Part shown: positions 1 through 64,000 of the stretch, in pieces
How the letters are laid out: the number at the start of each line of letters is the position of its first letter
Position numbering within the stretch: position 1 is the stretch's first letter
Assembly (NCBI GenBank): GCA_002304445.1
Contig: NEVA01000007.1
Span: 62,001 to 126,000, forward strand
Length of the DNA: 64,000 nucleotides
Reading direction: 5' to 3'
DNA from: Opitutia bacterium Tous-C4FEB
Lineage (GTDB): Bacteria > Verrucomicrobiota > Verrucomicrobiia > Opitutales > Opitutaceae
Notes under the pieces: model-generated
What the model saw: the letters and a program-made list of their open reading frames with translations, nothing else
Databases searched by the model: none
Told to the model about the DNA's origin: nothing
Program-made: the position numbers and the translations under genes

Positions 1-1501
1 GCAATTCGTTCAGCGAGGCCGCGGTCACCACGGCGGGCAGTTCTGATTCTTCTTCTACGCGCGGTGGATTGATGACCTCCATCGGCACGGTCTCGGGCCG
101 CTGGGTGCGCAAAAGGCGGAAGAAAAAACCAAAAGCGAGCACGGCAATCAGCACGGGGGTGTAGTTAGCGCCGAGCTCGATCCAAGTGCGGACCTTCGCC
201 GGCACGGTCGCTTCCTCAACGGCGGTAGGGAAGGATGATTGAAACGCGGCTTCTTGGATCGTCACCAAATCCTCAACGTTAGCATTGGCGTTGGCCCCAG
301 CAAAAGCTTTGAGGCCAATCGCGTTGATCACGAGCTTGCGCAATCCCTCGAGTTCTTCCGCGGTGCGGGGCTGCGGCTTGGCGTCGGCGCCCGTACCTAC
401 CACGCGTTGGGCGACGAAGACCGAGGCCGAAAGTCCACGGATCGTGCCCGGTGTGCGGGACGAATTAGTCAGAACGCGATTGATTTCGTAACTGGTGGTC
501 CGGTTTTTGGTGTTCTGGTCATTGGCTACGAGCGGCGCTTCTTCTTTACCAGCGGCATCCGGGGTGTTGGTGGTCACGCCGGCGATGCCGGACTTCTTCT
601 TTTCCACCGCGGTGGAAGTTTCTTCAATATTGGTTTGAGACCGGACGACTTGGCTTTCTGGGTCAAAACGCTCTTCGCTCCGATTGGCGGTCTCGCTGTC
701 GATGTCGGCGGAGACGCGTACGACGGCGTTGCCGGGTCCGATCACCGGGGTCAGCAAGGATTCTACTTTGCGCGCAAAGTAATCTTCGACCTGTTGGCGG
801 TAGCGCATCTGGCTGGTTGCAGCGCCCAAGGTCGGGTCGTCCTTCAGATCGGCGGAAAGCACGTGGCCTTTTTGGTCCACGACCGCTACCTCGTCGACGA
901 CAAGGCCTTGGACAGAATTGGCTACGAGATTACGGATCGCGTTCACCGCCTCAACAGGCAAACGGTTGCCGCGGAGCTCCACGAAGACTGAGGCCGTAGG
1001 CTTAATGCTCTGACCGATGAGGAGGAGTCGGTTTTCGGGTTGTACGATCATGACGCGCGCCGCGGCGACGCCGTCGAGCTGCGCGATCGTGCGGGATAAT
1101 TCACCCTGGAGCGCGCGGGCGTAATTGGTGCGCTGTGCAAAATCACTCAGCCCGAACTGGCCTTTATCAAAAATTTCAAAGCCCACGCCTTCGCCGCTCG
1201 GGAGCCCCTTGCTGGCTAAATCCATGCGCAAGCGGTGAATGTTTGCCGCCGGCACGAAGACCGAACTGCCGTCCGTGCTGGTGCGATACTTGACGTTCTG
1301 CGCCTGCAGGGAGCTGATGATGATTGCGGCGTCCTTCTGCGCGAGTCGGCCATAAAGGAGCTGGTAATCGGGCTGACTGGACCAGACAGCGGCGGCGACG
1401 AGCCCACCCAACACCAGAAAAGCCGCGAGGAAGATAGAGGTTTTCTGACCGACGGTGAACTCGCGCCACACCCGCAGAAAGGAATCAAGAAAAGGTTTCA
1501 T
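1..1501 (-). CDS. fliF: Flagellar M-ring protein FliF, C-terminus cut by window edge
   Basis: About 500 residues of the inner-membrane ring protein that nucleates basal-body assembly and carries the C-ring. The start is the ATG at 1501. The N-terminus begins MKPFLDSFLRVWREF and runs into a hydrophobic segment (residues about 22-42). The ring-building motif region with DYQLLYGRL and the secretin-like repeat containing RTNYARALQGELSRTI follow. A second hydrophobic stretch (NYTPVLIAVLAFGFFFRL) lies near the left edge, as expected just before the cytoplasmic FliG-binding tail. The reading frame has no stop before position 1, so the last part of the protein lies outside the window. It is the last visible gene of flgB-flgC-fliE-fliF, 21 bp after fliE. 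Family assignment is secure; the real C-terminus is unseen. Confidence 0.95.
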   Translation of the reverse strand, partial: MKPFLDSFLRVWREFTVGQKTSIFLAAFLVLGGLVAAAVWSSQPDYQLLYGRLAQKDAAIIISSLQAQNVKYRTSTDGSSVFVPAANIHRLRMDLASKGLPSGEGVGFEIFDKGQFGLSDFAQRTNYARALQGELSRTIAQLDGVAAARVMIVQPENRLLLIGQSIKPTASVFVELRGNRLPVEAVNAIRNLVANSVQGLVVDEVAVVDQKGHVLSADLKDDPTLGAATSQMRYRQQVEDYFARKVESLLTPVIGPGNAVVRVSADIDSETANRSEERFDPESQVVRSQTNIEETSTAVEKKKSGIAGVTTNTPDAAGKEEAPLVANDQNTKNRTTSYEINRVLTNSSRTPGTIRGLSASVFVAQRVVGTGADAKPQPRTAEELEGLRKLVINAIGLKAFAGANANANVEDLVTIQEAAFQSSFPTAVEEATVPAKVRTWIELGANYTPVLIAVLAFGFFFRLLRTQRPETVPMEVINPPRVEEESELPAVVTAASLNEL

Positions 1502-1522
1502 TTAGTCGAACTTAGGGGGAAA

Positions 1523-1864
1523 TTATACGGGCATGCGCATGAGCTCTTGGAAGCCCTCGACGACCTTATTGCGGACCTCAACCATGAGGCTGAATGCCAC
1601 CGAAGCTTCCTGCATCGCGATCACACTTTGGTGGAGCGGAGTACCTTGGCCAAGGAGCACAGATTTAGTTAAAGCGGCGGCCTCACTTTGCTTGTCGATC
1701 AGCGGGGAGGCCAGTTGCGAAAGCACGCCGGCGAAATCCGTTGGTCCCGTGGCAGCCTTGTCCCCCGCGCCACCAGGGTTGAGACCTTTGAGATCTAGCG
1801 CAGGCAGCCGCGTGGCAGCCTGAGGACTAATTCCGCTCGCGGTGATGGCTCCGATGATAGACAT
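1523..1864 (-). CDS. fliE: Flagellar hook-basal body complex protein FliE
   Basis: 113 residues, the usual size for FliE, the rod protein that joins the MS ring to the proximal rod. The N-terminal half is low-complexity (Gly/Ala/Pro). The C-terminal half carries the family signature: a helix with SVIAMQEASVAFSLMVEVRN and the ending VEGFQELMRMPV, matching the conserved region that mimics the rod-protein C-terminal coiled coil. It lies 15 bp after flgC and 21 bp before fliF, in the standard flgB-flgC-fliE-fliF order, so it is almost certainly cotranscribed from the sigma-54-type promoter upstream of flgB. Nothing looks damaged. Confidence 0.94.
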   Translation of the reverse strand: MSIIGAITASGISPQAATRLPALDLKGLNPGGAGDKAATGPTDFAGVLSQLASPLIDKQSEAAALTKSVLLGQGTPLHQSVIAMQEASVAFSLMVEVRNKVVEGFQELMRMPV

Positions 1865-1879
1865 GAGTCAGGGAAAAGA

Positions 1880-2305
1880 TTATCGGCCGATATCGATCGT
1901 TTTCTGCGCCATCTGGCGGGCAGCTTTGACGACGGAAAGGTTGGCTTCGTAGGTGCGGGAGGCCGTGATCAAATCGACCATCTCGGTCGAAACGTTGACG
2001 TTGGGCATCGCCACCATGCCTTGAACATCGGCATCGGGATGACGTGGGTCGTAGATTTTTTGTCCGGGGGTCGGATCGTTGCTGATGGAGGCAACTTTGA
2101 CGCCGGTAGGGCCAGCGCCTTGACCACCTCGGGCCAGGCGGTTGGCGAGTTGGGCTTCGAACGTGACGACCTGACGCTTGTAAGGACCGCCGTCGGCCGA
2201 GCGCGTCGTCTGGGCGTTCGCGATGTTTTGGGCAATGAGATCGAGCCGGGTTTTTTGAGCGTTTAACGCGCTGCCGGTGGCACCTACGCCAGTGATGAGT
2301 TCCAT
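1880..2305 (-). CDS. flgC: Flagellar basal-body rod protein FlgC
   Basis: 141 residues, typical of FlgC, a proximal-rod subunit exported by the flagellar type III apparatus. The N-terminal flagellar rod-family segment is visible (ALNAQKTRLDLIAQNIANAQ, where the family motif is L..IAxNIAN.xT). The C-terminal segment (VDLITASRTYEANLSVVKAA) is the standard FlgC/FlgG tail. The middle contains a DPRHPDADVQGMVAMPNV stretch that is diagnostic for FlgC over FlgB. The stop lies 15 bp upstream of fliE and the start is 17 bp after the flgB stop. Complete and ordinary. Confidence 0.95.
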   Translation of the reverse strand: MELITGVGATGSALNAQKTRLDLIAQNIANAQTTRSADGGPYKRQVVTFEAQLANRLARGGQGAGPTGVKVASISNDPTPGQKIYDPRHPDADVQGMVAMPNVNVSTEMVDLITASRTYEANLSVVKAARQMAQKTIDIGR

Positions 2306-2322
2306 GGTTGGGCGAAGGCGGA

Positions 2323-2706
2323 TTAGAAGCTGCTCCGGCCAGTGATGGCCATTTTCAGCGACTTGAAGTTGGAGCCGATCAGGGTCGTGAGGTACTCGTG
2401 GTCGACCTGATTTTTATTCATCTGCAACAATTCATTTTCTAGGTCGATTGTGTTGCCGTCCACCCGCAGGGCGCGGGCTTGGCTGTCTTCCATCAGGCGC
2501 GGGGTCGGGAGCGTATTTTTGGCACCGCCGCGTTGCACCGCAGTCTTGAGGCGGTCGGCAAAATCCTTGGCGACATCCATCCGCTTGTAACCAGGGGTTT
2601 CTACGTTGGCGATGTTGGATGCCAGTGCCTCCTGCCGGAGGACGCAGGCATCCAAGGATCTCTGCGCAATGCGCATGTTGAGACTGGGCTCGATTCCTTG
2701 GATCAT
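2323..2706 (-). CDS. flgB: Flagellar basal-body rod protein FlgB
   Basis: 127 residues, first gene of the flgB-flgC-fliE-fliF operon. FlgB is a proximal-rod protein. The rod-family motif LASNIANVETPGYKRMDV sits near residue 30, and the C-terminus has MNKNQVDHEYLTTLIGSNFK, a typical FlgB tail. The ATG at 2706 has no Shine-Dalgarno in front of it and begins one nucleotide after the transcription start predicted from the sigma-54-type promoter at 2717-2733. An internal ATG at 2676 (residue 11) is possible, but an AAGGA lies 18 nt before it, too far for a normal site. The mRNA is therefore predicted to be leaderless or nearly so. Confidence 0.94.
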   Translation of the reverse strand: MIQGIEPSLNMRIAQRSLDACVLRQEALASNIANVETPGYKRMDVAKDFADRLKTAVQRGGAKNTLPTPRLMEDSQARALRVDGNTIDLENELLQMNKNQVDHEYLTTLIGSNFKSLKMAITGRSSF

Positions 2707-2716
2707 GCCAACGATT

Positions 2717-2733
2717 AAGCAAATGCAGTTCCA
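2717..2733 (-). promoter_or_regulatory. Sigma-54-type promoter of flgB operon
   Basis: The minus strand reads TGGAACTGCATTTGCTT, a near-consensus -24/-12 element with GG and GC exactly 10 nt apart. Taking the C of GC as -12, the start site falls at about 2707, directly before the flgB ATG. The same TGCTTA ending occurs at the three other sigma-54-like sites in this window. An NtrC-type activator is encoded at 7627-9099. Confidence 0.75.
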
Positions 2734-2901
2734 GTCTGCACTATGATTACATAAATTATTGATTTATAATTTATTAAAATACACAAAACCTTATTTAGAC
2801 CTTGGCTATCACGCCAAAAAGGCAGGCAATTTTTGCCGCGAAACGAACGATATTTTTGGGCTCTTCGCTGTTTCCAGAGGGTGCCGGGGAGCAGCAGCCC
2901 G

Positions 2902-2947
2902 ACCCTCGTAGTTTTTTAACCACGAATGGACGCGAATGGACACGAAT
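2902..2947 (+). repeat. Dispersed repeat, 'ccctcgtagttttttaaccacgaatggac' type, copy 1
   Basis: The unit runs ccctcgtagttttttaacc followed by near-tandem copies of acgaatgg(a)c. Related copies lie at 12041-12076, 46884-46935 (inverted) and 51860-51912 (inverted), and shorter pieces near 22038 and 49291. All are in intergenic DNA and none is coding. Confidence 0.7.
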
Positions 2948-3008
2948 ACCAAACAGAGGGGAGCAGTGAAAGACTCATACCAATAGCTTTACTCCGATTG
3001 CCGTGCGC

Positions 3009-3110
3009 AGGAGCCCGCGTGCGGGCGATTTGAGGCTTCGATTCACGAGCGATTTGAAGCCTTCGACGTTCACCACACACCCGTCATATCGCCCGCTAGC
3101 GGGCTCCTAC
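3009..3110 (+). repeat. REP-like palindromic pair (inverted pair)
   Basis: Two facing copies of a palindromic element. 3009-3030 reads aggagcccgcgtgcgggcga and 3085-3110 reads tatcgcccgctagcgggctc plus ctac. The core is TCGCCCGC-N2-GCGGGCT followed by CCTAC. The same element recurs at 13102, 46961, 49182, 49235, 51949, 52022 and 52067, always between genes. It is likely a REP/BIME-type element that could fold into a hairpin in RNA. Confidence 0.7.
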
Positions 3111-3154
3111 GCCAGAAGCCTCCAAGCCGCCGCAGCCCCCTTGATCAACAGGCT

Positions 3155-3198
3155 GTCATGGCGCGAGGCGCAGCGACGAAGCAATCCAGCTAGATTGC
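3155..3198 (+). repeat. Short repeat 'cgaggcgcagcgacgaagcaatcc'
   Basis: Resembles a widespread bacterial interspersed element of the form cattgcgaggag..agcgacgaagcaatcca. A second copy lies inside the miniature element at 14845-14972. It contains a small internal inverted repeat (gcaatccagctagattgc). No coding potential. Confidence 0.6.
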
Positions 3199-3319
3199 GT
3201 CGGTCATAAAAATGGGGTCATGAAAATGTCGAATATTCGATCTCCCCACCGGAAACAGCGAGAAACCTAATTTTTCCCTTAAGTTTGAGACCAAACGGGT
3301 CGTTTACCATTTACCTTCA

Positions 3320-4669
3320 TTGGGCCTAAACGTGTCCACCCAAGCTCAACTCGCTTCACGGGATCCGATCGCGATCCCGAAAGAGCCGCCTGCCCGCGGC
3401 CAAAGTGAGAATCGCGCCGGCCCACTGGTACTTGTGGTGAACACGGAGGCAGTGACGCTCGAGGCGTTGCAACTTACTCTAGAATTTGAGGGTTTCACGG
3501 TGCACCAAGCGCCCGCGCCGGCCCCGGCGCTTGCGTTGCTCGAACGCGAGGATTTCGCCGTCGTTCTCGCCGACCACGAATTACTCATGCGCGATCAGAG
3601 CGATTTACTAAGTCGAGCCGCCATCCGGCAGCCCTATGCCTCGATCGTCGCCCTCTCCAGCGTTTTCGCCGTCAACCAAGCCATGGCGCAAGTCAGTGCC
3701 GGCCGCATCTTCGGCTTCGTCACCAAACCGTGGCTCCGCGAGGAATTGATCGCCACGATCGCCGCCGGGGCCGCCACCGCTCACACGCGTAAGGAAAACG
3801 CCGGCCTTCAGCAGGAACTGCGCGACCTCAACCACCATGCCGCTCAACTCCAATTGCGCATTGAGGGCCTTGACGCCGAATTAAGCGCCAAGCTCCAGAC
3901 GCTCCAAACTCAAGGACAGCTCCGGCAACGCGGGCTCGATGACGCCCAACATTTTTGCCATCACTTGCTCGCGTCCCGCCACCCCGCCCTCGCCGCCCGC
4001 AGCCAACATCTACTGGCCATCGTGCATAAAATCACGCGCCTCGATGGGTTTAACCCAGAAAGCGCCCGCCGGCTCGTACTCGCCGCTGCTGTCTGCGACC
4101 TCGGTATGATTGGATTTGAACCCGCGTTGCTCGAGCGCGTTCTTGGTAATTCCTCAGCCCTTTCGGATGCCGATGCCGAGACTTACGAGACGCACCCCAT
4201 CCTCAGCCATAACCTTGCCTGCCACTTTGACTCCGATCCGGTCGTGGCAGAAATCGTTCGCAACCACCACGAACACTTCGATGGCAGCGGTTTTCCCGCC
4301 GGCATCAAAGGCGATGCGATTCCATGGCTAGCCCGCTGTCTCGCGGTGGCCGTCTATCTCGTCGAGAAACCCGTGCCCCACCCCGCCGCGCTCGAGCACT
4401 TGCTCGCGCAAGCCGGCCGCGCCCTCGATCCCGCCGCGGTAAATCTATTTTTCCGCATCCCGAACCTCGTTGGCGACGCCGCACTCTTCCGCGCCCCGCA
4501 ACCCGGCCGGCTTGGCATCGGTCAATCTCCAGTCGCGCCGGTCTTCAGCTTGGAAGGCGGCGCGTTTAACCTCGATACCAGCCTCACGACTCAAGACCTC
4601 GTGAAAAAACTCGCTCCTCCCATCGACCGCAGCGCTCAACTGGGCCAACGCCTGCAAACCTTGGGCTGA
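3320..4669 (+). CDS. Response-regulator / degenerate HD-GYP domain protein
   Basis: 449 residues. An N-terminal receiver-like domain (about 35-145) keeps the phospho-acceptor Asp (VVLAD85) and the Lys (VTK136P), but the acidic pair is reduced to VVNTE. A coiled-coil linker (about 155-205) follows, then an HD-GYP domain (about 210-400). The GYP half is intact (NHHEHFDGSGFP, 315-326), but the metal-binding HD dyad reads AAVC259DLGMIG where the family has a His-Asp dyad and Lys. Cyclic-di-GMP hydrolysis is therefore doubtful and a binding or scaffolding role is more likely. The start is uncertain: TTG at 3320 or GTG at 3332, neither with a clear Shine-Dalgarno. It converges with the 4681-5046 gene, with 11 bp between the stops. 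Confidence 0.8.
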   Translation: MGLNVSTQAQLASRDPIAIPKEPPARGQSENRAGPLVLVVNTEAVTLEALQLTLEFEGFTVHQAPAPAPALALLEREDFAVVLADHELLMRDQSDLLSRAAIRQPYASIVALSSVFAVNQAMAQVSAGRIFGFVTKPWLREELIATIAAGAATAHTRKENAGLQQELRDLNHHAAQLQLRIEGLDAELSAKLQTLQTQGQLRQRGLDDAQHFCHHLLASRHPALAARSQHLLAIVHKITRLDGFNPESARRLVLAAAVCDLGMIGFEPALLERVLGNSSALSDADAETYETHPILSHNLACHFDSDPVVAEIVRNHHEHFDGSGFPAGIKGDAIPWLARCLAVAVYLVEKPVPHPAALEHLLAQAGRALDPAAVNLFFRIPNLVGDAALFRAPQPGRLGIGQSPVAPVFSLEGGAFNLDTSLTTQDLVKKLAPPIDRSAQLGQRLQTLG

Positions 4670-4680
4670 GTCCGCGCAGG

Positions 4681-5046
4681 CTATTGCTGCGGCCGTCGCG
4701 TCGCGTACAATTGGGCGGCCGCCGAGAGCGATTGAGCCACCACCGGCCGCCGTGTGCCCAAGCTGTGCCGTAGCAAGAGCTGCTCATTTTCCCGATCGAG
4801 CCGCAAAATCTGCATTGAGCGCTCGCGAGCCAAGACCAACCGTGGTCCTCCGCCCTCCGCTTTATCCGCCGCCTTTAACGCCGCCACACTCTCGTTGAGG
4901 CGCTGCAACAACCCCTCCTTGCGCGTGCTAATCTCCGCCCCAGGGAGTCGCTGCTCTTCCCGCAAGATTCGATTCTCCTCCATCACCAACGCGTGCAATT
5001 CTTCGCAGATTTTGAGGTGAATTTCGACGGCTTCGATGCGCTTCAT
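4681..5046 (-). CDS. Small coiled-coil protein of unknown function (FlgN/FliT-like shape)
   Basis: 121 residues, almost entirely heptad-like helix: residues 1-60 with many Glu, Leu and Arg, then a second helix with LVLARERSMQILRLDRENEQLLL. The C-terminus is basic. Size and helical content resemble flagellar export chaperones of the FlgN/FliT type, but no diagnostic motif can be named, and a better FlgN candidate lies at 55239-55733. It is the third gene of a minus-strand set, 22 bp after the TPR gene at 5069-6313, so it probably works with that envelope protein. Function unknown. Confidence 0.6.
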   Translation of the reverse strand: MKRIEAVEIHLKICEELHALVMEENRILREEQRLPGAEISTRKEGLLQRLNESVAALKAADKAEGGGPRLVLARERSMQILRLDRENEQLLLRHSLGTRRPVVAQSLSAAAQLYATRRPQQ

Positions 5047-5068
5047 GCAGACGTGCGAGCAAAGACGC

Positions 5069-6313
5069 TCAAGCGCCCGGCTTCAAGCTATTGAGCTCAG
5101 CATCCATGCGCTCGGCCCATTTTAGGTGCTCGAGTCGCCACTGGGCCAATTTGGGTAACTCCGCAACTTCCGCACTCAGGCCTTCGGCTTTCGCTGCAGC
5201 CAACTCGGTGTAGCTGATCTTCGCCTTCGCAAAATCTTTCATCTGCTCCGCGACTAAGCCCACTTGATACAACAACGGCCACCGCCAACGCGCGTCGCCT
5301 GAAAGCTGCAACAGTTTCCCATAAAGCTCCGCCGCCTCCGGTAGGTCGCCCGCAGTGTAAAACATATTGGCCAGCTGATTGCCCGCGCGACGCTGCCAAT
5401 ACACCCACGTTTCATCGGAACTACCGGGATTCTTCTGGCGTTCAAACAAGGCCATCACTTCCCGCAGGGCGTCATCGCGCCGTCCTAATTCGGCGTAGAT
5501 GACCGCCAGCTCGAAACGCCCCTCAGGCGCCAGCGGACTATCCGAAAACGACTGCAAGAGAGCCTGATATTCCTCCACCGCACCGGGCTTGTCTCCAGCG
5601 AGGTTTAGCGCTCGTGCACCTGATAGAAAAATACTCGCACGGTCCCCATCGATCAGCGGCAACCGGCGCATGCCAAGAAAAAGTCGCGCCGCTTGCGCGT
5701 ACCGCCCAAGCGCCAATTGCGTCCGCGCGATTTCGTACTGCGCCGAAAACGCTACTTCCCGCCCCGGAGTGAGCCCGGCGTTTTCCTGATTAACCGTCAG
5801 ATCAAGCACCGAATAAAACCGAGACAACGCCGCTTCATAGGCCCCCGCCTGCGCATAAGTCCGCCCGAGTTCAAGCAACGTCAGGGGCAAGTCGGGCGAA
5901 TTCGGATTCTCCAAAATATACGCTTCGTACAAGGGGATTGCCTGACCCCATTCCAGGTTTCGCCGGAAAGAACGGGCCAACTTGAGCTTGGCTAGCGCCT
6001 CCGCCGCTTTCGGCGTTGCCCGAGGATTATCCACCTTGCCCCCTGCGGTTTCCGCAGAATCTACCACCATCGTAGCCAGGGCCTTCTCCGGCCCGCTGGA
6101 AGGTGCCGCCCCCGGCGCCGCCGCGGGCGGGACCGCCGCTTGAGCGGCGGCATCCGGCGCCGATGCCGTGATCGGTTCGGCGTTCATTACTACCGTCGCC
6201 GGTGTCGCCCCGGGCGCAGGCACGGCGGGGGGCACGTCGGCGGCGGATACAGCCAAGATACCAAAGAACCAAAATCCGGCGGCCCGCGCCCACCAACGCT
6301 TACTTTGTTTCAT
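5069..6313 (-). CDS. Secreted TPR-repeat protein
   Basis: 414 residues from the ATG at 6313, chosen because the following sequence (MKQSKRWWARAAGFWFFG, ending ILAVSAADV) is a good Sec signal peptide; longer in-frame starts would put 23 basic residues in front of it. A Pro/Ala linker (about 25-100) follows, then a series of tetratricopeptide-like helices, e.g. QAIPLYEAYILENPNSPDLP and GAVEEYQALLQSFSDSPLAP. The shape resembles periplasmic TPR proteins of the YbgF/BamD kind. The first 14 bp overlap the end of the upstream gene, implying translational coupling. No enzymatic motif is visible. Possibly an envelope-assembly or motility accessory protein, by location only. Confidence 0.75.
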   Translation of the reverse strand: MKQSKRWWARAAGFWFFGILAVSAADVPPAVPAPGATPATVVMNAEPITASAPDAAAQAAVPPAAAPGAAPSSGPEKALATMVVDSAETAGGKVDNPRATPKAAEALAKLKLARSFRRNLEWGQAIPLYEAYILENPNSPDLPLTLLELGRTYAQAGAYEAALSRFYSVLDLTVNQENAGLTPGREVAFSAQYEIARTQLALGRYAQAARLFLGMRRLPLIDGDRASIFLSGARALNLAGDKPGAVEEYQALLQSFSDSPLAPEGRFELAVIYAELGRRDDALREVMALFERQKNPGSSDETWVYWQRRAGNQLANMFYTAGDLPEAAELYGKLLQLSGDARWRWPLLYQVGLVAEQMKDFAKAKISYTELAAAKAEGLSAEVAELPKLAQWRLEHLKWAERMDAELNSLKPGA

Positions 6314-7343
6314 AGGTCGCGGAACTCTTCGGCGTTTCCGCCGGATTGGATAACCTCGGAGGAGGTGGATCGAAAAAGACACTCACTTCACGGAAGCGTT
6401 CGCGCTGCTTCGCGTCGTCCGGAATGAATCTTACTTCATCCGAACGCCGAGTGACTTTACCGACCATCCCATCCGCGTCGATCCGACCCCCGGCCTGGGT
6501 TTGCGCCAAGGCGGCCGCCTCGAGCGTGAGAACGGTTTCTTCAATTCCCGCAACCGTCGGCGCGGCAGCCAGACTCACCCCGCTGAGCACATCGGAGCCG
6601 GATACCGGTTCGAGTTCGGGACCGAGGCGCTCGATCCTTTGATCTACATCCAAGCGCAACTGCCGAGGGATAGTAGGCGCTCGGCCCCGACGCGCCTCCG
6701 CCCGCAAACTTGGCAGAGCTCCGGCAACCAGCGCCGGTACGGAAGCCGCGGATTCACGTTTGCGCTTGAGCCAATTGAAGCGGGTGGAAGCAACGACCGC
6801 CTCGGATTCCACCTGCGGCGCATCGACGGGAAGCGTGGCCGCCGGCTTCGCCGCGAGCACCGCTGCCGGCGCGGGGGCTACCGCCGGAGTGGCCGGAAGC
6901 ATTGGCGTGGTCGTGGCCACGGGCACGGGCGCAGGCGCAGGCGTGGCCACAGGCACGGGCGCATTCAACGCGCTCACTTGCGCGGGCAGCGCACTGGAAC
7001 TTTCAACTACGACTGGCGGAGTAGATTCAACGAGCGGCGGGGTTTCCCCGGCCTTAGTGTCACCGCGCTCGAAAGTGAACAGGCGACGAATCGCAGGGAC
7101 AATCCTCGCGACGAAGCCTGGCTTGGCGACTTTGGCTTCCGGCGCGACCGGCGCGATGACGGGCGAGGACTCCGCCCGCGTCGGCGTAGCACCAGAAACG
7201 GGGCTGGGCGCGAGCGGATTGGCTTCAGGAAAATCTACGGTGCCGAAGCGATCCCTCTCGGCCGCGACCAGCCTCACCGCCGGGCCCACCGCGAGGAGGC
7301 ACGACGTCAGAAACAGGACGCGAAGGACGTGAAAACAAGACAT
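6300..7343 (-). CDS. Secreted Pro/Ala-rich protein of unknown function
   Basis: 347 residues with an N-terminal signal peptide (MSCFHVLRVLFLTSCLLAVG, cleavage near VRLVAAE). A long Pro/Ala/Val-rich linker (about 100-170) with repeats of APVPVATP type leads to a more ordered C-terminal part with charged helices (RLDVDQRIERLGPELEPV) and an acidic segment near the end. No known family is recognised. It is the first gene of the set 7343-4681 and overlaps the TPR gene by 14 bp. The repetitive linker suggests a protein that spans the periplasm or peptidoglycan; this is inference. Confidence 0.65.
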   Translation of the reverse strand: MSCFHVLRVLFLTSCLLAVGPAVRLVAAERDRFGTVDFPEANPLAPSPVSGATPTRAESSPVIAPVAPEAKVAKPGFVARIVPAIRRLFTFERGDTKAGETPPLVESTPPVVVESSSALPAQVSALNAPVPVATPAPAPVPVATTTPMLPATPAVAPAPAAVLAAKPAATLPVDAPQVESEAVVASTRFNWLKRKRESAASVPALVAGALPSLRAEARRGRAPTIPRQLRLDVDQRIERLGPELEPVSGSDVLSGVSLAAAPTVAGIEETVLTLEAAALAQTQAGGRIDADGMVGKVTRRSDEVRFIPDDAKQRERFREVSVFFDPPPPRLSNPAETPKSSATYETK

Positions 7344-7441
7344 GACGATAGCCGAAAGGTTATTACAGATACCGTATCAACGGCTCCCCGAGCTGAAAGC
7401 TAAAGGAAAATTCCAGAAATCCATCTAACTTAAGCCACTGA

Positions 7442-7470
7442 CCCCGCGCTTCCTTCGAAGAAGCGCGGGG
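7442..7470. terminator. Strong GC hairpin between two minus-strand genes
   Basis: Perfect 10-bp stem (ccccgcgctt / aagcgcgggg) with a short loop, lying downstream of the NtrC-type gene (stop at 7627) and upstream of the 7343 start. No T-run follows on either strand, so it may act as an attenuating or RNA-stabilising hairpin instead of a classical intrinsic terminator. Confidence 0.45.
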
Positions 7471-7626
7471 CAGTTCGCGTTGGTAGCGGACCGAAGTCCG
7501 CTAAATTCTTTTTTGCGCGTCGTAAGCGACCGCCCGCTCCTTCCTAAACGGAGCTGCAACCGAAAGCTTAAGTGCAATCTCTACGTGCGACGAAAATAGT
7601 TCATCGCGGCCCACGGCGCTGCACGG

Positions 7627-9099
7627 TTACTCGTCCGAAAAATCGCCACTCTCTCGGTACTCCTGCAATTTATTGCGTAAGGTCCGAATAGAAATTCCGA
7701 GCAGCTCGACGACTTGCGCGCGGTTCCCGTCTTTGGCTTTCATGGCCGCCAAGATCGCCTGCTTTTCCATCTCCGCGAGCGACTGCAAGACCGGGGCCGA
7801 TTCTGATGCCGCTACGGCGGAGGGCGGAGGTGCCGGCGCGGCGCGGCGCGGCAGGAGTTCCGCGCTTGGGCCGGTCTCCCGCGACACCGGCGGTTGCCAA
7901 TCGGATTCCACGACATCCTCGACCGCACCAGCGGGCAGCTCGATGCCGAGCGCTGCGCCGGAAATCGGGCGGTCGTTTTCGGAGAGAATCACGGCGCGCT
8001 CAATCGTGTTTTGGAGTTCACGCACGTTGCCCGGCCAGCGGTACGAGCGCAGGGCGTGCATCGCCTGCGGCGAGAAGCCCAAAATGCGGATGCCGCTACG
8101 GCGCGCGCTCAGGCGCAGAAACGACTCGGCCAACATCGGAATTTCCTCCCCGCGCTCCCGCAGCGGCGGCACGTGGATCGGAAACACGTTAAGGCGATAA
8201 TACAAATCCGCGCGAAAGCTGCCTTGCTCGACGTAGCGCAGAAGTTCGCGATTGGACGTGGCGAGGATGCGCACGTTGACTTTGATGGGCTTGCTGCCGC
8301 CGACGCGTTCAAACTCGCGCTCTTGTAGGACGCGCAAAAGTTTTGCCTGCAGGTTGGGCGGGATCTCGCTCACTTCGTCGAGCAGGAGCGTGCCACGATT
8401 GGCGAGTTCGAAGCGGCCTTCGCGTTTTTCGGTCGCGCCGGTGAAGGCTCCGCGTTCGTGACCGAATAATTCACTCTCGATCAGTGTCTCGGAGAGCGCC
8501 GCACAGTTGACCTTGATAAAAGGTTCCCGGCGGCGAGAGGAGAGGCGGAAGATCTCGCGGGCGACCATTTCCTTGCCGGAGCCGTGTTCGCCGGTGATGA
8601 GCACGGTGGCCTCGGTGGGCGCGACGCGCTCGACGTGCGAGCGCAGCCGGCGCATCGCGAGACTTCCGCCGACCACGAATTCATCGCCGCCGGCGCCGCG
8701 GTCGTTGAGGTAGCGGTTTACTTTGACGAGTTGGTTGTAAGCGTCGGCTTTCTTAAGCAGGACTTCGATGCGCGACGCAGTGAACGGCTTAACGACATAG
8801 TCAAAAGCCCCCGCGCGCATGCAGGCGACGGCGCTCTCGATCGTACCGGCACCGGTTACCAGCACGACGATCGGCCGGTCCGGTAACGTCATCAGGCGCT
8901 CCAAAAATTGGTGGCCATCGCCGTCCGGCAGCCGCACGTCGAGGAATACGAGGTCGTAGGTTTCCCGCAGAATCAGGCCGTTGGCCGTGGCGAGATCGGG
9001 CGCGCACTCAAACGCCAGATTCGCCCGCGTGCAGATCTCTTCCATCGACTTGGCGATGATCGGGTCGTCATCGACGATAAGTATTCGATCCAAGGGCAC
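7627..9099 (-). CDS. Sigma-54-dependent response regulator (NtrC/FlrC type)
   Basis: 490 residues. The receiver domain (1-125) has an acidic cluster VDDD and phospho-acceptor D54 (FLDVRLPDGDG). The AAA+ sigma-54 activation domain (about 142-375) has Walker A GEHGSGKE (170-177), the sigma-54 contact loop GAFTGA (217-222) and Walker B LLLDE (238-242). A Pro/Ala linker and a C-terminal Fis-type helix-turn-helix (about 450-485, GNRAQVVELLGISIRTLRNK) follow. It activates sigma-54 polymerase at -24/-12 promoters. Four such promoters in this window precede flagellar or glycan genes, which makes this the likely FlrC/FleR-type flagellar activator. A cognate kinase is not adjacent; candidates are at 9705-11966 and 50451-51854. 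Confidence 0.93.
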   Translation of the reverse strand: MPLDRILIVDDDPIIAKSMEEICTRANLAFECAPDLATANGLILRETYDLVFLDVRLPDGDGHQFLERLMTLPDRPIVVLVTGAGTIESAVACMRAGAFDYVVKPFTASRIEVLLKKADAYNQLVKVNRYLNDRGAGGDEFVVGGSLAMRRLRSHVERVAPTEATVLITGEHGSGKEMVAREIFRLSSRRREPFIKVNCAALSETLIESELFGHERGAFTGATEKREGRFELANRGTLLLDEVSEIPPNLQAKLLRVLQEREFERVGGSKPIKVNVRILATSNRELLRYVEQGSFRADLYYRLNVFPIHVPPLRERGEEIPMLAESFLRLSARRSGIRILGFSPQAMHALRSYRWPGNVRELQNTIERAVILSENDRPISGAALGIELPAGAVEDVVESDWQPPVSRETGPSAELLPRRAAPAPPPSAVAASESAPVLQSLAEMEKQAILAAMKAKDGNRAQVVELLGISIRTLRNKLQEYRESGDFSDE

Positions 9100-9704
9100 G
9101 CGAGATCAGGGTTTTGAACGTTCGGCCGGGGGCGAAGATTGAAGCTTAGGGAACCGCACTTCCCACACTATAGGCATTTTACTTTATTATGAGGCAAGTT
9201 TTATGGAGACCAAAGTGCTTTTCGTGAGCCCGACTCTTTCGGCCGCGGCTTGGGTTAGATCGGCGGGGCGGATAGATTTTTTCGAGTTTGAGGATGCAGG
9301 CTTTCGCCCTAAAATCGGTCCCTCGTGCGGAAGCGGATTCACCTCCCGGGTAATCCCAATGGCGGTTGATTTTTAGACGGCGGATTCCGGGGTGGCATGG
9401 CATCGTGCCCGGGGGTTTGGGTGCCATGTTCATTCGTGTCTACCCGCGGTTTGTCGCCGTGCTTCAACTGCCGTTTTTAGGATTTACGGCTCGCGTTGAA
9501 GATGGCGACCAACCGCTTTCGATCAGGGTTGTAGGCTACTGGATTCTTTTCATTTTACTCGGCGCCGCGGGCGCGAGAGTTTCGCGGTGGAACGAGCAAG
9601 CGCTGGAGCACGGCGGTCGATCGATCCCACCGTCCAGCTTAGCGCCCCCCTCTGGCGCCGCATGCTCAGCCCCTTAGGCTGCGCGAAAACGTCCATTTTA
9701 AAAT
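9100..9704. other. 605-bp divergent intergenic region
   Basis: Separates the divergent NtrC-type regulator and the hybrid kinase. It contains one dispersed repeat (9358-9420). Short open frames on both strands (for example 9366-9677 plus and 9179-9433 minus) have no family resemblance and run through the repeat, so they are not called. No clear sigma-54 site was found in front of either gene. Confidence 0.6.
9358..9420 (+). repeat. Dispersed repeat 'aatggcggttgatttttagacgg' type, copy 1
   Basis: Uninterrupted copy of a family that reads tggcggttgattt, then acggcgg(a)ttccggggtggca, then a palindrome around gtgcccggg. Other copies lie at 11967-12034 and 14828-15022 (the latter split by an insertion), and the palindromic part alone at 29761-29783. 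Intergenic. Confidence 0.65.
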
Positions 9705-11966
9705 ATGTATCCCCTCAATTTTCTCATGGCGGTCACATCCTTGGGGGTGACCCTATTTTACGTCGCCCTGAATTGGATGAATCCAACGCGCGCCGGGACC
9801 CGCTATCAATTTTACCGCAATGCCTTCTGCGTCGCGGTGCTTTTTCTCAGCGCCCTGCAAATCATGCGAGCCTTTGCCCCATTGGAGCTGCAAAACACCT
9901 TTCTGCAGCTGGGAGTGGCAACAGTCTTCGTTATTTTGGTTCTGTGGATCAAAATTTTTGAGACCATCGCCGAGCGCCAACCGGGTGTAGCGGCCAAGAC
10001 TCTCTACGCCGCGCTCATTTTCGTGGCAATCGGGGCCATGCTCCTGCCCGGCGGTGGCTACTGGGGCGAGGCCACATTCGCCAAAGAAACGATGTTCAAC
10101 GGTGACATCTTCCTCCGCCCCGAATATGGCCCGCCAACCCCTTATCGCGCGGTATTGATGCTGAGCGGGGTCTTTGGACTGGGTTACCTGCTCGTGTTGG
10201 GCAACATCACCGCCCAGCGACGCGACCGGAGAATCGGCCGCGCCATGGCGATCACCACGATCTGCCTGTTCCTCGTCATGACTTGGAACCTCCTCGCCGG
10301 GATGAAGGTGATCAACGGCAGCGTGGCCCCCGCTCTTTACGGTATCACCGGGATCATATTTTTTATGTGGATCGACCGCGTGAACGAGGAGGTCCTCGTC
10401 CGCGAAAACAAACGCCTGGGCGAACACAACCTCGCGCAAACCGCCATGCTCGATGCCTTGGTGCGCCACGGCGCTTTCGCCTGCGCCGAATTTGACGCCA
10501 ACGGCGCTCTCGTCACTCAAAACCTCGCCTACCAAGAACGCATCACGCCGCTTTTGCGCCACTCCAATTTCAGCAACTACGACCGCAGCCGCACCCCCGT
10601 CCACACCGCAGAAAAATTCTGGCACGGTCTCGCCTCGGCCCTCGAAGGTTCAATCCACGCCGGGATCCTCAACTGGACCGCCAAGGACGGCGAGACGATC
10701 ACCTACAAAGCCCGTTTCATTCCCTTCAAGCCCTCCGTGGCCGAATCCAATCACGCCATGGTCTGCCTCACCGACATCACCGAGGCCCTCGACTCCCGCC
10801 AGCAACTCCTCGAGGCCAAACACCTCCAAGCCATCGGCCTCCTCGCCAGCGGCGTCGCGCACGAATACAACAACATCCTCACCGGCGTCATCGCCATGAG
10901 CGAGCTGGCTCTGCGCGAAGCCGTCACCGACGCCCAACGCTCCCACCTCGAGATCGTCGTCCAAGCCGCCAAACGCTGCACCGACCTCAGCGGCAACCTC
11001 CTCGCCATCTCTCGCAGCACTCCGAGCCAAAACGAACCCCTCGATCTGCGTGAAATCATCCACGAGACCTCGCGCCTCGTGCGCCACTCCCGTGGCGTTC
11101 ACCTCGAGCTGCTCGAATCCGTCAACTCCAGTGCCCACATCGCCGTCGTCGGCAACCGCAACGAACTCGCTACCCTTTTGCTCAACTTGATGATCAACGC
11201 CTGTGACGCCATGGAAAACCGTGGCACCATCACCCTGCGCATCGACTACGCCGAGATCGTCCGACCCGCCATCAGCCTTGAGCCCACCCCGCATGTCGTT
11301 GTCCAGCTCTCCGACACCGGCCCCGGCATCCCCGAGGAAATTATCCCGCACATTTTCGAGCCGTTCTTCACCACCAAACGCCTTGGTAAAGGCTCCGGCC
11401 TAGGTCTCGCCACCGCCAAAGCCATTGCCACCGCCCACGGCGGCAACATCGAAGCCAAATTCGTTCTCTCCGGCGGCGCTATTTTTGAACTCACCCTCCC
11501 CATGTTTGCCGGGGCGCCCACCCTCAGCCCATCGCCCTTCCCGATTCCGTACCCGTCCGCCAAACAATCCGGTCATGCCGCCGTCATCGACGACGACCCC
11601 ATCGTGTTGGCCACCAGCGCCAACATCCTGCACGACCTTGGTTATCAAGTCGCCGCGTATGCCAGCGCCGAAAAATTTCTCGAAGACTACACCCCCACCG
11701 CCCAAGCCACGATCAAACTCGCGGTCATCGATATCCGCATGCCCGGCATGGACGGCGTACAGCTCTGTCGCCGCCTGCTGACGCGTGGCAGCACGTTAAA
11801 AATCATCCTCGTGACCGGCCATACCGAGAAATACGACACCGCCAAACTCGGCCAACTGCACAACGTGTCGATTTTGATGAAGCCGTTTAGTCTCACCGCG
11901 CTGCAAAATCTCATCATCGAGATCGAAACCCAAGCCGCCCTCAAAAGCGGCGACCCGATGGTCTGA
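9705..11966 (+). CDS. Membrane hybrid histidine kinase (7TM - PAS - kinase - receiver)
   Basis: 753 residues. The N-terminal third (1-225) holds about seven hydrophobic segments. A PAS-like segment (about 245-360) follows. The HisKA region has phospho-acceptor H386 in GVAHEYNN, a variant of the HDFNN type seen in hybrid kinases. The HATPase domain has the N box (NLMINACDAME), the G1 box DTGPGIPEEI, the F box FEPFFTTK and the G2 box GSGLGLA. The C-terminal receiver domain (about 620-745) has VIDDDP, acceptor Asp in VIDIRMPGMDG and the conserved Lys in LMKPF. A complete sensor kinase, transcribed away from the NtrC-type regulator. Whether the two are partners cannot be told from sequence. ATG at 9705 or 9726 are both possible starts. 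Confidence 0.9.
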   Translation: MYPLNFLMAVTSLGVTLFYVALNWMNPTRAGTRYQFYRNAFCVAVLFLSALQIMRAFAPLELQNTFLQLGVATVFVILVLWIKIFETIAERQPGVAAKTLYAALIFVAIGAMLLPGGGYWGEATFAKETMFNGDIFLRPEYGPPTPYRAVLMLSGVFGLGYLLVLGNITAQRRDRRIGRAMAITTICLFLVMTWNLLAGMKVINGSVAPALYGITGIIFFMWIDRVNEEVLVRENKRLGEHNLAQTAMLDALVRHGAFACAEFDANGALVTQNLAYQERITPLLRHSNFSNYDRSRTPVHTAEKFWHGLASALEGSIHAGILNWTAKDGETITYKARFIPFKPSVAESNHAMVCLTDITEALDSRQQLLEAKHLQAIGLLASGVAHEYNNILTGVIAMSELALREAVTDAQRSHLEIVVQAAKRCTDLSGNLLAISRSTPSQNEPLDLREIIHETSRLVRHSRGVHLELLESVNSSAHIAVVGNRNELATLLLNLMINACDAMENRGTITLRIDYAEIVRPAISLEPTPHVVVQLSDTGPGIPEEIIPHIFEPFFTTKRLGKGSGLGLATAKAIATAHGGNIEAKFVLSGGAIFELTLPMFAGAPTLSPSPFPIPYPSAKQSGHAAVIDDDPIVLATSANILHDLGYQVAAYASAEKFLEDYTPTAQATIKLAVIDIRMPGMDGVQLCRRLLTRGSTLKIILVTGHTEKYDTAKLGQLHNVSILMKPFSLTALQNLIIEIETQAALKSGDPMV

Positions 11967-12034
11967 TACCAATGGCGGTTGATTTCTTGACGCCGGTTTC
12001 CGCGGTGGCACGGGAATCTTGCCCGTGGGTTTGA
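11967..12034 (+). repeat. Dispersed repeat 'accaatggcggttgattt' type, copy 2
   Basis: Second copy of the family at 9358-9420, beginning at the hybrid-kinase stop codon and containing the palindrome cacgggaatcttgcccgtg. It may serve as a transcription terminator for the kinase gene. Confidence 0.6.
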
Positions 12035-12040
12035 TAACAC

Positions 12041-12076
12041 CAACCCTCGCAGTTTTTTAACCGCGACTGGACCCGA
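12041..12076 (+). repeat. Dispersed repeat 'ccctcgcagttttttaacc' type, copy 2
   Basis: Reads caaccctcgcagttttttaa followed by ccgcgactggac. Second copy of the family at 2902-2947, here marking the left edge of the accessory stretch with the toxin-antitoxin genes. Confidence 0.6.
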
Positions 12077-12111
12077 GTGCGCGGTGCGCGCGCACGCAAG
12101 TTGCGGCAATT

Positions 12112-12555
12112 TTGCTTGAAAATACGGCAGTGTTGCCACTTGGTAATCGTGTGCCACTCTCCGCCTTCCAAGTTGCCAGAATGCCGCCGACTTCCGCCAT
12201 CGACCTCATCCGGGTGGGGTTGCCTGCCGGATCTTTCGACGCCGCAGCTAAAGTTCTATCCCTTACGGTCGATGAACTCGCGGCGAAACTTGGGATATCC
12301 CCCCGGACCATCCGCGACCAACGTAAGAAAAAGGTGCGGCTTTCTTCTGAGAACTCCGAAAAATTGGTTAGGATCGCCCGGATTCAAACGTTGGCCCGCT
12401 CTATCTTCTCAACGGATGCGGCAGTCGCCGAATGGCTCAATGCACCTGCGCCGGCGCTCAACGGGATCAAACCTATCGACTTGATCGACACCGACACCGG
12501 GGCCCGCGAAATTGAAGCCGTCCTCCACGGCATCGCGTATGGCAATGTCATGTGA
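12112..12555 (+). CDS. Xre/ParS-type antitoxin of a RES-Xre toxin-antitoxin pair
   Basis: 147 residues from the TTG at 12112, or 124 from the ATG at 12181; neither has a strong Shine-Dalgarno. Residues about 55-80 (LTVDELAAKLGISPRTIRDQ) form a Cro/Xre-like helix-turn-helix. The C-terminal half (ARIQTLARSIFSTDAAVAEW, then PIDLIDTDTGAREIEAVLHG) is the MbcA/ParS/Xre toxin-binding domain (DUF2384 family). This domain wraps the RES toxin, while the HTH autoregulates the operon. The RES gene begins 6 bp after the stop. The combination makes the assignment strong. The TTG start gives a length closer to characterised Xre antitoxins. Confidence 0.85.
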   Translation: MLENTAVLPLGNRVPLSAFQVARMPPTSAIDLIRVGLPAGSFDAAAKVLSLTVDELAAKLGISPRTIRDQRKKKVRLSSENSEKLVRIARIQTLARSIFSTDAAVAEWLNAPAPALNGIKPIDLIDTDTGAREIEAVLHGIAYGNVM

Positions 12556-12561
12556 GCGGCC

Positions 12562-13023
12562 ATGCGATTGCACCGCATCGCGCTCGCGAAACATTCCGCC
12601 ACTGCGGCCGCGGCATTCGATGGCCAAGGCGGGCTTCACGGCCTCGGACGATGGCATGTCCGCGGCAAGTTAGTTGTCTACACTGCCGATCATACGGCTC
12701 TCGCGATGGCCGAGGCTCTCGTTCACCTCCAACGCTCGAACAGCATTGAGGCATTCAATCACTGGGAAATCGAGGTTCCCGATGCACTCATCCTTAGCAC
12801 CCCAGCCCTGCCTCCAGAGTGGAAGAACGACGTTCCTTTCACTCAGGCCTTTGGTGACGCGTGGCTGAGCGCCAGGAAATCTGTCGCGCACTTTGTCCCC
12901 AGTGCACTCGTGCCAAATGATCTTAATTGCCTGATCAACCCAGCCCATCCGCAATTCGACATCCGCTGGGTTGTCGCAGGGCCAAATCCGTTTTATTTCG
13001 ATCCACGTCTCACGCGTCCGTAA
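12562..13023 (+). CDS. RES-domain toxin (NAD+-degrading family)
   Basis: 153 residues, matching RES-domain toxins, which lower cellular NAD+ by phosphorolysis or glycohydrolysis. The conserved residues are in place: Arg5 in LHRIA, Tyr40 in GKLVVYTADH, Glu51 in AMAEALVHL and Ser near 115 in FVPSALVPN. The C-terminal NPAHPQF-DIRWV region is a typical RES ending. It starts 6 bp after the Xre-type antitoxin, as in known RES-Xre modules. All key positions are intact, so the toxin is probably active and held in check by its neighbour. Confidence 0.88.
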   Translation: MRLHRIALAKHSATAAAAFDGQGGLHGLGRWHVRGKLVVYTADHTALAMAEALVHLQRSNSIEAFNHWEIEVPDALILSTPALPPEWKNDVPFTQAFGDAWLSARKSVAHFVPSALVPNDLNCLINPAHPQFDIRWVVAGPNPFYFDPRLTRP

Positions 13024-13101
13024 CGATAACCGCAGGACGCCGAGAGAGCGTGGCATTCAAGTGCATATCCCGTTTACCGGTGGTGAACGTCGCAGCCTCA
13101 A

Positions 13102-13124
13102 ATCGCCCGCAAGCGAGCTCCTAC
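13102..13124 (+). repeat. REP-like palindromic element
   Basis: Reads atcgcccgcaagcgagctcc plus tac, one mismatch from the family core. It is followed by gcacgacaacctgag, also seen after the copies at 52022 and 52067. Confidence 0.65.
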
Positions 13125-13211
13125 GCACGACAACCTGAGTGTCGGGCCATTCAGGGTGACTCAACTAATCGGTGAATCCAAATTTCACTTCCGGAACAAT
13201 TTTTCCTCATG

Positions 13212-13242
13212 GATTAGCGGGAATTAGCGAAAATTAGCGGGC
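13212..13242 (+). repeat. 'attagcgggaattagcgaaaa' repeat, copy 1
   Basis: The sequence attagcgggaattagcgaaa continuing attagcgggca is found again, inverted and with one change, at 44528-44560. Both copies are intergenic and next to accessory genes. Confidence 0.55.
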
Positions 13243-13356
13243 ACCATTCGGGTTCAAGTGCCGTTTTTAGGTTCAGTCCCAGCACAGCTCAGGAAACTAC
13301 GGTCAGAAAACTGCCACGGCTCCATTTTCACCGCTGGAAACACATACTAGACAATA

Positions 13357-13379
13357 ATTTTACGTTTTTAATGTAAAAT
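13357..13379 (+). promoter_or_regulatory. Inverted repeat before the ATPase gene (possible operator)
   Basis: Perfect 7-bp arms (attttac / gtaaaat) separated by 9 bp, followed at 13381-13395 by taaca-cttac-tgtta, another inverted repeat. The AT-rich block lies within 50 bp of the start codon at 13407 and would fit a promoter/operator. Confidence 0.4.
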
Positions 13380-13406
13380 CTAACACTTACTGTTATAAAA
13401 ACGAAC

Positions 13407-14636
13407 ATGTACCAAAGGAATCTCCTAGAAAAAGTTCGTGAAAGCGTGCGCTTCAGCCCGGCAACCTTGATTAACGGATCCCGCCAAACCGGAAAAAGCA
13501 CGTTTATTCAAAACACCTTCGTTGCCGAGGACGCCTTTGCCTACACCGACTTGGACGACCTCAATCTGCTGCGCCTCGCCAAAAACGATCCGGTTACCTT
13601 TGTCGCCCAGCTGCCTCAGCGCGCGGCGATTGATGAGATCCAGCGCACGCCCGAGATCCTACTGCCGCTAAAAAAAGTCATCGACGCAGCCCGGGCCACG
13701 CGCCGCTTCCTGCTCACCGGCTCGGCCAATATTCTCACCCTGCCCAAGCTTTCGGAGTCGCTCGCCGGGCGCATGGAAATCCATACGCTCTGGCCCCTCT
13801 CCCAAGGCGAGATTCGCGGGCGCAAAGAACGATTCATCGATTTCGCCTTTTCCGACGAGGCACCCTCCGCGCCCCCGCCCTGTTCGCCAGCTGATTACTT
13901 GCAGGCCGTGGTGCGGGGCGGCTATCCCGAGGCCCTAGCCCAAATGCAAGCGGGCCGCGGAGCCGATTGGTTCCAATCCTACCTTACGACCCTGCTCCAG
14001 CGCGACATCCAAGACATCTCCCGCATTGCAGGCCTCATGGAGCTGCCCCGGCTCCTCGAACTCATCGCGGCGCGCGCGGGCAACCTCATCAACTTTGCCG
14101 ATCTATCGCGGGTGACCGGCCTCAACGCCGTCACCCTCAAACGCTATTACACCCTGCTTGCATGCGTATTTCTCATCGTTGAAGTCCCCGCCTGGGGCAA
14201 CAACCACGAGAGGCGACTCGTGAAAAGCCCCAAGGTGTTCCTCAACGACACCGGCCTGCTCTGCTACGTGCGCGGCCTCGGCCAAGCCGCGCTGCAACGC
14301 GAACGCACGCTCCTGGGCGGCGTCCTGGAAAATTTTGTTGTCATGGAGCTCACCAAGCAACGCGGCTGGGCGCAAACTCGCTGCCAGTTGCTTCACTACC
14401 GCACCCAGCAAGGAGCGGAGGTGGACGCCGTGCTCGAAGCGGCCGACACCCGTATCGTCGGCCTCGAGGTGAAATCCTCGATGGACGTAGCCCCGGCGGA
14501 CTTCAAAGGCCTGCGATCACTCGCCGATGACGCGGGAGACCGTTTTCATCGCGGCTTCGTGCTCTACACCGGCAACGACATCATCGCTTACGGCCCCAAC
14601 TTGTGGGCGGTGCCGATCTCGGTGCTGTGGTCGTGA
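13407..14636 (+). CDS. AAA_14 / DUF4143 family ATPase
   Basis: 409 residues. The N-terminal AAA-type ATPase domain has Walker A GSRQTGKST (about 24-32), Walker B-like AAIDEIQRTPE and sensor LLTGSANIL. The C-terminal DUF4143 domain (about 200-400) ends in a PD-(D/E)XK-like signature: GAEVDAVLEA, then IVGLEVKSS. These proteins are common in accessory DNA with toxin-antitoxin genes; their cellular role is not established. A paralogue of the same architecture lies at 45343-46599, also in an accessory stretch. Two inverted repeats immediately upstream suggest autoregulation. Confidence 0.88.
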   Translation: MYQRNLLEKVRESVRFSPATLINGSRQTGKSTFIQNTFVAEDAFAYTDLDDLNLLRLAKNDPVTFVAQLPQRAAIDEIQRTPEILLPLKKVIDAARATRRFLLTGSANILTLPKLSESLAGRMEIHTLWPLSQGEIRGRKERFIDFAFSDEAPSAPPPCSPADYLQAVVRGGYPEALAQMQAGRGADWFQSYLTTLLQRDIQDISRIAGLMELPRLLELIAARAGNLINFADLSRVTGLNAVTLKRYYTLLACVFLIVEVPAWGNNHERRLVKSPKVFLNDTGLLCYVRGLGQAALQRERTLLGGVLENFVVMELTKQRGWAQTRCQLLHYRTQQGAEVDAVLEAADTRIVGLEVKSSMDVAPADFKGLRSLADDAGDRFHRGFVLYTGNDIIAYGPNLWAVPISVLWS

Positions 14637-14827
14637 CAAAGTCTCCTCGCGGCCGGCGCCTGCGAGGCGACCCCACGCAACTCCCCGCAAAATTTTGGAA
14701 CCGCCAACGACTGGTCAATCCACGCGAATCAACGCGGTTTGAATAAAATTCAGCTCGACCGATGATTCACCTAACCGGCGAATCAAACCTTCAATCCCGG
14801 AACATAGCCTCCACATCAATTACAACA

Positions 14828-15022
14828 GTGGCGGTTGAGTTTAATACCAACGTCCCTTGGTAAACAGACCGTCATTGCGAGGAGCGTAGCGACGAAGCAA
14901 TCCAGGTGGATTGCCATGGCGCGCTTCGCGCACCTGCTATGACAAGCGTTTAGAAGTTAAGGGACGTCGGTATAAGACGGCAGTTTCCGGGGTGGTACGG
15001 ACGTCTTGCCCGTGGGTTTGAC
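14828..15022 (+). repeat. Dispersed repeat 'gtggcggttgagttt' type, copy 3, interrupted
   Basis: The left part (gtggcggttgagtttaa) and the right part (taagacggcagtttccgggg, then cttgcccgtggg) together match the uninterrupted copies at 9358-9420 and 11967-12034. The element at 14845-14972 separates the two halves. Confidence 0.65.
14845..14972. mobile_element. MITE-like element, 128 bp, terminal inverted repeats
   Basis: The ends read taccaacgtccctt and aagggacgtcggta, a 14-bp terminal inverted repeat with one mismatch. The trinucleotide TAA flanks both ends (14842-14844 and 14973-14975), as expected for a target-site duplication. The element sits inside another repeat whose uninterrupted version is visible at 9358-9420. 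The interior carries the cattgcgaggagcgtagcga motif also seen at 3155-3198. It has no coding capacity, so it would depend on a transposase supplied elsewhere. Confidence 0.6.
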
Positions 15023-15154
15023 GTGGGTTTGACGATGAAAATCAACCGCTACTGGTATGAGCCACGCCCATCGGGCAGTGCCCGCGGCTGCCGGCGCGGG
15101 CGGCAGAGCCGGCGTCTCGCGCCGCAAGTCATGCAAAATTAAATCTCGCACTTG

Positions 15155-15178
15155 CTATGGTTCAAAAATGAACCATAG
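15155..15178 (+). promoter_or_regulatory. Palindromic operator candidate before HTH gene
   Basis: Perfect 9-bp inverted repeat ctatggttc-N6-gaaccatag immediately upstream of (or overlapping) the start of the HTH gene. This is the position expected for an autoregulatory toxin-antitoxin operator. Confidence 0.6.
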
Positions 15179-15185
15179 AGGATGC

Positions 15186-15563
15186 ATGCCCGCCTCAATT
15201 GCTGAACCTGCTGAGTTACTTGTCCTGAAACGCACCCTCGCCCGCGCCTTGCGGACCAAGATGCAGGCCGAGCGAATCTCAGTGACGAGTTTTGCCAAAC
15301 GGATCGGCACGCATCGCACCGCTGTCCGCCGCATTCTCGACGAGAACAACACCTCGATCACCCTGCTCACCATGTTTAAAACCACGCGAGCGCTTGGCCT
15401 CCAACTCGATCTCAGCACCAAGCCCCTGTCGCCCGCCGCATTGGGTCGACTGGGTGAAAAACTCGTTCAGGCGCCCGACGCAGCCACCGCGAAAACCGTC
15501 ACCGAAGCCCTCGTCGCCGGTTTTTACGGCCGCCCCCAGCATGCCACCCCTGCAGCGCGTTGA
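15186..15563 (+). CDS. HTH-domain regulator (antitoxin-like)
   Basis: 125 residues from the ATG at 15186, preceded by GAGG at a usable spacing; the ATG at 15168 overlaps the palindrome 15155-15178 and would give 131 residues. Residues about 25-65 form a helix-turn-helix of the Xre/HigA kind: MQAERISVTSFAKRIGTHRT, then VRRILDENNTSITL. The C-terminal half is helical. The next gene begins 23 bp before this stop, in another frame, indicating translational coupling. Size, operator and overlap all resemble a type II toxin-antitoxin operon, but the partner is not a toxin family I recognise. Confidence 0.72.
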   Translation: MPASIAEPAELLVLKRTLARALRTKMQAERISVTSFAKRIGTHRTAVRRILDENNTSITLLTMFKTTRALGLQLDLSTKPLSPAALGRLGEKLVQAPDAATAKTVTEALVAGFYGRPQHATPAAR

Positions 15564-15789
15564 CTTACCGGAACGCCTCCTCCGCCACCTGCTCACTCGC
15601 ATCCGCGAAAGAGCGATCAGCGTCACCGATCTGACCCAATTGGCCGCTTGGTTAGACTCAAATCCAATCGTCCCCGCCGATCGTTGGTTTAAACGCTTTC
15701 CTGGAATGATCGTGTGCGGTGAGGGCCAACTGATCAAAACCTTCCTCAAACCCACCCAGATTCCGGTCGGCGAAGAGCAATCAGGCTAG
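15541..15789 (+). CDS. Small protein coupled to HTH gene; function unknown
   Basis: 82 residues, ATG at 15541 inside the end of the HTH gene (23-bp overlap). The N-terminal half is helical and basic (LPERLLRHLLTRIRERAISV, then TDLTQLAAWLDSNP). The C-terminal half has the pattern WFKRFPGMIVCGEGQLIKTF, suggesting a small beta-containing domain. I believe similar proteins occur after HTH genes elsewhere but cannot name a family. It could be a toxin, an accessory antitoxin or a DNA-binding partner. Confidence 0.6.
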   Translation: MPPLQRVDLPERLLRHLLTRIRERAISVTDLTQLAAWLDSNPIVPADRWFKRFPGMIVCGEGQLIKTFLKPTQIPVGEEQSG

Positions 15790-15811
15790 CTCGACCCGCA
15801 GGTCGACGCAC

Positions 15812-16141
15812 TCACACCCGCGAATACGACAACAAGGTCGAGCGGGCCAACTGCCGCGCCGCGCCCAAGGAACGCAGCTCATCGCGGTTTTCCATTTTCT
15901 GGCGCTCGATATTTGCGATGCGCTCGCCGTAGGCCGCCACCACCGCATCGATCCGCGCCGCGATTTCCGAACCCGCCGCCCGCACCGTCGCGGCTACGCC
16001 GAGCAACCGCGAGATGGCCGCAGCTTCCGCCTCGAGGCGATCAATCGATTCCGTCCACTCCGCGCGGGACTCCGTCTCCGCTTGAGTGCGGGACAACGCC
16101 TCCAGCTCCGCCAACGCTTCGTGGAATACGGCTGCGCTCAC
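15812..16141 (-). CDS. FliT-like flagellar export chaperone candidate
   Basis: 109 residues starting at a GTG (16141), 10 bp after the fliS stop and preceded by GAGG 8 nt upstream. The protein is nearly all helix (FHEALAELEALSRTQAETES, then DRLEAEAAAISRLLG). Genes directly after fliS are usually fliT, encoding a chaperone for the filament cap FliD, and this one has the right size and helical character. FliT sequences diverge strongly and no invariant motif is available, so the name rests on context. Longer in-frame extensions would overlap fliS and are rejected. Confidence 0.6.
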   Translation of the reverse strand: MSAAVFHEALAELEALSRTQAETESRAEWTESIDRLEAEAAAISRLLGVAATVRAAGSEIAARIDAVVAAYGERIANIERQKMENRDELRSLGAARQLARSTLLSYSRV

Positions 16142-16151
16142 GGGGAATACC

Positions 16152-16565
16152 TCAGGTCGGGCTCTGGCCCTGCGCCTGCGCGACGAGCATCTGCGCCCAA
16201 CCATCACGAAGCGTGCCGACGAGCTTCTCCACCTCGGCGAGGGGCGCGTCATCAAAAGAGACCTGCGCCTTGAGCAGGCGACGGGAATAATAATCGTAGA
16301 GCCGCTCGAGATTCTCAGCGTACTCGCCGCCTTTCTCTTTATCGAGGGTCGAACGGAGTTCGTCGATGATCGCAAGCGAGCGACCGACGCCGTTTTGCAC
16401 CATCTTCAACCGCTCGGGGTCGCCTTCTGGTAGCGCGCAGCCCGCCCGGGCGATCGAAACAAATTTTAGCACCCCGTCATACATCATGACGACCAGCTGC
16501 CCCGGACTGGCAGTCATCACTGCGGCAGTTTTGTAAGGGTTAATTCCGTTTCTGAAAGCGACCAT
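16152..16565 (-). CDS. fliS: Flagellin export chaperone FliS
   Basis: 137 residues. FliS binds the disordered C-terminus of flagellin and stops premature polymerisation before export. The N-terminus (GINPYKTAAVMTASPGQLVV, then MMYDGVLKF) is the family signature (Y...... T.sP..Li.MLYDG), and the helix with IDELRSTLDKEKGGEYAENL matches the second conserved block. The ATG at 16565 was chosen; a TTG at 16598 directly abutting the upstream stop would add 11 residues without family resemblance. Three flagellin genes at 40786-44156 are its clients. Confidence 0.93.
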   Translation of the reverse strand: MVAFRNGINPYKTAAVMTASPGQLVVMMYDGVLKFVSIARAGCALPEGDPERLKMVQNGVGRSLAIIDELRSTLDKEKGGEYAENLERLYDYYSRRLLKAQVSFDDAPLAEVEKLVGTLRDGWAQMLVAQAQGQSPT

Positions 16566-16598
16566 GGTGAACTTTTTTGGGGCGAAAGTAAAAACCAA

Positions 16599-16883
16599 TT
16601 ATTCGTGTTGGCTATCCGCGATGAGCTTGGAGACAGCCTCTACGATCGCGCGCGGGGGATAGTTCGGCGAGGAGAGGAGCTGCTTGGCGCGCTCCACTTG
16701 CTCGGGGCGCACCGTGGGCTGAGCGGCGACTTGGGCGGTAAATGCGGCCTGCTGGCTGATGGCCGGCGAAGGTACGTTCGCGGCGGGCGGAGGCGGGGGC
16801 GGCGGCGGAGTGGAGGCCCGTGCAACTCCAGCGCCGCTGCCTTGGAGCGGGGTCGTGGGAGATCCTGAGATGCCTGAGATCAT
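16599..16883 (-). CDS. Small Pro-rich protein, possible FlgM-like anti-sigma factor
   Basis: 94 residues from the ATG at 16883, which has AAAGG 8 nt upstream. Residues 20-45 are low-complexity, including an eight-proline run. The C-terminal 40 residues (VRPEQVERAKQLLSSPNYPP, then AIVEAVSKLIADS) resemble the sigma-28-binding helices of FlgM, where the pattern is VR.ekVe.ak..i..g.Y. It lies between fliS and a FlgO-like gene in the fliD operon, a plausible position for a flagellar checkpoint protein. The match is suggestive only; flgM normally sits near flgA, which here is at 57805-58482. Confidence 0.4.
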   Translation of the reverse strand: MISGISGSPTTPLQGSGAGVARASTPPPPPPPPAANVPSPAISQQAAFTAQVAAQPTVRPEQVERAKQLLSSPNYPPRAIVEAVSKLIADSQHE

Positions 16884-16968
16884 GGTTATGCCTTTCGTTG
16901 AAATAAAAATTCTGCCTTCAATAGAGGGTAACGGCACAAATTCGCCGTTCTTAAGGAAAAAAATTCAT

Positions 16969-17667
16969 TTATTGTCGGGGCGGGAGGGTTTTCACCAGCA
17001 CTCGCGCGACGTAAGTCACTATTTTGATTGGGCTTATACGGATGCCCGCGAGCGCAGAACTAGACGATAAAAGATGATCTTGGCGCCCCAAACCCTCGCG
17101 AAACATCTGCGCGGTGCCCGCTTCGTCGGCCTGGATCGTCTCGTCAAAGGCCCAAATCGCGCGGTTAGGCGTCAGTTCCATGATGCGGCCGCGCAGGCCG
17201 ATCGTCTGCGAGCCATACGGACTGAAATGTGTCACCTCGAGGAAGGCCACGGCCTCGGCTCCGGTGTGCTCGACGATGCGTGCGAGCAGATCGGGCGGCA
17301 GCGGATACGTGGTGGAAAAGCTCACTCGCCCCGTCCAGCGGAGCAGCTCCGCGCGCGTGACCGCGACAAATTCGGCGCGGTGCGAAGCCTGCAGAGCCGA
17401 AAGCCATACGGGATCGTGAGAGGAGAAATAATCCGCTGGTACATCCGCCAGCAAGGTCGCCACGGGCAAGACCGCCACGCGCTTCACGCCGGCCGGCCAG
17501 GCCTTGGCGGCAAGAATATTTTCCGGCTGATAAGCCGGCGGCGTCCGCCAGCGCTGCACCTCAAATCCGCTGTAAGGGATCGCGGGCCACTGCGCCGCCC
17601 AAGCGCTCGCTCCGCCCGTAGAAAGCAGCGCCAGTCTAAGCCAAAATTTAAAAAAGAGCGCGGTCAT
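16969..17667 (-). CDS. Secreted protein, possibly FlgO/CsgG-like
   Basis: 232 residues with a signal peptide (FFKFWLRLALLSTGGASAWA). The mature protein has the pattern VKRVAVLPVATLLAD followed by LLARIVEHTGAEAVAFLEVT and GLRGRIMELTPNRAIWAFDE. This alternation of 'avlPf', 'l...l..tgad.vv.g.' and a strand describing metabolised or catalysed action resembles the nucleotide-fold-like core of FlgO, LpoB and CsgG-type outer-membrane proteins. No lipobox is visible. The start follows the fliD stop without a gap, so the two are cotranscribed. Likely an envelope protein associated with the flagellum. Confidence 0.55.
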   Translation of the reverse strand: MTALFFKFWLRLALLSTGGASAWAAQWPAIPYSGFEVQRWRTPPAYQPENILAAKAWPAGVKRVAVLPVATLLADVPADYFSSHDPVWLSALQASHRAEFVAVTRAELLRWTGRVSFSTTYPLPPDLLARIVEHTGAEAVAFLEVTHFSPYGSQTIGLRGRIMELTPNRAIWAFDETIQADEAGTAQMFREGLGRQDHLLSSSSALAGIRISPIKIVTYVARVLVKTLPPRQ

Positions 17668-19020
17668 TCACTTATTGGGAAAAGCGTTGGTGAGCTGAGT
17701 TTGCATCTGCTTGAGTTTGGACTGGGCATTTTCCATCGCCATGAACCCCGACTCGAGCTGCGACCGGCGTTGTGCGAGATAGCGATCGAGGGCCGCGATC
17801 TGAGTATCGAGGCCCGTGTTAGCCGTGCCGTACGATTCAATCTTGGTATTGAGCAACCCGCCCGTGCCGGTGGAGCCTGCGTAACTGTCCAGCTTGGTCA
17901 CAAAAGCAGAAGCGAGACCCGTACTACTGGTGTTAAAGAAGTTTACAACGTCGGAGGCATGATCGGAGAGAGCCGCGTCCAACATCGCAGAGTCCTTAAT
18001 CGTGATTTGATCGCTCGAGCTAGAAAAATCGATCCCCAAGGCCGAAAGGTTAGCAACCTCACCCGAACCGGGCGCGCGAAAAGCCGTTGAGCGCAACTCA
18101 CGCAGCCACGCTTGGATTTCACGGTTATCGGCCAAGGGGCCAGCCGTCGTCTTACCCGCTGTCGTGGTGATTTTGGTCTTACTATCGATAAAATCCGCGA
18201 CGGCGTTGTAATTCGAAACAAAGGCTTCGATCTTGGTCTTAAGGTCAGCCGTACTGGAGGCGACCGTGATGTTTTCCGTGCCGACCGAGTCAACTTTGAC
18301 GCTCAACCCCGTGATCCCGTGATCGGTCGAGTCCAACGTATTATTGGCACTGGTAAAATCGAGCCCGTTGACTTTGAACACCGCCGGCGAACCCGTGACG
18401 TTTGTCGTAGGACTCGTAAGACCCAAACTGGTCGCGATTGCAGGATCAGCGGACCCGGCTGCATCTTTGCTAGAAACCGTGATAGCCGTAGCGCCTGTGT
18501 CGCGGTTGGTGAGGACAATCCGGCCGGCCCCACTGGCGGCCGAGGCGCTATAGATGGCGGTGACGCCAGCGTTCGAATTATTAATCGCCGAAATTACACT
18601 CGCGACGGTTTGCCCGGCAGTGATGGCGATATCCGTGCCGTTAATCGTCAACGAACCGGCCGCCGTAGGCGAACTCACTGCGCCGCTCGTCAAACGACTG
18701 GCGGTGGCCTTGCTCACCACTTGGACCTCGTAGTTACCCACGGGCGTTGAATCCGTCACGTCCGCGGTCCAAGAGGGACTGCTCGACTCAAACGTAGCCT
18801 TGCGCCCCGAACTGAGAGTGGGGCTGGAGAGGTCGCTCATTGCCGTACGCAGCGAGGCCAACTTCGTGCCTAAATCCGTGAGCTGCGACTTCTTGGCATC
18901 GTTCTTCGATTTCTCTGATTCCAATCGACGCACCGGGGCACGCTCGAGATCGATCACGCTATCTGTGAACGCTTTCCAGTCAAAACCGGAAGCTAAGCCT
19001 GCAAGTTGGATGGCGGCCAT
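17668..19020 (-). CDS. fliD: Flagellar filament cap protein FliD
   Basis: 450 residues. FliD caps the growing filament and folds exported flagellin. The N-terminus (IQLAGLASGFDWKAFTDSVI) matches the family start (GlaSG.D...iv..Lm). The coiled-coil region (LESEKSKNDAKKSQLTDLGT) and the C-terminal FliD_C domain (SNYNAVADFIDSKTK, then SQLESGFMAMENAQSKLKQM) follow. The C-terminus is the normal QTQLTNAFPNK type. It is the first gene of fliD - FlgO-like - FlgM-like - fliS - fliT-like, with adjoining stop and start codons. No sigma-54 element was found upstream. Confidence 0.95.
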   Translation of the reverse strand: MAAIQLAGLASGFDWKAFTDSVIDLERAPVRRLESEKSKNDAKKSQLTDLGTKLASLRTAMSDLSSPTLSSGRKATFESSSPSWTADVTDSTPVGNYEVQVVSKATASRLTSGAVSSPTAAGSLTINGTDIAITAGQTVASVISAINNSNAGVTAIYSASAASGAGRIVLTNRDTGATAITVSSKDAAGSADPAIATSLGLTSPTTNVTGSPAVFKVNGLDFTSANNTLDSTDHGITGLSVKVDSVGTENITVASSTADLKTKIEAFVSNYNAVADFIDSKTKITTTAGKTTAGPLADNREIQAWLRELRSTAFRAPGSGEVANLSALGIDFSSSSDQITIKDSAMLDAALSDHASDVVNFFNTSSTGLASAFVTKLDSYAGSTGTGGLLNTKIESYGTANTGLDTQIAALDRYLAQRRSQLESGFMAMENAQSKLKQMQTQLTNAFPNK

Positions 19021-19150
19021 GAAGGTTAAACGATAACTAGGTTATCTGGGTAGCAACGACACGCGGGCGCGCCGGCTAAATGAAAATCATGCCGGCGGAT
19101 CGGCGGGGCGCCACTCGCCGGAAACAGCAAAAAAACACTCAGGAATGAGA

Positions 19151-21574
19151 TCATACTTTCGCCCCCCGATAATTTGCGACCATCTGCCGGTAACAGCCTT
19201 CCAGCTTGCGCGTGAAACCTTCGGCATCACCGAGCACCGATGTTTTCATCCGCGCACCAAGGCTGGTGCGCAGCTGCTGCAGCCGTGCCCGATCCGCGGC
19301 TAGTTTGACCGCGATGGCGATATAGTCCTCGGGCCGCTCCGCGACCAGATCGGCAAGGCCCACGGCATTGAGCAAGCTCACCCCTACCCGCGCGACATGC
19401 GAACTTCCTGCCAAGCTCACGACCGGCACACCGGCGGCCAGCGCTTCACAGGTCGTCGTCGTGCCGTGGTACGGGTAAGAATCCAGCGCGATATCCACCT
19501 CATTGTAGACCGCGAGATGATCCTTGATCTGCGGCTTATGCGGCATGAAGAGCAGTCGCTCTTTGGCAATCCCGGCGCTCGTAAACCGCGTCTCCCACTC
19601 TAGTAGGACTTCGGGATCAAAAAAGGATTTGGCTTTGAGTCGTAAGCGCGCGTCAGGCACACCCTGCAAAATCTTGACCCACAAATCGCACAGCGGCGCA
19701 TTGAACTTCGCGATGTTGTTAAACGAGCCAAAGGTGATGAAGCCGTTGCGCTCCACCGGAGGCGCGTCCGCAAAGGTCTGCGCGTCATGCATCACGGGCG
19801 CATAGCACCAGCCGCAATCCGGAATCCGCATCAGTTTCTCGCAGTGGTGAGCATCGGTCAGGCCCACCGGGTCCGCCCACGCATCCGTGAGTCGATAATC
19901 GATGGTCTTTAGACCGGTCGTGCTCGGATAACCCAAATACGTCGCCTGAATCGGAGCCGGCTTCAGCGCGCACACTTCGAGTCGGTTACCCTGCGTGTGG
20001 CCGGAAAGCTCGACCAAGACATCGAGCTGATCCTCGTAGATGATTTGGGCGGTCTCCGCGGTCGTCTTGTGCGCGACATCGCGCCAAGCGAAGACCTGAC
20101 CCTTGATCGTGGCGCTCACCGCGTCATAGGTGGCCGACGTCGAGTAGGCAAAAATTTCAAACTGCGCTGGATCATGATGCTTGAACACGGCGCCAATAAA
20201 CGCCGTCACCGAGTGTTGCCGCAGATCCGCTGACAGATAGCCCACCCGTAGTTTCGCGCGCTTCGCGTGCGTTTCGGGCCGATGCTTGAAGCGCGAAGGG
20301 AATTCTTTCGAGATTTTCGATCCCCAGGCTAAATGACGCTCCAAGATTTTTGCTGGCGTTGAGCTCGGCGCGAACAGCAGCGTGAAAAGATAATTTCCCC
20401 ACATGGGATCGACACAACCCACATAGTCATATTTGTGCGTGGGATTTTTGCTCACCTCTATTGCGAGCTCGAGCAATAGAATGCCCTCACCCACCCGACC
20501 AGCGTCTTTCAGAAGCTTGGCCTTGTTGATTAGAGCCGGAATGTCGTTAGGACTTTTCACCAAGATGGAATTGAACGCCTCAAGCGCGGGGGACAATATC
20601 CCGAGTTCCAGGCATAGAGCCGCTAAATTACCCAAATAAACCGCATTTTGAGGATCCAACTTCAGGGCCTCGATGTATGCAGCGACGGCGACAGTTCTCT
20701 TGTTAAAGTGCGTGAGGGTCTGCGCCTTGTAAGCATGGATCTTAGCCGTCACCCAACCGCGCTCGATCGCGTTATTAATGGCTCCGATGCAGCCTTGATA
20801 ATCTTTCTTATGGTTAAGGTACAGCGCCTGTTCCTCGTAAAAACAACCCTCGGCAGAATCTGCCGCTATCGCTTGATTCACCCAGTCCAGCGCCCGATCT
20901 AAATCCGCCATCGCAAACCAAGAGCGCGCACCTTCGTAGGACAACCACGCCTCCCCTGGGCTCAGCCGTTTAGCCGAGGCAAAAGTTTCTACGGCTGCTT
21001 TATGCTGCCCATTAGAGGCATAGCATTTACCCAGCAAAAATAAGGCCTCGAGGTTATTGGGCTCAAGGGTCACTGCACGCTTCAGGTGCTTGAGCGCATC
21101 TTTATCGAGGCCCCGCTGCTGCAGCCCTTGCCCGTAGGCCAGTTGAGCCGAGAAAGACGAGGGCGCGAGTGCCACCGCGCGCTCCCACAGCGGCCAGGCA
21201 ACCTCCCCTGCCCCGGCCAACGTGTGAGCCTCAGCTAAGGCCATGAGAGCGGGCGCCGAGTTGGGTTGAAGCGCCACCGCCGCTTGCGCCCGCTCCACCG
21301 CGAGCTCGAATTGAGCTGCCCGGGAGTAGGCTCGGCTCAAATCGCACAAAATGTTGAAATCACCGGGAGATAACGAAAGAGCCGTGCTTAAAAAATCGAT
21401 CGCCGTTTCCGCATCAATACCCGGGAGACGACCCAAAAAGTGCCAGGCCCAAGCGGTTTCCGGGGCTTGAGCGAGCACCGCCTTGCAGGATTCTTCAACC
21501 TCACCAAAACGCCCGTCCGCGAAGGCGCGCTGCACCTCGGCGGCAGACTGAGCGTCAATGAGGAGAGGTTCCAT
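19151..21574 (-). CDS. TPR O-GlcNAc-transferase-type glycosyltransferase (GT41)
   Basis: 807 residues. The N-terminal half is a run of about ten tetratricopeptide repeats (e.g. AVTLEPNNLEALFLLGKCYA). The C-terminal half (about 430-800) is the SPINDLY/OGT catalytic domain: LRVGYLSADLRQHSVTAF (the HxxH-like N-lobe entry), PAPIQATYLGYPSTTGLKTI, FGSFNNIAKFNAPLCDLW, and DSYPYHGTTTTCEALAAGVP, the sugar-nucleotide binding loop. These enzymes attach sugars to Ser/Thr of proteins. Location directly after fliD and its own sigma-54-type promoter make flagellin the likely acceptor. The ATG at 21574 is used; the TTG at 21580 would lie upstream of the predicted transcription start. The ATG is at +2, so the mRNA is predicted leaderless. 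Confidence 0.9.
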   Translation of the reverse strand: MEPLLIDAQSAAEVQRAFADGRFGEVEESCKAVLAQAPETAWAWHFLGRLPGIDAETAIDFLSTALSLSPGDFNILCDLSRAYSRAAQFELAVERAQAAVALQPNSAPALMALAEAHTLAGAGEVAWPLWERAVALAPSSFSAQLAYGQGLQQRGLDKDALKHLKRAVTLEPNNLEALFLLGKCYASNGQHKAAVETFASAKRLSPGEAWLSYEGARSWFAMADLDRALDWVNQAIAADSAEGCFYEEQALYLNHKKDYQGCIGAINNAIERGWVTAKIHAYKAQTLTHFNKRTVAVAAYIEALKLDPQNAVYLGNLAALCLELGILSPALEAFNSILVKSPNDIPALINKAKLLKDAGRVGEGILLLELAIEVSKNPTHKYDYVGCVDPMWGNYLFTLLFAPSSTPAKILERHLAWGSKISKEFPSRFKHRPETHAKRAKLRVGYLSADLRQHSVTAFIGAVFKHHDPAQFEIFAYSTSATYDAVSATIKGQVFAWRDVAHKTTAETAQIIYEDQLDVLVELSGHTQGNRLEVCALKPAPIQATYLGYPSTTGLKTIDYRLTDAWADPVGLTDAHHCEKLMRIPDCGWCYAPVMHDAQTFADAPPVERNGFITFGSFNNIAKFNAPLCDLWVKILQGVPDARLRLKAKSFFDPEVLLEWETRFTSAGIAKERLLFMPHKPQIKDHLAVYNEVDIALDSYPYHGTTTTCEALAAGVPVVSLAGSSHVARVGVSLLNAVGLADLVAERPEDYIAIAVKLAADRARLQQLRTSLGARMKTSVLGDAEGFTRKLEGCYRQMVANYRGAKV

Positions 21575-21584
21575 ACGCAACGGT

Positions 21585-21602
21585 AAGCAATCCGTAAGCC
21601 AA
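21585..21602 (-). promoter_or_regulatory. Sigma-54-type promoter of the OGT-type gene
   Basis: The minus strand reads TTGGCTTACGGATTGCTT with GG-N10-GC. Predicted start near 21575, one base before the ATG. It shares TGGCTTA and TGCTTA with the promoter of the sugar operon (36846-36863). Confidence 0.7.
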
Positions 21603-22091
21603 TCTACCCTATTCTGTTACTATCACCTGTTAATGAATAATTTAAAAAATCTAACGTGGGCGCATGGAAGCGAAGAAAATTCTGCCGCACTCTCGAACTT
21701 CCTCGTGGCTGCCCCCGTGATCCCCCACCCGCAGCCGATGCCCTGCGAGCGCACCCGCCGGCGCCAAAACGGGCTGTGTCCCGCCGAATCCCCAGCGAGC
21801 GAGGTCGCTGTCGCCTTGGCGGTCGCCCCTGCCTGCCCCTTAATGATCTGAGCGCGAAGCACCACGCGAAGCACCACCTGCTGCGGCGTCGATCCCGCGC
21901 GGATCCATTACTAAAGGCATTGCTCAAGGCGGATCATATCCGCGTCCGACAACACCCCCGGCAAACTTGTTTTTGACCTCCGGCCATCCTGCAGGCCGGA
22001 AGCTTATGCCGACTCAATTGCGGGAGGCACCGCTAGGTTTAACCGCGACTGGACGATAATAGACGCGAATGGTTTCATAACCTGATGCCGT
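21603..22091. other. Intergenic region between sugar operon and OGT gene
   Basis: About 490 bp. It separates the last gene of the sugar operon from the OGT-type gene's promoter. A degenerate piece of the 'aaccgcgactggac' repeat is near 22038-22072. Small open frames on both strands have low-complexity Arg/Ala content and no family resemblance. Confidence 0.55.
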
Positions 22092-23228
22092 TCACACCGG
22101 CACCGCGATGATGTTGGTGTAGTCGCCGCCCTTGAAGGCGTGGGCGGTTTCGTAGGACAACTCTTTTAAAAACGCCTCGAAGCCGACTTGGTTGTGGTTC
22201 TGTACCTCGATAAAAATCACCGGGCGGCATTCCCGAATAAGGCGCTTGGCCCCGGCGAGCACACCGAGTTCCATACCTTCCACGTCGATCTTGAGAAAGT
22301 TCACTTTGGTCAGAGTGTCGTCGAGAGTGATGATCTGGATAGGTTTGCGACTTCCCGCCTCTGCCTCTGCAACCAAAGCATTATTCAGATCGTCGTGCGG
22401 CGTGAAAAATAGTTCGCCGGGAGTTTCGCCCACGCCTTTTTCGTAAAGCTGCAATCGCGTATTCGGCGCGGGGTTAAGCGCCAGATTCTCCTTAAGAACC
22501 GCAAGGCAATCGGGGTTAGGCTCAAACAAGTGGAGCTCGACGGGAGCAAAAGCCTGCAGGAAGAAAATCGCGTGATTACCTAAGTTAGTTCCCACATCAG
22601 CGACAATGCCGCCGCGACGGACCACGCCGGTTAGCGCGGCCAGCTCTTCTTCCTCATAAAAACGCTCGGCCATATGAACGAAATCCACTGTAAGCGACCG
22701 GCCCGAAAGAGCGAAGCGCGCCTGTGTTATCCCTTGCTTAACCGTGATCACGCGCTGACCAGAGAGTAAGCGAAACGCGAGTGCACGCCCCACGAACGCC
22801 CCACGATTATTATCGGGCTGTAAAGAATGACCCGTGGAATAAGTCATGAACGCGTCCAGAAACCGTCCGCCAGTGAGGCAAATCATCCCCAGCTGGTTCC
22901 AAACTGCGGGCTGCTGGCTCGAGAGGGTGAGCGCGCGGCGCAGAGTCGTAATTGCGTTGTCCGTCTCTCCGGCGATCCACTGCAGCTGCGCCAGTTTGGA
23001 GAACAATTCGACAGACGGAGACACCATCTCGGAAACTTTCATTACCAAGCGAGCGGCACATTTGAGTTGAAGGTGCTCTCCCATCTTCTCGCTTAAAGCC
23101 ATCAATGTCTCGGGCTGCGGCGGCATGAAGGATGCAATCAACGCATCCGCCTCGGCCACGGCAGCGGCGGCCTGCCCGTTTAGCAATGCATGCTCGATAC
23201 GCTCCAGTTTTTGTGAATTTGACATCAA
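22092..23228 (-). CDS. TPR + FkbM-type methyltransferase
   Basis: 378 residues. An N-terminal helical/TPR part (about 1-150, e.g. DNAITTLRRALTLSSQQPAV) precedes a SAM-dependent FkbM-type methyltransferase domain (about 190-375). The domain has motif I ADVGTNLGNHAIFFLQ, acidic ribose-binding HLFEPNPDCLAVLKENLALN, and LKIDVEGMELGVLAGAKRLI, the FkbM hallmark (iDvEG.E). FkbM enzymes O-methylate sugars and other hydroxyls. Last gene of the sugar operon. The TPR half suggests interaction with a protein or with the TPR-bearing OGT-type enzyme. Probably methylates the flagellin glycan; inferred. Confidence 0.82.
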   Translation of the reverse strand: MMSNSQKLERIEHALLNGQAAAAVAEADALIASFMPPQPETLMALSEKMGEHLQLKCAARLVMKVSEMVSPSVELFSKLAQLQWIAGETDNAITTLRRALTLSSQQPAVWNQLGMICLTGGRFLDAFMTYSTGHSLQPDNNRGAFVGRALAFRLLSGQRVITVKQGITQARFALSGRSLTVDFVHMAERFYEEEELAALTGVVRRGGIVADVGTNLGNHAIFFLQAFAPVELHLFEPNPDCLAVLKENLALNPAPNTRLQLYEKGVGETPGELFFTPHDDLNNALVAEAEAGSRKPIQIITLDDTLTKVNFLKIDVEGMELGVLAGAKRLIRECRPVIFIEVQNHNQVGFEAFLKELSYETAHAFKGGDYTNIIAVPV

Positions 23229-23266
23229 TTAGCGCGAGGCGACGGGTAAAGATGAATCCGATAGCC

Positions 23267-23887
23267 TCAAAACCCAGCTGGTAATCCCGCCTTTAAATCA
23301 CAGAAAAGGTAGTCATTATGCGTCCCATCCCAGTGGGGGTTATTGCGGAGATTGAAATCGGTAATATTACAAACCAGCGCATAACGTTGAGAGAGTAAAA
23401 ACGTCACAACCTCATAGAAGGACGGCGTATAAACTTCGGCCAAAATGAAGCGTGGCCTGAAGCGCGCGTAGTCCAAGCTGCGAAGCACGTTCAATTCATA
23501 GTTTTCCACGTCAATCGACATGAGATCGACCGTCTTATCGGCAAAATGCTTGGCGAAAACCTTTGTCAGTGACATCGCCCGCACCGTCACCGCCGCGGAA
23601 CGGCTGAGGCGAGTCCCATTGACGCTCGCCATTGGGTTGCCGTCGAAGTCACCGACGAGCATATCCACATCTTGGTCAGTAAGCGCACAGTTAAGCACGG
23701 TGCTATTGGGGCGATTGACTTTGCACGCGTTGAACGCACGCATGGAGGGCTCCACGAGCACGCCGGTCCAACCGAGTTCTTTTTCAAGCCGGTAGGTGTA
23801 GGACTGGAAAATACCATCATTGGCGCCGGCTTCAAAGAAGACGCCGCCCTGCTTGGGGATGATTTGGATGAGTTTTTCGAAGTTCAT
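23267..23887 (-). CDS. FkbM-type methyltransferase
   Basis: 206 residues. Motif I is variant (GGVFFEAGANDGIFQSYTYR), with GxNDG where SAM binds. The acidic residue lies in VLVEPSMRAFNACKVNRPNS, and the FkbM signature is VDLMSIDVENYELNVLRSLD. The protein is shorter than the other two FkbM-type enzymes of this cluster and has no extra domain. It sits 38 bp upstream of the TPR-FkbM gene and 39 bp after the glycosyltransferase gene. Predicted SAM-dependent O-methyltransferase on a sugar. Confidence 0.82.
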   Translation of the reverse strand: MNFEKLIQIIPKQGGVFFEAGANDGIFQSYTYRLEKELGWTGVLVEPSMRAFNACKVNRPNSTVLNCALTDQDVDMLVGDFDGNPMASVNGTRLSRSAAVTVRAMSLTKVFAKHFADKTVDLMSIDVENYELNVLRSLDYARFRPRFILAEVYTPSFYEVVTFLLSQRYALVCNITDFNLRNNPHWDGTHNDYLFCDLKAGLPAGF

Positions 23888-23926
23888 GGGAGCAATCGCA
23901 AGAGAGAGGGTGAAAGGGACGGAAAA

Positions 23927-25099
23927 TTAGGCGACAAATTCATGATACCGGTCGAGGAACGAAGGCGAGAAACGGCTGGCGGTGACGCGCCACATGCCTA
24001 CGGGATCAAGCTTGCGAATAGTGGCTTGGGCGGGATGCTCGGCTTGAGGGTATGGCCGCAGCGCCTCGCGCAGACCCCGCTCAATATCCTCGGCATCTGG
24101 GGGGACATCCTCGTAAACAGCCGAATTAAACAGCGCGGGCCCGAGCACTGGGTCGTAACTGGAGACGAACGCGGCCGCCTGGCCGCTGAAAGACAACATC
24201 TCGCCGGTAGCGCGCATTTTGAGCCGACTCGGAACGACCAAGGTTTTCTCCGAAGGATGCGGAATGAGGGTCCAGTTGCCGATCTGACAGCACGGAATGC
24301 CCAGCGTGTCGCAAAATAAACCGGCGCCCGAGGGGCTCACCAAACCAACTGCGGCGTGGGCGAAGAGATAAAAATCGTTTTTCGGGCTGGCGAACGGTGA
24401 GTGAGCATAATCCCAGACGTTGAACTCCATGAACACTTCAGGAATGGGCTCACGACCGCCAAGCACGATCTCGTAACCGTTATCGCGGAGAAACTCCAGG
24501 GCGGGCTTATACACTTCGCCGGGGAAAAGGCGCGCAGTGCCGTTTCCCGTTACCGACTTGATCTGAATGACCGCGTATTTTCTAGCTTTGAGAAGGGATA
24601 TAAACGCAGGATCACCGGGGATTTTGTCCAGCGCTTCGCGCAGCGGGCTTTGCCCGGCGGTTGCCCGCCAAGCTTCATGCATTCGAATCGTCTGCGCCGT
24701 GAACTCCTCGCTGCGCAACGCCCATCCAAAATTGAGCGGGGAAAGGTCGCCGATCATGCGTGGCGATTTGTCCGGTAGCGCCAGTTTCCAATGGGCTTGG
24801 CCAATGTCGAAAACTAACTCTGGATAGAACAGCTGGATCTCACGCAAGATCGTGCTGGCGTTGGCATTGATGATGGTTTGCACACCGTGGCGCTTGAGGA
24901 TTTCCACCAGCATCAAGGCCATGTCGGTGGGCGGCAGGATGACGACGACCGTATGTGTCAGAAAAACCCGATGGCTACGCACTTGGCGCAGCAGCAAATC
25001 GGTTTCCAGCAGCATATGCCCCGGCGAGATGTAAAAAAACATGCCGCCGGCGACCAGGCAGTTGGCCTTGCGGAGGTTGGCAACGAAGTTACTCAGCAT
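23927..25099 (-). CDS. Glycosyltransferase of the TIGR04372 kind
   Basis: 390 residues. The sequence pattern, with YAVIQIKSVTGNGTARLFPG in the middle, LRDNGYEIVLGGREPIPEVF, then NDFYLFAHAAVGLVSPSGAG and TLGIPCCQIGNW, resembles the putative glycosyltransferase family TIGR04372 found in O-antigen and glycan clusters, including a SxSG-like nucleotide-sugar loop. It is placed between two FkbM-type methyltransferase genes in the sugar operon. The family name is from memory of the pattern, not a search; 'glycosyltransferase-like' is the safe reading. Confidence 0.65.
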   Translation of the reverse strand: MLSNFVANLRKANCLVAGGMFFYISPGHMLLETDLLLRQVRSHRVFLTHTVVVILPPTDMALMLVEILKRHGVQTIINANASTILREIQLFYPELVFDIGQAHWKLALPDKSPRMIGDLSPLNFGWALRSEEFTAQTIRMHEAWRATAGQSPLREALDKIPGDPAFISLLKARKYAVIQIKSVTGNGTARLFPGEVYKPALEFLRDNGYEIVLGGREPIPEVFMEFNVWDYAHSPFASPKNDFYLFAHAAVGLVSPSGAGLFCDTLGIPCCQIGNWTLIPHPSEKTLVVPSRLKMRATGEMLSFSGQAAAFVSSYDPVLGPALFNSAVYEDVPPDAEDIERGLREALRPYPQAEHPAQATIRKLDPVGMWRVTASRFSPSFLDRYHEFVA

Positions 25100-25133
25100 G
25101 GCCGTAAAAACGTAAGCGCGAAGGGCGCGGGCA

Positions 25134-25997
25134 TTACCAGTTCATCGCCAAATGGCGGGTTATGAACAGGCTGCCTCCCTTGTAAGAGATTGGCATATCG
25201 GCGAGCGAGGCGACGCGGCCCCAGCCGAGTTTCTGGGCAAATGCATTTACGCCAAGCGATGACAGGTGGTTAAAAATCGCCTCGGCGTTTTCGGGCGAAC
25301 CGATCTCCACCATCATGTCGGTTTTGGCCCAGTCGGCGGCGGTGGTAGCGAGCAGAATGGTGCGCTCCTGGCCCTCGGCGTCCATCTTAACGAAATCAAC
25401 CGTGGGCATGATGGCGGCGATAGATTCGACGCGGACGGGGAATTTTTCGAGTTCACCGTAGGCGCTGCTCTTGGCCCCCGAGAGGTGGCTGCTGGTGGTG
25501 TTGCCAAGGACGCGCACGAATTCTAGGGTGCCGGATTTGTCCGACACGGCGGCTTCCACGAGTTCGACGGTACGGCTTTGGTTGAGGGCGAGATTGCGCT
25601 TCAAAAGCGCAGCATGCTTCGGGTCGGGCTCGTAGGCGCGGACCTGCCACCCGCACTTGCCCATCAGGATGCTGTGCAGGCCGAGATTGGCGCCGATGTC
25701 GGCGGCGCGGCGGTAGCGGAGGCGATTGGCCCAGTAGAAGGAGAATATGATCAGTTCGTCCAAGCCGAACAGGTCGAGGGAATCGACCGCTCCCATCCGG
25801 TAGTACGGCAGCTCAATTTCCCCGAATGAGCCGAAAGTTTCGCGGGCGCCTTCGGTTTGGGTGAACCGGCAGGTTTTGACGGCCTCGGCCACGGCCTTTT
25901 CCCTGAGGGCATAGGCCGCGGAGGTGCGGGCGTGCTGCGGGGCGATGGACGGCAGCTCTTCCAGGATTTCGTTGAGCGTGGAGACGACGGTGATCAT
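25134..25997 (-). CDS. FkbM-type methyltransferase
   Basis: 287 residues from the ATG at 25997; a TTG at 26027 would overlap the upstream stop and add ten unrelated residues. Motif I is RAADIGANLGLHSILMGKCG, the acidic loop is QVRAYEPDPKHAALLKRNLA, and the FkbM hallmark is VDFVKMDAEGQERTILLAT, with Ala in place of the usual Val/Ile. The third FkbM-type methyltransferase of the cluster, giving three potential O-methylation steps. It follows the thiamine enzyme gene by 23 bp. Confidence 0.85.
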   Translation of the reverse strand: MITVVSTLNEILEELPSIAPQHARTSAAYALREKAVAEAVKTCRFTQTEGARETFGSFGEIELPYYRMGAVDSLDLFGLDELIIFSFYWANRLRYRRAADIGANLGLHSILMGKCGWQVRAYEPDPKHAALLKRNLALNQSRTVELVEAAVSDKSGTLEFVRVLGNTTSSHLSGAKSSAYGELEKFPVRVESIAAIMPTVDFVKMDAEGQERTILLATTAADWAKTDMMVEIGSPENAEAIFNHLSSLGVNAFAQKLGWGRVASLADMPISYKGGSLFITRHLAMNW

Positions 25998-26020
25998 AAA
26001 TGGGTGGTGCTTTCGTAGGT

Positions 26021-27847
26021 TTACCAACCGGGGGTGGCTTGTTGGGTGGCGACCGGGGCGCGGTCGGCCTGGCTGAAGGGTTTGACGATCATTTCGTCCT
26101 GCACGCGGGTCGCCGAGAGCAGGGGCGACTGGTTTTCCAGGGCCGAACCGAATTTGAGGACCGGATAGAGTTTTTGGTCGGGGTTGATCTCGACGTTGAC
26201 GAAGACCGGTCCCGGCTGGGCGTAAACCTCGGCCAGAACTGCGGCGATCGGTTTCTGACCGTCGATGGTGTAGGTGAGCAGACCCAAAGCTTCCGCGACA
26301 CGCGAGAAGTGGGTCGGGAACGCCAGGCCGGACGCCGGATCAACGCCCACGTAGCGGCCGTTGAGCCAGGTCTCGAGCGTCTGCTTTTGGATGCCGTGGC
26401 TGTGGTTATTGAAGAGCAAAATCTTTACGGGCAGCCGGTGTTTGGCGACCGTCGCCAGCTCGGCCAGGCAAAGCATCAGGCCGCCGTCGCCCGTGATGCA
26501 GGTCAACGAGGGCCGCGGATCGAACAGGGCCGCGCCGATCGCCGCGGGCAGGGCATAGCCCATGGGCGTGTTGTTCCAGGCGGAGTGGATCCGTTGGCCA
26601 CGTTTCGGGACGAGTCCGTTGCACGTCCAGGTCAGGTTGCCGCCGGTATCGACGAAGAGCAGGGCATTTTCCGGCAATACGCCGGATAGTTTGCGGACGA
26701 AATCATAGGCGTCCACGCACGCCTGTCCGGCGCTGGCGCAGGGGGAAGCATCCGGTGGGAACGCCTGTTGCCAGTGCTGGATCTGCGCCTTCCATCCGGA
26801 CCAGCCGGGCGCCTCCCATGTGGCCAGTTGCGGTTTCAGGGCGGCCAAGAATTCACCCAGCCGAGCCTTGATCCGCACTTTGATCTCGATGCCGCACCCG
26901 TCAAATTTACTCATCTCATGCTCGTCGGTATCGACCATGGCGATGGTCGCAGTCCGGGCGAAGGAGCAGAGGATGCCTCCGGTGAGGTTTTGCGACAGCC
27001 GGGTGCCGAGGGCGATCACGAGATCCGCATTCTGGACGGTGAAGTTGCCGGCGCGCGGGCCGTAGACGCCAAACGGACCGACGCGGAGGGGATGATCGGA
27101 CTCCAGCAGGTCGATGGCCGCCCACGATAGCAGGACGGGGATGCCGAGGCGATCGACGCATTCCTGCAGGATGGACCAGACGACCGGGGTCTTAAGGCCG
27201 CCACCCAGTACAAGTACCGGCCGCTCCGCAGCGCGGATTTTTTTCAGGAGCTCCCCTATTTGCCCGGCCAATACTGCAAGAGAATCAACGCAGGGCAGCG
27301 GGATGAATCCACGCAGTTCGGTGGGCTCGATCTCAGCGCGCTGGAGATCATCGGGGACATCGATCAGCACCGGTCCGGGGCGGCCCTCAAACGCGATGTG
27401 ATACGCCTTCTCCAATTGATAGCGGATGTCCTCCGCGGTGGAAAGTTGCACGGCGTATTTTGTGACCGGGGAAAAAATCGCGACCACATCGGTCTCCTGG
27501 AAGCCGACCTGACGGACCTTCCGGTCTCCCTTAAGGCGGTGCGTCGCCACCTGGCCTGTCAGCATCAGGGTCGGCACGGAGTCATAGTAGGAACAGCAGG
27601 TCCCCGTCAGCAGGTTGGTGGCTCCCGGGCCGCTCGTCGTCACGGCCACACCTAGGCGGCCGGACGCCCGCGCATACCCATCGGCGGCCATGGCCGCGCA
27701 CTGTTCGTGCGTCATCGAGATGATGTGCATCCTGGGATGCCGGTCGATGGAATCGAACATGTGCACGGCGGCGCCGCCCGACATGCCAAAGGCGTGCGTC
27801 ACGCCGCGCTCGGCCAGAAAATTTGCGATGTAGTCGGTGAGTTTCAT
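26021..27847 (-). CDS. Thiamine-diphosphate enzyme, acetolactate-synthase type
   Basis: 608 residues from the ATG at 27847. The N-terminal PYR domain has the catalytic Glu48 (SMTHEQCAAMAADGYAR). The central domain is about 200-340. The C-terminal PP domain has the ThDP motif starting GDGGLMLCLAELATVA and ending ILLFNNHSHG. In primary metabolism this family makes acetolactate. In sugar clusters (YerE of yersiniose synthesis) a homologue adds a two-carbon acetyl unit from pyruvate to a keto-sugar. The gene overlaps the SDR gene by ATGA and lies in a nucleotide-sugar operon without ilvN or ilvC, favouring a C2 transfer to sugar over isoleucine synthesis. Substrate is inferred. Confidence 0.85.
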   Translation of the reverse strand: MKLTDYIANFLAERGVTHAFGMSGGAAVHMFDSIDRHPRMHIISMTHEQCAAMAADGYARASGRLGVAVTTSGPGATNLLTGTCCSYYDSVPTLMLTGQVATHRLKGDRKVRQVGFQETDVVAIFSPVTKYAVQLSTAEDIRYQLEKAYHIAFEGRPGPVLIDVPDDLQRAEIEPTELRGFIPLPCVDSLAVLAGQIGELLKKIRAAERPVLVLGGGLKTPVVWSILQECVDRLGIPVLLSWAAIDLLESDHPLRVGPFGVYGPRAGNFTVQNADLVIALGTRLSQNLTGGILCSFARTATIAMVDTDEHEMSKFDGCGIEIKVRIKARLGEFLAALKPQLATWEAPGWSGWKAQIQHWQQAFPPDASPCASAGQACVDAYDFVRKLSGVLPENALLFVDTGGNLTWTCNGLVPKRGQRIHSAWNNTPMGYALPAAIGAALFDPRPSLTCITGDGGLMLCLAELATVAKHRLPVKILLFNNHSHGIQKQTLETWLNGRYVGVDPASGLAFPTHFSRVAEALGLLTYTIDGQKPIAAVLAEVYAQPGPVFVNVEINPDQKLYPVLKFGSALENQSPLLSATRVQDEMIVKPFSQADRAPVATQQATPGW

Positions 27848-28692
27848 AAACGGGGGGATTCGGCTCCGTTGTTGCCGTGCCGGCGCAGCTTGAATTTGTG
27901 CGGGTCCGCGCGCAGCAAGGCGGCCAGGTTTGTGTCGGTTTCCGACCAATGGTCATGGACGACGGAAAAATTACGCCCACCGGTCACCGCGCGGCCCTGG
28001 GTCACGCCCCAGCGGATCATGGCGGCGATGTCCCGGTGGTCGGTGCCCGGTTCCTGCCGGTCGATAAACTGCCTGGTCTTGTCGTAGTTGATGCCGGCGC
28101 GCGCACCGGCCGCCATAGTCTGCTCGTGGATTTTGGTGCGGACCCAGCCGGTGCCGACAATGAAAACGTTGAGGTCGGGATTTTCGTCATCGAGCAGCTC
28201 GCACATCTTGATGAGGGCAATCTTGCCCAGGCAATAGGCCGAGTAGGAACGAAAGGGATTGTTCGTGCCGCCGCCGGCAAAAAAGACGACATGGCACTGG
28301 CGCTCCGCCCGGCGGTGCGGATGCGCGGCGTGCAAGGCGCGGAGTTGGGCCAAGGAGTTCGTCTCCACCGAACTGGCCCAGTCTTCGAAATCGTTGGCGA
28401 AAAATTCGCCGACCGGCGTCAGCTGGCCGACGCAGGAAATGAAGATGTCCCACCGGAAATCCTGCGCCTGCAGGAACCCGCTGATCTTCGCGGCGCAGTC
28501 ATCTGAGGTCACATCGCAGCGGAGTCCGGCGAAATTCTTTTGTTCGCGCAGGCTGGCCGGCAGGCTTTGACGGTAGGTTCCGGCGACGCGCAGCCCGCGT
28601 TGCAGGTAGTCGAGGGCGAGCTGCTCGCCGATATCGCTCGAAACCGAAAGAATGAACACGGCGCCGAGTTCTGATGGAGGGAAGAAGGACAT
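27844..28692 (-). CDS. Short-chain dehydrogenase/reductase
   Basis: 282 residues starting at the ATG at 28692, which shares bases with the ADH stop (TGATG). The SDR fold is recognisable: N-terminal strand and turn VFILSVSSDIGEQLALDYLQ (a variant of TGxxxGIG), the catalytic YCLGK (YxxxK) after SYSA, and ISCVGQLTPVG in the NAG position. The C-terminal part includes TGWVRTKIHEQT. It overlaps the thiamine enzyme by 4 bp (ATGA), so the two are translationally coupled; in the yersiniose pathway an SDR reduces the carbonyl made by the C2-transfer enzyme, and the same pairing is proposed here. Confidence 0.82.
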   Translation of the reverse strand: MSFFPPSELGAVFILSVSSDIGEQLALDYLQRGLRVAGTYRQSLPASLREQKNFAGLRCDVTSDDCAAKISGFLQAQDFRWDIFISCVGQLTPVGEFFANDFEDWASSVETNSLAQLRALHAAHPHRRAERQCHVVFFAGGGTNNPFRSYSAYCLGKIALIKMCELLDDENPDLNVFIVGTGWVRTKIHEQTMAAGARAGINYDKTRQFIDRQEPGTDHRDIAAMIRWGVTQGRAVTGGRNFSVVHDHWSETDTNLAALLRADPHKFKLRRHGNNGAESPRL

Positions 28693-29720
28693 CAGAAGCA
28701 GAGCATGGTGTGAATGGCGTCGCCGCTGCGCATAGTGGCAATGAGGGCGTTGATCTCGGCGAGCGAACCGCGATGGGAGATCATCCCGCGCGGATCGAAG
28801 CGGCTGTCGCGGATCATTCGCAAGTAGCGCGGAATATCGAGGTGCGGCTCGCTGGAACCGCCTTCGGTGCCGGTGAGCACTTTGCCGTGGTGCAGCGGCA
28901 GCGTGTTCAGGCTGAATTGCTGGTCGTGGCGCATGACACCAACGAGCACGAGGCGGCCTTTCGGGCCGGTTACTTTCCAGGCCTCGCCAATGACGGCGGC
29001 GTTGCCGGTCACGTCGAACACGGCGTCGGCCGGACCGCCGAGGATCGATTGCACAGCTTCGGCGAGGTTTTGGCGGCGGGTGTTGATCGTTTGGGTCGCG
29101 CCATATTCGCGGGCTTTCGCCAGCTTGTGGTCGTGGACATCCACGGCGATCACGGGATGGGCGCCGGCGAGGTACGCGCCGAGGACGGTGCCGAGGCCGA
29201 TGCCACCGACGCCGATCACGACGACGGCTTCTCCAATCGTCACGCGGGCGTCGCGGGTCACGGCGCCGAAGCCGGTCGTGAGCGTATCGGCGAGCAGCGC
29301 GGCGACCTCGAAGTCGGTGCCGACGGGGACCTTGGTCACACGATTCTCGGAGACGACGGTGATGTTCTGAAAAGTGGTGATATTGCCGGCGTTGACCGTC
29401 TGCGAACCGAGACGGTACTTCGACGGTGCCGCCTGGATGCCGGCGCCGGAGCGCCAGTGTAGGACAACATGGTCGCCCGGGCAGACATGGGTGACCTCGG
29501 GACCGACCTCGACGACGATACCGCCGCCCTCGTGGCCGAGGAGATGAGGCAGATATTTGTCGGGACCCTTCACGCCCTCGATCTCGCCAAGCTGCGAACC
29601 GCAGATGCGGCTGGCCTTCACCTGCACGAGCACCTGGCCATAGCCGAGCGCGGGCAGCTCCACCTCGTCGATGAGGAGGGGCTTGCGCTGCTCGATGAGA
29701 ATAGCGGCGGGGGTTTTCAT
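28692..29720 (-). CDS. Zinc-type alcohol dehydrogenase (MDR family)
   Basis: 342 residues. The catalytic-domain landmarks are RICGSQLGEI (zinc-ligand Cys), LLGHEGGGIVVEVG (His-Glu) and PGDHVVLHW. The Rossmann domain has VVVIGVGGIGLGTVLGAYLA and the acidic NAD-binding residue in VIAVDVHDHK. The usual four structural-zinc cysteines (CxxCxxCxxxxxxxC) are absent; that stretch reads RSGAGIQAAPSKYRLG. The C-terminus ends in HTMLCF as in class III-like enzymes. Likely oxidises or reduces a sugar or polyol hydroxyl in the cluster's pathway. It lies between a methyltransferase and the SDR in the same operon. Confidence 0.84.
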   Translation of the reverse strand: MKTPAAILIEQRKPLLIDEVELPALGYGQVLVQVKASRICGSQLGEIEGVKGPDKYLPHLLGHEGGGIVVEVGPEVTHVCPGDHVVLHWRSGAGIQAAPSKYRLGSQTVNAGNITTFQNITVVSENRVTKVPVGTDFEVAALLADTLTTGFGAVTRDARVTIGEAVVVIGVGGIGLGTVLGAYLAGAHPVIAVDVHDHKLAKAREYGATQTINTRRQNLAEAVQSILGGPADAVFDVTGNAAVIGEAWKVTGPKGRLVLVGVMRHDQQFSLNTLPLHHGKVLTGTEGGSSEPHLDIPRYLRMIRDSRFDPRGMISHRGSLAEINALIATMRSGDAIHTMLCF

Positions 29721-29760
29721 GCGGTGAGAGGTGCGAAGCGCGCGGGCGTGGGCGCAAACT

Positions 29761-29783
29761 CACGGGCAGGATGCCCGTGCCAC
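29761..29783 (+). repeat. Palindromic fragment 'cacgggcaggatgcccgtg'
   Basis: Short palindrome between the methyltransferase and ADH genes, identical in type to the palindromic end of the repeat family at 9358, 11967 and 14828. Being inside an operon, it may form an RNA hairpin. Confidence 0.5.
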
Positions 29784-29796
29784 TTGATCGCGGTCT

Positions 29797-30474
29797 TCAT
29801 GGGATGAACCACCAGTAGTCGCCGGTGTACCCAACTTCGGTGAAGAGGCGGACCCAGTCTTCGACACTCATATATGTCTCGGCGGTGAGAATCCAGTCGA
29901 ACAAGCGTTGGCGTTCTTCTTCGGTGCGCCACGCGTCGACGGTGATAAATTTGCGGGCTCGGCTGACGCGTTCGATCTCGGTGAGCGCCTGTTTGCAGAG
30001 GGAATATTCGAGATTGTGAATGCTGTTAATCGAGATGACCAAGTCGAAGGACGCGTCTGCGTAGGGGAGCTGTTCCGCCGAGCCGATGTCGATCAAAGGG
30101 CCGGTCTTACCGTGGGCGTGCTGTTTGGCGTAGGCGGAAACATCGAGGCCGCGCACGGTCGCGCCGGGGAGGACTTGGAGGAGATCGTGGAGGAGAAAGC
30201 CTTTGCCCGCGCCGACGTCGAGGATGCGCGCATCGGGCGGAAGTTGGTAGTGCTCGACGAGGCGTTGGGCGACGGGGAGCCAGCGGCCGTCGTAGCGGTA
30301 GCCACCGTAACCGTGGCGGCGTTCGCCGTCGAAGAAGTCGCGGCCGAACTGTTTGGCGAGGGCGCGGTCGGCGGCGGTTTTGGCGGCGGCGCGGGCCTTG
30401 GGGTCGCGCTTCGTCTGCGGGAGACGGTCGAGTAGATTGATCTCGCGGCCGGAGGTGAGGGTGAAAGTGGCCAT
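29797..30474 (-). CDS. SAM-dependent methyltransferase
   Basis: 225 residues with a class I methyltransferase core: motif I ARILDVGAGKGFLLHDLLQV, the acidic turn VRGLDVSAYAK, motif II EQLPYADASFDLVISINSIH and a downstream LTEIERVSR helix. The N-terminus is rich in Arg and Ala. The pattern RRHGYGGYRYDGRW before motif I resembles sugar or C-methyltransferases that act on nucleotide sugars, but no catalytic residue can be singled out. It lies between the E1 beta gene (10 bp) and the ADH gene in the sugar operon. Confidence 0.75.
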   Translation of the reverse strand: MATFTLTSGREINLLDRLPQTKRDPKARAAAKTAADRALAKQFGRDFFDGERRHGYGGYRYDGRWLPVAQRLVEHYQLPPDARILDVGAGKGFLLHDLLQVLPGATVRGLDVSAYAKQHAHGKTGPLIDIGSAEQLPYADASFDLVISINSIHNLEYSLCKQALTEIERVSRARKFITVDAWRTEEERQRLFDWILTAETYMSVEDWVRLFTEVGYTGDYWWFIP

Positions 30475-30484
30475 GGTGGTTTAT

Positions 30485-31552
30485 TCAGAACGGGCCGGTG
30501 AAGGCGGGGTTCGGTTTGTCCAACTCGGCGCCAGCGGGGACGAGGAGGTCGTCGTCGTGCGGCGGACGTTGGAGGGTGGTGCGGACGGCGGCGACGATGT
30601 GGCCGGCGCGGGGATAAAATTCGGCGGAGAGTGTGGGGCTCGTGGGCGTCGGGCACTCGGGGAAACACACGCGGCGCGGCGCGGCCTTGAGCGAGCCGAA
30701 GGCGCTTTCGCTGGCGATGGCGATGATTTCGGCGGCCATGCCGGCGGTGCTGTGGCCGGTATCAGCGACGACCAGACGGCCGGTTTTAGCGACTGAGGCG
30801 AGGAGGAGGGATTGATCGAGCGGACGGAGACTGCGGACGTCGATCACCTCGGCGTCGATGCCATGCTCGGCAAGTTTCTCCGCGGCTTCGAGGGCTTCGA
30901 GGACCATGTAGGAAAACGCGACGATGGTGACGTCGCTCCCCGCACGAGCGAGACGGGCGGGGCCGATGGGAACGGTGTAGTGGCCGGCGGGGACTTCGCC
31001 TTTGATGTGGTGGAGCCAGCGGTGTTCGATGAAGACGACGGGGTTATCATCCTCGATGGCGGCGATGAGGAGACCCTTGGCGTCGTGCGGCGTGGTCGGC
31101 ATCACGACCTTGAGGCCGGGGATGTGGGCGAACCACGAGTGGAGGCATTGGGAGTGTTGCGGACCCTGGCCCCAGCCGCGACCCAGGATCATGCGGAAGA
31201 CGACGGGCATCTTCATCGTGCCACCAAACATGTAGCTCCACTTGGCGGCCTGCGTGCAGATCGGGTCCATCGAGAGCATCGCGAAATCGAGACGCTGATG
31301 GTTGAGTACGGGACGGAGGCCGTTCAGGGCGGCGCCGAGCATGACGCCTGACATGCCGTTTTCGGCGCAAGGCATGTCCATGACGCGGTCGGCGCCGAAC
31401 TGCTTTTGAAGATCGGTGGTGGTGCCGAAAAAACCCTTGGGGTCCGGCACGCCGAGACCCATGAGGAGGACACGCGGATCGCGTTCGAGCGCGACAGCAA
31501 AGCCCTCGCGGATGGCGGCGGCGTAGGTGAGTTCGCGGGACGCAGGTTTCAT
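30485..31552 (-). CDS. Thiamine-dependent E1 dehydrogenase, beta subunit-like
   Basis: 355 residues, transketolase-type Pyr and C-terminal domains. The N-terminal TYAAAIREGFAVALERDP and MDMPCAENGMSGVMLGAALN (catalytic Glu64) are the E1 beta landmarks; the C-terminal domain has VIDVRSLRPLDQSLLLASVA and a strand GRLVVADTGHSTAG. It overlaps the alpha-subunit gene by 4 bp. There is no E2 or E3 gene and no lipoyl domain nearby, so this is unlikely to be a respiratory ketoacid dehydrogenase complex. Pairs of this type also occur in branched-sugar clusters (AviB1/AviB2 of avilamycin), where they move a two-carbon unit. Confidence 0.85.
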   Translation of the reverse strand: MKPASRELTYAAAIREGFAVALERDPRVLLMGLGVPDPKGFFGTTTDLQKQFGADRVMDMPCAENGMSGVMLGAALNGLRPVLNHQRLDFAMLSMDPICTQAAKWSYMFGGTMKMPVVFRMILGRGWGQGPQHSQCLHSWFAHIPGLKVVMPTTPHDAKGLLIAAIEDDNPVVFIEHRWLHHIKGEVPAGHYTVPIGPARLARAGSDVTIVAFSYMVLEALEAAEKLAEHGIDAEVIDVRSLRPLDQSLLLASVAKTGRLVVADTGHSTAGMAAEIIAIASESAFGSLKAAPRRVCFPECPTPTSPTLSAEFYPRAGHIVAAVRTTLQRPPHDDDLLVPAGAELDKPNPAFTGPF

Positions 31553-32550
31553 GAGGCGGCGTAAACGTGGTTCATGAGCGATGCGCCGGCGGGGAACGGC
31601 GCGCGTTGGGCGGCGGCGAAGGCGTCGGAGATTTCGGTTTCGACGCGGGCCTTGAATTGCTCGTGACGAAGGACGTCGAATTCGCCGGAAGCCTTGAGCC
31701 GACGCTCGAAGTTTTTGATGGGATCGCGTTCGCGCCAGGCGAGGTATTCGGCCTCGGTGCGGTAACCGATGTGGTTGTCGAAACCCGCGCCGCAGTGTTC
31801 GCGCCAGCGGTAGGTTTTGAGTTCGAGGAAGACGGGACCTTGGCCCGAGCGCGCGTGGGCGGCGGCGGCGCGGGCGAGTGCGTAGACGGCGAGAGGATCA
31901 TTGCCATCGCCCTGATGCGAGACGACGCCGTGGCCGGCGGCGAGTTGCCAGACCTCGCGGTGGGCGGGTTGGCGGACGCTCATCGGCGAGTAGACGGAGT
32001 AGAGATTATTTTCGCAGACGAAGACGATGGGGAGTTGGTGCAACGAGGCGAAGTTGACGCTCTCGTGAAATACGCCCTCTTCGGTCGCGGCCTCACCGAG
32101 AAACGCGACGGTGACGCGGTCGCGCTTGAGCTGGCGGTCGGCGAAGGCGAGCCCGGTGGCGATGGGAATGGTGCTGGCGACGATCGGCACCGCGCCGACG
32201 AAACCAGCTTTGAGATCAACGAGGTGCATCGAGCCGCCGCGACCCTGACAGCAGCCGGTGGCTTTGCCGTAAATCTCGGCGATCATCGCGGGGAGATCGC
32301 CGCCCTTGCCAAGGTAATGCGCGTGGGAACGGTGACCGCTCATCGCGAGATCGTCGGGCCGCAGCGCGGCGCAGACGCCGGCGGAGGCGGCTTCTTGGCC
32401 GATAGAAAGATGGACCGGGCAACGCATCTGCTGCTCGGGGTAGTGCGCGGCGATGGCCTCCTCGACCATGCGGATGCGCACCATGCTTTCTAGCAGGCGC
32501 GCGGAGATTCCGGCGGAAGCGGCGACGGGATTTTCGGCGGTGGCGAGCAT
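31549..32550 (-). CDS. Thiamine-dependent E1 dehydrogenase, alpha subunit-like
   Basis: 333 residues, length normal for E1 alpha. ThDP/Mg region: the usual GDG is GEA here (FLGEAATEEGVFHESVNFAS), ending IVFVCENNLYSVY. The phosphorylation-loop region (YRWREHCGAGFD) is recognisable. The N-terminus has CPVHLSIGQEAASAGVCAAL and SGHRSHAHYLGKGGD, which matches ketoacid dehydrogenase alpha subunits. It ends 4 bp inside the beta gene. The epimerase gene stops 4 bp upstream. The Asp-to-Glu change in the metal motif keeps an acidic ligand and is probably tolerated. Confidence 0.85.
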   Translation of the reverse strand: MLATAENPVAASAGISARLLESMVRIRMVEEAIAAHYPEQQMRCPVHLSIGQEAASAGVCAALRPDDLAMSGHRSHAHYLGKGGDLPAMIAEIYGKATGCCQGRGGSMHLVDLKAGFVGAVPIVASTIPIATGLAFADRQLKRDRVTVAFLGEAATEEGVFHESVNFASLHQLPIVFVCENNLYSVYSPMSVRQPAHREVWQLAAGHGVVSHQGDGNDPLAVYALARAAAAHARSGQGPVFLELKTYRWREHCGAGFDNHIGYRTEAEYLAWRERDPIKNFERRLKASGEFDVLRHEQFKARVETEISDAFAAAQRAPFPAGASLMNHVYAAS

Positions 32551-32553
32551 GAC

Positions 32554-33498
32554 TCAGGAGAGGTCGGTGAGCTTCTTCATCGTCTTGATATTGTAGTAGC
32601 GTTCCTCGTCGCGGAGGCGGCCGTCGCGATAGGCGGCGATCACGTCTTGGATGCCATCGTTGACGCTGTGCTGCGGGGTGAAGCCGGTGGCGAGGAGCTT
32701 CTTCGAGGAGAGACGGTAGGAGCGCGGATCGTTCGAAGGCGTGACGATGACCTCGGAAGGAATCTGGGTGTTCACCCGGGCGGCGATGTCGAGAATGGAG
32801 ATGTTTTCAAAACCGGCGTTGAAGACGCCCGGGAGCTTCATCCCGTGCTCAAGGAAATGATGATAGACGCGGATCATGTCCTTGAGGTGGATATTGGGCC
32901 GAGTCTGGTTCCCGCCGAAAACGGTTATGCGCTGCTTCACGAGCGCTTGCATCGTCAGCAGGCTAACGGAGAGATCGAGGCGCATGCGCGGCGAGTAGCC
33001 GCAGACGGTGGCGGGGCGGACGATGTTGACGCGGATCTGGTCGGCGTAACTGAGGAGCACGCGCTCGCTAACCATCTTGGTTTTGTTGTAGTCGGAGATC
33101 GGGACGAGCGAGAGATCCTCGGTGACCTCGGCTTCTTCCTTCACGCCGTAGACGCTGCCGGAGCTGGCGAAGATGAACTGGCGCACGCCGTGCGCGATGG
33201 CGCGCTCGACGAGGAACATGGAAGCGAGGGCGTTGACCTCCCAGTTGAGCTTCGAGTTGAGGTCGGAGCAGGGGTCGTTGGCGATGTTGGCGAGGTGCAT
33301 GACGACATCGACGCCGACCATCGGGATGCGGTCGGCGTTACGGATATCCTCGCGGATCACCGTAAGATTCGGATGGGCGGGAAGAAAATTCCCGAACCAT
33401 TGGAGGTCGACGACGGTGACAGTGTGGCCGCGGTCAAGGAGACTTTGAGTGAGAGGAGTGCCGACATAGCCGCAGCCGCCCGTGAGGAGGATTTTCAT
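32554..33498 (-). CDS. NAD-dependent sugar epimerase/dehydratase
   Basis: 314 residues, extended SDR family. It shows the N-terminal TGGCGYVGTPL (GxxGxxG), DVVMHLANIANDP, SSGSVYG, and the catalytic pair in SDYNKTKMVSE (YxxxK). The C-terminal part binds the sugar nucleotide (SVSLLTMQALVKQRITVFGG, then NIHLKDMIRVYHHF). These enzymes epimerise, dehydrate or reduce NDP-sugars. It sits 11 bp after the nucleotidyltransferase/kinase gene and 3 bp before E1 alpha, so it likely works on the sugar activated by the former. Specific reaction unknown. Confidence 0.85.
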   Translation of the reverse strand: MKILLTGGCGYVGTPLTQSLLDRGHTVTVVDLQWFGNFLPAHPNLTVIREDIRNADRIPMVGVDVVMHLANIANDPCSDLNSKLNWEVNALASMFLVERAIAHGVRQFIFASSGSVYGVKEEAEVTEDLSLVPISDYNKTKMVSERVLLSYADQIRVNIVRPATVCGYSPRMRLDLSVSLLTMQALVKQRITVFGGNQTRPNIHLKDMIRVYHHFLEHGMKLPGVFNAGFENISILDIAARVNTQIPSEVIVTPSNDPRSYRLSSKKLLATGFTPQHSVNDGIQDVIAAYRDGRLRDEERYYNIKTMKKLTDLS

Positions 33499-33509
33499 TG
33501 AAAGGGGGA

Positions 33510-35135
33510 TTAAAAAGAAAGCATTGAAACGCCGCCCTTAAGAAGGCGCGACTTGCGGATAGGTTCGGCATTGCCGACGATCTTGATGGCCTGGGCGCCG
33601 GCGAGCTGGCCCATGAAGGTCGCGACGTTCAGCGGTACGCGGCTGGCGGCGGCTAGACAGGCGACGGCGCAGAAGGCATCGCCGGCGCCAACGGTGTCAA
33701 CCACGCTGTGATCGAGCGGCGGGCAGGCGGTGATATCCTTCACGCAGTTACGGCCGAGCGTCTCGTGTGCGCCGCGGGTGAGCCACGCGTAGCTGCTGCC
33801 GAGGTGTTGGGCGAGGGCGGTAAGTTCCTGGCCGAAGTCGATTTCCCGGCGGCCTACGGCGAGGTTGAGTTCGGTTTGGTCGAGGGTGAAGACATCGGCG
33901 CGCCGGTAACGGCGGTTGATGATGTTGAAGCCGTGATTATTGCTGTTCGTCTGGCAGTTGACGGCGAGGTAAGGCGCCTTGTCCTGCACGAAGTCGCGCA
34001 CGAGGTCCTCCATCACGCCGTGGCCGAAATCCATCACAAGCACGAGGTCGTAGTCGGCGATCTGGCCGGCGATCCGTTCCACCAACGCGCGCTGCAGGGC
34101 CTCACCCGGCATGCGCTTGTTGAGGTAATTTACCGAGAAAAGTTTTCCGAGCTCCTTGCCCTCGACGCGCGGCTCGACGAAGCGTTGCTTGACCACGGTG
34201 GTGAATTCGGGCGAGCGGACGATCTCGTCGCCTTCGGGACCAATGAAGCCACCGAGCGCGCTCTCGAGCCAGGGCTCGGTGCCGGCCAGGCCGACGAGCT
34301 TCACGTGCGGCGTAAATTCGCGCAGGTGCCGGTAAACGGCGAGCGCACCGCCGGCCTGCATTTCCTCGGTCACAAAGCGACCCGACAGGATACGGTTTTT
34401 CGAGGTGAGACCCTGCACCTCGACGGTGGAGTATTTGTCAAAAATGATGTCGCCGATGACGAGGACCTTGAGCTTGGAAAAACCGTCGACGATTTGACGA
34501 AAGCGCGCGGGCTGACATTCCTGCGCCACGACCGAAAGGAAGCGCTTCACCTCGGGCGGATACGGATCAAAATGCTTGTTCAGCAGTTTGGTCGAGCTAA
34601 AGAGAATGGAGCCAAGGTAGCGGATTTCTCCCCCGACGCGTTGCACGGCCAGAATATCGTCGCCGATGTTGTTGGTAAGATCGGTCTTTGGGTCCGCGTA
34701 TTCCCGGCCCTTGCAATAAAAGTTGGGCTGCACGCATTCGATGATCTCGACGGCCGCAGGAAAGGGCACCACGACCACATGGTCCACGCACCAAAGGGCG
34801 GCGAGCCAGCGCGAGCGCAGTTGGTCGTTGAAGTAAGGCCGGCCGGGACCCTTGTTGACGAACTTCTCCCCAGTGATCGTGACGATCAAAATATCGCCCA
34901 ACGCTTTAGCCTCTTCGAAATGTACGATGTGGCCGGGATGGATCAGATCAAAAGTCCCGTGACAATGCACGATGACTTTACCCTGCTTGCGCAGGCCGGA
35001 GCAGAGAGCGGCGGCGTCCTCGAAGGCGACAAGCTTCGACTGAAGACGCGGCGCGAGGCTGGCAGCAGGGCGCACGCTGACGCCGGTGGTACGGTGCGCG
35101 GGGCGCTTGCGTTGGACTGTTTTGAGCAAAGACAT
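33510..35135 (-). CDS. Cytidylyltransferase - PfkB kinase fusion (HldE-like, swapped order)
   Basis: 541 residues. The N-terminal nucleotidyltransferase domain (about 33-180) has HGTFDLIHPGHIVHF with the HPGH nucleotide-binding motif. The C-terminal PfkB/ribokinase domain (about 215-530) has LVIGDIIFDKY at its start and DTVGAGDAFCAVACL, the ATP and anion-hole motif, near its end. In HldE of lipopolysaccharide heptose synthesis the order is kinase first, then transferase; here it is reversed. With the SIS isomerase upstream it could carry out heptose-type phosphorylation and nucleotidyl activation. The exact sugar cannot be deduced. Confidence 0.85.
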   Translation of the reverse strand: MSLLKTVQRKRPAHRTTGVSVRPAASLAPRLQSKLVAFEDAAALCSGLRKQGKVIVHCHGTFDLIHPGHIVHFEEAKALGDILIVTITGEKFVNKGPGRPYFNDQLRSRWLAALWCVDHVVVVPFPAAVEIIECVQPNFYCKGREYADPKTDLTNNIGDDILAVQRVGGEIRYLGSILFSSTKLLNKHFDPYPPEVKRFLSVVAQECQPARFRQIVDGFSKLKVLVIGDIIFDKYSTVEVQGLTSKNRILSGRFVTEEMQAGGALAVYRHLREFTPHVKLVGLAGTEPWLESALGGFIGPEGDEIVRSPEFTTVVKQRFVEPRVEGKELGKLFSVNYLNKRMPGEALQRALVERIAGQIADYDLVLVMDFGHGVMEDLVRDFVQDKAPYLAVNCQTNSNNHGFNIINRRYRRADVFTLDQTELNLAVGRREIDFGQELTALAQHLGSSYAWLTRGAHETLGRNCVKDITACPPLDHSVVDTVGAGDAFCAVACLAAASRVPLNVATFMGQLAGAQAIKIVGNAEPIRKSRLLKGGVSMLSF

Positions 35136-35145
35136 GCGGAAATTC

Positions 35146-36144
35146 TCAGGGCTTGTGAATGTAGTCGAAGGGCTGCTGGCGGATTACATCAAAATGTTCC
35201 TCCACCCAGGCGATGGTGGCGCGAACGCCTTCCTCGAGGACGACGGTATCGCTCCAGCCAAGAGTCTGGCGGGCCTTGGCGCTATCCAAAGTGTAGGCGG
35301 CATCTTTGCCGGGACGGTCGTCGGTGATCTGCGCAACCTGGGCGAAATCGGCACTCATCAGACGGCAGATCATTTCTACGAGTGCGCGGATGGAGATGAA
35401 TCGCGGCGTCGAAAGATGGTAACACTCGCCGGTGGGAGCCTGGCGCGCAATGGCGAGAGTGGCCGCAGCGATGTCGTCGATGTGGATGAAAGAACGTACC
35501 GAATGGCCGCCCCCGTGGAGCTGGAGTTTGTGACCGAGCTTGATCGAAAGAATCGTGCGAGGAATGATGCGGTAAAGTTGCTGGCCGGGACCGTACACGT
35601 TTGCGGCGCGGGTCCAAACCACGGGAAACTGGTACTGGTTGAAGAATGTTCGCAGGTGTAAATCGCACGCAGCGCGCGAGGCGGCGTAGGGTGTGCTCGG
35701 GTTGAACGGCGCGCTCTCGGTGATGACGCCGCTCGTGCTGCCGTAGACTTCGGGCGTGCCGACGTGTACGTATTTTTTGAGCCAAGTGCGGCGGCGCAGG
35801 GCCTCGTGCAGGCGGAGGTTGGCCATGACATTGGTCTGGTACCAGTGCTCGGGATGGAGCCAGCTCTGGGCGACCATGCCTTGGGCAGCAAAGTTAACCA
35901 CCATCGAGGGCGCGAATGCGTCGAGGGCGGCGATCACGCGGTCGGGATGCTCGTTGAGATCGGCCTGAACGAAGCGCCACCGCGCCTGCAACTCGGCGGA
36001 CAGCCAGCGGTAGGGAAGGAAACTGGCGGACGGCTCCTCCGAGCGGCTCAGGCCGAGCACTTCCACGCCCTCAACCAGGCAATGGCGAGCAAAGCTGGCC
36101 CCCGAAAAAGAATTACTGCCGATGATTGCGATGCGTTCGGACAT
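35146..36144 (-). CDS. NAD-dependent epimerase/dehydratase, catalytic Lys replaced by Arg
   Basis: 332 residues from the ATG at 36144. Extended SDR fold: IAIIGSNSFSGASFARH, DAFAPSMVVNFAAQGMV, HVGTPEVYG, and NPSTPYAASRAACDLH, where the usual YxxxK reads YAASR. The substrate domain (VRSFIHIDDIAAATLAIARQ) is normal for NDP-hexose 4,6-dehydratases. The Lys-to-Arg change at the catalytic site keeps the charge but may alter activity. It follows the SIS isomerase gene by 17 bp. A dTDP/GDP/CDP-sugar 4,6-dehydratase-like role is plausible, providing the keto-sugar for the thiamine enzymes. Confidence 0.82.
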   Translation of the reverse strand: MSERIAIIGSNSFSGASFARHCLVEGVEVLGLSRSEEPSASFLPYRWLSAELQARWRFVQADLNEHPDRVIAALDAFAPSMVVNFAAQGMVAQSWLHPEHWYQTNVMANLRLHEALRRRTWLKKYVHVGTPEVYGSTSGVITESAPFNPSTPYAASRAACDLHLRTFFNQYQFPVVWTRAANVYGPGQQLYRIIPRTILSIKLGHKLQLHGGGHSVRSFIHIDDIAAATLAIARQAPTGECYHLSTPRFISIRALVEMICRLMSADFAQVAQITDDRPGKDAAYTLDSAKARQTLGWSDTVVLEEGVRATIAWVEEHFDVIRQQPFDYIHKP

Positions 36145-36161
36145 GGGAAAAACGCCGTGGG

Positions 36162-36830
36162 TTAACGAGAGTTGCGGACGGCGGCGGTGCGGGTGCTGGG
36201 GGCCTCGGCGGTCCAACCACGCGGATGTGCCGAGAGCTCCTGCATGAGCATGTGGCCGATCATAACCTGGAGGTCTTCGGCCACCTGCATGTCGTCCACA
36301 GGAAAATGGATCGGGTGGTCGGCGAGCGTGAGGCATTTACCTCCAGAATAACCGAGGATCGCGTAACTGGTCATGTTCAGCTCGCGGGCGCGCTCCAGGG
36401 CTTTGACAATATTGGGAGAATTGCCGCTGCCGGAAAACGTCAGCAGCAGGTCACCCGGCTCGGCCAGAACAGAAAGTTGTTGGGCAAAAATATCCGCGTA
36501 ACCGATATCGTTACCTAGGCAGGTCATGACCGCGCAATTGGCGGTCAGGGCGGTGACACGCAGGCCACGCCCATCGGCCTTGGCTACGCCGTAGAGAAAG
36601 TCGTTTGCGAGGTGGATGGCGTTGGCGGCGCTCCCACCGTTGCCACAGAGGAACACTTGGCGGCGATCCCGCCAGCAGCGGCGCAGGGCTTCAGCCAAAC
36701 CAGCGACGTCGGACCAATCGTGGTTGTTCCAGGCGGTCTCCAACGTATCGTGGTAGCGCCGGACAAACTCAGGGACGGTTTTCGACTTTGAGGGGGAGCG
36801 AAGGCGGGCTGGCTTTGCAACGGTTATCAT
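36162..36830 (-). CDS. SIS-domain isomerase, GmhA (phosphoheptose isomerase)-like
   Basis: 222 residues from the ATG at 36830. The SIS fold is clear: FLCGNGGSAANAIHLANDFL (phosphate-binding loop) and TFSGSGNSPNIVKALERARE (second SIS motif), with VAEDLQVMIGHMLMQELSAH near the end as in GmhA/DiaA. GmhA converts sedoheptulose 7-phosphate to glycero-manno-heptose 7-phosphate. First gene of the sugar operon; the sigma-54-type promoter at 36846-36863 places the start about six bases after the predicted transcription start. A longer TTG start at 36851 would precede that point and is rejected. Confidence 0.85.
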   Translation of the reverse strand: MITVAKPARLRSPSKSKTVPEFVRRYHDTLETAWNNHDWSDVAGLAEALRRCWRDRRQVFLCGNGGSAANAIHLANDFLYGVAKADGRGLRVTALTANCAVMTCLGNDIGYADIFAQQLSVLAEPGDLLLTFSGSGNSPNIVKALERARELNMTSYAILGYSGGKCLTLADHPIHFPVDDMQVAEDLQVMIGHMLMQELSAHPRGWTAEAPSTRTAAVRNSR

Positions 36831-36845
36831 GGAGCGCAATTCCGT

Positions 36846-36863
36846 AAGCAAAGCTTAAGCCAA
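36846..36863 (-). promoter_or_regulatory. Sigma-54-type promoter of the sugar operon
   Basis: The minus strand reads TTGGCTTAAGCTTTGCTT with GG-N10-GC, nearly consensus. Predicted start about 36836; the SIS gene ATG is at 36830. The operon below it runs through 14 genes to 22092. Confidence 0.75.
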
Positions 36864-37430
36864 GAACGAAAAGAAATTTTTAGTATCTAATAATCAACGG
36901 CTTAAAAAGTTTATTAGATTCCATTTTATTAAAATCTCCCGCAAAAACTGAGGCTGGAAGAATTTGCCGGAGCGACTCGTCGGCGGGGACTCGTATCAAG
37001 CCGCCAACTGCCTTTGCCCACAATCCCCGCAATAATTAACCTCCAATACGGGCCGCGTAGTCGAAGTCCAAAAACGCCACCAACGAGGCGACTTCCAAGG
37101 GCAGGCCCATTCGCAAGGCAGGTAGTGCGGAGGCCGGTCGATGTGAACGTGCGAATGTACCGGTTGACGCAGCGGGCACAAAAAGGGAGGAATACATTTT
37201 AACCGAAGCTTACAAAGGGTACGAAGATACTCTCGTAGCGGGGTGTCGGACTTCCCTGTGTGATGCTTGAGTCGGGGCGCAGGAACAAGGTAAAGCGCTT
37301 CGTGATCGTTGTTAGCTTCTGCGGAGATTACAGTAGCTTGGACTCTGCGCCCTTTGAGGCTTCCTTTGCGCAAATCCCCATTAGCGGGCGCTTGCGGCCA
37401 CGGGACTACGTCGGAAAGCTGTTATGTGGC
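36864..37430. other. Intergenic region upstream of the sugar operon
   Basis: About 565 bp: an AT-rich stretch (36870-36950), where activator sites for the sigma-54 promoter could lie, then GC-rich sequence. A 125-codon open frame on the minus strand (36996-37373) is rich in Cys, Trp and Pro, has no family resemblance and is not called. A 53-codon minus-strand frame near 37035-37196 is equally unsupported. Confidence 0.5.
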
Positions 37431-40400
37431 CTAGGCTTTGGGCTTTTCAAAGGATTTAATCAGAGCGTCAAGGGTGGTTGCGTTAGAGTTCACGGCGCCG
37501 GCTTTGACGGAGGCAGGAGCGAGGAGGCGTTCGACCAGTTGCTCGATCTTGAACACGGCGCGGTCGACCGAAAAATCGAAGGAGCGCTGTTGGCCGCGGG
37601 TCTGGAGATCCCGGAAGAGCTCGGGGTTGTTCGCGAGAAGGGTGAGGCGTTCGGCGAGGGCGGCGGGCTCGGCCGCGGGGAACAGGAGGCCGTCCTGACC
37701 ATGGCGGATGATTTCGCAGGCGCCGCCGGTGCCGGAGGAAATTACGACCAAGCCTGCGGCAAGGGCCTCGACTTGGGAAATGCCAAAGGGCTCAGCGAAC
37801 TGGCTGGGGAAGACGAGTACGTTGCTGCGGGCGAAGAGCGCAGACAGGCCGTGGCGATCGAGAAAGCCGGTGAAGCGCACCTTGTCGGCCATGCCCTCGT
37901 CCTCGATGTAGCTCGTGAGGGTTTCGAGGAACGCGGGATCGGTGCTGTCGCCCGCGATCTCGGCCACAAAGTCAATGCGGGAGCGATGCAGGCGGGCGAG
38001 AGCCTGAATAAGGATGTGCACACCTTTGTAGGGCATGACGAGGCTAGCGTAGGCGATGCGCAGTTTGCGCGCGTCAGGCAGGAAGTAGCGATAGAAACGG
38101 TCGATGCGGGCGCCCGGGTAGAGTGTCTCGACGTGGGCGGCTTGGTAGCCGGCTTGGTGGTAGGCCCGACCGTTCCAGTCACTGCACGGGGCGACCCAAT
38201 AGCGAGGCGAGCTGGGTTGGGCCGCGGGGAGGTAACCGGGCGCGGCGTTGGCCAAGGCGTGGAGTACTGGCAGGCCGGCGGCAAGCGCGGCGTTGAGCAG
38301 GTCGATGCCAAGAAAATCGGAATTGCCTAGCAGGATCAGATCAGCGCGGAAGTCGCGTGCAGCGTGCACCACGGTGCGGGCGTTGGCTGCTGCCAGTTTG
38401 GCCAGCTCTTGGGGCGTATCGACGGCGCGGGTCACGCCCTCGCGCCATTCGCCCAGGAGGCGAAGCGTACGCGACACCTGAGCCTCCAGTGCGATCTCGT
38501 CCTCGGTGGGCGGCTTGCGCAGGTAGGAAGCGTCACCGGTGAGGATGAGCACCTCGTGGCCGCGGGCACGCAGGCCGAAGGCGAACTCCCACATCATGCG
38601 GCCGTAACCACCCAGCTCCTCGGGCGGAAAGAGGTTGGTGACCACCACGATCCGGCGGGGTTGGGCAGAGGGTTCTACGCCTTGGCCGTGGGTGATCACT
38701 TGATACGCAGAGACGTCCAGAACGGCGGCGTGATCGGCGAGCAGCTCTTGGCGCAGCGTCTCGATTTCGGGAGCGAGTGGCGCGGTGCGAGCGGCCTCGC
38801 TCAACACGATGGCGGCGGACGCCGTTTCGCCAAGCTCAAGGCACAGGGCACCAAGCTGGATAAGCGCGGACGCGCAGTTGCGATCAAGGAAAATGGCGCG
38901 TTGCAGCGCCTCTTTATAAAGCGGTGTGTCTTCACGCTGGCCGGCGAGTTCCGCCACGGCCAAGGCCTCGTCGGCCGTGTCGCTTTTCTCCAAGAGGTAA
39001 GCAAGCAGGGCGGACGACGGGGACCCGGTGCCGACGGCGCGGCTTTGACTCAGCCAGGAACCGGCTTGGTTCAATGCATATACGCCCGAGTCGATCGTAG
39101 CGTAGCCCCAGGCGGCCAACTCGGCGGAGGCCGAGGCGGGCGCAATGACCAGGGTGCCGCGGAAGGCGTTGAGCGCCTCCCCCAGCCCGGCGTTGTCGCC
39201 GCTCCACCAGAGCAAGTGATGGCGCGGGAGTTCGCCCTCCGCCGGGCGCGCCAGCGGATCAAGGGGGTCCGTTCTCAGGTCCGAAACGGGTTTGACTAGC
39301 AGGCGGGGAAGGTCGGCGTAGGCGGCGACACCAGCGACGGCTTCAGGGCGGCAGAACACCGTGACCTGCGCCGAATCTCGATGCAGCGACTGGAGCAGCT
39401 CGTAGGCGCGGATCGCATCCTCGGGCGCTGCGCCAACACCGCCCAGTCTGAAGATGCGCGAGGGCTGCTCCAAAACGTAGCGCGGATTGACCTTGCCGGA
39501 GTGAACCAGATCAAAGAACTCGCGACGCTTGACGTCCGAATGGTGCGACTTGACCAGCTCGGCCTGGCCGGCCGCGCGAATTTTGAAGGCCTGCTCCGGA
39601 TGGGCCAAGTAATGGTTGATTTTCTCAACGAGCTCGCCCGGGGTGCGCCAGGTGTCGAGGTGTTCGCCGGCGTTGAACAGAGCAGGCAAGCCGGACGAGA
39701 CGGAGAGTTCGTCGGTGAGCAGGAAACCGCCGGCGGACAGCGCCTCAAAGACGCGCAGGTTGAGATCGCCGTTGAGAGAAATGTTCAGCGTGATCTGCGA
39801 GTCGGCGTACACGTCGGCCGTCTGGGCGAGAGGGCAGGTCAGCGCCTCAAGCGGTAGGCCCTCGAGCGTGAGATGATTGAGGACATGCCGGCGATACGGG
39901 TGGTGTTTGCCCGCCTGGCCCACGAAAGTCAGCGGCCGTGAGGGGGCAGCGGACAGTTTACGTGGGAGGAAACCGTAATCGAGCGCGGGGAGCCAGTGGA
40001 CATTCGTGAGACCCGCTTCCTGAAACCAGCAGGCGTGGTGGCGGGTGTGGTCGAGGATGATGAAGTCAAATGGTTCCTCGCGGGCGTAACGCAGGACAGT
40101 TTGCAGCGGCTGGGTGAGGTGGTGGGTGTCGCCGACGAGCAGCACGCGAGGGCATTTCACTTGGGCCAGCCCGCGTGGGAAATTGCGACCGGTGGCGTCG
40201 GCCTTGACCACTACGATCTCGGGTTTCTGCGCGGCGGGCAACTGGGCGATGACGGCGTTGATGTCGAAAGAGCCGGCGGGGGTGCGCAGAGCCTGCATCC
40301 GACCCGAGGCCTCGCGGGTGTCGGTGTCTGGACCGCAGAAGACCTCGTGAGGGGAAAAAATCGGCTTTCGGTAGGCGTCCTGGTGCGCCAAGAAAAACAA

Positions 40401-40448
40401 GAGAGCTTGCGGCGAGGGCAGGACGGACGAAGCGAAGTTTTTACTCAT
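37431..40448 (-). CDS. Large two-domain glycosyltransferase
   Basis: 1005 residues. The N-terminal third (about 1-335) resembles CgeB/Glyco_trans_1_2-type proteins, with FDFIILDHTRHHACWFQEAG, then LTFVGQAGKHHPYRRHVLNH and LNISLNGDLNLRVFEALSAG, and a tail 'GEHLDTWRTPGELVEKINHYL'-type segment split by linkers. A TPR-like middle part (about 480-590) follows. The C-terminal GT4 domain (about 620-970) has TNLFPPEELGGYGRMMWEFA at its start and PSQFAEPFGISQVEALAAGL, the E-x7-E nucleotide-sugar site. It sits beside the three flagellin genes, transcribed in the same direction, without a sigma-54 element. It may extend or initiate the flagellin glycan. Confidence 0.82.
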   Translation of the reverse strand: MSKNFASSVLPSPQALLFFLAHQDAYRKPIFSPHEVFCGPDTDTREASGRMQALRTPAGSFDINAVIAQLPAAQKPEIVVVKADATGRNFPRGLAQVKCPRVLLVGDTHHLTQPLQTVLRYAREEPFDFIILDHTRHHACWFQEAGLTNVHWLPALDYGFLPRKLSAAPSRPLTFVGQAGKHHPYRRHVLNHLTLEGLPLEALTCPLAQTADVYADSQITLNISLNGDLNLRVFEALSAGGFLLTDELSVSSGLPALFNAGEHLDTWRTPGELVEKINHYLAHPEQAFKIRAAGQAELVKSHHSDVKRREFFDLVHSGKVNPRYVLEQPSRIFRLGGVGAAPEDAIRAYELLQSLHRDSAQVTVFCRPEAVAGVAAYADLPRLLVKPVSDLRTDPLDPLARPAEGELPRHHLLWWSGDNAGLGEALNAFRGTLVIAPASASAELAAWGYATIDSGVYALNQAGSWLSQSRAVGTGSPSSALLAYLLEKSDTADEALAVAELAGQREDTPLYKEALQRAIFLDRNCASALIQLGALCLELGETASAAIVLSEAARTAPLAPEIETLRQELLADHAAVLDVSAYQVITHGQGVEPSAQPRRIVVVTNLFPPEELGGYGRMMWEFAFGLRARGHEVLILTGDASYLRKPPTEDEIALEAQVSRTLRLLGEWREGVTRAVDTPQELAKLAAANARTVVHAARDFRADLILLGNSDFLGIDLLNAALAAGLPVLHALANAAPGYLPAAQPSSPRYWVAPCSDWNGRAYHQAGYQAAHVETLYPGARIDRFYRYFLPDARKLRIAYASLVMPYKGVHILIQALARLHRSRIDFVAEIAGDSTDPAFLETLTSYIEDEGMADKVRFTGFLDRHGLSALFARSNVLVFPSQFAEPFGISQVEALAAGLVVISSGTGGACEIIRHGQDGLLFPAAEPAALAERLTLLANNPELFRDLQTRGQQRSFDFSVDRAVFKIEQLVERLLAPASVKAGAVNSNATTLDALIKSFEKPKA

Positions 40449-40703
40449 GGGGATGTGGGGCGGGCAAACAGACCGGGGATACAGCGCGGAAAAAACGACT
40501 TACCCGCGAGGCACGCTCATTCCGCACGAGGAGCCGCAGTTTTGCCCTTTTTGACAAGAGTTTTGTCGCGAGCCGATTGCCGGACCGAGGGGAGATTACG
40601 ACAATCAACGATACACAATCAACGATTACCCCCGCTGCGAAAACAGGCTCGACTGTGTCACGGCTGGTTGGCCGAGGAGTTCGCAGGTAAGCGACCCAAA
40701 CTA

Positions 40704-40749
40704 ATAAAAAATAAAAATGGGGCTTTGAGCTCAACCTCAAAGCCCCATT
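40704..40749 (-). terminator. Intrinsic terminator after flagellin gene 1
   Basis: On the minus strand, a 14-bp stem (AATGGGGCTTTGAG / CTCAAAGCCCCATT) with a 6-nt loop is followed by a T-rich tract (TTTTTATTTTTTATT). It lies 37 bp past the flagellin stop. A textbook intrinsic terminator, matching the high expression expected of flagellin. Confidence 0.85.
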
Positions 40750-40785
40750 ATCCTATCGTTTTATATTAAGTCAAAGTACCGTGAC

Positions 40786-41580
40786 TTAACGTAAAAGCTG
40801 TAGAGCGCTTTGAGCCGAACCGTTGGCTTGGGCGATCATCGACGTACCCGCTTGGACCAAGGTATTATAGCGAGCCAATCGCGTCGACTCTTCGGCGACA
40901 TCTACATCCATGATCCGGCTAATCGCCGACTCTTGGTTGATTTTGGCCGCAGACTGCAACTCTTGCTGGAAGCCTAATACGCTCTGTTTCGCTCCATTTT
41001 CCGCCCGAATTTCAGCGATTGTCTGGATAGCAGTTGTCGTAGTGGTGGCACCGCCAATCGTAAGTGCGTTAGCGCCTGAAATTGCCGTAAGCAAAGCTGC
41101 TGCCCCAAAAGCCACAGAATCCGTGGAAGTGACGAGATTGTCGTTGATAGAAACAGTCAAGGCGGACCCAAACAGGCTTCTCGTATTCACCGCATCGTCC
41201 GTCATTGCTAGCAAGCTAGTATTTAGGGCAGTGAACTCCGTGGAATAAAGATTAATATCTGCCGCGGCCTTGGTCGGGTCGGCATAGAGGGCTTGGAGTT
41301 CGCTCATGCGCTCCAAAACCTTACTGACCGTTTTCAGGGCGGAATCTTGCTGTTGGAGGAACGACAGAGCGTTGCCGATGTTGGCGGAGACTACCCCAGT
41401 GCGCTTGGCAGCGGCACCGAGACGGCCAGCCACAGCGACGCCACCGGCATCATCCGAAGCGTTTACAATTTTGCTGCCGCTCGAGAGCCGATTAAGGCTC
41501 TTTTGCAGCATAGCATTCGAAGCGGAGAGATTGCTTGAGGCAATCGACGCCGCTGTATTGGTATTAATAATAACTGACAT
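40786..41580 (-). CDS. fliC: Flagellin 1
   Basis: 264 residues from the ATG at 41580, chosen over an upstream start at 41646 because MSVIINTNTAA is the classical flagellin start and an AAGGAAG lies 7 nt before it. The N-terminal D0/D1 helices are typical (LQKSLNRLSSGSKIVNASDD) and the C-terminal ones are VAEESTRLARYNTLVQAGTS and NGSAQSALQLLR. The middle is short, so the filament surface domains D2/D3 are missing or minimal. It is very similar to flagellin 2 (41966-42766). A leader hairpin with an ACGGA loop precedes it, suggesting CsrA control. Confidence 0.95.
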   Translation of the reverse strand: MSVIINTNTAASIASSNLSASNAMLQKSLNRLSSGSKIVNASDDAGGVAVAGRLGAAAKRTGVVSANIGNALSFLQQQDSALKTVSKVLERMSELQALYADPTKAAADINLYSTEFTALNTSLLAMTDDAVNTRSLFGSALTVSINDNLVTSTDSVAFGAAALLTAISGANALTIGGATTTTTAIQTIAEIRAENGAKQSVLGFQQELQSAAKINQESAISRIMDVDVAEESTRLARYNTLVQAGTSMIAQANGSAQSALQLLR

Positions 41581-41587
41581 ATGTTTA

Positions 41588-41619
41588 CTTCCTTGCTTAT
41601 ATGCAACGTCCGTCGTTGC
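41588..41619 (-). promoter_or_regulatory. Flagellin 1 leader: CsrA-type hairpin and Shine-Dalgarno
   Basis: The hairpin GCAACG-ACGGA-CGTTGC (41603-41619) presents GGA in the loop, then 8 nt, then CAAGGAAG (41588-41595), 7 nt before the ATG. CsrA dimers bind ANGGA motifs, preferably in loops. A second site overlapping the Shine-Dalgarno would block translation. Confidence 0.7.
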
Positions 41620-41670
41620 CCCGAATCGTCTTATGGAGACGATCAATCCAACTGAGATCGAGAAATCTCA

Positions 41671-41690
41671 AGGTTATACCAACGCGAACT
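41671..41690 (-). promoter_or_regulatory. Motif shared by flagellin 1 and 2 upstream regions
   Basis: The minus strand reads AGTTCGCGTTGGTATAACCT about 95 nt before the ATG. A closely similar stretch (CTCGCGTTGGTTATCTC, 42863-42879) lies at a similar distance from the flagellin 2 ATG. It could contain a promoter -10 (TATAAC), but no convincing sigma-28 consensus is visible. Confidence 0.35.
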
Positions 41691-41820
41691 GCGAAAGTGA
41701 TAACGCGGTGCTCTAGCTCGCCGTAGACCCCCAAGTGGAACCGAAGTCCTCGCGCGGGATTTGATTCTTCAGATCGCTGGAGCCAATGACTCTTCCGCTT
41801 AAACAATCCCATATACACAA

Positions 41821-41879
41821 GCCTCCGCCTCGGCCCGGAGTGGACCGGGGCCAAGGCGGCTTTTATCGAAGATAAAAGC
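41821..41879 (-). terminator. Hairpin pair after flagellin gene 2
   Basis: Two consecutive hairpins about 90-145 bp past the flagellin 2 stop: gcttttatc-gaa-gataaaagc (41859-41879) and a long GC-rich stem (41821-41860). On the minus strand a short T-containing stretch follows. Likely the terminator of flagellin 2. Confidence 0.5.
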
Positions 41880-41965
41880 GAGGTAGGCATAGAATGATAC
41901 ATGCTGGTAGATACTTCGCCTAAATAGGAGAGTAGCTAAGAGGTGATGATATCTAGTTTTCGGAA

Positions 41966-42766
41966 TTAGCCGCGGAGGAGCTGCAGGGCCGACTGCGTGC
42001 TTTGGTTGGCCTGGGCGACCATGGAGGTGCCGGCTTGGACCAAGGTGTTGTAGCGGGCTAGCTGGGTAGATTCCTCGGCTACATCGACATCCATGATCCG
42101 ACTGATCGCCGCATCCATGTTTATGCGATTGGCACCAAGCATCTCTTGCTGGAAGCCTAATACACTCTGTTTAGCGCCGTTTTCCGCGCGCTGTCCGGCT
42201 ATCGTCTGAATTGCCGTGTTGAGGTTGCTTACTTGATCAATAACAAGGCTCGATCCGGCAGTACCGATCGCGGAGCCTAGATTGGCCAACCCAAAAGCTA
42301 CGGCATCGGTAGTGCTGAGCTGGTCGTTCACCGAGACGCTCATGGCGGCGGTGGCGAAGATATCTAGAGTGTTGACCTTGTCATCGGTCATGGCCACTAG
42401 GCTGGTCTTCAAAGCAGAAAACTCCGTGCCATACAGCGCGGTGTCACTTGTAGATTTGGTTGGGTCGGCATACAGCGCTTGGAGCTCGCTCATCCGCTCT
42501 AAGATTTTACCCACCGTTTTGAGGGCGGAGTCTTGGTGCTGGAGGAACGACACGGCGTTACCGACGTTAGCCGAGACAACGGCGGAACGCTTGGAGGCTG
42601 CCGCTAGGCGTGAAGCCACGGCAACGCCACCGGCATCATCCGAGGCGTTTACAATTTTGCTACCGCTCGACAGCCGATTAAGGCTGCGCTGCAGCATAGC
42701 ATTCGACGCGGCTAGATTGTTTGAGGCAATCGACGCCGCGGTGTTGGTATTAATGACTACTGGCAT
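41966..42766 (-). CDS. Flagellin 2
   Basis: 266 residues. N-terminus MPVVINTNTAASIASNNLAA and C-terminus QANQSTQSALQLLRG are classical D0 helices. The sequence is nearly identical to flagellin 1 through the first 110 and last 90 residues and differs mainly in a short central part (about 140-180). No D2/D3 domain. Its own leader hairpin with ACGGA loop and AAGGAAG Shine-Dalgarno precede the ATG, and it lies 385 bp upstream of flagellin 1 in the same direction, so it is a separate transcription unit. Ser/Thr-rich centre offers possible O-glycosylation sites. Confidence 0.95.
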   Translation of the reverse strand: MPVVINTNTAASIASNNLAASNAMLQRSLNRLSSGSKIVNASDDAGGVAVASRLAAASKRSAVVSANVGNAVSFLQHQDSALKTVGKILERMSELQALYADPTKSTSDTALYGTEFSALKTSLVAMTDDKVNTLDIFATAAMSVSVNDQLSTTDAVAFGLANLGSAIGTAGSSLVIDQVSNLNTAIQTIAGQRAENGAKQSVLGFQQEMLGANRINMDAAISRIMDVDVAEESTQLARYNTLVQAGTSMVAQANQSTQSALQLLRG

Positions 42767-42775
42767 GGTACTATT

Positions 42776-42806
42776 CTTCCTTGTTTGATACGACGTCCGT
42801 CGTCGT
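42776..42806 (-). promoter_or_regulatory. Flagellin 2 leader: CsrA-type hairpin and Shine-Dalgarno
   Basis: The hairpin ACGACG-ACGGA-CGTCGT (42790-42806), then 7 nt, then CAAGGAAG at 42776-42783, 9 nt before the ATG. Same loop as the flagellin 1 leader, different stem sequence. Confidence 0.7.
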
Positions 42807-42983
42807 CACGAATAGCCGAAGTCGGTGGCTATCACTCCGTGTGCGGAGCAATCCGCAAAAGTGAGATAACCAACGCGAGAGGAACACTTACCCTGATAGA
42901 AACTACACTGAATACATAAGCCTTACGCGTGAGTGCGTAGGATAGAATCAGTGGTGATCATGACTTTTTCGAAGTGCCATGAT

Positions 42984-43337
42984 CTGCAGGGGGGACAGTT
43001 TAACGATTTAGCATAAGTAGAAAATGTGTTGGGCGAGGGCTTCTGAGCCGATGACTATAGACTCGACTTGGGCGACTACCCTTCGTGAGAGCAGGTCCGT
43101 TGGAGAACACCCGAGACGGGTAGCAGCGCAGGCAGGCCGGTTCGGGTTAACCGTTTTGGCGGAAAGGCCGGGCGGTCGGTTTTAATGAGGCAGCACCGGG
43201 AGAGTGCCGCACCGGCCAGGGGGGCCGGCGATGGTGGATGTGCGCAGCCCTGACCGCACCTAGCCGGGTGTCGGTTAGGTAACAGTCAGGGACGGGGCGA
43301 GTCGCCGATGAGCGACTCATCACTCTGCGGGTCGAGC
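42984..43337. other. Hairpin-rich region between flagellins 2 and 3
   Basis: No gene is supported. The region contains several GC hairpins: ccctgac / gtcaggg (about 43247-43290), ccggcc-agggg-ggccgg near 43211-43227, cggtt / aaccg near 43140-43155 and gagtcgc / gcgactc (43299-43318). The last one lies 20 bp past the flagellin 3 stop and may terminate it. The rest could be an RNA element or merely GC-rich spacer. Confidence 0.35.
43299..43318 (-). terminator. Hairpin after flagellin gene 3
   Basis: Stem gagtcgc / gcgactc with a 6-nt loop, 20 bp past the flagellin 3 stop. There is no clear T-run, so its terminator role is uncertain. Confidence 0.4.
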
Positions 43338-44156
43338 TTACTGACCGATCAGCTTCAGCACGAGGGAGGTGGACTGATTGGCTTGGGCGAGCATGGCGCT
43401 GCCGGCCTGCGTGAGCGTCGTCCATTTAGCGAGCGCGGTAGACTCCTCCGCCACATCAACATCGGTGATTCGTCCCGTTGCTGCCTCCAGGTTGATCTTG
43501 TTGAGGGAGAGCAGCTCGGCGGCGAAGTTGAGGCCATTTTGCTCGGCACCGTTATTGGCCCGGTATTCAGCCAACTTGTCTTGGGCGTCGGTGATCGCTG
43601 CGTTCAGCGTGGTCGACGAGCTAAGCGCCGAGATGCTGATCAACAAGCCGATCGGCTCAGTGGTTCCGCTGTTCATCGCCTTGCCGGAGATGTCGAGCGT
43701 TTGATCACCGTTAGCATTTACAATGATGCTGGTGCTGCTGGAGGCAAACATCGGTACGCCGTTGAACGTTTCGTTAGAAACGTTATCGAGCTGGGTTTGC
43801 AGCGCCTTAAACTCGATATTGTAAAGAGCCTTGTCGTCGCTGTTTTTGGTGGCGTCGTTATACAGACTGTGCAGCTCGGCCATACGCTCAACAATTTTGC
43901 CAGCAATTTTGATCGCGCCGTCCTGATTTTGCAGGAGCGAAACCGCATTCTGGATGTTGATACCGGCTGAACCGGAACGTTTGGCCTGAGCCGAGAGGCG
44001 CATGGATACAGCGACACCGCCCGCATCGTCGGATGGGCTCACTAAACGTGAACCGCTCGACAAGCGATTGAGGCTCCGCTGGAGCATGCTCTGAGAAAGA
44101 CCGAGGTTATTCGCAGCGGCAGAAGCCGCGTAGTTAGTATTGATTGAGACGGGCAT
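43338..44156 (-). CDS. Flagellin 3 (divergent)
   Basis: 272 residues. Flagellin D0/D1 ends are clear (MPVSINTNYAASAAANNLGL, LNRLSSGSRLVSPSDDAGGV at the start; VAEESTALAKWTTLTQAGSA and TSLVLKLIGQ at the end). It differs from flagellins 1 and 2 throughout, including IVNANGDQTLDISGK in the middle. Several flagellins of different sequence in one cell often form distinct filament zones. It is the upstream-most flagellin in the row and carries its own leader hairpin with ACGGA and an AAGGAAG Shine-Dalgarno. Confidence 0.95.
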   Translation of the reverse strand: MPVSINTNYAASAAANNLGLSQSMLQRSLNRLSSGSRLVSPSDDAGGVAVSMRLSAQAKRSGSAGINIQNAVSLLQNQDGAIKIAGKIVERMAELHSLYNDATKNSDDKALYNIEFKALQTQLDNVSNETFNGVPMFASSSTSIIVNANGDQTLDISGKAMNSGTTEPIGLLISISALSSSTTLNAAITDAQDKLAEYRANNGAEQNGLNFAAELLSLNKINLEAATGRITDVDVAEESTALAKWTTLTQAGSAMLAQANQSTSLVLKLIGQ

Positions 44157-44162
44157 GGGAGT

Positions 44163-44194
44163 TCTTCCTTGATTCTAATACACTGTCCGTAGTG
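44163..44194 (-). promoter_or_regulatory. Flagellin 3 leader: CsrA-type hairpin and Shine-Dalgarno
   Basis: The hairpin CACT-ACGGAC-AGTG (44181-44194; a G-U pair can extend it), then 10 nt, then CAAGGAAG (44164-44171), 7 nt before the ATG. The ACGGA loop and CAAGGAAG are identical to the other two leaders although the coding sequence is diverged. Confidence 0.65.
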
Positions 44195-44865
44195 CGACGT
44201 GTCCGAGGGAAGCTTCGGGACCGAACTATCAACGATGTGAACCGCCGATGCAGATAGATACGTCGCACCGTAGAATAACTTTAGAATTATTTAATGATTT
44301 CAGGCTCGAAATCACTTTGTCCCCCGGGGCCAGAGCAGAATCCCCACTAGCCGCCCCACCCTCTCTTATCGTATCAAACTATTATTTTCACTTTTTCCTT
44401 AATATCATCCCGACGCGGCCGTAGCGCCCTAGGCGGCGGGTTATCTCGAGCCGGGTAGTAATCGATGGGAAATGCTGCGTTCCCGGTGGTGCAAAACTTG
44501 AATGCGCCCTCTCCCGAGGCAGTTTTGCCCGCTAATTTTCGCTGATTCCCGCTAATTTATGGAGCCGAGCAGAAGCGCGCCAACCCTAACCTCTGTGATT
44601 GCCGCTCCGCGCGGGAGAAGGCGTGGTCGCGCGTGGTCAGTGAACTGAGGCCCCAGTACGCCAAGGCGTTGACCAGTTTTGCCACGTGATTAGCTGCGGA
44701 AACTACTACGCAGAGGTATTCGCGAGCGATAGGTCACCGGCGGGGTTAAATGCCTGGGCGCGGTGTGCTGCGAGAAAACGGAATGAAAGGTACACGGCTA
44801 CGTTGACATGCGGAATCATTACCACGTGGCTTGACCAGCTGCCTCAAAGCGATTGTATTATACAT
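44195..44865. other. Intergenic region upstream of flagellin 3 and the RelB-like gene
   Basis: About 670 bp. It holds the remaining flagellin 3 leader and promoter, an AT-rich block (44270-44400) and an inverted copy of the 'attagcgggaa' repeat (44528-44560). Open frames extending upstream of the RelB-like ATG have no family resemblance. Confidence 0.55.
44528..44560 (-). repeat. 'attagcgggaatcagcgaaaa' repeat, copy 2
   Basis: Inverted copy of the repeat at 13212-13242, next to the second accessory stretch. Function unknown. Confidence 0.5.
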
Positions 44866-45162
44866 ATGTCCACTATGACCATGCGGGTTGACCGCCGGAA
44901 AGTGAACGACGCGAAGACTATTCTTGCTGGAATGGGACTGACCCCACGGACGGCGATCGATGTATTTCTTGCTAGGGTAATCAGCCAAAAAGCCATCCCG
45001 TTTCCGCTGGCGATGGCAGATTCGGAATACGCCCTCACTGAGTACGGCGCGACCGCGGAGGAGCTGGCGGGATTTGACCGTCGTCTGAACCGAGTGGTCG
45101 CGGCGGAAAAAAAACGCGGAACGATAAGGAGCGTAAGCGGTATCGCCTCGCTCCGGGAATGA
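44866..45162 (+). CDS. RelB/DinJ-type antitoxin
   Basis: 98 residues from the ATG at 44866. The N-terminal ribbon-helix-helix region is recognisable: MRVDRRKVNDAKTILAGMGL followed by TPRTAIDVFLARVISQKAIP, the RelB/DinJ signature (lg......ai..fl.qi...k.iPF). The C-terminal tail (TAEELAGFDRRLNRVVAAEK) is the part that binds the toxin. The stop overlaps the next start as ATGA, the usual toxin-antitoxin coupling. A fragment coding a nearly identical tail, GFDRRLNRVVA, survives at 48988-49035. Confidence 0.82.
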   Translation: MSTMTMRVDRRKVNDAKTILAGMGLTPRTAIDVFLARVISQKAIPFPLAMADSEYALTEYGATAEELAGFDRRLNRVVAAEKKRGTIRSVSGIASLRE

Positions 45163-45476
45163 AGCTGGCGTCGCTATCATCCTTCCGACGCTGCGTGAAG
45201 GGATTGACCGACGAGCGGATGGCGGAGGTGCTGGAGGCCATGAAGCGGGCTAGCCAAGCCTATGGTCAGCCCCACCTCCACGCGGGAATTTGGCGGCGGC
45301 CATCCGCCGAGATTTTCTGTCGGGCCGCGGAGGTGACGGTGATTATTTTCGCGCGGCCCAAAGTTCGGCGATGGGCACGGCGAACATCTGCGGTCCGAAG
45401 GACAAAGCCGAGTCACCATCGTAGAGGACGATTCCGCAGCGAAATGCCGCGCCGGTCGCCTCTTGCAGTCGTTTGA
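45159..45476 (+). pseudogene. RelE-like toxin, C-terminal end apparently lost
   Basis: The start overlaps the antitoxin stop (ATGA). The first about 60 residues look like a RelE/HigB-type toxin: FRRCVKGLTDERMAEVLEAM, then GQPHLHAGIWRRPSAEIFC. After that the frame continues through sequence that is the reverse complement of the DUF4143 ATPase C-terminus (gene stop at 45343), giving an Arg-rich tail unlike any toxin. The catalytic C-terminal strand of RelE toxins is missing. I read this as a toxin truncated when the ATPase segment was joined to it; an unusually short active toxin cannot be excluded. Confidence 0.5.
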
Positions 45477-46599
45477 GTCCACGAAAGTCGTACTCACCGA
45501 CGGTGGATGATGCCTTGACCTCGACGCCACTGATGAGGCGACCGTCGCGTTCGAGCACAATATCAACCTCCAGTTGGTCCTTATCCCGATAGTGAAAAAA
45601 TCGATGGTTTCCGTCGGTCCAAGAGGACTGGTGACGCAGCTCCTGGTATACAAATGTCTCCAGCAGTTGCCCAAAGAGCGACCGGTTTTCTTTCAACGCG
45701 GCGACATCGGCTCCGAGCAAGGCGAGGGCGAGGCCGGTGTCGGCCAAGTGCAACTTCGGCGTTTTGATGAGACGACTGAGGCGGTTGCGGTGCCACGGCG
45801 GCAGGATATCGATGAGGAAAACTTGCTCCAGCAAAGTCAGGTATTCGCGAATCGTGGGTCGGCTCAGCTCAAATGGTCCCGCCAGCTCGCTCGCATTGAA
45901 CAGCCGTGAAGTTTGACCGGCGGCAAGTTCCAGCAGTTTCGGCAGTACCTCGAGGGAGCGAATGCGCGTCAGGTTGCGCAGGTCGCGCTGGGTGATCGCA
46001 GCGACATATTGCAGTTGCCACTCCCGTCGCCGTCGCTCGGTGGTGCGGGCCAGAGCGGCTGGAAATCCCCCGCCTGCGACCCGCTGCAGCAATGCTTCAC
46101 CCAGCCTGCCTCCCGTCGTAATCGGAAATCTTCCGCCAAAAATTCTATCGATAAAACCGGTCCTTGGGGCCCGCCCGCCCATCTCGACTTGCGTGAGCGG
46201 CCCCAAGCGCAGGACCTCCATTCGACCGGCCAGGGAGTCGGCGAGTTTCGGGAGCAGGAGCACGTTGGCCGAGCCCGTCAGAATTAGCCGTCCGGGCCGG
46301 CGTTCTCGATCCACCAGTCCTTTGATCGACGTAAACAGTTCCGGGATGCGTTGCACCTCGTCCAATACGGTCCGCTCCGGCAACTCGGTGCAAAATCCCA
46401 CGGGGTCCGCTCGCGCCGCGCGGAGGACATTTTCGTCGTCAAACGTGAAGTAAGTATAGCCATGTTTCCTCGCCACAACCTGGGCCAGGGTCGACTTGCC
46501 GCATTGCCGCGGCCCATGGATCAGTACAACCGGGGTGTCGGCTAGGGCCTCCTCCAATCGGGCCAGTGCAAACCGGGGGTAGACTTCAGGGTCACTCAT
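45343..46599 (-). CDS. AAA_14 / DUF4143 family ATPase (second copy)
   Basis: 418 residues, same architecture as 13407-14636: Walker A HGPRQCGKSTL, Walker B-like TVLDEVQRIPE, sensor LILTGSANVLLLPKLADSLA, and a DUF4143 C-terminal domain ending in a PD-(D/E)XK-like pattern, LEVDIVLERDG then ISGVEVKAS. Sequence differs enough from the first copy that recent duplication is unlikely. Three 13-bp motifs spaced exactly 22 bp apart lie just upstream, suggesting cooperative binding of a regulator. Its 3' end overlaps the damaged toxin gene tail to tail. Confidence 0.88.
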   Translation of the reverse strand: MSDPEVYPRFALARLEEALADTPVVLIHGPRQCGKSTLAQVVARKHGYTYFTFDDENVLRAARADPVGFCTELPERTVLDEVQRIPELFTSIKGLVDRERRPGRLILTGSANVLLLPKLADSLAGRMEVLRLGPLTQVEMGGRAPRTGFIDRIFGGRFPITTGGRLGEALLQRVAGGGFPAALARTTERRRREWQLQYVAAITQRDLRNLTRIRSLEVLPKLLELAAGQTSRLFNASELAGPFELSRPTIREYLTLLEQVFLIDILPPWHRNRLSRLIKTPKLHLADTGLALALLGADVAALKENRSLFGQLLETFVYQELRHQSSWTDGNHRFFHYRDKDQLEVDIVLERDGRLISGVEVKASSTVGEYDFRGLKRLQEATGAAFRCGIVLYDGDSALSFGPQMFAVPIAELWAARK

Positions 46600-46622
46600 G
46601 GCCGATCAGCCTGCCGCCCGTC

Positions 46623-46680
46623 CGTCTAAGTGAAAGAATAAAGTCGTCTATCTGAAAAAATGGAGTCGTCTATCTGAAAA
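46623..46680 (-). promoter_or_regulatory. Three iterons, 22-bp period, upstream of ATPase gene
   Basis: The plus strand shows cgtctaNNtgaaa at 46623-46635, 46645-46657 and 46667-46679. The two distal copies are identical over 17 bp (agtcgtctatctgaaaa) and the proximal one is degenerate. The period is exactly 22 bp, two helical turns, and the array begins 24 bp upstream of the ATPase ATG. Confidence 0.6.
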
Positions 46681-46702
46681 CTTAAAACGGGCCCTTGGCC
46701 TA

Positions 46703-46822
46703 AAAACGGTCGTTGAACCACGGATGGACACGGATCCCAAACCGGTGAGAGCTGGCGATTGATTCTAAATTGTAGGGCCTCACCTTGCGTGAGGCCGTCC
46801 CGTCTGTGGCGCCCGACAGCCT
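46703..46822 (+). repeat. Long direct repeat, copy 1 (left of the Fic gene)
   Basis: About 119 bp matching 49034-49152 with few changes: aaaacggtcgttgaaccacg, gatggac-cggatcccaaacc, gctggcgattgatt and ttgtagggcctcaccttgcg. It contains the palindrome cctcaccttgcgtgagg. The two copies bracket the Fic gene. Confidence 0.65.
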
Positions 46823-46883
46823 GAGCAGAACGGCTCGACACGAGGTCGAGCCCTACAAAAATACGGGCTTTTCTTGATCCGGA

Positions 46884-46935
46884 TTAATCCGTGTCCATTC
46901 GCGCCCATTGGCGGTTAAAAAACTTGGAGGGTTGG
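46884..46935 (-). repeat. Dispersed 'ccctcgtagttttttaacc' type repeat, copy 3 (inverted)
   Basis: Reads ttaatccgtgtccattcgcg, then cccattggcggttaaaaaac and ttggagggttgg. Inverted copy of the element at 2902 and 12041. Confidence 0.6.
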
Positions 46936-46960
46936 GCTGCGACGTTCACCCCACCCTCGT

Positions 46961-46986
46961 CATATCGCCCGCAAGCGGGCTCCTAC
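46961..46986 (+). repeat. REP-like palindromic element
   Basis: Reads catatcgcccgcaagcgggc plus tcctac, identical to 49235-49260. The preceding 'gacgttcaccccaccctcgt' is also shared with that copy, so the repeated unit is longer than the palindrome. Confidence 0.7.
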
Positions 46987-47438
46987 CCCGGAGGCCGTGC
47001 CCTCTGTGGCGCGCGACACTCTGGGTGGCCCGGCATGAGGTCGGGCCCTACACCGATGCGAAATTGTAGGACCTCACCTTGCGTGAGGCCTTTCCCGTCT
47101 GTGTGTCAGCCCCAAACATTCAGACTTTACCCACAGATTGCGCAGATACGAACCGGATAGAAGGCGGCAGAGACGAGGCGCCGGTGGTTTTATCGGGTAT
47201 TCATCTGTGAAATCTGTGGTCAAAAACTCCGGTTCCTAAAGTCCGCTTATTACCGGCTGTTGGTATCAGTTAGTCGCATCGAGAGCGCAGCGAGCCGATC
47301 GCCCGGCACGCCGGCCGCCCCCTCATCAAACCGCGCAGGCGGTTTTCTGGCCCACGGCTGACCGAGCGCCTAAGTGTTTTATATTATATTCGCCTAATTT
47401 TAATTGTTTTAAATGCGAAATAACGATTTTGTGCGACT

Positions 47439-48926
47439 ATGGACCCCGTGGGATATACTTGGCTCAGGCAGAAATTTGGCCTCCTCAAATCAGAGCTTGA
47501 GCACGAATCCTATTTGGGTAGCCGCGCTTCCCTCACCCATCAGAAAAACGGCCGCAAAACCGAGTCCTTTCTTCGCCAATACGCCCCAAGATCATTTGAG
47601 GATCCGCTGGAGCACGTCGAATTTGGATTAAAATACGACGGCGTGGAGTTGGCGTTCCTGCGCGAAGTGTTTGGCCGGCTCACTCCCGACCGCGTAGCCG
47701 CCTACATCCAGCAAAGCCCTACAGGGAAATACGCAAAGCAGATCGGGTTTTTCTACGAATTCCTGACTGGCGGCCAACTCCCGATCAATGGGCTGGCCGG
47801 CAACTATGTCCCCGCGCTCAACCCCGCGGACTATCTCACCGCCGCTACCATCAAGAATTCCCGCTGGCGCGTAGACCACAATCTTTTGGGCACATCCGCC
47901 TTCAGCCCGACCGTCCGTTTGACCGACGGCATCAAGGCGGGATTGGCCCGGGACTGGAAAGGCCAGATTGCGGCGGTGCTGGCGGACACGCCGCCCGCCC
48001 TCCTGTACCGGGCCTTGAGCTACCTCTATGCCAAGGAAACGCGGTCCTCCTTTCTGATCGAACGGGAGGAACCTGGACGTGCCCGCGAGGAACGCTTCAT
48101 CGCCGTCCTACAGGATGCGGGCAAGGTTCCCATCGAGCAGGCGCTCACCATCGAGCGGCTGGTCGCGCTGCAGAATTCCATCGTGGATCCGCGCTACGCC
48201 GAGAAGGCCTACCGGAAAATCCAGAACTACGTGGGCGCGACGCTGCCCGGATTGCGGGAGCAGATTCACTACATCACGGTGCCTCCGGCCCTCGTTCTTT
48301 CGCTGATGTCCGGTCTCGCCGCGACGGCCAACCGGCTGGAGTCGGTCTCCCCCGTCGTGCAGGCCGCGGTGACGGGTTTTTTGTTCGTCTTCATCCATCC
48401 TTTCGAAGACGGCAACGGCCGGCTCCACCGCTTCCTGTTCCAAGATGTGCTGGCCCGTCGCGGGGTGACGCCGAACGGTGCGGCGTTGCCTATCTCCGCG
48501 GCCATTCTGGACAATATGAATGCCTACGACGAGGCGCTGAGGGATTTCTCGGTGCGCACCATGGCCAAGTCGGTCTACACGACGAACGCGAGCGGGGCCG
48601 TCACCCTGACCAATCCCAGCGAGGTCGAACCCTTGTGGCGATTCCCCGACCTGACGCGCCAGGTCGAATACCTGATGGCCGTCATGTCACGCGCGATTGA
48701 AGCCCTGCCGCAGGAACTCGGCTACCTGCGGCGCTATGACCGGGCCCGGGCCGAAATCCGCGGCGTCGTGGATCTCCCGGACCAACGGCTCAACTCTCTA
48801 CTGCAGTGGCTCGATGCCGCCGGCGGGAAATTGTCCAAAAACAAGCGGAAGCAGTTTGCTGAACTCACCGACGAAGAGATCGCTGGCGTGGAGCGGGCGT
48901 ATGCGGATGGCTTCGCCGCGGAATAA
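47439..48926 (+). CDS. Fic-domain protein
   Basis: 495 residues. The Fic active-site motif is intact: HPFEDGNGRLHR (320-331). Fic enzymes transfer AMP or other phosphate groups to target proteins. Upstream of the catalytic core, TRSSFLIERE (201-210) corresponds to the class II inhibitory [S/T]xxxE[G/N] helix, with Arg in place of the final Gly/Asn. The C-terminal part (about 360-495) has a winged-helix-like region as in Fic/DUF4172-type proteins. It stands alone between two 119-bp direct repeats, with a decayed antitoxin fragment just downstream, so it looks acquired. Start ATG at 47439; an earlier short frame at 47413 is not coding. Confidence 0.88.
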   Translation: MDPVGYTWLRQKFGLLKSELEHESYLGSRASLTHQKNGRKTESFLRQYAPRSFEDPLEHVEFGLKYDGVELAFLREVFGRLTPDRVAAYIQQSPTGKYAKQIGFFYEFLTGGQLPINGLAGNYVPALNPADYLTAATIKNSRWRVDHNLLGTSAFSPTVRLTDGIKAGLARDWKGQIAAVLADTPPALLYRALSYLYAKETRSSFLIEREEPGRAREERFIAVLQDAGKVPIEQALTIERLVALQNSIVDPRYAEKAYRKIQNYVGATLPGLREQIHYITVPPALVLSLMSGLAATANRLESVSPVVQAAVTGFLFVFIHPFEDGNGRLHRFLFQDVLARRGVTPNGAALPISAAILDNMNAYDEALRDFSVRTMAKSVYTTNASGAVTLTNPSEVEPLWRFPDLTRQVEYLMAVMSRAIEALPQELGYLRRYDRARAEIRGVVDLPDQRLNSLLQWLDAAGGKLSKNKRKQFAELTDEEIAGVERAYADGFAAE

Positions 48927-48987
48927 GGCGGTGAGCCGGCCCCATCTTTTTTGACCCTATCTTGCTGAATTTCCTCTGCCTTTTCAG

Positions 48988-49035
48988 GCCGGATTCGACC
49001 GGCGCCTGAACCGAGTGGTCGCGGATAATCCATAA
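48988..49035 (+). pseudogene. Remnant of a RelB-type antitoxin C-terminus
   Basis: Sixteen codons read AGFDRRLNRVVADNP and stop. The antitoxin at 44866-45162 has AGFDRRLNRVVAAEK, and 19 consecutive bases (ctgaaccgagtggtcgcgg) are identical between the two. No start or RHH domain is left. The fragment abuts the second 119-bp repeat. Confidence 0.55.
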
Positions 49036-49152
49036 AACGGTCGTTGAACCACGGATGGACCCGGATCCCAAACCAGTGGGCGCTGGCGATTGATTCGAAA
49101 TTGTAGGGCCTCACCTTGCGTGAGGCCGTCCCGTCTGTAGCGCCCGACACCC
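49034..49152 (+). repeat. Long direct repeat, copy 2 (right of the Fic gene)
   Basis: Matches 46703-46822. Together the copies delimit a 2.2-kb segment containing the Fic gene, as if the segment had been inserted or could be lost by recombination. Confidence 0.65.
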
Positions 49153-49181
49153 TGTGCGGCCCGACACTCAGGATACCGTGA

Positions 49182-49260
49182 GTAGGAGCTCGCTTGCGGG
49201 CGATTCGAGGCTGTGACGTTCACCCCACCCTCGTCATATCGCCCGCAAGCGGGCTCCTAC
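49182..49260 (+). repeat. REP-like palindromic pair (inverted pair)
   Basis: Copies at 49182-49206 (gtaggagctcgcttgcgggc) and 49235-49260 (catatcgcccgcaagcgggc) face each other, in the same arrangement as the pair at 3009-3110. Confidence 0.7.
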
Positions 49261-49506
49261 CCCGGAGGCCGGACCCCATTTTGATCCGGCTTAATTCGTG
49301 TCCATTCGCGGTTAAACTGCCGGGGGTACCCGCGATCGCAGGCACAAGCTCAGGCCGTGGTCAGCCCGCGCGTGATCGCCGTCGCCCCAGCGGGGAAAGC
49401 GTAGGGCACACCCTCGCGCGTTTCCCCCAAAAAGAGATTGCGCGCGCTCGGGTGAGAACGAATTCTCGCGCGATAAACATATGGCACGGGTGATGTTGAT
49501 TTCCGC
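49261..49506. other. Intergenic region before the HDOD gene
   Basis: Contains a fragment of the 'cgtgtccattcgcggttaaa' repeat (about 49291-49317) and otherwise no recognisable feature. A possible minus-strand frame here is not supported. Confidence 0.5.
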
Positions 49507-50433
49507 TTGAGTACCCCACCCCCAATTTCGGCGGGTGCGACCAAACCCGTGCTGAGCGAGATCGAGCTGCGGCAACGCATCGAAGCCTGCCCTAAGCTAG
49601 CGTCTTTGCGCAGCATCCACGGCGCCCTCGCCGACCTCCTCCGCAACCACCACTCACAAGCCGGCCAATTCGCAGAGATCATCGCGCGCGACCCTTCCCT
49701 CACCGCCCGGCTACTGCGCATGGTCAACAGCGTATACTTCGGCCTCGGCACCCAAGTCGGTACCATCGAAGACGCCGTCCTCTACCTCGGCCTCCGCCAA
49801 ATCCGCTCGCTCGCCCTGGCCACGCCTGTCCTCGAAGACATGAGCGCCATGGGCGCAAGCGGCCCCCAAATATCTTGGCGCGATTTCTGGTTGCATACGC
49901 TCGCCTGCGCCTTCGCCACCCGCGACCTCCTCAACCAGTCCGAAGTCGCCGTCGACGACGATACCGACTACATCACAGGCCTGCTCCAAAACGTGGGTAA
50001 AGTCGTCATGGCCAAAGTATTTCCCGCCGAATTCACCCAACTCACTCTGACAGCTTACGAAAACGAAGCCCAAGTCCTCGCCGCCGAGCGCGCCCTGCTC
50101 GGCTGGGACCACGCGGCGATCGGCGCGCACTATCTCGAGAACCACAAGATTCCCGCGGAGATCGTCGAAGCCGTCCGCTTCCATCACGATCCGCTCCACG
50201 CCCCTGCGCGTAAACACCTCGCCGCCGCCACCCATCTCGCCGACGGCTACGCGCGCCTCGCCGGCCTCACGGGCGGAGTCGAAGCTCGGCCCGCCCCCAC
50301 GGAAGATGAGCTCATCGCCGACCCGTGCGCCGCCCTGATCTGGGGTGCCGAGCCGGCCGCCCGTGCCGCGCAGATGCGCCCGCTCACCGACAGCATGCGT
50401 CGCCTCCCTGAGTTGGTTAACGCCCTGCTCTGA
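49507..50433 (+). CDS. HDOD-domain signalling protein
   Basis: 308 residues. The HDOD domain covers most of the protein: IARDPSLTARLLRMVNSVYF, TIEDAVLYLGLRQIRSLALA, TGLLQNVGKVVMAKVFPAEF and WDHAAIGAHYLENHKIPAEI, VEAVRFHHDP. The metal-binding HD pair is degenerate (LLQN), normal for HDOD, so no nuclease or phosphodiesterase activity is expected. HDOD proteins often regulate motility and c-di-GMP networks. The start appears to be a TTG at 49507, as no ATG occurs in frame before the domain. It precedes a PAS protein by 17 bp. A second HDOD protein is at 60771-61682. Confidence 0.82.
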   Translation: MSTPPPISAGATKPVLSEIELRQRIEACPKLASLRSIHGALADLLRNHHSQAGQFAEIIARDPSLTARLLRMVNSVYFGLGTQVGTIEDAVLYLGLRQIRSLALATPVLEDMSAMGASGPQISWRDFWLHTLACAFATRDLLNQSEVAVDDDTDYITGLLQNVGKVVMAKVFPAEFTQLTLTAYENEAQVLAAERALLGWDHAAIGAHYLENHKIPAEIVEAVRFHHDPLHAPARKHLAAATHLADGYARLAGLTGGVEARPAPTEDELIADPCAALIWGAEPAARAAQMRPLTDSMRRLPELVNALL

Positions 50434-50450
50434 TCCGCCCCGAACCGCTG

Positions 50451-51854
50451 ATGAAGCCGATCCACGCCGCCCTCTCCTCGCCCGATATCGCGCCTTGGCA
50501 CGGGAGCAACGAACTCGCGCTCATCGTCAGCGACGCCGGCGCAGTCCTCGCGGCCAACCTCGCCTTCGCCCGCAAAGTAGGGCTCAGCCCGGAGGCGTGC
50601 CTCGGCCGCGCCGCCGCCAGTTGGTGTCCGCCGGAAGAACAGACCGCCTTCACCGCCCGCCTCGCGGCACTCGCCGCCAAGCCCAAGGCCGGCGCCTTCG
50701 ACCAACGCTGGCAATCGGTCCAAGGCTGGCGCTGGATCGATTGGGAGACCACGCGCGTGACCGGCGGCCTCCGCCTCATCGGCCGCGACGTTTCCCGCCA
50801 CCGCCTAGCCGAGGGTCACCTCGCCAAACTATCCCAAGCCGTCGAGCAAGCGCCCGTCGGCATTTTGCTCACCTCGCCCACCGGCCACGTGCAATACATG
50901 AACGCGGCCTACAGCGACTACTCCGGCTTCACCCTCGAGGACGCCCTCGAAGCCGACCTACCCATTTTGAGCGAAGGTCACCCAAGCGACGCCTCCTACC
51001 GCCAATTTTGCGCCACCGTCGCCTCCGGCTCCGTGTGGCAAGGCACGCTCCACTGCCCGACCAAGGACGGCCGCCTGATCTGGGAACGCGTGATGGTCTC
51101 GCCAGCCATGGACGCCCAAGGCGGCGTGAGCCACCTGCTCTGCATCCGGGAAAATCTCACCGCGCAACGCGAGCTCGAGGAAAAACTCGCGCGCGCCGAG
51201 CGCCGCCTCGATGACGAGCTCACGAACGCGCCTGGCGACAGCCTCGGCGAGGAAGCGTTGCTCACGTTGCAGGGCGCCGCCGCTTGGTCGAGCGAAGCCG
51301 CCAGCCTCAAAAAAGGCGCCAAAGCTACGCTCGCCCGAATCGCGCGTATCACCGGCGACATCGCCCAGCGCCTGCAAGCCCGGGAACCGCGCGCCGCCAG
51401 TGACGGTGCGGCCGTGTCGCTCACAAGTTTGGTCGATGCTTGCGCCCGCTCGCTGCGCCCCGCCCTGCCCGCCGGCCGGAGCATCGCGGTAAAAAACATA
51501 GGTTCGGTGCCCCGCGTGGCCGGTGAAACCTGGCCGTGGATCCACGCGTTGAGCCTGGCCACCAAACATTTTTTCTCAGGCGCGGAATCGACCGTCGCGG
51601 TCACGCTGACGACGCGGCACGTCAAAGGCCGCACAACGAGCGCCGCGCGCGCCGGCGTGGTCCAATTGGAAATCAAACGACGAGCGGGCCGGGGCCGCCG
51701 CGTGCTGGATGGGCCGGATGAATCGCTGTTTCGTGATTCCGATCTAGCCTTCATCGCCGGCGTCGTGACGCAGGCCGGTGGTCGGGTCGTCTCCGGATTT
51801 GAAAAGCCTTGGATCGACGATTTACGAATCGAGTTACCCGCCGTAACCGAGTGA
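50451..51854 (+). CDS. PAS-domain protein with degenerate kinase-like C-terminus
   Basis: 467 residues. Two PAS domains are visible: about 15-120 (ELALIVSDAGAVLAANLAFA) and about 128-245 (APVGILLTSPTGHVQYMNAA, then SVWQGTLHCPTKDGRLIWER and SHLLCIRENLTAQRELEEKL). A coiled coil and a C-terminal region follow that keeps the size and some strands of a histidine kinase (e.g. DDLRIELPAV end, VVQLEIKRRAG), but I see no H box, no N box with the conserved Asn and no DxGxG. It follows the HDOD gene by 17 bp. Likely a sensory adaptor or inactive kinase; a strongly divergent active kinase is not excluded. Confidence 0.7.
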   Translation: MKPIHAALSSPDIAPWHGSNELALIVSDAGAVLAANLAFARKVGLSPEACLGRAAASWCPPEEQTAFTARLAALAAKPKAGAFDQRWQSVQGWRWIDWETTRVTGGLRLIGRDVSRHRLAEGHLAKLSQAVEQAPVGILLTSPTGHVQYMNAAYSDYSGFTLEDALEADLPILSEGHPSDASYRQFCATVASGSVWQGTLHCPTKDGRLIWERVMVSPAMDAQGGVSHLLCIRENLTAQRELEEKLARAERRLDDELTNAPGDSLGEEALLTLQGAAAWSSEAASLKKGAKATLARIARITGDIAQRLQAREPRAASDGAAVSLTSLVDACARSLRPALPAGRSIAVKNIGSVPRVAGETWPWIHALSLATKHFFSGAESTVAVTLTTRHVKGRTTSAARAGVVQLEIKRRAGRGRRVLDGPDESLFRDSDLAFIAGVVTQAGGRVVSGFEKPWIDDLRIELPAVTE

Positions 51855-51859
51855 GCGTG

Positions 51860-51912
51860 GATAATCCGTGTCCATCCGGGTCCATCCGTGGTTAAAAAAC
51901 TACGAGGGTTGG
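51860..51912 (-). repeat. Dispersed 'ccctcgtagttttttaacc' type repeat, copy 4 (inverted)
   Basis: Reads ataatccgtgtccatccggg, tccatccgtggttaaaaaac, tacgagggttgga. The same order of parts as in copy 1 when reverse-complemented. Confidence 0.6.
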
Positions 51913-51948
51913 ACCGAGATGGACTGCGGCGGCGTGGAAGCTTCTGAG

Positions 51949-52103
51949 GTAGGAGCCCGCTTGCGGGCGATAGGATGCGAGCGAACAGCGCAGCCTCACA
52001 TCGCCCGCGAGCGCAGCCTCACATCGCCCGCAAGCGGGTCTCCTACGCACGGCAACCTGAGCCTCACATCGCCCGCGAGCGGGCTCCTACGCACGGCAAC
52101 CTG
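51949..52103 (+). repeat. Cluster of four REP-like elements before csrA end
   Basis: Palindromic cores at 51949-51971 (inverted), 51999-52013 (half copy), 52022-52045 and 52067-52090. The last two are followed by the same gcacggcaacctgag. The cluster lies immediately past the csrA stop on the csrA-downstream side, and could form hairpins stabilising the 3' end of the flagellar operon mRNA. Confidence 0.65.
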
Positions 52104-52120
52104 AGGCTTTGCTATTGGTA

Positions 52121-52393
52121 TCAGTTGCTGCCGGGGACCGACGAAGGGGCCGCCGGTTTGGGCGCCAACATCGGCATCGCCAATTTGGGCAGCGTGAACT
52201 TCGGAGCGACGGCCATGCCGGCGCCACGGTTGCTCCGGGCGAGATCGGTCAAGACCTCTTTCCGTACGATCGAAATTTCGCGCGGTGCGGCGATCCCGAG
52301 TTTCACCAGATCGCCTTCGATCCGAGAGATGAAAATCTCGATGTTGCCACCGATCACGATGCATTCGTTAACCCTACGAGATAGAACCAACAT
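52121..52393 (-). CDS. csrA: Translational regulator CsrA with C-terminal extension
   Basis: 90 residues; the canonical core is about 55-60. The N-terminus ([20 protein letters not shown]) and R44 ([13 protein letters not shown]) carry the RNA-binding residues. The tail (56-90) is Pro/Ala-rich ([18 protein letters not shown]). In bacteria where FliW controls CsrA, a C-terminal CsrA extension contacts FliW, and this tail fits that pattern. CsrA represses translation by binding GGA in mRNA leaders. The three flagellin leaders here each have two such motifs. It starts 4 bp after fliW. Confidence 0.95.
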
Positions 52394-52397
52394 GGTA

Positions 52398-52856
52398 TTA
52401 TGCCTCCCCCAAGATGTATGGGGCGCGGTAGCCCATGTAGTTGGAAATCACGACCTGCTTCGCTTGCAGGGTGCGGCGGTTGACCACGATCGGGCCGGTG
52501 AGGTTCACGCTCGCGCTGGCCGGGACGGTGTCGCGCAGGGTGACGATGTTGAGCACGAAAGCATCGCCGGAGGCGCTGATTTCGAGTTCGTCGGCGTCTT
52601 GGTCAAACAACTCGGGGTTGTAGTTTTTAACAAAGCCGTTGGGCTCGATCACCAGGAAGTTGATCGGTTCGGCGAGGCCTTCGAAGCTGAGCCACATAAA
52701 GGGCTCCTGATCGGGCAATTTTTGCAGGGTAGCAACCTTCGCGTCCGGCAAACCCACGAGCCCCTGGGGGAACTCGAGTTTGAGCGGCAGCTCCAGTTGA
52801 CCGGTGTCCACCGTGTAACTCACGGCGCCATACGTCTGTTCGGTTTGCATTAACAT
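52398..52856 (-). CDS. fliW: Flagellar assembly factor FliW
   Basis: 152 residues, normal FliW size. The pattern [20 protein letters not shown] near the N-terminus, [20 protein letters not shown] and [20 protein letters not shown] in the middle and [19 protein letters not shown] at the end are family hallmarks. FliW binds flagellin or CsrA alternatively and sequesters CsrA when free flagellin is low in the cytoplasm, or releases it when flagellin accumulates. It is followed by csrA and preceded by flgL, the order found in many FliW-bearing bacteria. Confidence 0.95.
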
Positions 52857-52887
52857 AAAATTAAAAGGTCAGATTTGGGAGGGTGGG

Positions 52888-53787
52888 TTATTTGAGGTAA
52901 TCGAGAAGCGAGAGCTTGAAGAGATTGGCCGTGGAGCTGAGCGCGGCTTGGTAAGAGGTTTGGGTCTCGGTGAGGCGAATCATCGAGGTGGCCATATCGG
53001 CATCGGTATCGCCGGAGATGAGGCGCTGCAGATCGCTGGCGCGGCTGGTGAGTTGAGCTTGGTTGGACTCGATGCGCGTCTGGACCGCGGCGACGGTGCC
53101 GATGGCGTTGATGAAGGTGTCTTCGTTGTCGGCCATCGTGGAATTCATGGCCACGACCGTGGTGTTGTCACCGGTGGCCAAGGCGTCGCGCAAGGTGACG
53201 ACGTTGTTCAGAAAGGCGGCGATTTCCGGGTTGGTTGTCGCGGCGCCCGGCGAGGGTGAGACGGCGCGGCCATCGCCCATGGGCACGGTGGCATCTTGAT
53301 CGTTGCCCACGTAGGCGACCGTGGTGATCGCGCCGGCGGTGTCACGCGTCGCCGTGTACGGCTGCGTATCAACGGCGGTCCCGGCAAAAATGTAGTCGGC
53401 GCCAAAGCGTGAGTTGGCGACGTTGGTGGCCTGCTCGAGCAGTTGCGAAACCTCCGCACCATAGGCAGCCATGCTTTGCGGACCGGCGCCGGCGGAGAGC
53501 GAGGTCAACTCGCTGATGCGGCTCGCGATTTTCTGCAGCTGCGTGAGCGCGGTGAGCGAGGACTCGGAACGCGATTTGGCCATCGACGCGGCGGACTGAT
53601 AATTGCCCACGCGCTCCGCTTCCATCTGGCGGTTGAGCACGCGACTGGTCGCGGCGGGGTCATCGCTGGGCTTGAGCAAGCGGCGACCGGTGGCGATGGT
53701 TTGATGCAGACGCGCCTGCTCTTCACTGAGTCGACGAAGATCGTTAATCGCCGTAGTGGTAACAAAATTAGTGGAAACGCGGAGCAT
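52888..53787 (-). CDS. flgL: Hook-filament junction protein FlgL
   Basis: 299 residues. FlgL joins hook and filament with FlgK. The N-terminal D0-like helix (MLRVSTNFVTTTAINDLRRL, then HQTIATGRRLLKPSDDPAAT) and the C-terminal helix (SMIRLTETQTSYQAALSSTA, then NLFKLSLLDYLK) are typical of the flagellin superfamily, with FlgL-type MAAYGAEVSQLLEQATNVAN in between. It lies 14 bp after the flgK stop and is followed by fliW, the conserved order. Complete. Confidence 0.94.
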   Translation of the reverse strand: MLRVSTNFVTTTAINDLRRLSEEQARLHQTIATGRRLLKPSDDPAATSRVLNRQMEAERVGNYQSAASMAKSRSESSLTALTQLQKIASRISELTSLSAGAGPQSMAAYGAEVSQLLEQATNVANSRFGADYIFAGTAVDTQPYTATRDTAGAITTVAYVGNDQDATVPMGDGRAVSPSPGAATTNPEIAAFLNNVVTLRDALATGDNTTVVAMNSTMADNEDTFINAIGTVAAVQTRIESNQAQLTSRASDLQRLISGDTDADMATSMIRLTETQTSYQAALSSTANLFKLSLLDYLK

Positions 53788-53801
53788 AGTGAAATGTTAG
53801 A

Positions 53802-55226
53802 TCAGTTCCGACCCATGCTGTTCACGACGATGTCGAGCATTTGATCGATGACGGAGATCACGCGGGCCGAGGCTTGGTACGCGCGTTGAAACTTCATCAG
53901 CTCGGCCGCTTCTTCATCGAGCGAGACCCCGCTCATGCTTTCGCGCTGGCCGCGAACGGCGCTGAGCACGCCGGTCTGGTTTTCGTGCTGCATCCGCGAC
54001 TGCGACAGGCTGTAGCTAAAAAGCGAAATCGCGGCGGAGTAGCTCTCACCCATGGTGCCATCGATGGCATCCCCGGTGGTCGACGAGAATGACTGAATAT
54101 CGAGTTCTGAAATTGCTTGGGCGACAGATCCATCGCCGGCCGCGCCGCCGGCGACGGTGGCCCGGACGTTAAGGCCGGACAAACCACTGGCGAGTTGAAT
54201 GGAGCCGGCGTCGGTACCCGCAGGATCGAAAAAGTTCTGCCCTGCGCCGCCGGGATTATAGACCGCGTTGACGGAGGTGACCATCTGCTGGGCCAACAGA
54301 TCGAGGCTATCACGCAACGTCTGCAGAGCGCCATCGCGCGCGGTGAGGTGGCCCTTAATCGAACCACCGGTGAGCGCCAGCGCGGTATCGCTCGAGGCGA
54401 TCGAAACCGTTGCGCGCTCGGGCCGGAAAGCGAGCGTCTCAAGCGTAGTGCCGGCGGAAAGAATGACCGTATCCACGCCGGCAGCCGACGTGGCCGTGAT
54501 CTGAATCTGGTTCGGCGCATCGGGCAACGTGGTGGTCTTGAAATTCATGACCTGCGCCAAATCTTCGACGCGGGCCTGACGCTGATCGCGCAACGTGAGC
54601 GCCTTGGTGCCCGTGTCGCTTTCTTGCGAGGCGATCATCAGGTTCAAGTCTCTGATCGTCGTGAGCAACAAGTTGGCCTTGTCCACATCGTTGCTCACTT
54701 GATCCGAAAGATCGGACTGCACTTCCGCGAGACGATCGTTGGAAAACTGAAAACGCTCCGTCATCGTCTTCGCCGTCTGGACAAACATCTGCTTCTGCGT
54801 GGAATTGGTCGGATCGGCGGAAAGTTGCCGCGCCGCGCCGAAAAATCCGGCCATCGCGTTGGTCAAACTGTTGCCGCCCGTCGTCGAAGCGAGACTGGGA
54901 TCGCTCACGTTGGAGATTGTCTCGCCCATGGCCGCCTCACCGCGTTCGTAGGCGGCGGACTCGGCTTCGAGGGCGGCGGCGCTGGACTTCTCGCGCACGA
55001 CCTGGCGGTCCAAAAGAGCGTCGCGCACCTGCTGGACCTCGATGACATCGACGCCCACGGAGGCGCCGCCGGTGGGGGAAACGTCCCCGAAAATCACGCG
55101 TTGGCGGGCATACGTGGGATTGTTCACGTTGGCCATATTACGACCCACGGTTTCAATCGCGCGCGACTGCGACCGCAGGGAGGAAAGCCCCATGCGCAGA
55201 ACATCGTAGAGTCCGTTTTCGGCCAT
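53802..55226 (-). CDS. flgK: Hook-associated protein FlgK
   Basis: 474 residues. The N-terminal rod/hook motif (DVLRMGLSSLRSQSRAIETV, GRNMANVNNPTYARQRVIFG) and the C-terminal helix (VSLDEEAAELMKFQRAYQAS, ARVISVIDQMLDIVVNSMGR) are diagnostic. FlgK forms the first junction zone after the hook. The gene is 12 bp after the flgN-like gene and 14 bp before flgL, as expected for a chaperone-client order. The protein is at the short end for FlgK, with a modest central domain. Confidence 0.94.
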   Translation of the reverse strand: MAENGLYDVLRMGLSSLRSQSRAIETVGRNMANVNNPTYARQRVIFGDVSPTGGASVGVDVIEVQQVRDALLDRQVVREKSSAAALEAESAAYERGEAAMGETISNVSDPSLASTTGGNSLTNAMAGFFGAARQLSADPTNSTQKQMFVQTAKTMTERFQFSNDRLAEVQSDLSDQVSNDVDKANLLLTTIRDLNLMIASQESDTGTKALTLRDQRQARVEDLAQVMNFKTTTLPDAPNQIQITATSAAGVDTVILSAGTTLETLAFRPERATVSIASSDTALALTGGSIKGHLTARDGALQTLRDSLDLLAQQMVTSVNAVYNPGGAGQNFFDPAGTDAGSIQLASGLSGLNVRATVAGGAAGDGSVAQAISELDIQSFSSTTGDAIDGTMGESYSAAISLFSYSLSQSRMQHENQTGVLSAVRGQRESMSGVSLDEEAAELMKFQRAYQASARVISVIDQMLDIVVNSMGRN

Positions 55227-55238
55227 GATCGTGAAAGT

Positions 55239-55733
55239 TTAACCTACCTGCTGCAGCGAAGGCACCGAGACGGCCTCGTCGGCCAACCGGCCTGAAGGAG
55301 CGTACGTCGCGCCCGCGGAACCGGGCATGGTGCTACCGACGAGTTCGCGGTGGAGCTCTAACATTTTTTCCATGAAGGCATGATTCTGACGCGCGCGCCG
55401 GCGTACGCGGTGGATGAGGTGGTTGATCTCATCAATAAAGGCTTCGAGCATCGGACGCTCATCAGCCGGGAAAAACGGCAGGAGCTGGCGCAGTGTGCTA
55501 CCACCGGGCTGCGCGTGCGAACGGGCGAAGGCCACGAGCCACGTCTCGCGGGCTTCGCGGTACTGGCCGGCTTCGAGGACTTGTTGGTCGATGATGGCCG
55601 CGGTGCGTAACACCTTGTCCACGTCGCGCCGCCAGAGGTGGCCTTGCTGCTCGTCGAAAAGCGCGAGCAAGCTGCCATAGCCAGACATTTCCTGGCGGAG
55701 TAAACTTACAATTTCGGATGATTCCATGATCAT
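55239..55733 (-). CDS. flgN: FlgN-family export chaperone candidate
   Basis: 164 residues, all-helical, with LLRQEMSGYGSLLALFDEQQ at the N-terminus (a FlgN-like 'll..e...l..Ll..l..e...l' pattern) and a repeat of Arg-rich helices. FlgN binds the C-termini of FlgK and FlgL and keeps them export-competent. The gene directly precedes flgK, the standard position. It overlaps the flgJ stop end by 4 bp (ATGA). Name based on position and pattern; FlgN sequences diverge strongly. Confidence 0.78.
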   Translation of the reverse strand: MIMESSEIVSLLRQEMSGYGSLLALFDEQQGHLWRRDVDKVLRTAAIIDQQVLEAGQYREARETWLVAFARSHAQPGGSTLRQLLPFFPADERPMLEAFIDEINHLIHRVRRRARQNHAFMEKMLELHRELVGSTMPGSAGATYAPSGRLADEAVSVPSLQQVG

Positions 55734-56086
55734 GATTTTGAGGGCACGGGCTTAGGCGCCGCGCTGGTCGGAGGAGAAAAGTGATGCTCGAAACCGGCGG
55801 AAAGGCCGCCCGCACCGTTTTGACTGAGGGAAGAAACTAAAGCGTCCTTGATGAGGTGGGAGTACATGCCACCGCCGCCTCCGCCGGAGGAGCCTTGAAG
55901 ACCCTTGAGCATCGGCTCGATGACGGGATCCATCATCTCGCGCATGAGCAACGACCCAAATTTCGAAGCGACCTTCGCGCGATCGGCGACGGAAAGTGGT
56001 TCGTGACCTTGGTCAGCCGCCCGCCCGTTCTGAGCGATGAGGGCGCTAAGGTTGGCGTCCGAGGTATTGATCGAAGCGACGTTCAT
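55730..56086 (-). CDS. flgJ: Rod-binding protein FlgJ, N-terminal type (no muramidase domain)
   Basis: 118 residues. Only the rod-cap domain of FlgJ is present: SVADRAKVASKFGSLLMREM, MDPVIEPMLKG, then a Gly-rich linker and MYSHLIKDALVSSLSQNGAG, GLS. In enteric bacteria a C-terminal glucosaminidase domain follows; many other phyla have the short type as here and use a separate peptidoglycan hydrolase. It lies 2 bp after flgI and overlaps flgN by 4 bp. Confidence 0.88.
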   Translation of the reverse strand: MNVASINTSDANLSALIAQNGRAADQGHEPLSVADRAKVASKFGSLLMREMMDPVIEPMLKGLQGSSGGGGGGMYSHLIKDALVSSLSQNGAGGLSAGFEHHFSPPTSAAPKPVPSKS

Positions 56087-56088
56087 GG

Positions 56089-57177
56089 TTAGTTGATGAC
56101 GAGCTCGGCTTGCAACGCGCCCGCGGATTTGAGCGCTTGCAGAATGGCCATCATCTCGCGGGTGGTGACACCGAGGGCGTTTAAAGCGCCGGCGAGTCGG
56201 TCGATGGTGGGAACTTCCTCGACCACCGAAAATTTACCTTTGGCTTCCGTGACCTTGGTCTGCGTCGTGGGCGTGACGGCCGTCTGGCCGCCGGCGAGTG
56301 CGTTGGGCTGGGAAACGTTTAAGGTGGAAGCGATGGAAACGGTGAGAGCGCCGTGGCTGATGGCGACCTGGGAGACGCGCACGCTCGAGGTGGCGACGAT
56401 GGTGCCGGTGCGCTCGTTGATCACGACGCGGGCGATGGAATCGGGGCGCACTTCAATGGTGCCGACGTCAGCCAAAAAAGTGACTTCGCGTCCGAGGTAA
56501 GCCGGGGGCACGATCACCGAAATCGAGGCCGCATCAAGGGCCGTAGCTGCATCGGGGAAAGCGGCGTTGACGGCATCAGCCAAACGGCTCGCGGAAGTGA
56601 AATCGGGATTGAATAGTTCGAACGAAATGGCGCCGTCGCGCACGGTCTCGGTGGGGATCTCACGCTCGACAATCGCGCCGCTGCTAATGACGCCGACCGT
56701 GGGGTGATTTTTTTGCACGGTAGCACCACCGGCGCCACCCGCGCCGCCGATGAACCCACCGACGGCGAGGCCGCCCTGGGCGACCGCGTAGACGCGGCCA
56801 TCGGCGCCCAGCAAAGGAGCTTGAAGCAGCACGCCGCCTTGGAGGCTTTTCGCGTCTCCCATGGATGACACGGTCACATCGATGCGGGCGCCGGGTTTGA
56901 GAAACGGCGGGATATCCGCGGTGATCATGACCGCGGCGGAATTCTTGGCTTTGATCTGCGTTGGGTCGACGGTGAGCCCGTTGCGTTGCAGAATATTGGC
57001 GACCGAGCGCAGCGTCGTGACCGCGTTAGAATCGCCGTCGCCGGCCAAGCCGACCACGATGCCGTAGCCGATCAATTGATTGGAACGGCCGCCGCTGACA
57101 AACGACATGTCCTTGACCCGCGATGCACGCAGCACCGGAGCCAGCACCATCAAAGCGATAAAAAGGCGGGTGAACAT
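56089..57177 (-). CDS. flgI: Flagellar P-ring protein FlgI
   Basis: 362 residues with a signal peptide (MFTRLFIALMVLAPVLRASR). The mature start VKDMSFVSGGRSNQLIGYGI and VVGLAGDGDS are the family signature (dl....G.R.N.L.GyGlVvGL.GtGD). The C-terminus (GKFSVVEEVPTIDRLAGALN, ALGVTTREMMAILQALKSAG) also matches. The P-ring sits in the peptidoglycan layer. Gene order flgH-flgI-flgJ is the usual one. Complete. Confidence 0.95.
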   Translation of the reverse strand: MFTRLFIALMVLAPVLRASRVKDMSFVSGGRSNQLIGYGIVVGLAGDGDSNAVTTLRSVANILQRNGLTVDPTQIKAKNSAAVMITADIPPFLKPGARIDVTVSSMGDAKSLQGGVLLQAPLLGADGRVYAVAQGGLAVGGFIGGAGGAGGATVQKNHPTVGVISSGAIVEREIPTETVRDGAISFELFNPDFTSASRLADAVNAAFPDAATALDAASISVIVPPAYLGREVTFLADVGTIEVRPDSIARVVINERTGTIVATSSVRVSQVAISHGALTVSIASTLNVSQPNALAGGQTAVTPTTQTKVTEAKGKFSVVEEVPTIDRLAGALNALGVTTREMMAILQALKSAGALQAELVIN

Positions 57178-57186
57178 GGGACGTTT

Positions 57187-57798
57187 TTAAAAGGGACGAA
57201 GCGCTTGGTAGAGTTTGCTCAACCAGCCGCGCTTCTGCGCGCTGCTGAGTTCGCCTTCGCTCAAGAATTCTAGCCGGGCCTCGGCGATATTGGTCGAAAG
57301 GACCGTGTTGGCCGGAGAAATATCAGCGGGGCGAACGATGCCGCGGAGCACAACGTGCTGGGTCTCGCCGGAGAAACTCACCCGGCGAGCTCCCTCTAGG
57401 ACGAGGTTGCCGTTTGGCAGTACGTCGGCAATCAGCATCGCGGCGCGGCCCGTGACGACTTGGGAATTATTGACCTTGCCGCCACCGCTGTAGTCGGACT
57501 TTCCGCCCCAACCAAAGCCGGGCAGCTGACCGCCGTGCGTGCCGAGGCCGCTGACGGAGGGAGGAAAAAGAAATTGGCTCACCGCACCTTGGGCGGCGTC
57601 GGAGGTGTTGGTCGTCTTGTTGGAAGATGAGGACAACGAGGTGGATTCAGCGATGACGATGGTGATGATATCACCAACCCGGGAGGCTTTGGGATCGGAG
57701 GTGAGGGAGAGCTCGCGCGAACCGGCGGCCAGCCAGAGCGACTGCGCCGCAAGCGGACCGGCCAAAGCGAAAAACAAGCAGGTGAGACTAAGTTTCAT
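57187..57798 (-). CDS. flgH: Flagellar L-ring protein FlgH, without lipobox
   Basis: 203 residues. Signal peptide (LSLTCLFFALAGPLAAQS), then SDPKASRVGDIITIVIAEST, the FlgH hallmark (vGDi.tV.i.e..), and GRAAMLIADVLPNGNLVLEG and ISPANTVLSTNIAEARLEFL. FlgH is normally an outer-membrane lipoprotein, acylated on an N-terminal Cys. Here the signal peptide ends PLAAQS with no Cys; the only Cys (residue 7) lies within the hydrophobic core without a lipobox. This FlgH is thus predicted to be non-lipidated. It starts 6 bp after flgA. Confidence 0.92.
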   Translation of the reverse strand: MKLSLTCLFFALAGPLAAQSLWLAAGSRELSLTSDPKASRVGDIITIVIAESTSLSSSSNKTTNTSDAAQGAVSQFLFPPSVSGLGTHGGQLPGFGWGGKSDYSGGGKVNNSQVVTGRAAMLIADVLPNGNLVLEGARRVSFSGETQHVVLRGIVRPADISPANTVLSTNIAEARLEFLSEGELSSAQKRGWLSKLYQALRPF

Positions 57799-57804
57799 GA
57801 GGAG

Positions 57805-58482
57805 TTAGAGACGGATAACGGCGCGGCTCTCACCGGTAACTTGGGCGGTGAATTCACGGTTCGATTGCAGATTGCGGATGCGGATCGTCTCGTTGCGGGC
57901 GCCGTCTTGCATGGCCATACCCTTAAGCGACACGGAAACCGGACCGCTTTGAGCGAGAACCTCGACCACCTGGCCACGACGCACCACCGGACGGGCAGCC
58001 AAATCACGCCACGTGAGCAAACGATCCGGCGGCACCGCGCGGGTAAAGATATAATCCCCTTGGGGCACGGAGGACAACGCCTCGCGATCGCGCAGCACAT
58101 CGATGCGGACGGGTTCGAGCGCTGAGAGATCGAGTAAGTCGCCGCGCTGGCTGGGTTGGCGGAGTTTCCAGCCGGAGCGCCAAAGATTCGCACGCAAGAC
58201 GACCGTCTGTTCTTGGCTCGCCTCGCCGAGCACTTCCGTGCGCACGCGCAGCAAGAATTGCGCAGAAATACCCGAGGGGAATTCAACGACCGAAACCGTC
58301 GCGCCGGCCTTCGGGGCGAAATTGCCGCCGTTTACCGGCACGAGGTGAAGGTCACCTTCGAGCCCGAAATGCGCGTGGATCCGCTCGGTGAGCTCGGCGA
58401 CCCAAACGGGGGCTTCGTTTTGAGCGCGTAGAACCACCGGCGCTACGAGCAGGCTGAGGATAAGGAAAAAACGGGTGATCAT
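57805..58482 (-). CDS. flgA: Flagellar P-ring assembly chaperone FlgA
   Basis: 225 residues with signal peptide (RFFLILSLLVAPVVLRAQ). The C-terminal SAF-like domain is recognisable: LSSVPQGDYIFTRAVPPDRL, LTWRDLAARPVVRRGQVVEV and NETIRIRNLQSNREFTAQVT, the last being the FlgA end (G..Gd.I.v.N..S.k...a.V). FlgA is the periplasmic chaperone for FlgI. It lies 2 bp after flgG and 6 bp before flgH. Confidence 0.9.
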   Translation of the reverse strand: MITRFFLILSLLVAPVVLRAQNEAPVWVAELTERIHAHFGLEGDLHLVPVNGGNFAPKAGATVSVVEFPSGISAQFLLRVRTEVLGEASQEQTVVLRANLWRSGWKLRQPSQRGDLLDLSALEPVRIDVLRDREALSSVPQGDYIFTRAVPPDRLLTWRDLAARPVVRRGQVVEVLAQSGPVSVSLKGMAMQDGARNETIRIRNLQSNREFTAQVTGESRAVIRL

Positions 58483-58484
58483 AA

Positions 58485-59267
58485 TCAGCGTTTCAGCTCG
58501 TTGACTTTCTGGAGCATTTCATCGGAGGACTGGATGGCCTTGCTGTTTAATTCATAGGCGCGCTGGGCGAGAATCATGTTCACCATTTCCTCAACGATGT
58601 TGACGTTGGAGGTCTCGACGTAGCCCTGCTGAATCGAGCCAAAGCCCTGTTCGTTGGGCGCACCGGCCTCAGGTGTACCGCTGGCGGCAGTCTCGCGGAA
58701 GAGATTGGAGCCGAGGCTATCGAGACCGGCAGGATTGGCGAAGCGCGAGAGAGTGAGACGGAAGGTCTGCTCACCAGCCGCACTGCCCAAGGTCACTTCA
58801 CCGTTTTCGGCTACGGTCACGGAGGTGGTGCCGGGCGGAATCGCTTGAAATCCGCTGAGCACCGGCAGGCCATCACTGGTGACAACTTGGCCGGTGGCGT
58901 TAATCTTAAAGGAAGCGTCGCGGGTGTAAGCGAGCGTGCCGTCGGGGCGTTGGACCTCGAAAAAGCCGTCACCCTGAATCGCGAGATCGAATTTTTCGCC
59001 GGTGGCAGTAAGCTGACCTTGGGAGAAAACTTTGGAGGTGGCAACGACGCGGGTACCGTTACCGACCTCGATGCCGGTGGGGAGTTGGTTACCGCCGCCG
59101 TTTTGAGCACCCGCTGCCCGGGGCTTCTGGTAAAGCATATCTTGAAATTCGATCTTGCTCCGTTTGAAGCCACGAGAGTTCACGTTCGCGAGATTGTTGG
59201 CGATCGTGTTCAGGTTGAGCTGTTGGGCCTCCATGCCCGTGGCAGCTGAGTAAAGGGAGAGATTCAT
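58485..59267 (-). CDS. flgG: Flagellar distal rod protein FlgG
   Basis: 260 residues, exactly FlgG size. N-terminus LYSAATGMEAQQLNLNTIAN, NLANVNSRGFKRSKIEFQDM is the family hallmark, including the YQKPRAAG-type insert specific to FlgG. The C-terminus is GSIQQGYVETSNVNIVEEMV, NMILAQRAYELNSKAIQSSD. FlgG builds the distal rod. It follows flgF by 36 bp. Complete. Confidence 0.95.
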   Translation of the reverse strand: MNLSLYSAATGMEAQQLNLNTIANNLANVNSRGFKRSKIEFQDMLYQKPRAAGAQNGGGNQLPTGIEVGNGTRVVATSKVFSQGQLTATGEKFDLAIQGDGFFEVQRPDGTLAYTRDASFKINATGQVVTSDGLPVLSGFQAIPPGTTSVTVAENGEVTLGSAAGEQTFRLTLSRFANPAGLDSLGSNLFRETAASGTPEAGAPNEQGFGSIQQGYVETSNVNIVEEMVNMILAQRAYELNSKAIQSSDEMLQKVNELKR

Positions 59268-59303
59268 GGTGCAGGTTTACTTGGGGTGGAGGGTCGCAAG
59301 GGA

Positions 59304-60041
59304 TTAACCGAGGGTGTCCAGCGTGCGTTGGAGCAACTGATCGCGGGTGGAGATGATTTTCTGGTTAGCTTCGTAGGCGCGGGCAATCGAGACTAAGTCG
59401 ATCATCTCGCGCATCGGGGAAATGTTACTGCCCTCGATATAGCCCTGCATGACGCTGCCGCCGGCTGCGGCAATCGGGGCTTCGTCGGCGGTCGGCAGAA
59501 AGACGCCACCGCTAAGCGGCTCCAATTTCTGCGTGTCGGCAAAGCGACTGACCGCGAGGGTGTCGACGACTTGGCCGGCTTGACTGATCTCGCCATCGGC
59601 ATCGATGGAGATAGCGCCGCCCGCCTGCAGAATGATGGGCGCGCGCCCGGCCCCGAGCACGGGTAAGTTATCCGCCGTCACCAAGGTGCGATCGGCGCGC
59701 ACGGACAATTGGCCGGCGCGAGTAAAGCCTTCGCGTCCATCCGGGAGGCGCACGCTGAGAAACCCATCACCCGAGATCGCGACATCGAGATCGCGGCGAG
59801 TCTGGACCATTTCGCCCGGGGCGAAATCGAAACGGACGCGGGCCGAAGGGAATGAACCACTCAAACTTTCATCGGATTTAAACTGGCCCGTGCGCAGTTC
59901 GCCGGAGGGCTGAGCAGAGAACTGGACCAACTGGCGCTTGAACCCTGGCACCTGACTGGCGGAGATATTATGCGACGAGGCCTGCTGCCAGCGCTCAAGG
60001 GCGGCGAGAGCTGCGGTATTTTGATAAAGGCCTACGGTCAT
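59304..60041 (-). CDS. flgF: Flagellar proximal rod protein FlgF
   Basis: 245 residues. N-terminus MTVGLYQNTAALAALERWQQ, ASSHNISASQVPGFKRQLVQ and C-terminus QGYIEGSNISPMREMIDLVS, IARAYEANQKIISTRDQLLQ identify a rod/hook family protein; being the partner of flgG, and with lower similarity to FlgG, it is FlgF. First gene of the operon running to csrA. The ATG at 60041 is one nucleotide after the start predicted from the sigma-54-type promoter; no other in-frame start exists near the conserved N-terminus, which supports a leaderless or nearly leaderless mRNA. Confidence 0.9.
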   Translation of the reverse strand: MTVGLYQNTAALAALERWQQASSHNISASQVPGFKRQLVQFSAQPSGELRTGQFKSDESLSGSFPSARVRFDFAPGEMVQTRRDLDVAISGDGFLSVRLPDGREGFTRAGQLSVRADRTLVTADNLPVLGAGRAPIILQAGGAISIDADGEISQAGQVVDTLAVSRFADTQKLEPLSGGVFLPTADEAPIAAAGGSVMQGYIEGSNISPMREMIDLVSIARAYEANQKIISTRDQLLQRTLDTLG

Positions 60042-60051
60042 GACTTCGATT

Positions 60052-60068
60052 AAGCATGCGCAATGCCA
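60052..60068 (-). promoter_or_regulatory. Sigma-54-type promoter of flgF operon
   Basis: The minus strand reads TGGCATTGCGCATGCTT with GG-N10-GC. Predicted start near 60042. The bases between the -12 GC and the ATG, TTAATCGAAGTC, resemble TTAATCGTTGGC before flgB. Confidence 0.65.
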
Positions 60069-60231
60069 TGTTTTTATTTAGTTGATATTCAAGTTTATGC
60101 ATTTTCCATAAACGCACAGGCAAGTTTTGCCTTTGCCCTGCTCGAAATTGTTTAGATTGCCTTTTGTAGATGATGGAATCAGCTCACCTTTCCCCAGACG
60201 TCCCAGTCGTCTAACCCCTATTAAGGCCTCA

Positions 60232-60774
60232 ATGAGTAACTCAAATACGGTCCCCGTCTACGCCGCTACCGGTCGCGCGACCGATAGCGAGGAAGTTGAA
60301 TTTTCCGCCGAGCAAGTCGGCTTCGGCGTGTGCCTGATTGTCCACGACGCCCAAATCCATGCCAGCGCGATTGCCCACGTGCTGATGCCCGACTCCAGCA
60401 GTAATACCACCTTCGCCCGGAAAAACCCCTTCGGCTTTAGCAACACCGCCTTCCCGGCATTAATGGAATCATTACGCGGCGCCTCCCGCAATTACGCCGG
60501 CGACGAGGCTTGGACCGAAGCCAAAAAACGCCTCAAAGTTTACCTCATTGGCGCCAGCGAAATCACCTCTGCCCAAGCGAGCGCCACCGAGCCCAACATC
60601 GACCTTAATATTGGAAAATTAGTCGCAAACCGACTTCGTGATTTAATCAAAACCGAGGGCCTAGAGCCTCCGATTGAAGCCCTCGGCGGCGCCAGCATCC
60701 GCGACGTCTCGATTCGCAACGGCACCGGCAAAATCCTCATCGAAGTCCCAGGCCAACCGGAGAAAACCTTATGA
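60232..60774 (+). CDS. CheD-like chemoreceptor deamidase
   Basis: 180 residues from the ATG at 60232, which has AAGGC upstream. CheD pattern: QVGFGVCLIVHDAQIHASAI, AHVLMPDSS (catalytic Cys in GVC and His in IAHVLMP) and, at the end, PIEALGGASIRDVSIRNGTG, the CheD C-terminus (GG...R.v.f...tG.v.v). CheD deamidates Gln in chemoreceptors. The protein has a longer acidic/Thr N-terminal part than usual and the central region is diverged. It overlaps the HDOD gene by 4 bp, so the two are coupled; no receptor or other che gene is in the window. Confidence 0.72.
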   Translation: MSNSNTVPVYAATGRATDSEEVEFSAEQVGFGVCLIVHDAQIHASAIAHVLMPDSSSNTTFARKNPFGFSNTAFPALMESLRGASRNYAGDEAWTEAKKRLKVYLIGASEITSAQASATEPNIDLNIGKLVANRLRDLIKTEGLEPPIEALGGASIRDVSIRNGTGKILIEVPGQPEKTL

Positions 60775-61682
60775 GCGCGGCACATAACGAAGAACTCATC
60801 GAGCGCATCACGCGCCAAATGGGCGAGCTCCCCACCTCGCTTGAGGTCGTTTGCCGCCTGATGTTGATGTTACGCAATCCCACTCAGGAAAACGAACACG
60901 TCGTCACGGCACTTTATTCTGACCGCCAGCTCTCCGGGCAGTTGGTGCGGAAACTCGAATCCAACGAGGAAGCCCAGGTGGACGAAAAGGGCAATATCAT
61001 CGAACGCAAACGCTCCGAAGCTGAGGTCCTTCAAGTCCTCGACGGAGCGGTGTTACAGATGGGTTACGCTGCGATCCTGCGTCTCGTTTCCGCACTCAGT
61101 GTCGGCAAATTGCTCGCCGCCGAGCACAAAGGTTACGGCATGCAGCGCCGTGAGCTCTGGGTCCACTCCGTGGTGGTCGGTCTGATCGCCCAAAGATTGT
61201 GCGAACTGCTCGCCGAGACTGGCCGAGATACCATCGACCCCTCCCTCGCTTTCATCAGCGGCCTCATGCACGATACCGGTAAAGCCGCCCTGAGCACGGA
61301 ACTCATGCTCAAGTTGAAACAGGTGAACGAGGCTGCCCTCGAAAAAGACGCTAACTGGATCAAACTTGAAAATGAATTTTGTCTCATCGACCACGCCGCA
61401 CTCGGCGCAAGTCTGATGCGAAAGTGGAAACTGCCCAAGGAAGTTGTCGACGCCGTCGCCTTCCATCACCAGCCCGCTAAAGATCAGAAGCTCGCCTCCA
61501 TCATCCACCTCGCCGACTACTCCTCCCGCTTTATCTCAAATCCGGGCGGCTGGTCTAGCTATGCCGTCACGTTCGACCCCGCCGCCTTGGCTACCTGCAA
61601 ATTACGCCTCGACGATATCCAACGGGTCGTATTCCACGTCTCCCAAGACCGAGCGACGGTGGATACTTATTCCAATATTTAA
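60771..61682 (+). CDS. HDOD-domain protein with intact HD dyad
   Basis: 303 residues. HDOD features: LPTSLEVVCRLMLMLRNPTQ, ENEHVVTALYSDRQLSGQLV and VLQVLDGAVLQMGYAAILRL, VSAL. Unlike most HDOD proteins it keeps an HD-type pair in ISGLMHDTGKAALSTEL and a later VDAVAFHHQP. Metal-dependent hydrolysis is therefore possible. The gene starts inside the cheD-like stop (ATGA). Likely part of a motility or signalling pathway. A second HDOD protein (49507-50433) has lost the dyad. Confidence 0.82.
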   Translation: MSAAHNEELIERITRQMGELPTSLEVVCRLMLMLRNPTQENEHVVTALYSDRQLSGQLVRKLESNEEAQVDEKGNIIERKRSEAEVLQVLDGAVLQMGYAAILRLVSALSVGKLLAAEHKGYGMQRRELWVHSVVVGLIAQRLCELLAETGRDTIDPSLAFISGLMHDTGKAALSTELMLKLKQVNEAALEKDANWIKLENEFCLIDHAALGASLMRKWKLPKEVVDAVAFHHQPAKDQKLASIIHLADYSSRFISNPGGWSSYAVTFDPAALATCKLRLDDIQRVVFHVSQDRATVDTYSNI

Positions 61683-61805
61683 GCCGCTCGCCGGCCCCGC
61701 TAGTCCCCGCCGCGCAACTCGGCCCTCAGCCGGAGTCGTTTTGTTTCGTTGTCCTTGATTTGAACGGCCGAAGCTCGCAGCGTTCGGGTTCATCATCATG
61801 CCGCT

Positions 61806-63242
61806 ATGAAACCACTGTTGCTGCTGCTTTTGGGGTTCCTTTTTGCCGTGATTGCCCCAGCCCAGATCGAGGGAGAATCCGCCGCCGAACTCATCAAACG
61901 CGCTGAACTTGGAGACGCCGTTGCCCGCGTAAAATTGAGCCTCATCCGCAGCGGCGGCGACAACCAGCTCGCCTCCGAAATCCAAACGGCCCGCTGGTAC
62001 CAAGAGGCCGTCGAACAAAATAACATCACGTCTCAATATAGTCTCGGCCTAATGTTTGAATCCGGCGTCGGCGCCACCAAAGACGCCGCCGAAGCCACCC
62101 GCTGGTTCCGCATGGCGGCTGAGCGCGGCAACAACGCCGCCCAATTCAAACTCGGCAACCACTACGCCGCCGGCGACGGCGTCGCCAAGAACCCGATCGA
62201 AGCCGCCCTCTGGTTTCGTCGAGCCGCCGAACAGGCCAACGTGGGCGCCCAACGCAACCTCGGCCTCATCCTCCTCAATGGCACCGGCGTCGCCAAAGAC
62301 ATCGCCCAAGCCGTCCAATGGCTCCGGAAAGCCGCCGAACAAGGCGACGTCACGAGCCAATACAACCTTGGCATCCTCTTCGGCAGCAAACTCGCCAAAA
62401 ACTCCTCCGATTCCGCCCGGTGGTACCGCAAAGCTGCCGAACAAGGTCTAGCCGCGGCCCAATTCCAACTCGCCCTACTTTGTGAGCGCGGCGAAGGCAC
62501 CACCAAAGACGCCGTCGAAACCGTCCAATGGCTCCAGAAAGCCGCCGAACAAGACCACGCCGAAGCTCAAACGCTCCTCGGCGAAAAATACGCCACCGGC
62601 GACGGGGTCCCAAAAGACAATACCGAAGCCGTCAAATGGTACCGCAAAGCTGCTGAACTCGGCAGCGTTTCGGCCCAATGTAATCTAGGCTTCATGTACG
62701 CCACCGGCGGGGGCGTCGAAAAAGACCCCGCCGAAGCCCTCATTTGGTTTCGCAAATCAGCCGAACTCGGCAACGCCATCGGCCAAGTCAACCTCGGTAT
62801 GCTCTACCAAACCGGCAACGCCATCGGCCAAGATTTCTTCGAAGCCGCCAAATGGTACCGCAAAGCTGCACTCCAAGGTAATGAGCTCGCCCAGTACAAC
62901 CTCGGCCTCCTGCACGATGCTGGGGCCGGCGTCCCCAAAGACAGCGTTGAAGCCGTTCGCTGGATCCGCATGGCCGCTGACCGGGGTCACGCTGCCGCCC
63001 AGACTAACCTCGGGGCCAAATACGCCACCGGCGACGGTATCCCTAAAGACCTGGTCGAAGCCCACGTCTGCTTCAACCTCGCCAGCGTCAAGGGCAACCC
63101 CACCGCCCAACGTAACATGGTGATGATCGAACGCGACATGACCCCCGATCAACGTGCCAAAGCCATGGAACTCGCCCGCAGCCGCTTCGCCGCCGCCACC
63201 AAGCCCGAGGTCAACGCCCCTTCCCCTCGCCCCGCCCCATGA
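61806..63242 (+). CDS. Secreted Sel1-repeat protein
   Basis: 478 residues with a signal peptide (MKPLLLLLLGFLFAVIAPAQ). The rest is about eleven Sel1-like repeats of some 36 residues, each of the form 'A...lG..y..G.GV.kd..eA..W.rkAAeqg', e.g. AAQFKLGNHYAAGDGVAKNP and AQYNLGLLHDAGAGVPKDSV. Such solenoids mediate protein-protein contacts in the periplasm or at the envelope. No catalytic motif. It stands 124 bp after the HDOD gene and converges with hisA; its function cannot be told from context. Confidence 0.87.
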   Translation: MKPLLLLLLGFLFAVIAPAQIEGESAAELIKRAELGDAVARVKLSLIRSGGDNQLASEIQTARWYQEAVEQNNITSQYSLGLMFESGVGATKDAAEATRWFRMAAERGNNAAQFKLGNHYAAGDGVAKNPIEAALWFRRAAEQANVGAQRNLGLILLNGTGVAKDIAQAVQWLRKAAEQGDVTSQYNLGILFGSKLAKNSSDSARWYRKAAEQGLAAAQFQLALLCERGEGTTKDAVETVQWLQKAAEQDHAEAQTLLGEKYATGDGVPKDNTEAVKWYRKAAELGSVSAQCNLGFMYATGGGVEKDPAEALIWFRKSAELGNAIGQVNLGMLYQTGNAIGQDFFEAAKWYRKAALQGNELAQYNLGLLHDAGAGVPKDSVEAVRWIRMAADRGHAAAQTNLGAKYATGDGIPKDLVEAHVCFNLASVKGNPTAQRNMVMIERDMTPDQRAKAMELARSRFAAATKPEVNAPSPRPAP

Positions 63243-63339
63243 CTCTTTTTATCGCACCAAGCCCCCACCAAAGAGTGAAATTAATCCCCCTCCTTGGTGT
63301 TTCCCTGCCGCAAACGTTCGCTTCAGTTCCGCCGGGCTT

Positions 63340-64000
63340 CTAGCGGGCGATTTCCAGCAGATCCGGCAATTCAACACGTTTCTCGTAAAGCGCTTTGCCG
63401 ACGATCACTCCGTCCAAGTTTGCGTATCGGCGCGAAAGCTCAGCCAGCTTTACCACATCCTCCCGCCGGCTCACGCCCCCGCTCGCGATCACGTTGAAAT
63501 TTCCGGCGTTCAACATCGCTTCCTGCGCAACGAAATTTGGCCCCGTCAACATTCCATCGGTACCGATATCCGTGTAAATGATCGTGCGCACGCCGAGCCC
63601 ATCCATCCGCTTCGCCATTTCCAGAGCACCGGTGCCCGTCGTATCGACCCAACCCTTCACCGCAACTTTCCCGTCCTTCGCGTCGATGCCCACCGCGATC
63701 TTCTCGCCGAACTGCTGCACCAACTCGCCGACGAAACGCTCGCTCTCCGCCGCCCGGGTGCCGATCACCACACGGCTAACGCCAAAACTCAATACGCGCT
63801 CCACGGTCTCGCGCGAACGCATCCCGCCACCGAGTTCTACCTTCAAACCGGTCGCGACAATTTCTTGAACCGCCGCCAAGTTTTGCGGTTCGCCCAAGAA
63901 CGCCCCGTCCAAATCGACCACGTGAACCCACGCGCTGCCGGCAGCCTTAAACTCCCCTGCCACCCCAGCCGGCTTCTCGGCATACACCGTCTCCTGATCA
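63340..64000 (-). CDS. hisA: Phosphoribosylformimino-AICAR-phosphate isomerase HisA, N-terminus cut by window edge
   Basis: About 220 residues visible. TIM-barrel HisA: FKAAGSAWVHVVDLDGAFLG at the left end of the visible part, VELGGGMRSRETVERVLSFG, VVIGTRAAES, RTIIYTDIGTDGMLTGPNF (active-site Asp-Thr region) and VIASGGVSRREDVVKL. The reading frame stays open to position 64000, where it encodes DQETVYAEKP, so the N-terminal strand with the first catalytic Asp lies beyond the window. Fourth step of histidine synthesis. It converges with the Sel1 gene; unrelated to motility. Confidence 0.93.
   Translation of the reverse strand, partial: DQETVYAEKPAGVAGEFKAAGSAWVHVVDLDGAFLGEPQNLAAVQEIVATGLKVELGGGMRSRETVERVLSFGVSRVVIGTRAAESERFVGELVQQFGEKIAVGIDAKDGKVAVKGWVDTTGTGALEMAKRMDGLGVRTIIYTDIGTDGMLTGPNFVAQEAMLNAGNFNVIASGGVSRREDVVKLAELSRRYANLDGVIVGKALYEKRVELPDLLEIAR

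Follow-up and report, generated by a model that had tools for sequence, protein, structure and literature searches.

In the 64,000-nucleotide stretch of DNA analysed here (the window), a gene for a glycosyltransferase of family GT41 lies beside fliD, which raises the question of which protein this enzyme modifies and with which sugar. Its context supports the view that the GT41 protein is probably a flagellin O-glycosyltransferase, and we infer its activity, its acceptor and the identity of its sugar as set out below.

The GT41 protein and its active site

The GT41 gene and the flagellar genes that bear on its function are the following:

16969–17667, minus strand: ORF downstream of fliD; no Pfam match, homologue after fliD in other genera
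17668–19020, minus strand: fliD (filament cap); Pfam FliD_C and FliD_N
19151–21574, minus strand: GT41 glycosyltransferase; N-terminal TPRs (approximately residues 15–390) and catalytic GT41 part (approximately 424–800)
37431–40448, minus strand: two-domain GT-B/GT4 glycosyltransferase, 1005 aa; adjoins the flagellins
40786–41580, minus strand: flagellin A
41966–42766, minus strand: flagellin B; aligns with flagellins A and C
43338–44156, minus strand: flagellin C

The GT41 ORF begins with ATG, encodes 807 aa and is located upstream of fliD, with 130 bp separating it from the fliD start at 19020. In a Pfam search, the protein matched PF13844 (Glyco_transf_41; 179.9 bits, E 8e-53, cut-off 25) and several TPR families, the repeats that mark members of the OGT/SPINDLY group. 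This was in agreement with an earlier note on this DNA, which had described TPRs joined to a GT41 catalytic domain at 130 bp from fliD; the measured gap and the two FliD domains of the neighbouring gene bear out the latter point. The gene at 19151–21574 is the sole PF13844 match in the 3.76-Mb assembly. We infer a GT-B fold for the 807-aa protein by homology; an AlphaFold model computed from two sequences contained helical hairpins at low confidence (pLDDT 42.8, below 40 in the catalytic half).

When the catalytic half was compared with solved structures, the highest score was obtained for AtSPY (290 bits), followed by TtOGT (231), human OGT (∼150), XcOGT (122) and HMW1C types (30–32). Residues H454, S455, N619, K623, H686, Y702 and T706 align with SPY H495, S496, N661, K665, H728, Y744 and T748 (SPY numbers counted by hand along the printed alignment), and all seven mapped SPY active-site residues are retained. 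In the structure alignment TtOGT carries Met at the Lys position (K623/K665). As described for SPY, K665 is essential, S496, Y744 and T748 are important, and N661 and H728 are dispensable by mutation (PMC9715652). Arabidopsis SPINDLY is thus the closest solved relative, with the seven mapped residues in common, but it is a plant protein O-fucosyltransferase with other targets (PMC9715652).

The candidate acceptors have Ser/Thr-rich centres, as the earlier note had pointed out: Ser and Thr account for 30, 24 and 32% of residues 141–190 in the three flagellins, compared with a mean of 12.6% in 43 ORFs of at least 200 aa. The flagellin/fliD region contains glycosyltransferase and sugar genes, the composition of a flagellin glycosylation island.

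Sigma-54-type sites before GT41 and flagellar genes

Two sites and one regulator are relevant to the expression of these genes:

21586–21601, minus strand: sigma-54-type −24/−12 site TGGCTTACGGATTGCT, 12 nt before the GT41 ATG; kept in orthologue L033
36847–36862, minus strand: sigma-54-type site, 17 nt before the SIS gene ATG
7627–9099, minus strand: NtrC-type sigma-54 activator (receiver, AAA+, Fis HTH)

The GT41 site (21601–21586, minus strand) has the GG-N10-GC spacing and 9 of 12 consensus letters. A strict GG-N10-GC scan of the window returned 37 sites with at least 9 of 12 consensus letters, against 34 expected; since this is close to chance, the site by itself proves nothing, and only its position and conservation were used. 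Among the 48 window genes listed, a site lies exactly 12 nt before the ATG of GT41, flgB and flgF, and 17 nt before that of the SIS gene. The number of genes expected to have a site 10–18 nt before ATG was 0.12 (47 genes), and the probability of at least four, 8e-6, is descriptive, as the genes and the 10–18 nt range were picked after a first look. The GT41 orthologue of G010 (locus L033; 88% identical) keeps the site 14 nt before ATG, compared with 12 nt in the window. The same geometry was observed for flgB, which is present in 36 of the 57 genomes searched: in the 30 flgB loci fetched, the site scored at least 9 in every case and was 12–17 nt before ATG in 29, the exception (L090) having no ATG at the aligned start.

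A wider survey covered 30 loci that were picked for GT41 (28 around GT41 relatives) and contained 21 sites with the ATG of a frame of at least 100 aa within 40 nt. All 10 of those at 12–16 nt belonged to GT41, GT4 or SIS genes; the other 11 included one GT41 and two flagellins. A site with a score of at least 8 at 10–18 nt was found for 7 of 54 GT41 frames versus 7 of 853 unassigned frames (p 4e-6). Neither the window's flagellin and fliD genes nor 11 flagellin and 4 fliD frames of the relatives had a site with a score of at least 8 at GT41-like spacing. The assembly encodes rpoN, so that a −24/−12 site at promoter position, the sigma factor and an NtrC-type activator, the elements of a sigma-54 flagellar regulon, are all present. 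The sigma-54-type promoter that had been assigned to GT41 is therefore upheld by its flgB/flgF-like geometry and its conservation, the number of sites in the window being near chance.

Sigma-54 promoters usually start transcription at a distance that would here correspond to the ATG or a position within ∼6 nt of it. The site is so near the ATG that a wrong GT41 start codon was suspected at first; the orthologue, however, keeps the ATG and a similar spacing, and flgB has the same geometry. For these reasons a leaderless or nearly leaderless mRNA is preferred, and the flgB geometry in 29 of 30 loci (L065–L094) suggests that leaderless sigma-54 mRNAs may be the rule in the order. Transcription is predicted to start at or just before the ATG for the sites at 2718–2733, 21586–21601, 36847–36862 and 60053–60068. 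A Shine-Dalgarno-like motif was seen in 4 of the 31 window genes examined and was missing from 27; the four are the three flagellins (40786–44156) and an HDOD gene.

The sugar operon and the proposed donor

Upstream of GT41 there is a compact row of same-strand sugar, methyltransferase, ThDP and glycosyltransferase genes (22092–36851):

22092–23225, minus strand: TPR and FkbM-type methyltransferase
23267–23887, minus strand: FkbM-type methyltransferase
23927–25099, minus strand: TIGR04372-type glycosyltransferase (46.3 bits, cut-off 45)
25134–26027, minus strand: FkbM-type methyltransferase
26021–27847, minus strand: ThDP enzyme of the acetolactate-synthase/YerE class
27844–28671, minus strand: short-chain dehydrogenase (start estimated)
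28692–29720, minus strand: zinc-type alcohol dehydrogenase family
29797–30474, minus strand: SAM methyltransferase
30485–31552, minus strand: E1-beta-like ThDP subunit
31549–32550, minus strand: E1-alpha-like ThDP subunit
32554–33498, minus strand: NDP-sugar epimerase/reductase family
33510–35135, minus strand: HldE-like fusion whose nucleotidyltransferase precedes the PfkB heptose kinase (reversed order)
35146–36336, minus strand: SDR resembling NDP-sugar 4,6-dehydratases (Arg in place of Lys, Tyr retained; the actual start is probably more internal)
36162–36830, minus strand: GmhA-like sedoheptulose-7-phosphate isomerase (SIS)

The domain order of the HldE-like protein is the reverse of that in the HldE model. 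Full-length HldE-like genes were observed in seven genomes (that of the window and six others), five of them with GT41. The best solved relatives of the ThDP enzyme at 26021–27847 are 8rph (E 5e-106) and 5ahk (7e-94), which we take to be JanthE and PpYerE, ahead of other acetolactate synthases. The motifs of dTDP-glucose 4,6-dehydratase are YxxxK and a TDE triad; in the SDR these are YAASR and TPE in all four sequences (Tyr and Glu kept), and owing to the Arg and the TPE the enzyme is named dehydratase-like only. YerE-like and alpha-ketoacid-dehydrogenase-type ThDP enzymes are reported to branch keto sugars, and the operon encodes one putative member of each class, although the products described for the known enzymes are LPS sugars or antibiotics (PMC12247030, PMC4753412).

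The combination of heptose-type genes with two kinds of ThDP enzyme in the neighbourhood of GT41 suggests a C-branched heptose donor, which would most likely be supplied by this operon. In such a pathway, sedoheptulose-7-phosphate would be converted to NDP-heptose by the SIS isomerase and the HldE-like fusion. The dehydratase-like enzyme would then introduce a 4-keto group and a ThDP enzyme the C-branch, with reduction and methylation to follow. The glycosyltransferases at 23927 and 37431 would extend the glycan or add further sugars.

Parts of the cassette accompany GT41 in other genomes. In G010, a member of the same genus with the only close GT41 orthologue, fliD and GT41 are adjacent as in the window, and the SIS, dehydratase, HldE and epimerase genes are directly on the other side, in divergent orientation. 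The complete genome G031, from a different genus, has a 34-kb region (2018471–2052043) with three GT41s, the sugar cassette, two flagellins, fliD and the post-fliD ORF; the cassette proteins are 54% (SIS), 73% (dehydratase), 65% (HldE), 35% (ThDP enzyme), 69% (ADH), 74% (MT), 74% (E1 beta), 70% (E1 alpha) and 74% (epimerase) identical to those of the window. A short contig of G026 carries part of the cassette.

It is possible, though not the reading we favour, that the product of the operon is a sugar for a surface polysaccharide with no link to flagellin, and that the donor of GT41 is a common one, for example GDP-fucose or UDP-GlcNAc. The HldE-like gene is found in two genomes that lack GT41 (G029 and G033) and apart from GT41 in G024, and GDP-fucose could be compatible with the SPY-like active site (PMC9715652). 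Against this, the cassette is located beside GT41 in G010 and between the GT41s and flagellin/fliD in G031, and its first gene, like GT41, has a sigma-54-type site near the ATG. For GlcNAc in particular, the Tyr at position 702 argues against such a donor, following the argument given in PMC9715652.

Distribution in relatives and the probable acceptor

The GT41 protein would probably function as a cytoplasmic SPINDLY-type protein O-glycosyltransferase, working like FlmG of Caulobacter. Expressed alongside the flagellum from its sigma-54 promoter, with transcription starting at the ATG, it would hold new flagellin (or another filament protein) in the TPR superhelix, and the GT41 part would transfer one sugar from an NDP-sugar to Ser/Thr before export.

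In the 57 genomes searched, GT41 was found in 22 and FliD in 25: both in 16, GT41 only in 6, FliD only in 9 and neither in 26 (Fisher p 8.5e-4). Either flgB or fliD was present in 19 of 22 GT41-positive and 18 of 35 GT41-negative genomes (p 0.01). These counts were tallied by hand, and the p values overstate independence as the genomes are related. GT41 and fliD were on one contig, 0.8–25 kb apart, in 10 of the 16 genomes with both; in the remaining six they were either on separate contigs or, as in G019, distant from each other. Six genus-mates (G002–G005, G008 and G009) with flgB 89–95% identical gave no GT41 match; G009 is 96% complete, and a G002 contig stops inside fliD, so these absences may reflect assembly loss or true variability. 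In many genomes of the family (L034–L062), 2–4 GT41 genes are clustered, and a second type of GT41, only ∼24% identical, is often among them.

An enzyme merely encoded in the flagellar cluster could act on another target, namely FliD or another exported or cytoplasmic protein. GT41 abuts fliD, and not the flagellins, in the window and in G010, and three of the 22 GT41-positive genomes (G013, G044 and G049) had neither flgB nor fliD among their matches, which indicates that the GT41 family is not exclusively flagellar. However, GT41 genes are near flagellins in five genomes (G016, G020, G024, G031 and G035), and the sigma-54 site links GT41 to the flagellum, so that we consider a different target unlikely.

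Slightly more improbable again is that flagellin is glycosylated by the 1005-aa GT4 or the TIGR04372 glycosyltransferase, with GT41 as an extender or accessory enzyme. The GT4 gene adjoins the flagellins in the window, in two loci (L039 and L048) its relatives are preceded by equally spaced sigma-54 sites, and in L041 a relative is beside flagellins. In contrast, GT41 enzymes of known activity (OGT, SPY) attach sugar to protein, whereas the usual substrates of GT4 enzymes are sugars or lipids. A Maf/sialic-type system was rejected, with no match in the genome itself to NeuB or to PF01973. The latter family is named MptE-like and gave matches in archaeal controls only; it presumably also covers Maf, so that for Maf this negative result is a weak one.

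The assignment of GT41 as flagellin O-glycosyltransferase, proposed in the earlier note, thus fits the active site, the promoter geometry and the recurrent synteny, with the acceptor and the activity remaining predictions. The accompanying claim of novelty is half right, being weakened by two precedents (PMC7591256, PMC4875605). FlmG of Caulobacter crescentus is a tested flagellin transferase which, compared by description, is likewise a soluble protein with N-terminal TPRs and a C-terminal GT-B transferase that O-glycosylates flagellin; unlike the present system, in which the genome gave no NeuB match, it uses pseudaminic acid (PMC7591256). SPINDLY-type GT41s are also predicted in fourteen or fifteen types of enterobacterial flagellin islands, where COG3914-type GT41s are found in the fliC–fliD region, with FkbM methyltransferases in some; there, most of the GT41s also carry methyltransferase domains, and neither 'heptose' nor 'acetolactate' appears in the main text of that report (PMC4875605). 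The TibC-family autotransporter heptosyltransferases put heptose on protein, but their acceptor is different and they are likened to GT41 by function only (PMC4358343). A literature search, a weak test with subscription papers mostly outside its scope, returned nothing joining SPINDLY, heptose and flagellin, nothing on flagellin glycosylation in the Opitutus group, and nothing joining flagellin, acetolactate synthase and a branched heptose glycan.

The general idea of GT41 flagellin glycosylation is known and the sugar would be new; the sugar operon, which the earlier note does not bring up for GT41, is the newer and more unusual part of the locus. Only tentatively do we propose an undescribed glycan class, in which flagella of these Opitutus relatives would carry a C-branched sugar derived from heptose (made with the reversed HldE-like fusion and YerE-like and E1-type ThDP enzymes), transferred to flagellin by a SPINDLY-type enzyme and expressed from leaderless sigma-54 mRNAs. 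If this is true, a bacterial SPINDLY relative gains a defined acceptor, flagellin, and an unusual candidate donor encoded next door, the donor choice of GT41 becomes testable with one operon, and flagellin glycosylation is extended to the Opitutus group. In another part of the window, two copies of a 124-nt repeat (46703–46826 and 49034–49157; 94% identical) flank a Fic-domain gene (47439–48926).

Follow-up and report, generated by a model that had tools for sequence, protein, structure and literature searches.

Predicted dual-site CsrA operators in the leaders of three tandem flagellin genes and of related flagellin genes in Opitutaceae

On the minus strand of the analysed stretch of 64,000 nucleotides of an Opitutaceae bacterium (the window, contig positions 62001–126000) three flagellin genes follow each other in tandem, all of them recognised by the Pfam domains Flagellin_N and Flagellin_C, and each gene is preceded by the same succession of elements: a hairpin whose loop contains ACGGA, the Shine–Dalgarno (SD) sequence CAAGGAAG and the ATG. 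We suggest that this arrangement is best explained by a dual-site CsrA operator which represses all three flagellins and from which repression is relieved by FliW, and we assign this explanation a probability of about 0.9. The first site would be the ANGGA hairpin ∼33 nt before the start codon and the second site the sequence CA(A)GGA(A)G, which is also the SD sequence. A single CsrA dimer would bind with one face to the hairpin and with the other face to the SD sequence and so keep the ribosome off. FliW, whose gene lies directly before csrA, would bind CsrA during flagellin export and free the mRNA, and accumulating flagellin would in turn hold FliW. A single CsrA/FliW pair could in this manner co-ordinate all three flagellins. 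Binding of CsrA, repression and the relief by FliW are proposed for the three leaders by analogy to the systems compared at the end of this text.

All features given here are on the minus strand. The first gene, fla1 (40786–41580, ATG at 41578–41580), codes for a flagellin of 264 aa with Flagellin_N and Flagellin_C domains. Its hairpin GCAACG-ACGGA-CGTTGC, the predicted CsrA site 1, is located at 41603–41619 (sequence, fold, rarity) and its SD sequence CAAGGAAG (CANGGANG), the predicted site 2, at 41588–41595 (sequence, pattern search). The hairpin belongs to a longer-loop type, in which a C-G closing pair leaves either a 7-nt loop GACGGAC or a 5-nt loop ACGGA. The second gene, fla2 (41966–42766, 266 aa, Pfam; ATG at 42764–42766), is a paralogue of fla1 with 75% identity; its predicted site 1, ACGACG-ACGGA-CGTCGT, lies at 42790–42806 and its predicted site 2, CAAGGAAG (ACAAGGAAGA), at 42776–42783, both based on the same types of evidence as in fla1. 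The third gene, fla3 (43338–44156, 272 aa, Pfam; ATG at 44154–44156), codes for a divergent flagellin which is 52% identical to fla2. Here the predicted site 1 is the hairpin GCACU-ACGGAC-AGUGU at 44180–44195 (sequence, fold, covariance model) with five pairs, the outer one being G-U, and a canonical ANGGAN hexaloop; the predicted site 2, CAAGGAAG (UCAAGGAAGA), is found at 44164–44171 (sequence, pattern search).

Thus, the hairpin with the ACGGA loop and the CAAGGAAG SD sequence reported in the initial annotation are present in all three flagellin leaders, and the distance between SD sequence and ATG (7, 9, and 7 nt for fla1, fla2, and fla3) agrees with the 7–9 nt given there. The hairpin is in fact somewhat closer to the SD sequence than the 7–10 nt stated previously, the gaps being 7, 6, and 8 nt. 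The GGA motifs of the two sites are 19, 18, and 20 nt apart, and because of this distance of 18–20 nt hairpin and SD sequence could be bridged by one CsrA dimer.

Further upstream, the longer-loop flagellins have two more conserved and covarying hairpins ahead of the predicted CsrA hairpin, as seen in the alignment and for fla1 and fla2, so that their leader would comprise three hairpins; in fla1 a further upstream hairpin is located at 41625–41643. A sigma-28-like promoter candidate (CTAAAGTTA...GACGTAT, consensus match) is found for fla3 at 44250–44284, and the motif [CT]TAAAG recurs approximately at −122 to −135 ahead of the fla3-type flagellins of relatives. Among the three flagellins a promoter of the sigma-28 type is convincing solely for the fla3 type.

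The relatives used for comparison are Opitutaceae and Opitutales (Verrucomicrobiota), the family being shown by named records. We compiled 157 Opitutales leaders, mostly of flagellins, together with a few other genes and a csrA-linked class as built-in negatives. A GGA motif at −50 to −24 is present in 143 of these leaders, and in 136 of the 143 the GGA is in the loop of a stem with 4 bp or more; among dinucleotide shuffles which keep a GGA, 29% form such a stem. Without any structure filter, the upstream GGA (−46 to −26) and the GGA in the SD zone are each found in 108 of 108 Opitutaceae-type leaders and a stem of at least 5 bp in 97 of them, compared with a background of 1.7% (10 of 583 other ANGGA sites in the loci of the relatives lie in such a stem). 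For the other flagellins (n = 38), likewise unfiltered, the corresponding counts are 32 for the upstream GGA, 37 for the SD GGA and 24 for the stem. All three elements are absent from the csrA-linked MSVINTN flagellin class (7/7). Strong covariance-model matches in the related genomes are located before flagellins. Close relatives, in which the initial annotation would have taken absence of the hairpin as a refutation, do have it.

The flagellins of the class beginning with MSVINTNIQ are encoded directly downstream of fliW–csrA in several genomes. A few covariance-model matches extend beyond the order: in other orders and classes of the phylum, hairpins of the same form are found ahead of genes of flagellin-like proteins (three leaders), for example GACTGCAC-AGGGAC-GTGCAGTC in one of these leaders. 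In three leaders of marine Opitutales the stem is kept and the loop reads AUGAA, AAGAA, or AUGAU, so that the loop GGA is lost and the SD GGA is kept; this change of the loop is possibly an escape from CsrA.

The pairing of the stem is maintained while its sequence changes. The helix score is 0.512 in a plain MAFFT alignment that comprises 51 diverse leaders, compared with 0.207 after shuffling, and it is at most 0.20 once the helix is slid by one column. In the alignment of 39 hexaloop leaders 89.7% of the cells pair, a percentage which is inflated because members of the alignment sets were chosen for GGA and stem (few leaders were dropped by this rule), the unfiltered tallies given above being the fair figure. 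The same alignment has 65 doubly changed cells as compared with 18 after shuffling (0/500 shuffles), whereby the shuffle controls for covariation take no account of the relatedness among the leaders. About 40 distinct 5-bp stems occur among the leaders with the GGA being kept. The genes fla1 and fla2 are members of the longer-loop subtype, which exhibits the same covariation on a smaller scale and whose hairpin RNAalifold recovers unaided. The previous claim that the stems covary around a constant loop is thin when restricted to the three leaders of the window, as fla1 and fla2 are paralogues with 75% identity, and becomes strong once the relatives are added.

The conserved elements can be compared with known CsrA sites. 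The SELEX consensus is RUACARGGAUGU and an ANGGAN hexaloop constitutes the high-affinity site of CsrA/RsmE (PMC7652899). The consensus of the 39 leaders is likewise an ANGGAN hexaloop with a C-G closing pair, and fla3 and most relatives have the ANGGAN hexaloop. Many relatives also match CANGGANG: the SD region fits [AU]CANGGANG[AU] in 91 of 146 leaders, whereas the plain strong SD sequence AAGGAGG occurs in only 19. Across the Opitutales the SD-overlapping CANGGA and the loop GGA are both kept and the stems change by compensatory substitution. The distance between the two GGA motifs in the relatives is mostly 18–22 nt with a minimum of 18 nt. This lower limit and range fit one CsrA dimer, for which 18 nt is quoted as the best site spacing (PMC4894983). 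In contrast to the high-affinity hairpins, the ACGGA of fla1 and fla2 is preceded by a G, which gives a loop of 5 or 7 nt. Extra loop bases can lower the affinity for CsrA (PMC7652899), and the departure of these two loops from the optimal hexaloop is a point against the CsrA reading. Taken together, loop GGA, SD site, spacing, covarying stems and the presence of csrA beside fliW support the earlier prediction, on the level of sequence comparison, that the flagellin leaders are CsrA targets.

Alternatively, the hairpin might be a conserved 5′ structure that shields the mRNA against degradation or holds the SD sequence open, the GGA in its loop being incidental. The two further covarying hairpins upstream, which show that structure is a feature of the leader anyway, are in favor of such a role. 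However, a protective or SD-opening structure needs neither an invariant GGA loop nor a fixed distance of 18–22 nt to the SD sequence nor an SD sequence of the CANGGANG type, and it is the stems that vary freely whereas the loop is constant. We therefore consider this explanation improbable.

The dual-site operator further requires CsrA and FliW. Directly downstream of fliW we found a csrA gene at 52121–52393 which was absent from the initial annotation and which is the sole csrA found in the genome. The protein of 90 aa scores 72.6 bits with PF02599 (cut-off 27) and, with the NCBIfam equivalog model, 67.4, which is just below the cut-off of 70.1. It aligns gap-free to the first 50 residues of E. 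coli CsrA and has L4, R6, and R44, which we take to be the RNA-contact residues. A structure search places the CsrA chain of the FliW–CsrA complex 5dmb among its best neighbours. The gene previously assigned as fliW at 52398–52856 indeed codes for FliW (152 aa, 89.1 bits with PF02623), and the closest solved structure is the FliW chain of the same complex. Upstream of fliW lies a gene of a flgL-type hook-associated protein (52888–53787, Pfam) whose leader has no hairpin and serves as an internal negative control.

Of 252 Opitutaceae genomes 127 have both csrA and fliW, one has csrA alone and two have fliW alone. csrA is accompanied by flagellin in 123 genomes, flagellin only is found in 15, csrA only in five and neither in 109; the association of csrA and flagellin has a Fisher p of 2e-47, uncorrected for relatedness. 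A strict co-loss of hairpin and csrA was also considered and the picture is mixed: in one 98% complete genome lacking csrA and fliW (G284) the upstream GGA hairpin before the flagellin is lost, and the hairpin is kept in six other drafts lacking both genes, that is, in most of the csrA-lacking drafts examined. As all seven are draft genomes, the absence of csrA and fliW may be due to missing genes. In another genome the hairpin is lost in one of three flagellin leaders.

The hairpin is rare in the window as well as in the genome. The window contains 344 ANGGA sites when both strands are counted. Seven of them are enclosed as loop sequence by a stem of 5 bp or more, among them those of the three flagellin leaders; if only Watson–Crick pairs are allowed, two ANGGA sites remain, each of them in a flagellin leader. 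The pattern ACGGA-N8-30-AAGGA-N4-12-ATG matches the genome 14 times and the pattern CAAGGAAG-N4-10-ATG 11 times, and in both searches the flagellins account for three of the matches. We also searched the 3.76-Mb genome with a covariance model trained on the 39 hexaloop leaders. The top three matches are fla3 (E 8e-12), the score of which is not independent as fla3 is part of the training set, and fla2 and fla1 (2e-3 each), which are both outside of the training set. Those of the weak model and pattern matches elsewhere in the genome that were examined for other CsrA targets proved to be within coding regions or ahead of very small ORFs, and none is claimed. No Rfam family reaches its gathering score in the window.

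This scarcity bears on another explanation, namely that CsrA is bound mainly for titration or to set mRNA location or stability, the abundant leaders acting as a sponge like that described for flaA of C. jejuni. Three leaders of the high-affinity type on presumably abundant mRNAs together with few other candidate sites in the genome would suit a sponge, a role which is documented for flaA (PMC4894983) and is compatible with translational repression. On the other hand, the second site always covers the SD sequence, an arrangement from which direct translational repression is predicted, and the matches examined include no further CsrA target for a sponge to regulate. As the main function of the leaders we regard titration as unlikely, marginally more so than the protective structure.

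The folding of the leaders proposed in the initial annotation gave a divided result. When the 47-nt leaders are folded alone, ACGGA is in a loop in all three; in folds of 81–85 nt the hairpin is part of the minimum free energy structure for fla2 only, it is present in the centroid of fla1, and fla3 prefers another fold. In comparison with shuffles the fold energies of the three leaders do not stand out (z −1.8 to +1.2), and the case for the dual-site CsrA operator is therefore built on position and comparison and not on energy. The ordinary energies and the close relation of fla1 and fla2 might suggest a chance hairpin in three related leaders, but its rarity in window and genome and its conservation with covariation across the order already refute this, and we give chance practically no weight.

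In the Opitutaceae csrA is found almost only with flagella and nearly always beside fliW. It is conceivable, and we advance this tentatively, that CsrA is a single-purpose flagellin regulator in this family, with a direct regulon that consists of the flagellin leaders alone. If this is true, the flagellar checkpoint would have been preserved here as the original role of CsrA, and global carbon regulation would have been added later elsewhere. As csrA is seemingly tied to flagella alone, the Opitutaceae allow the idea of an ancestral flagellin homeostasis to be tested directly. The leaders described here place a CsrA–FliW–flagellin checkpoint in the Verrucomicrobiota on sequence-level evidence, show one kind of predicted operator common to several flagellin paralogues and supply a large covarying collection of natural CsrA-type hairpins. 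As flagellated relatives share both predicted operator sites, it is probable that flagellin production is limited in these cells in the same way as in Bacillus and Campylobacter.

A literature search of open-licence papers did not find CsrA control of flagellin in Verrucomicrobiota, and the operator of the hag/flaA kind, a known design, is apparently undescribed so far in this phylum. The closest known system is flaA of C. jejuni (PMC4894983). There, as here, two ANGGA motifs are present, the first in the loop of an upstream hairpin and the second over the ribosome-binding site, compensatory changes of the stem are seen among species, and both csrA and fliW are encoded; the spacing is 21 nt and flagellin is the main target. 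The GGA motifs of flaA have been mutated and footprinted, and binding of CsrA was shown (PMC4894983), whereas for the Opitutaceae leaders binding is predicted. In the 45-nt leader of flaA both GGA motifs are in hairpin loops, in contrast to the largely open SD site of the leaders described here, which also have two additional conserved hairpins upstream. The hag leader of B. subtilis, as far as summarised in PMC7652899 from Yakhnin 2007 and Mukherjee 2011, has two CsrA sites, one of them over the SD sequence, and FliW antagonises CsrA. According to this summary the two-site leader and the design of flagellin homeostasis are the same; B. subtilis, however, belongs to another phylum and has one flagellin under experimentally tested control, whereas in the genome studied here the same kind of operator is predicted for three flagellins.
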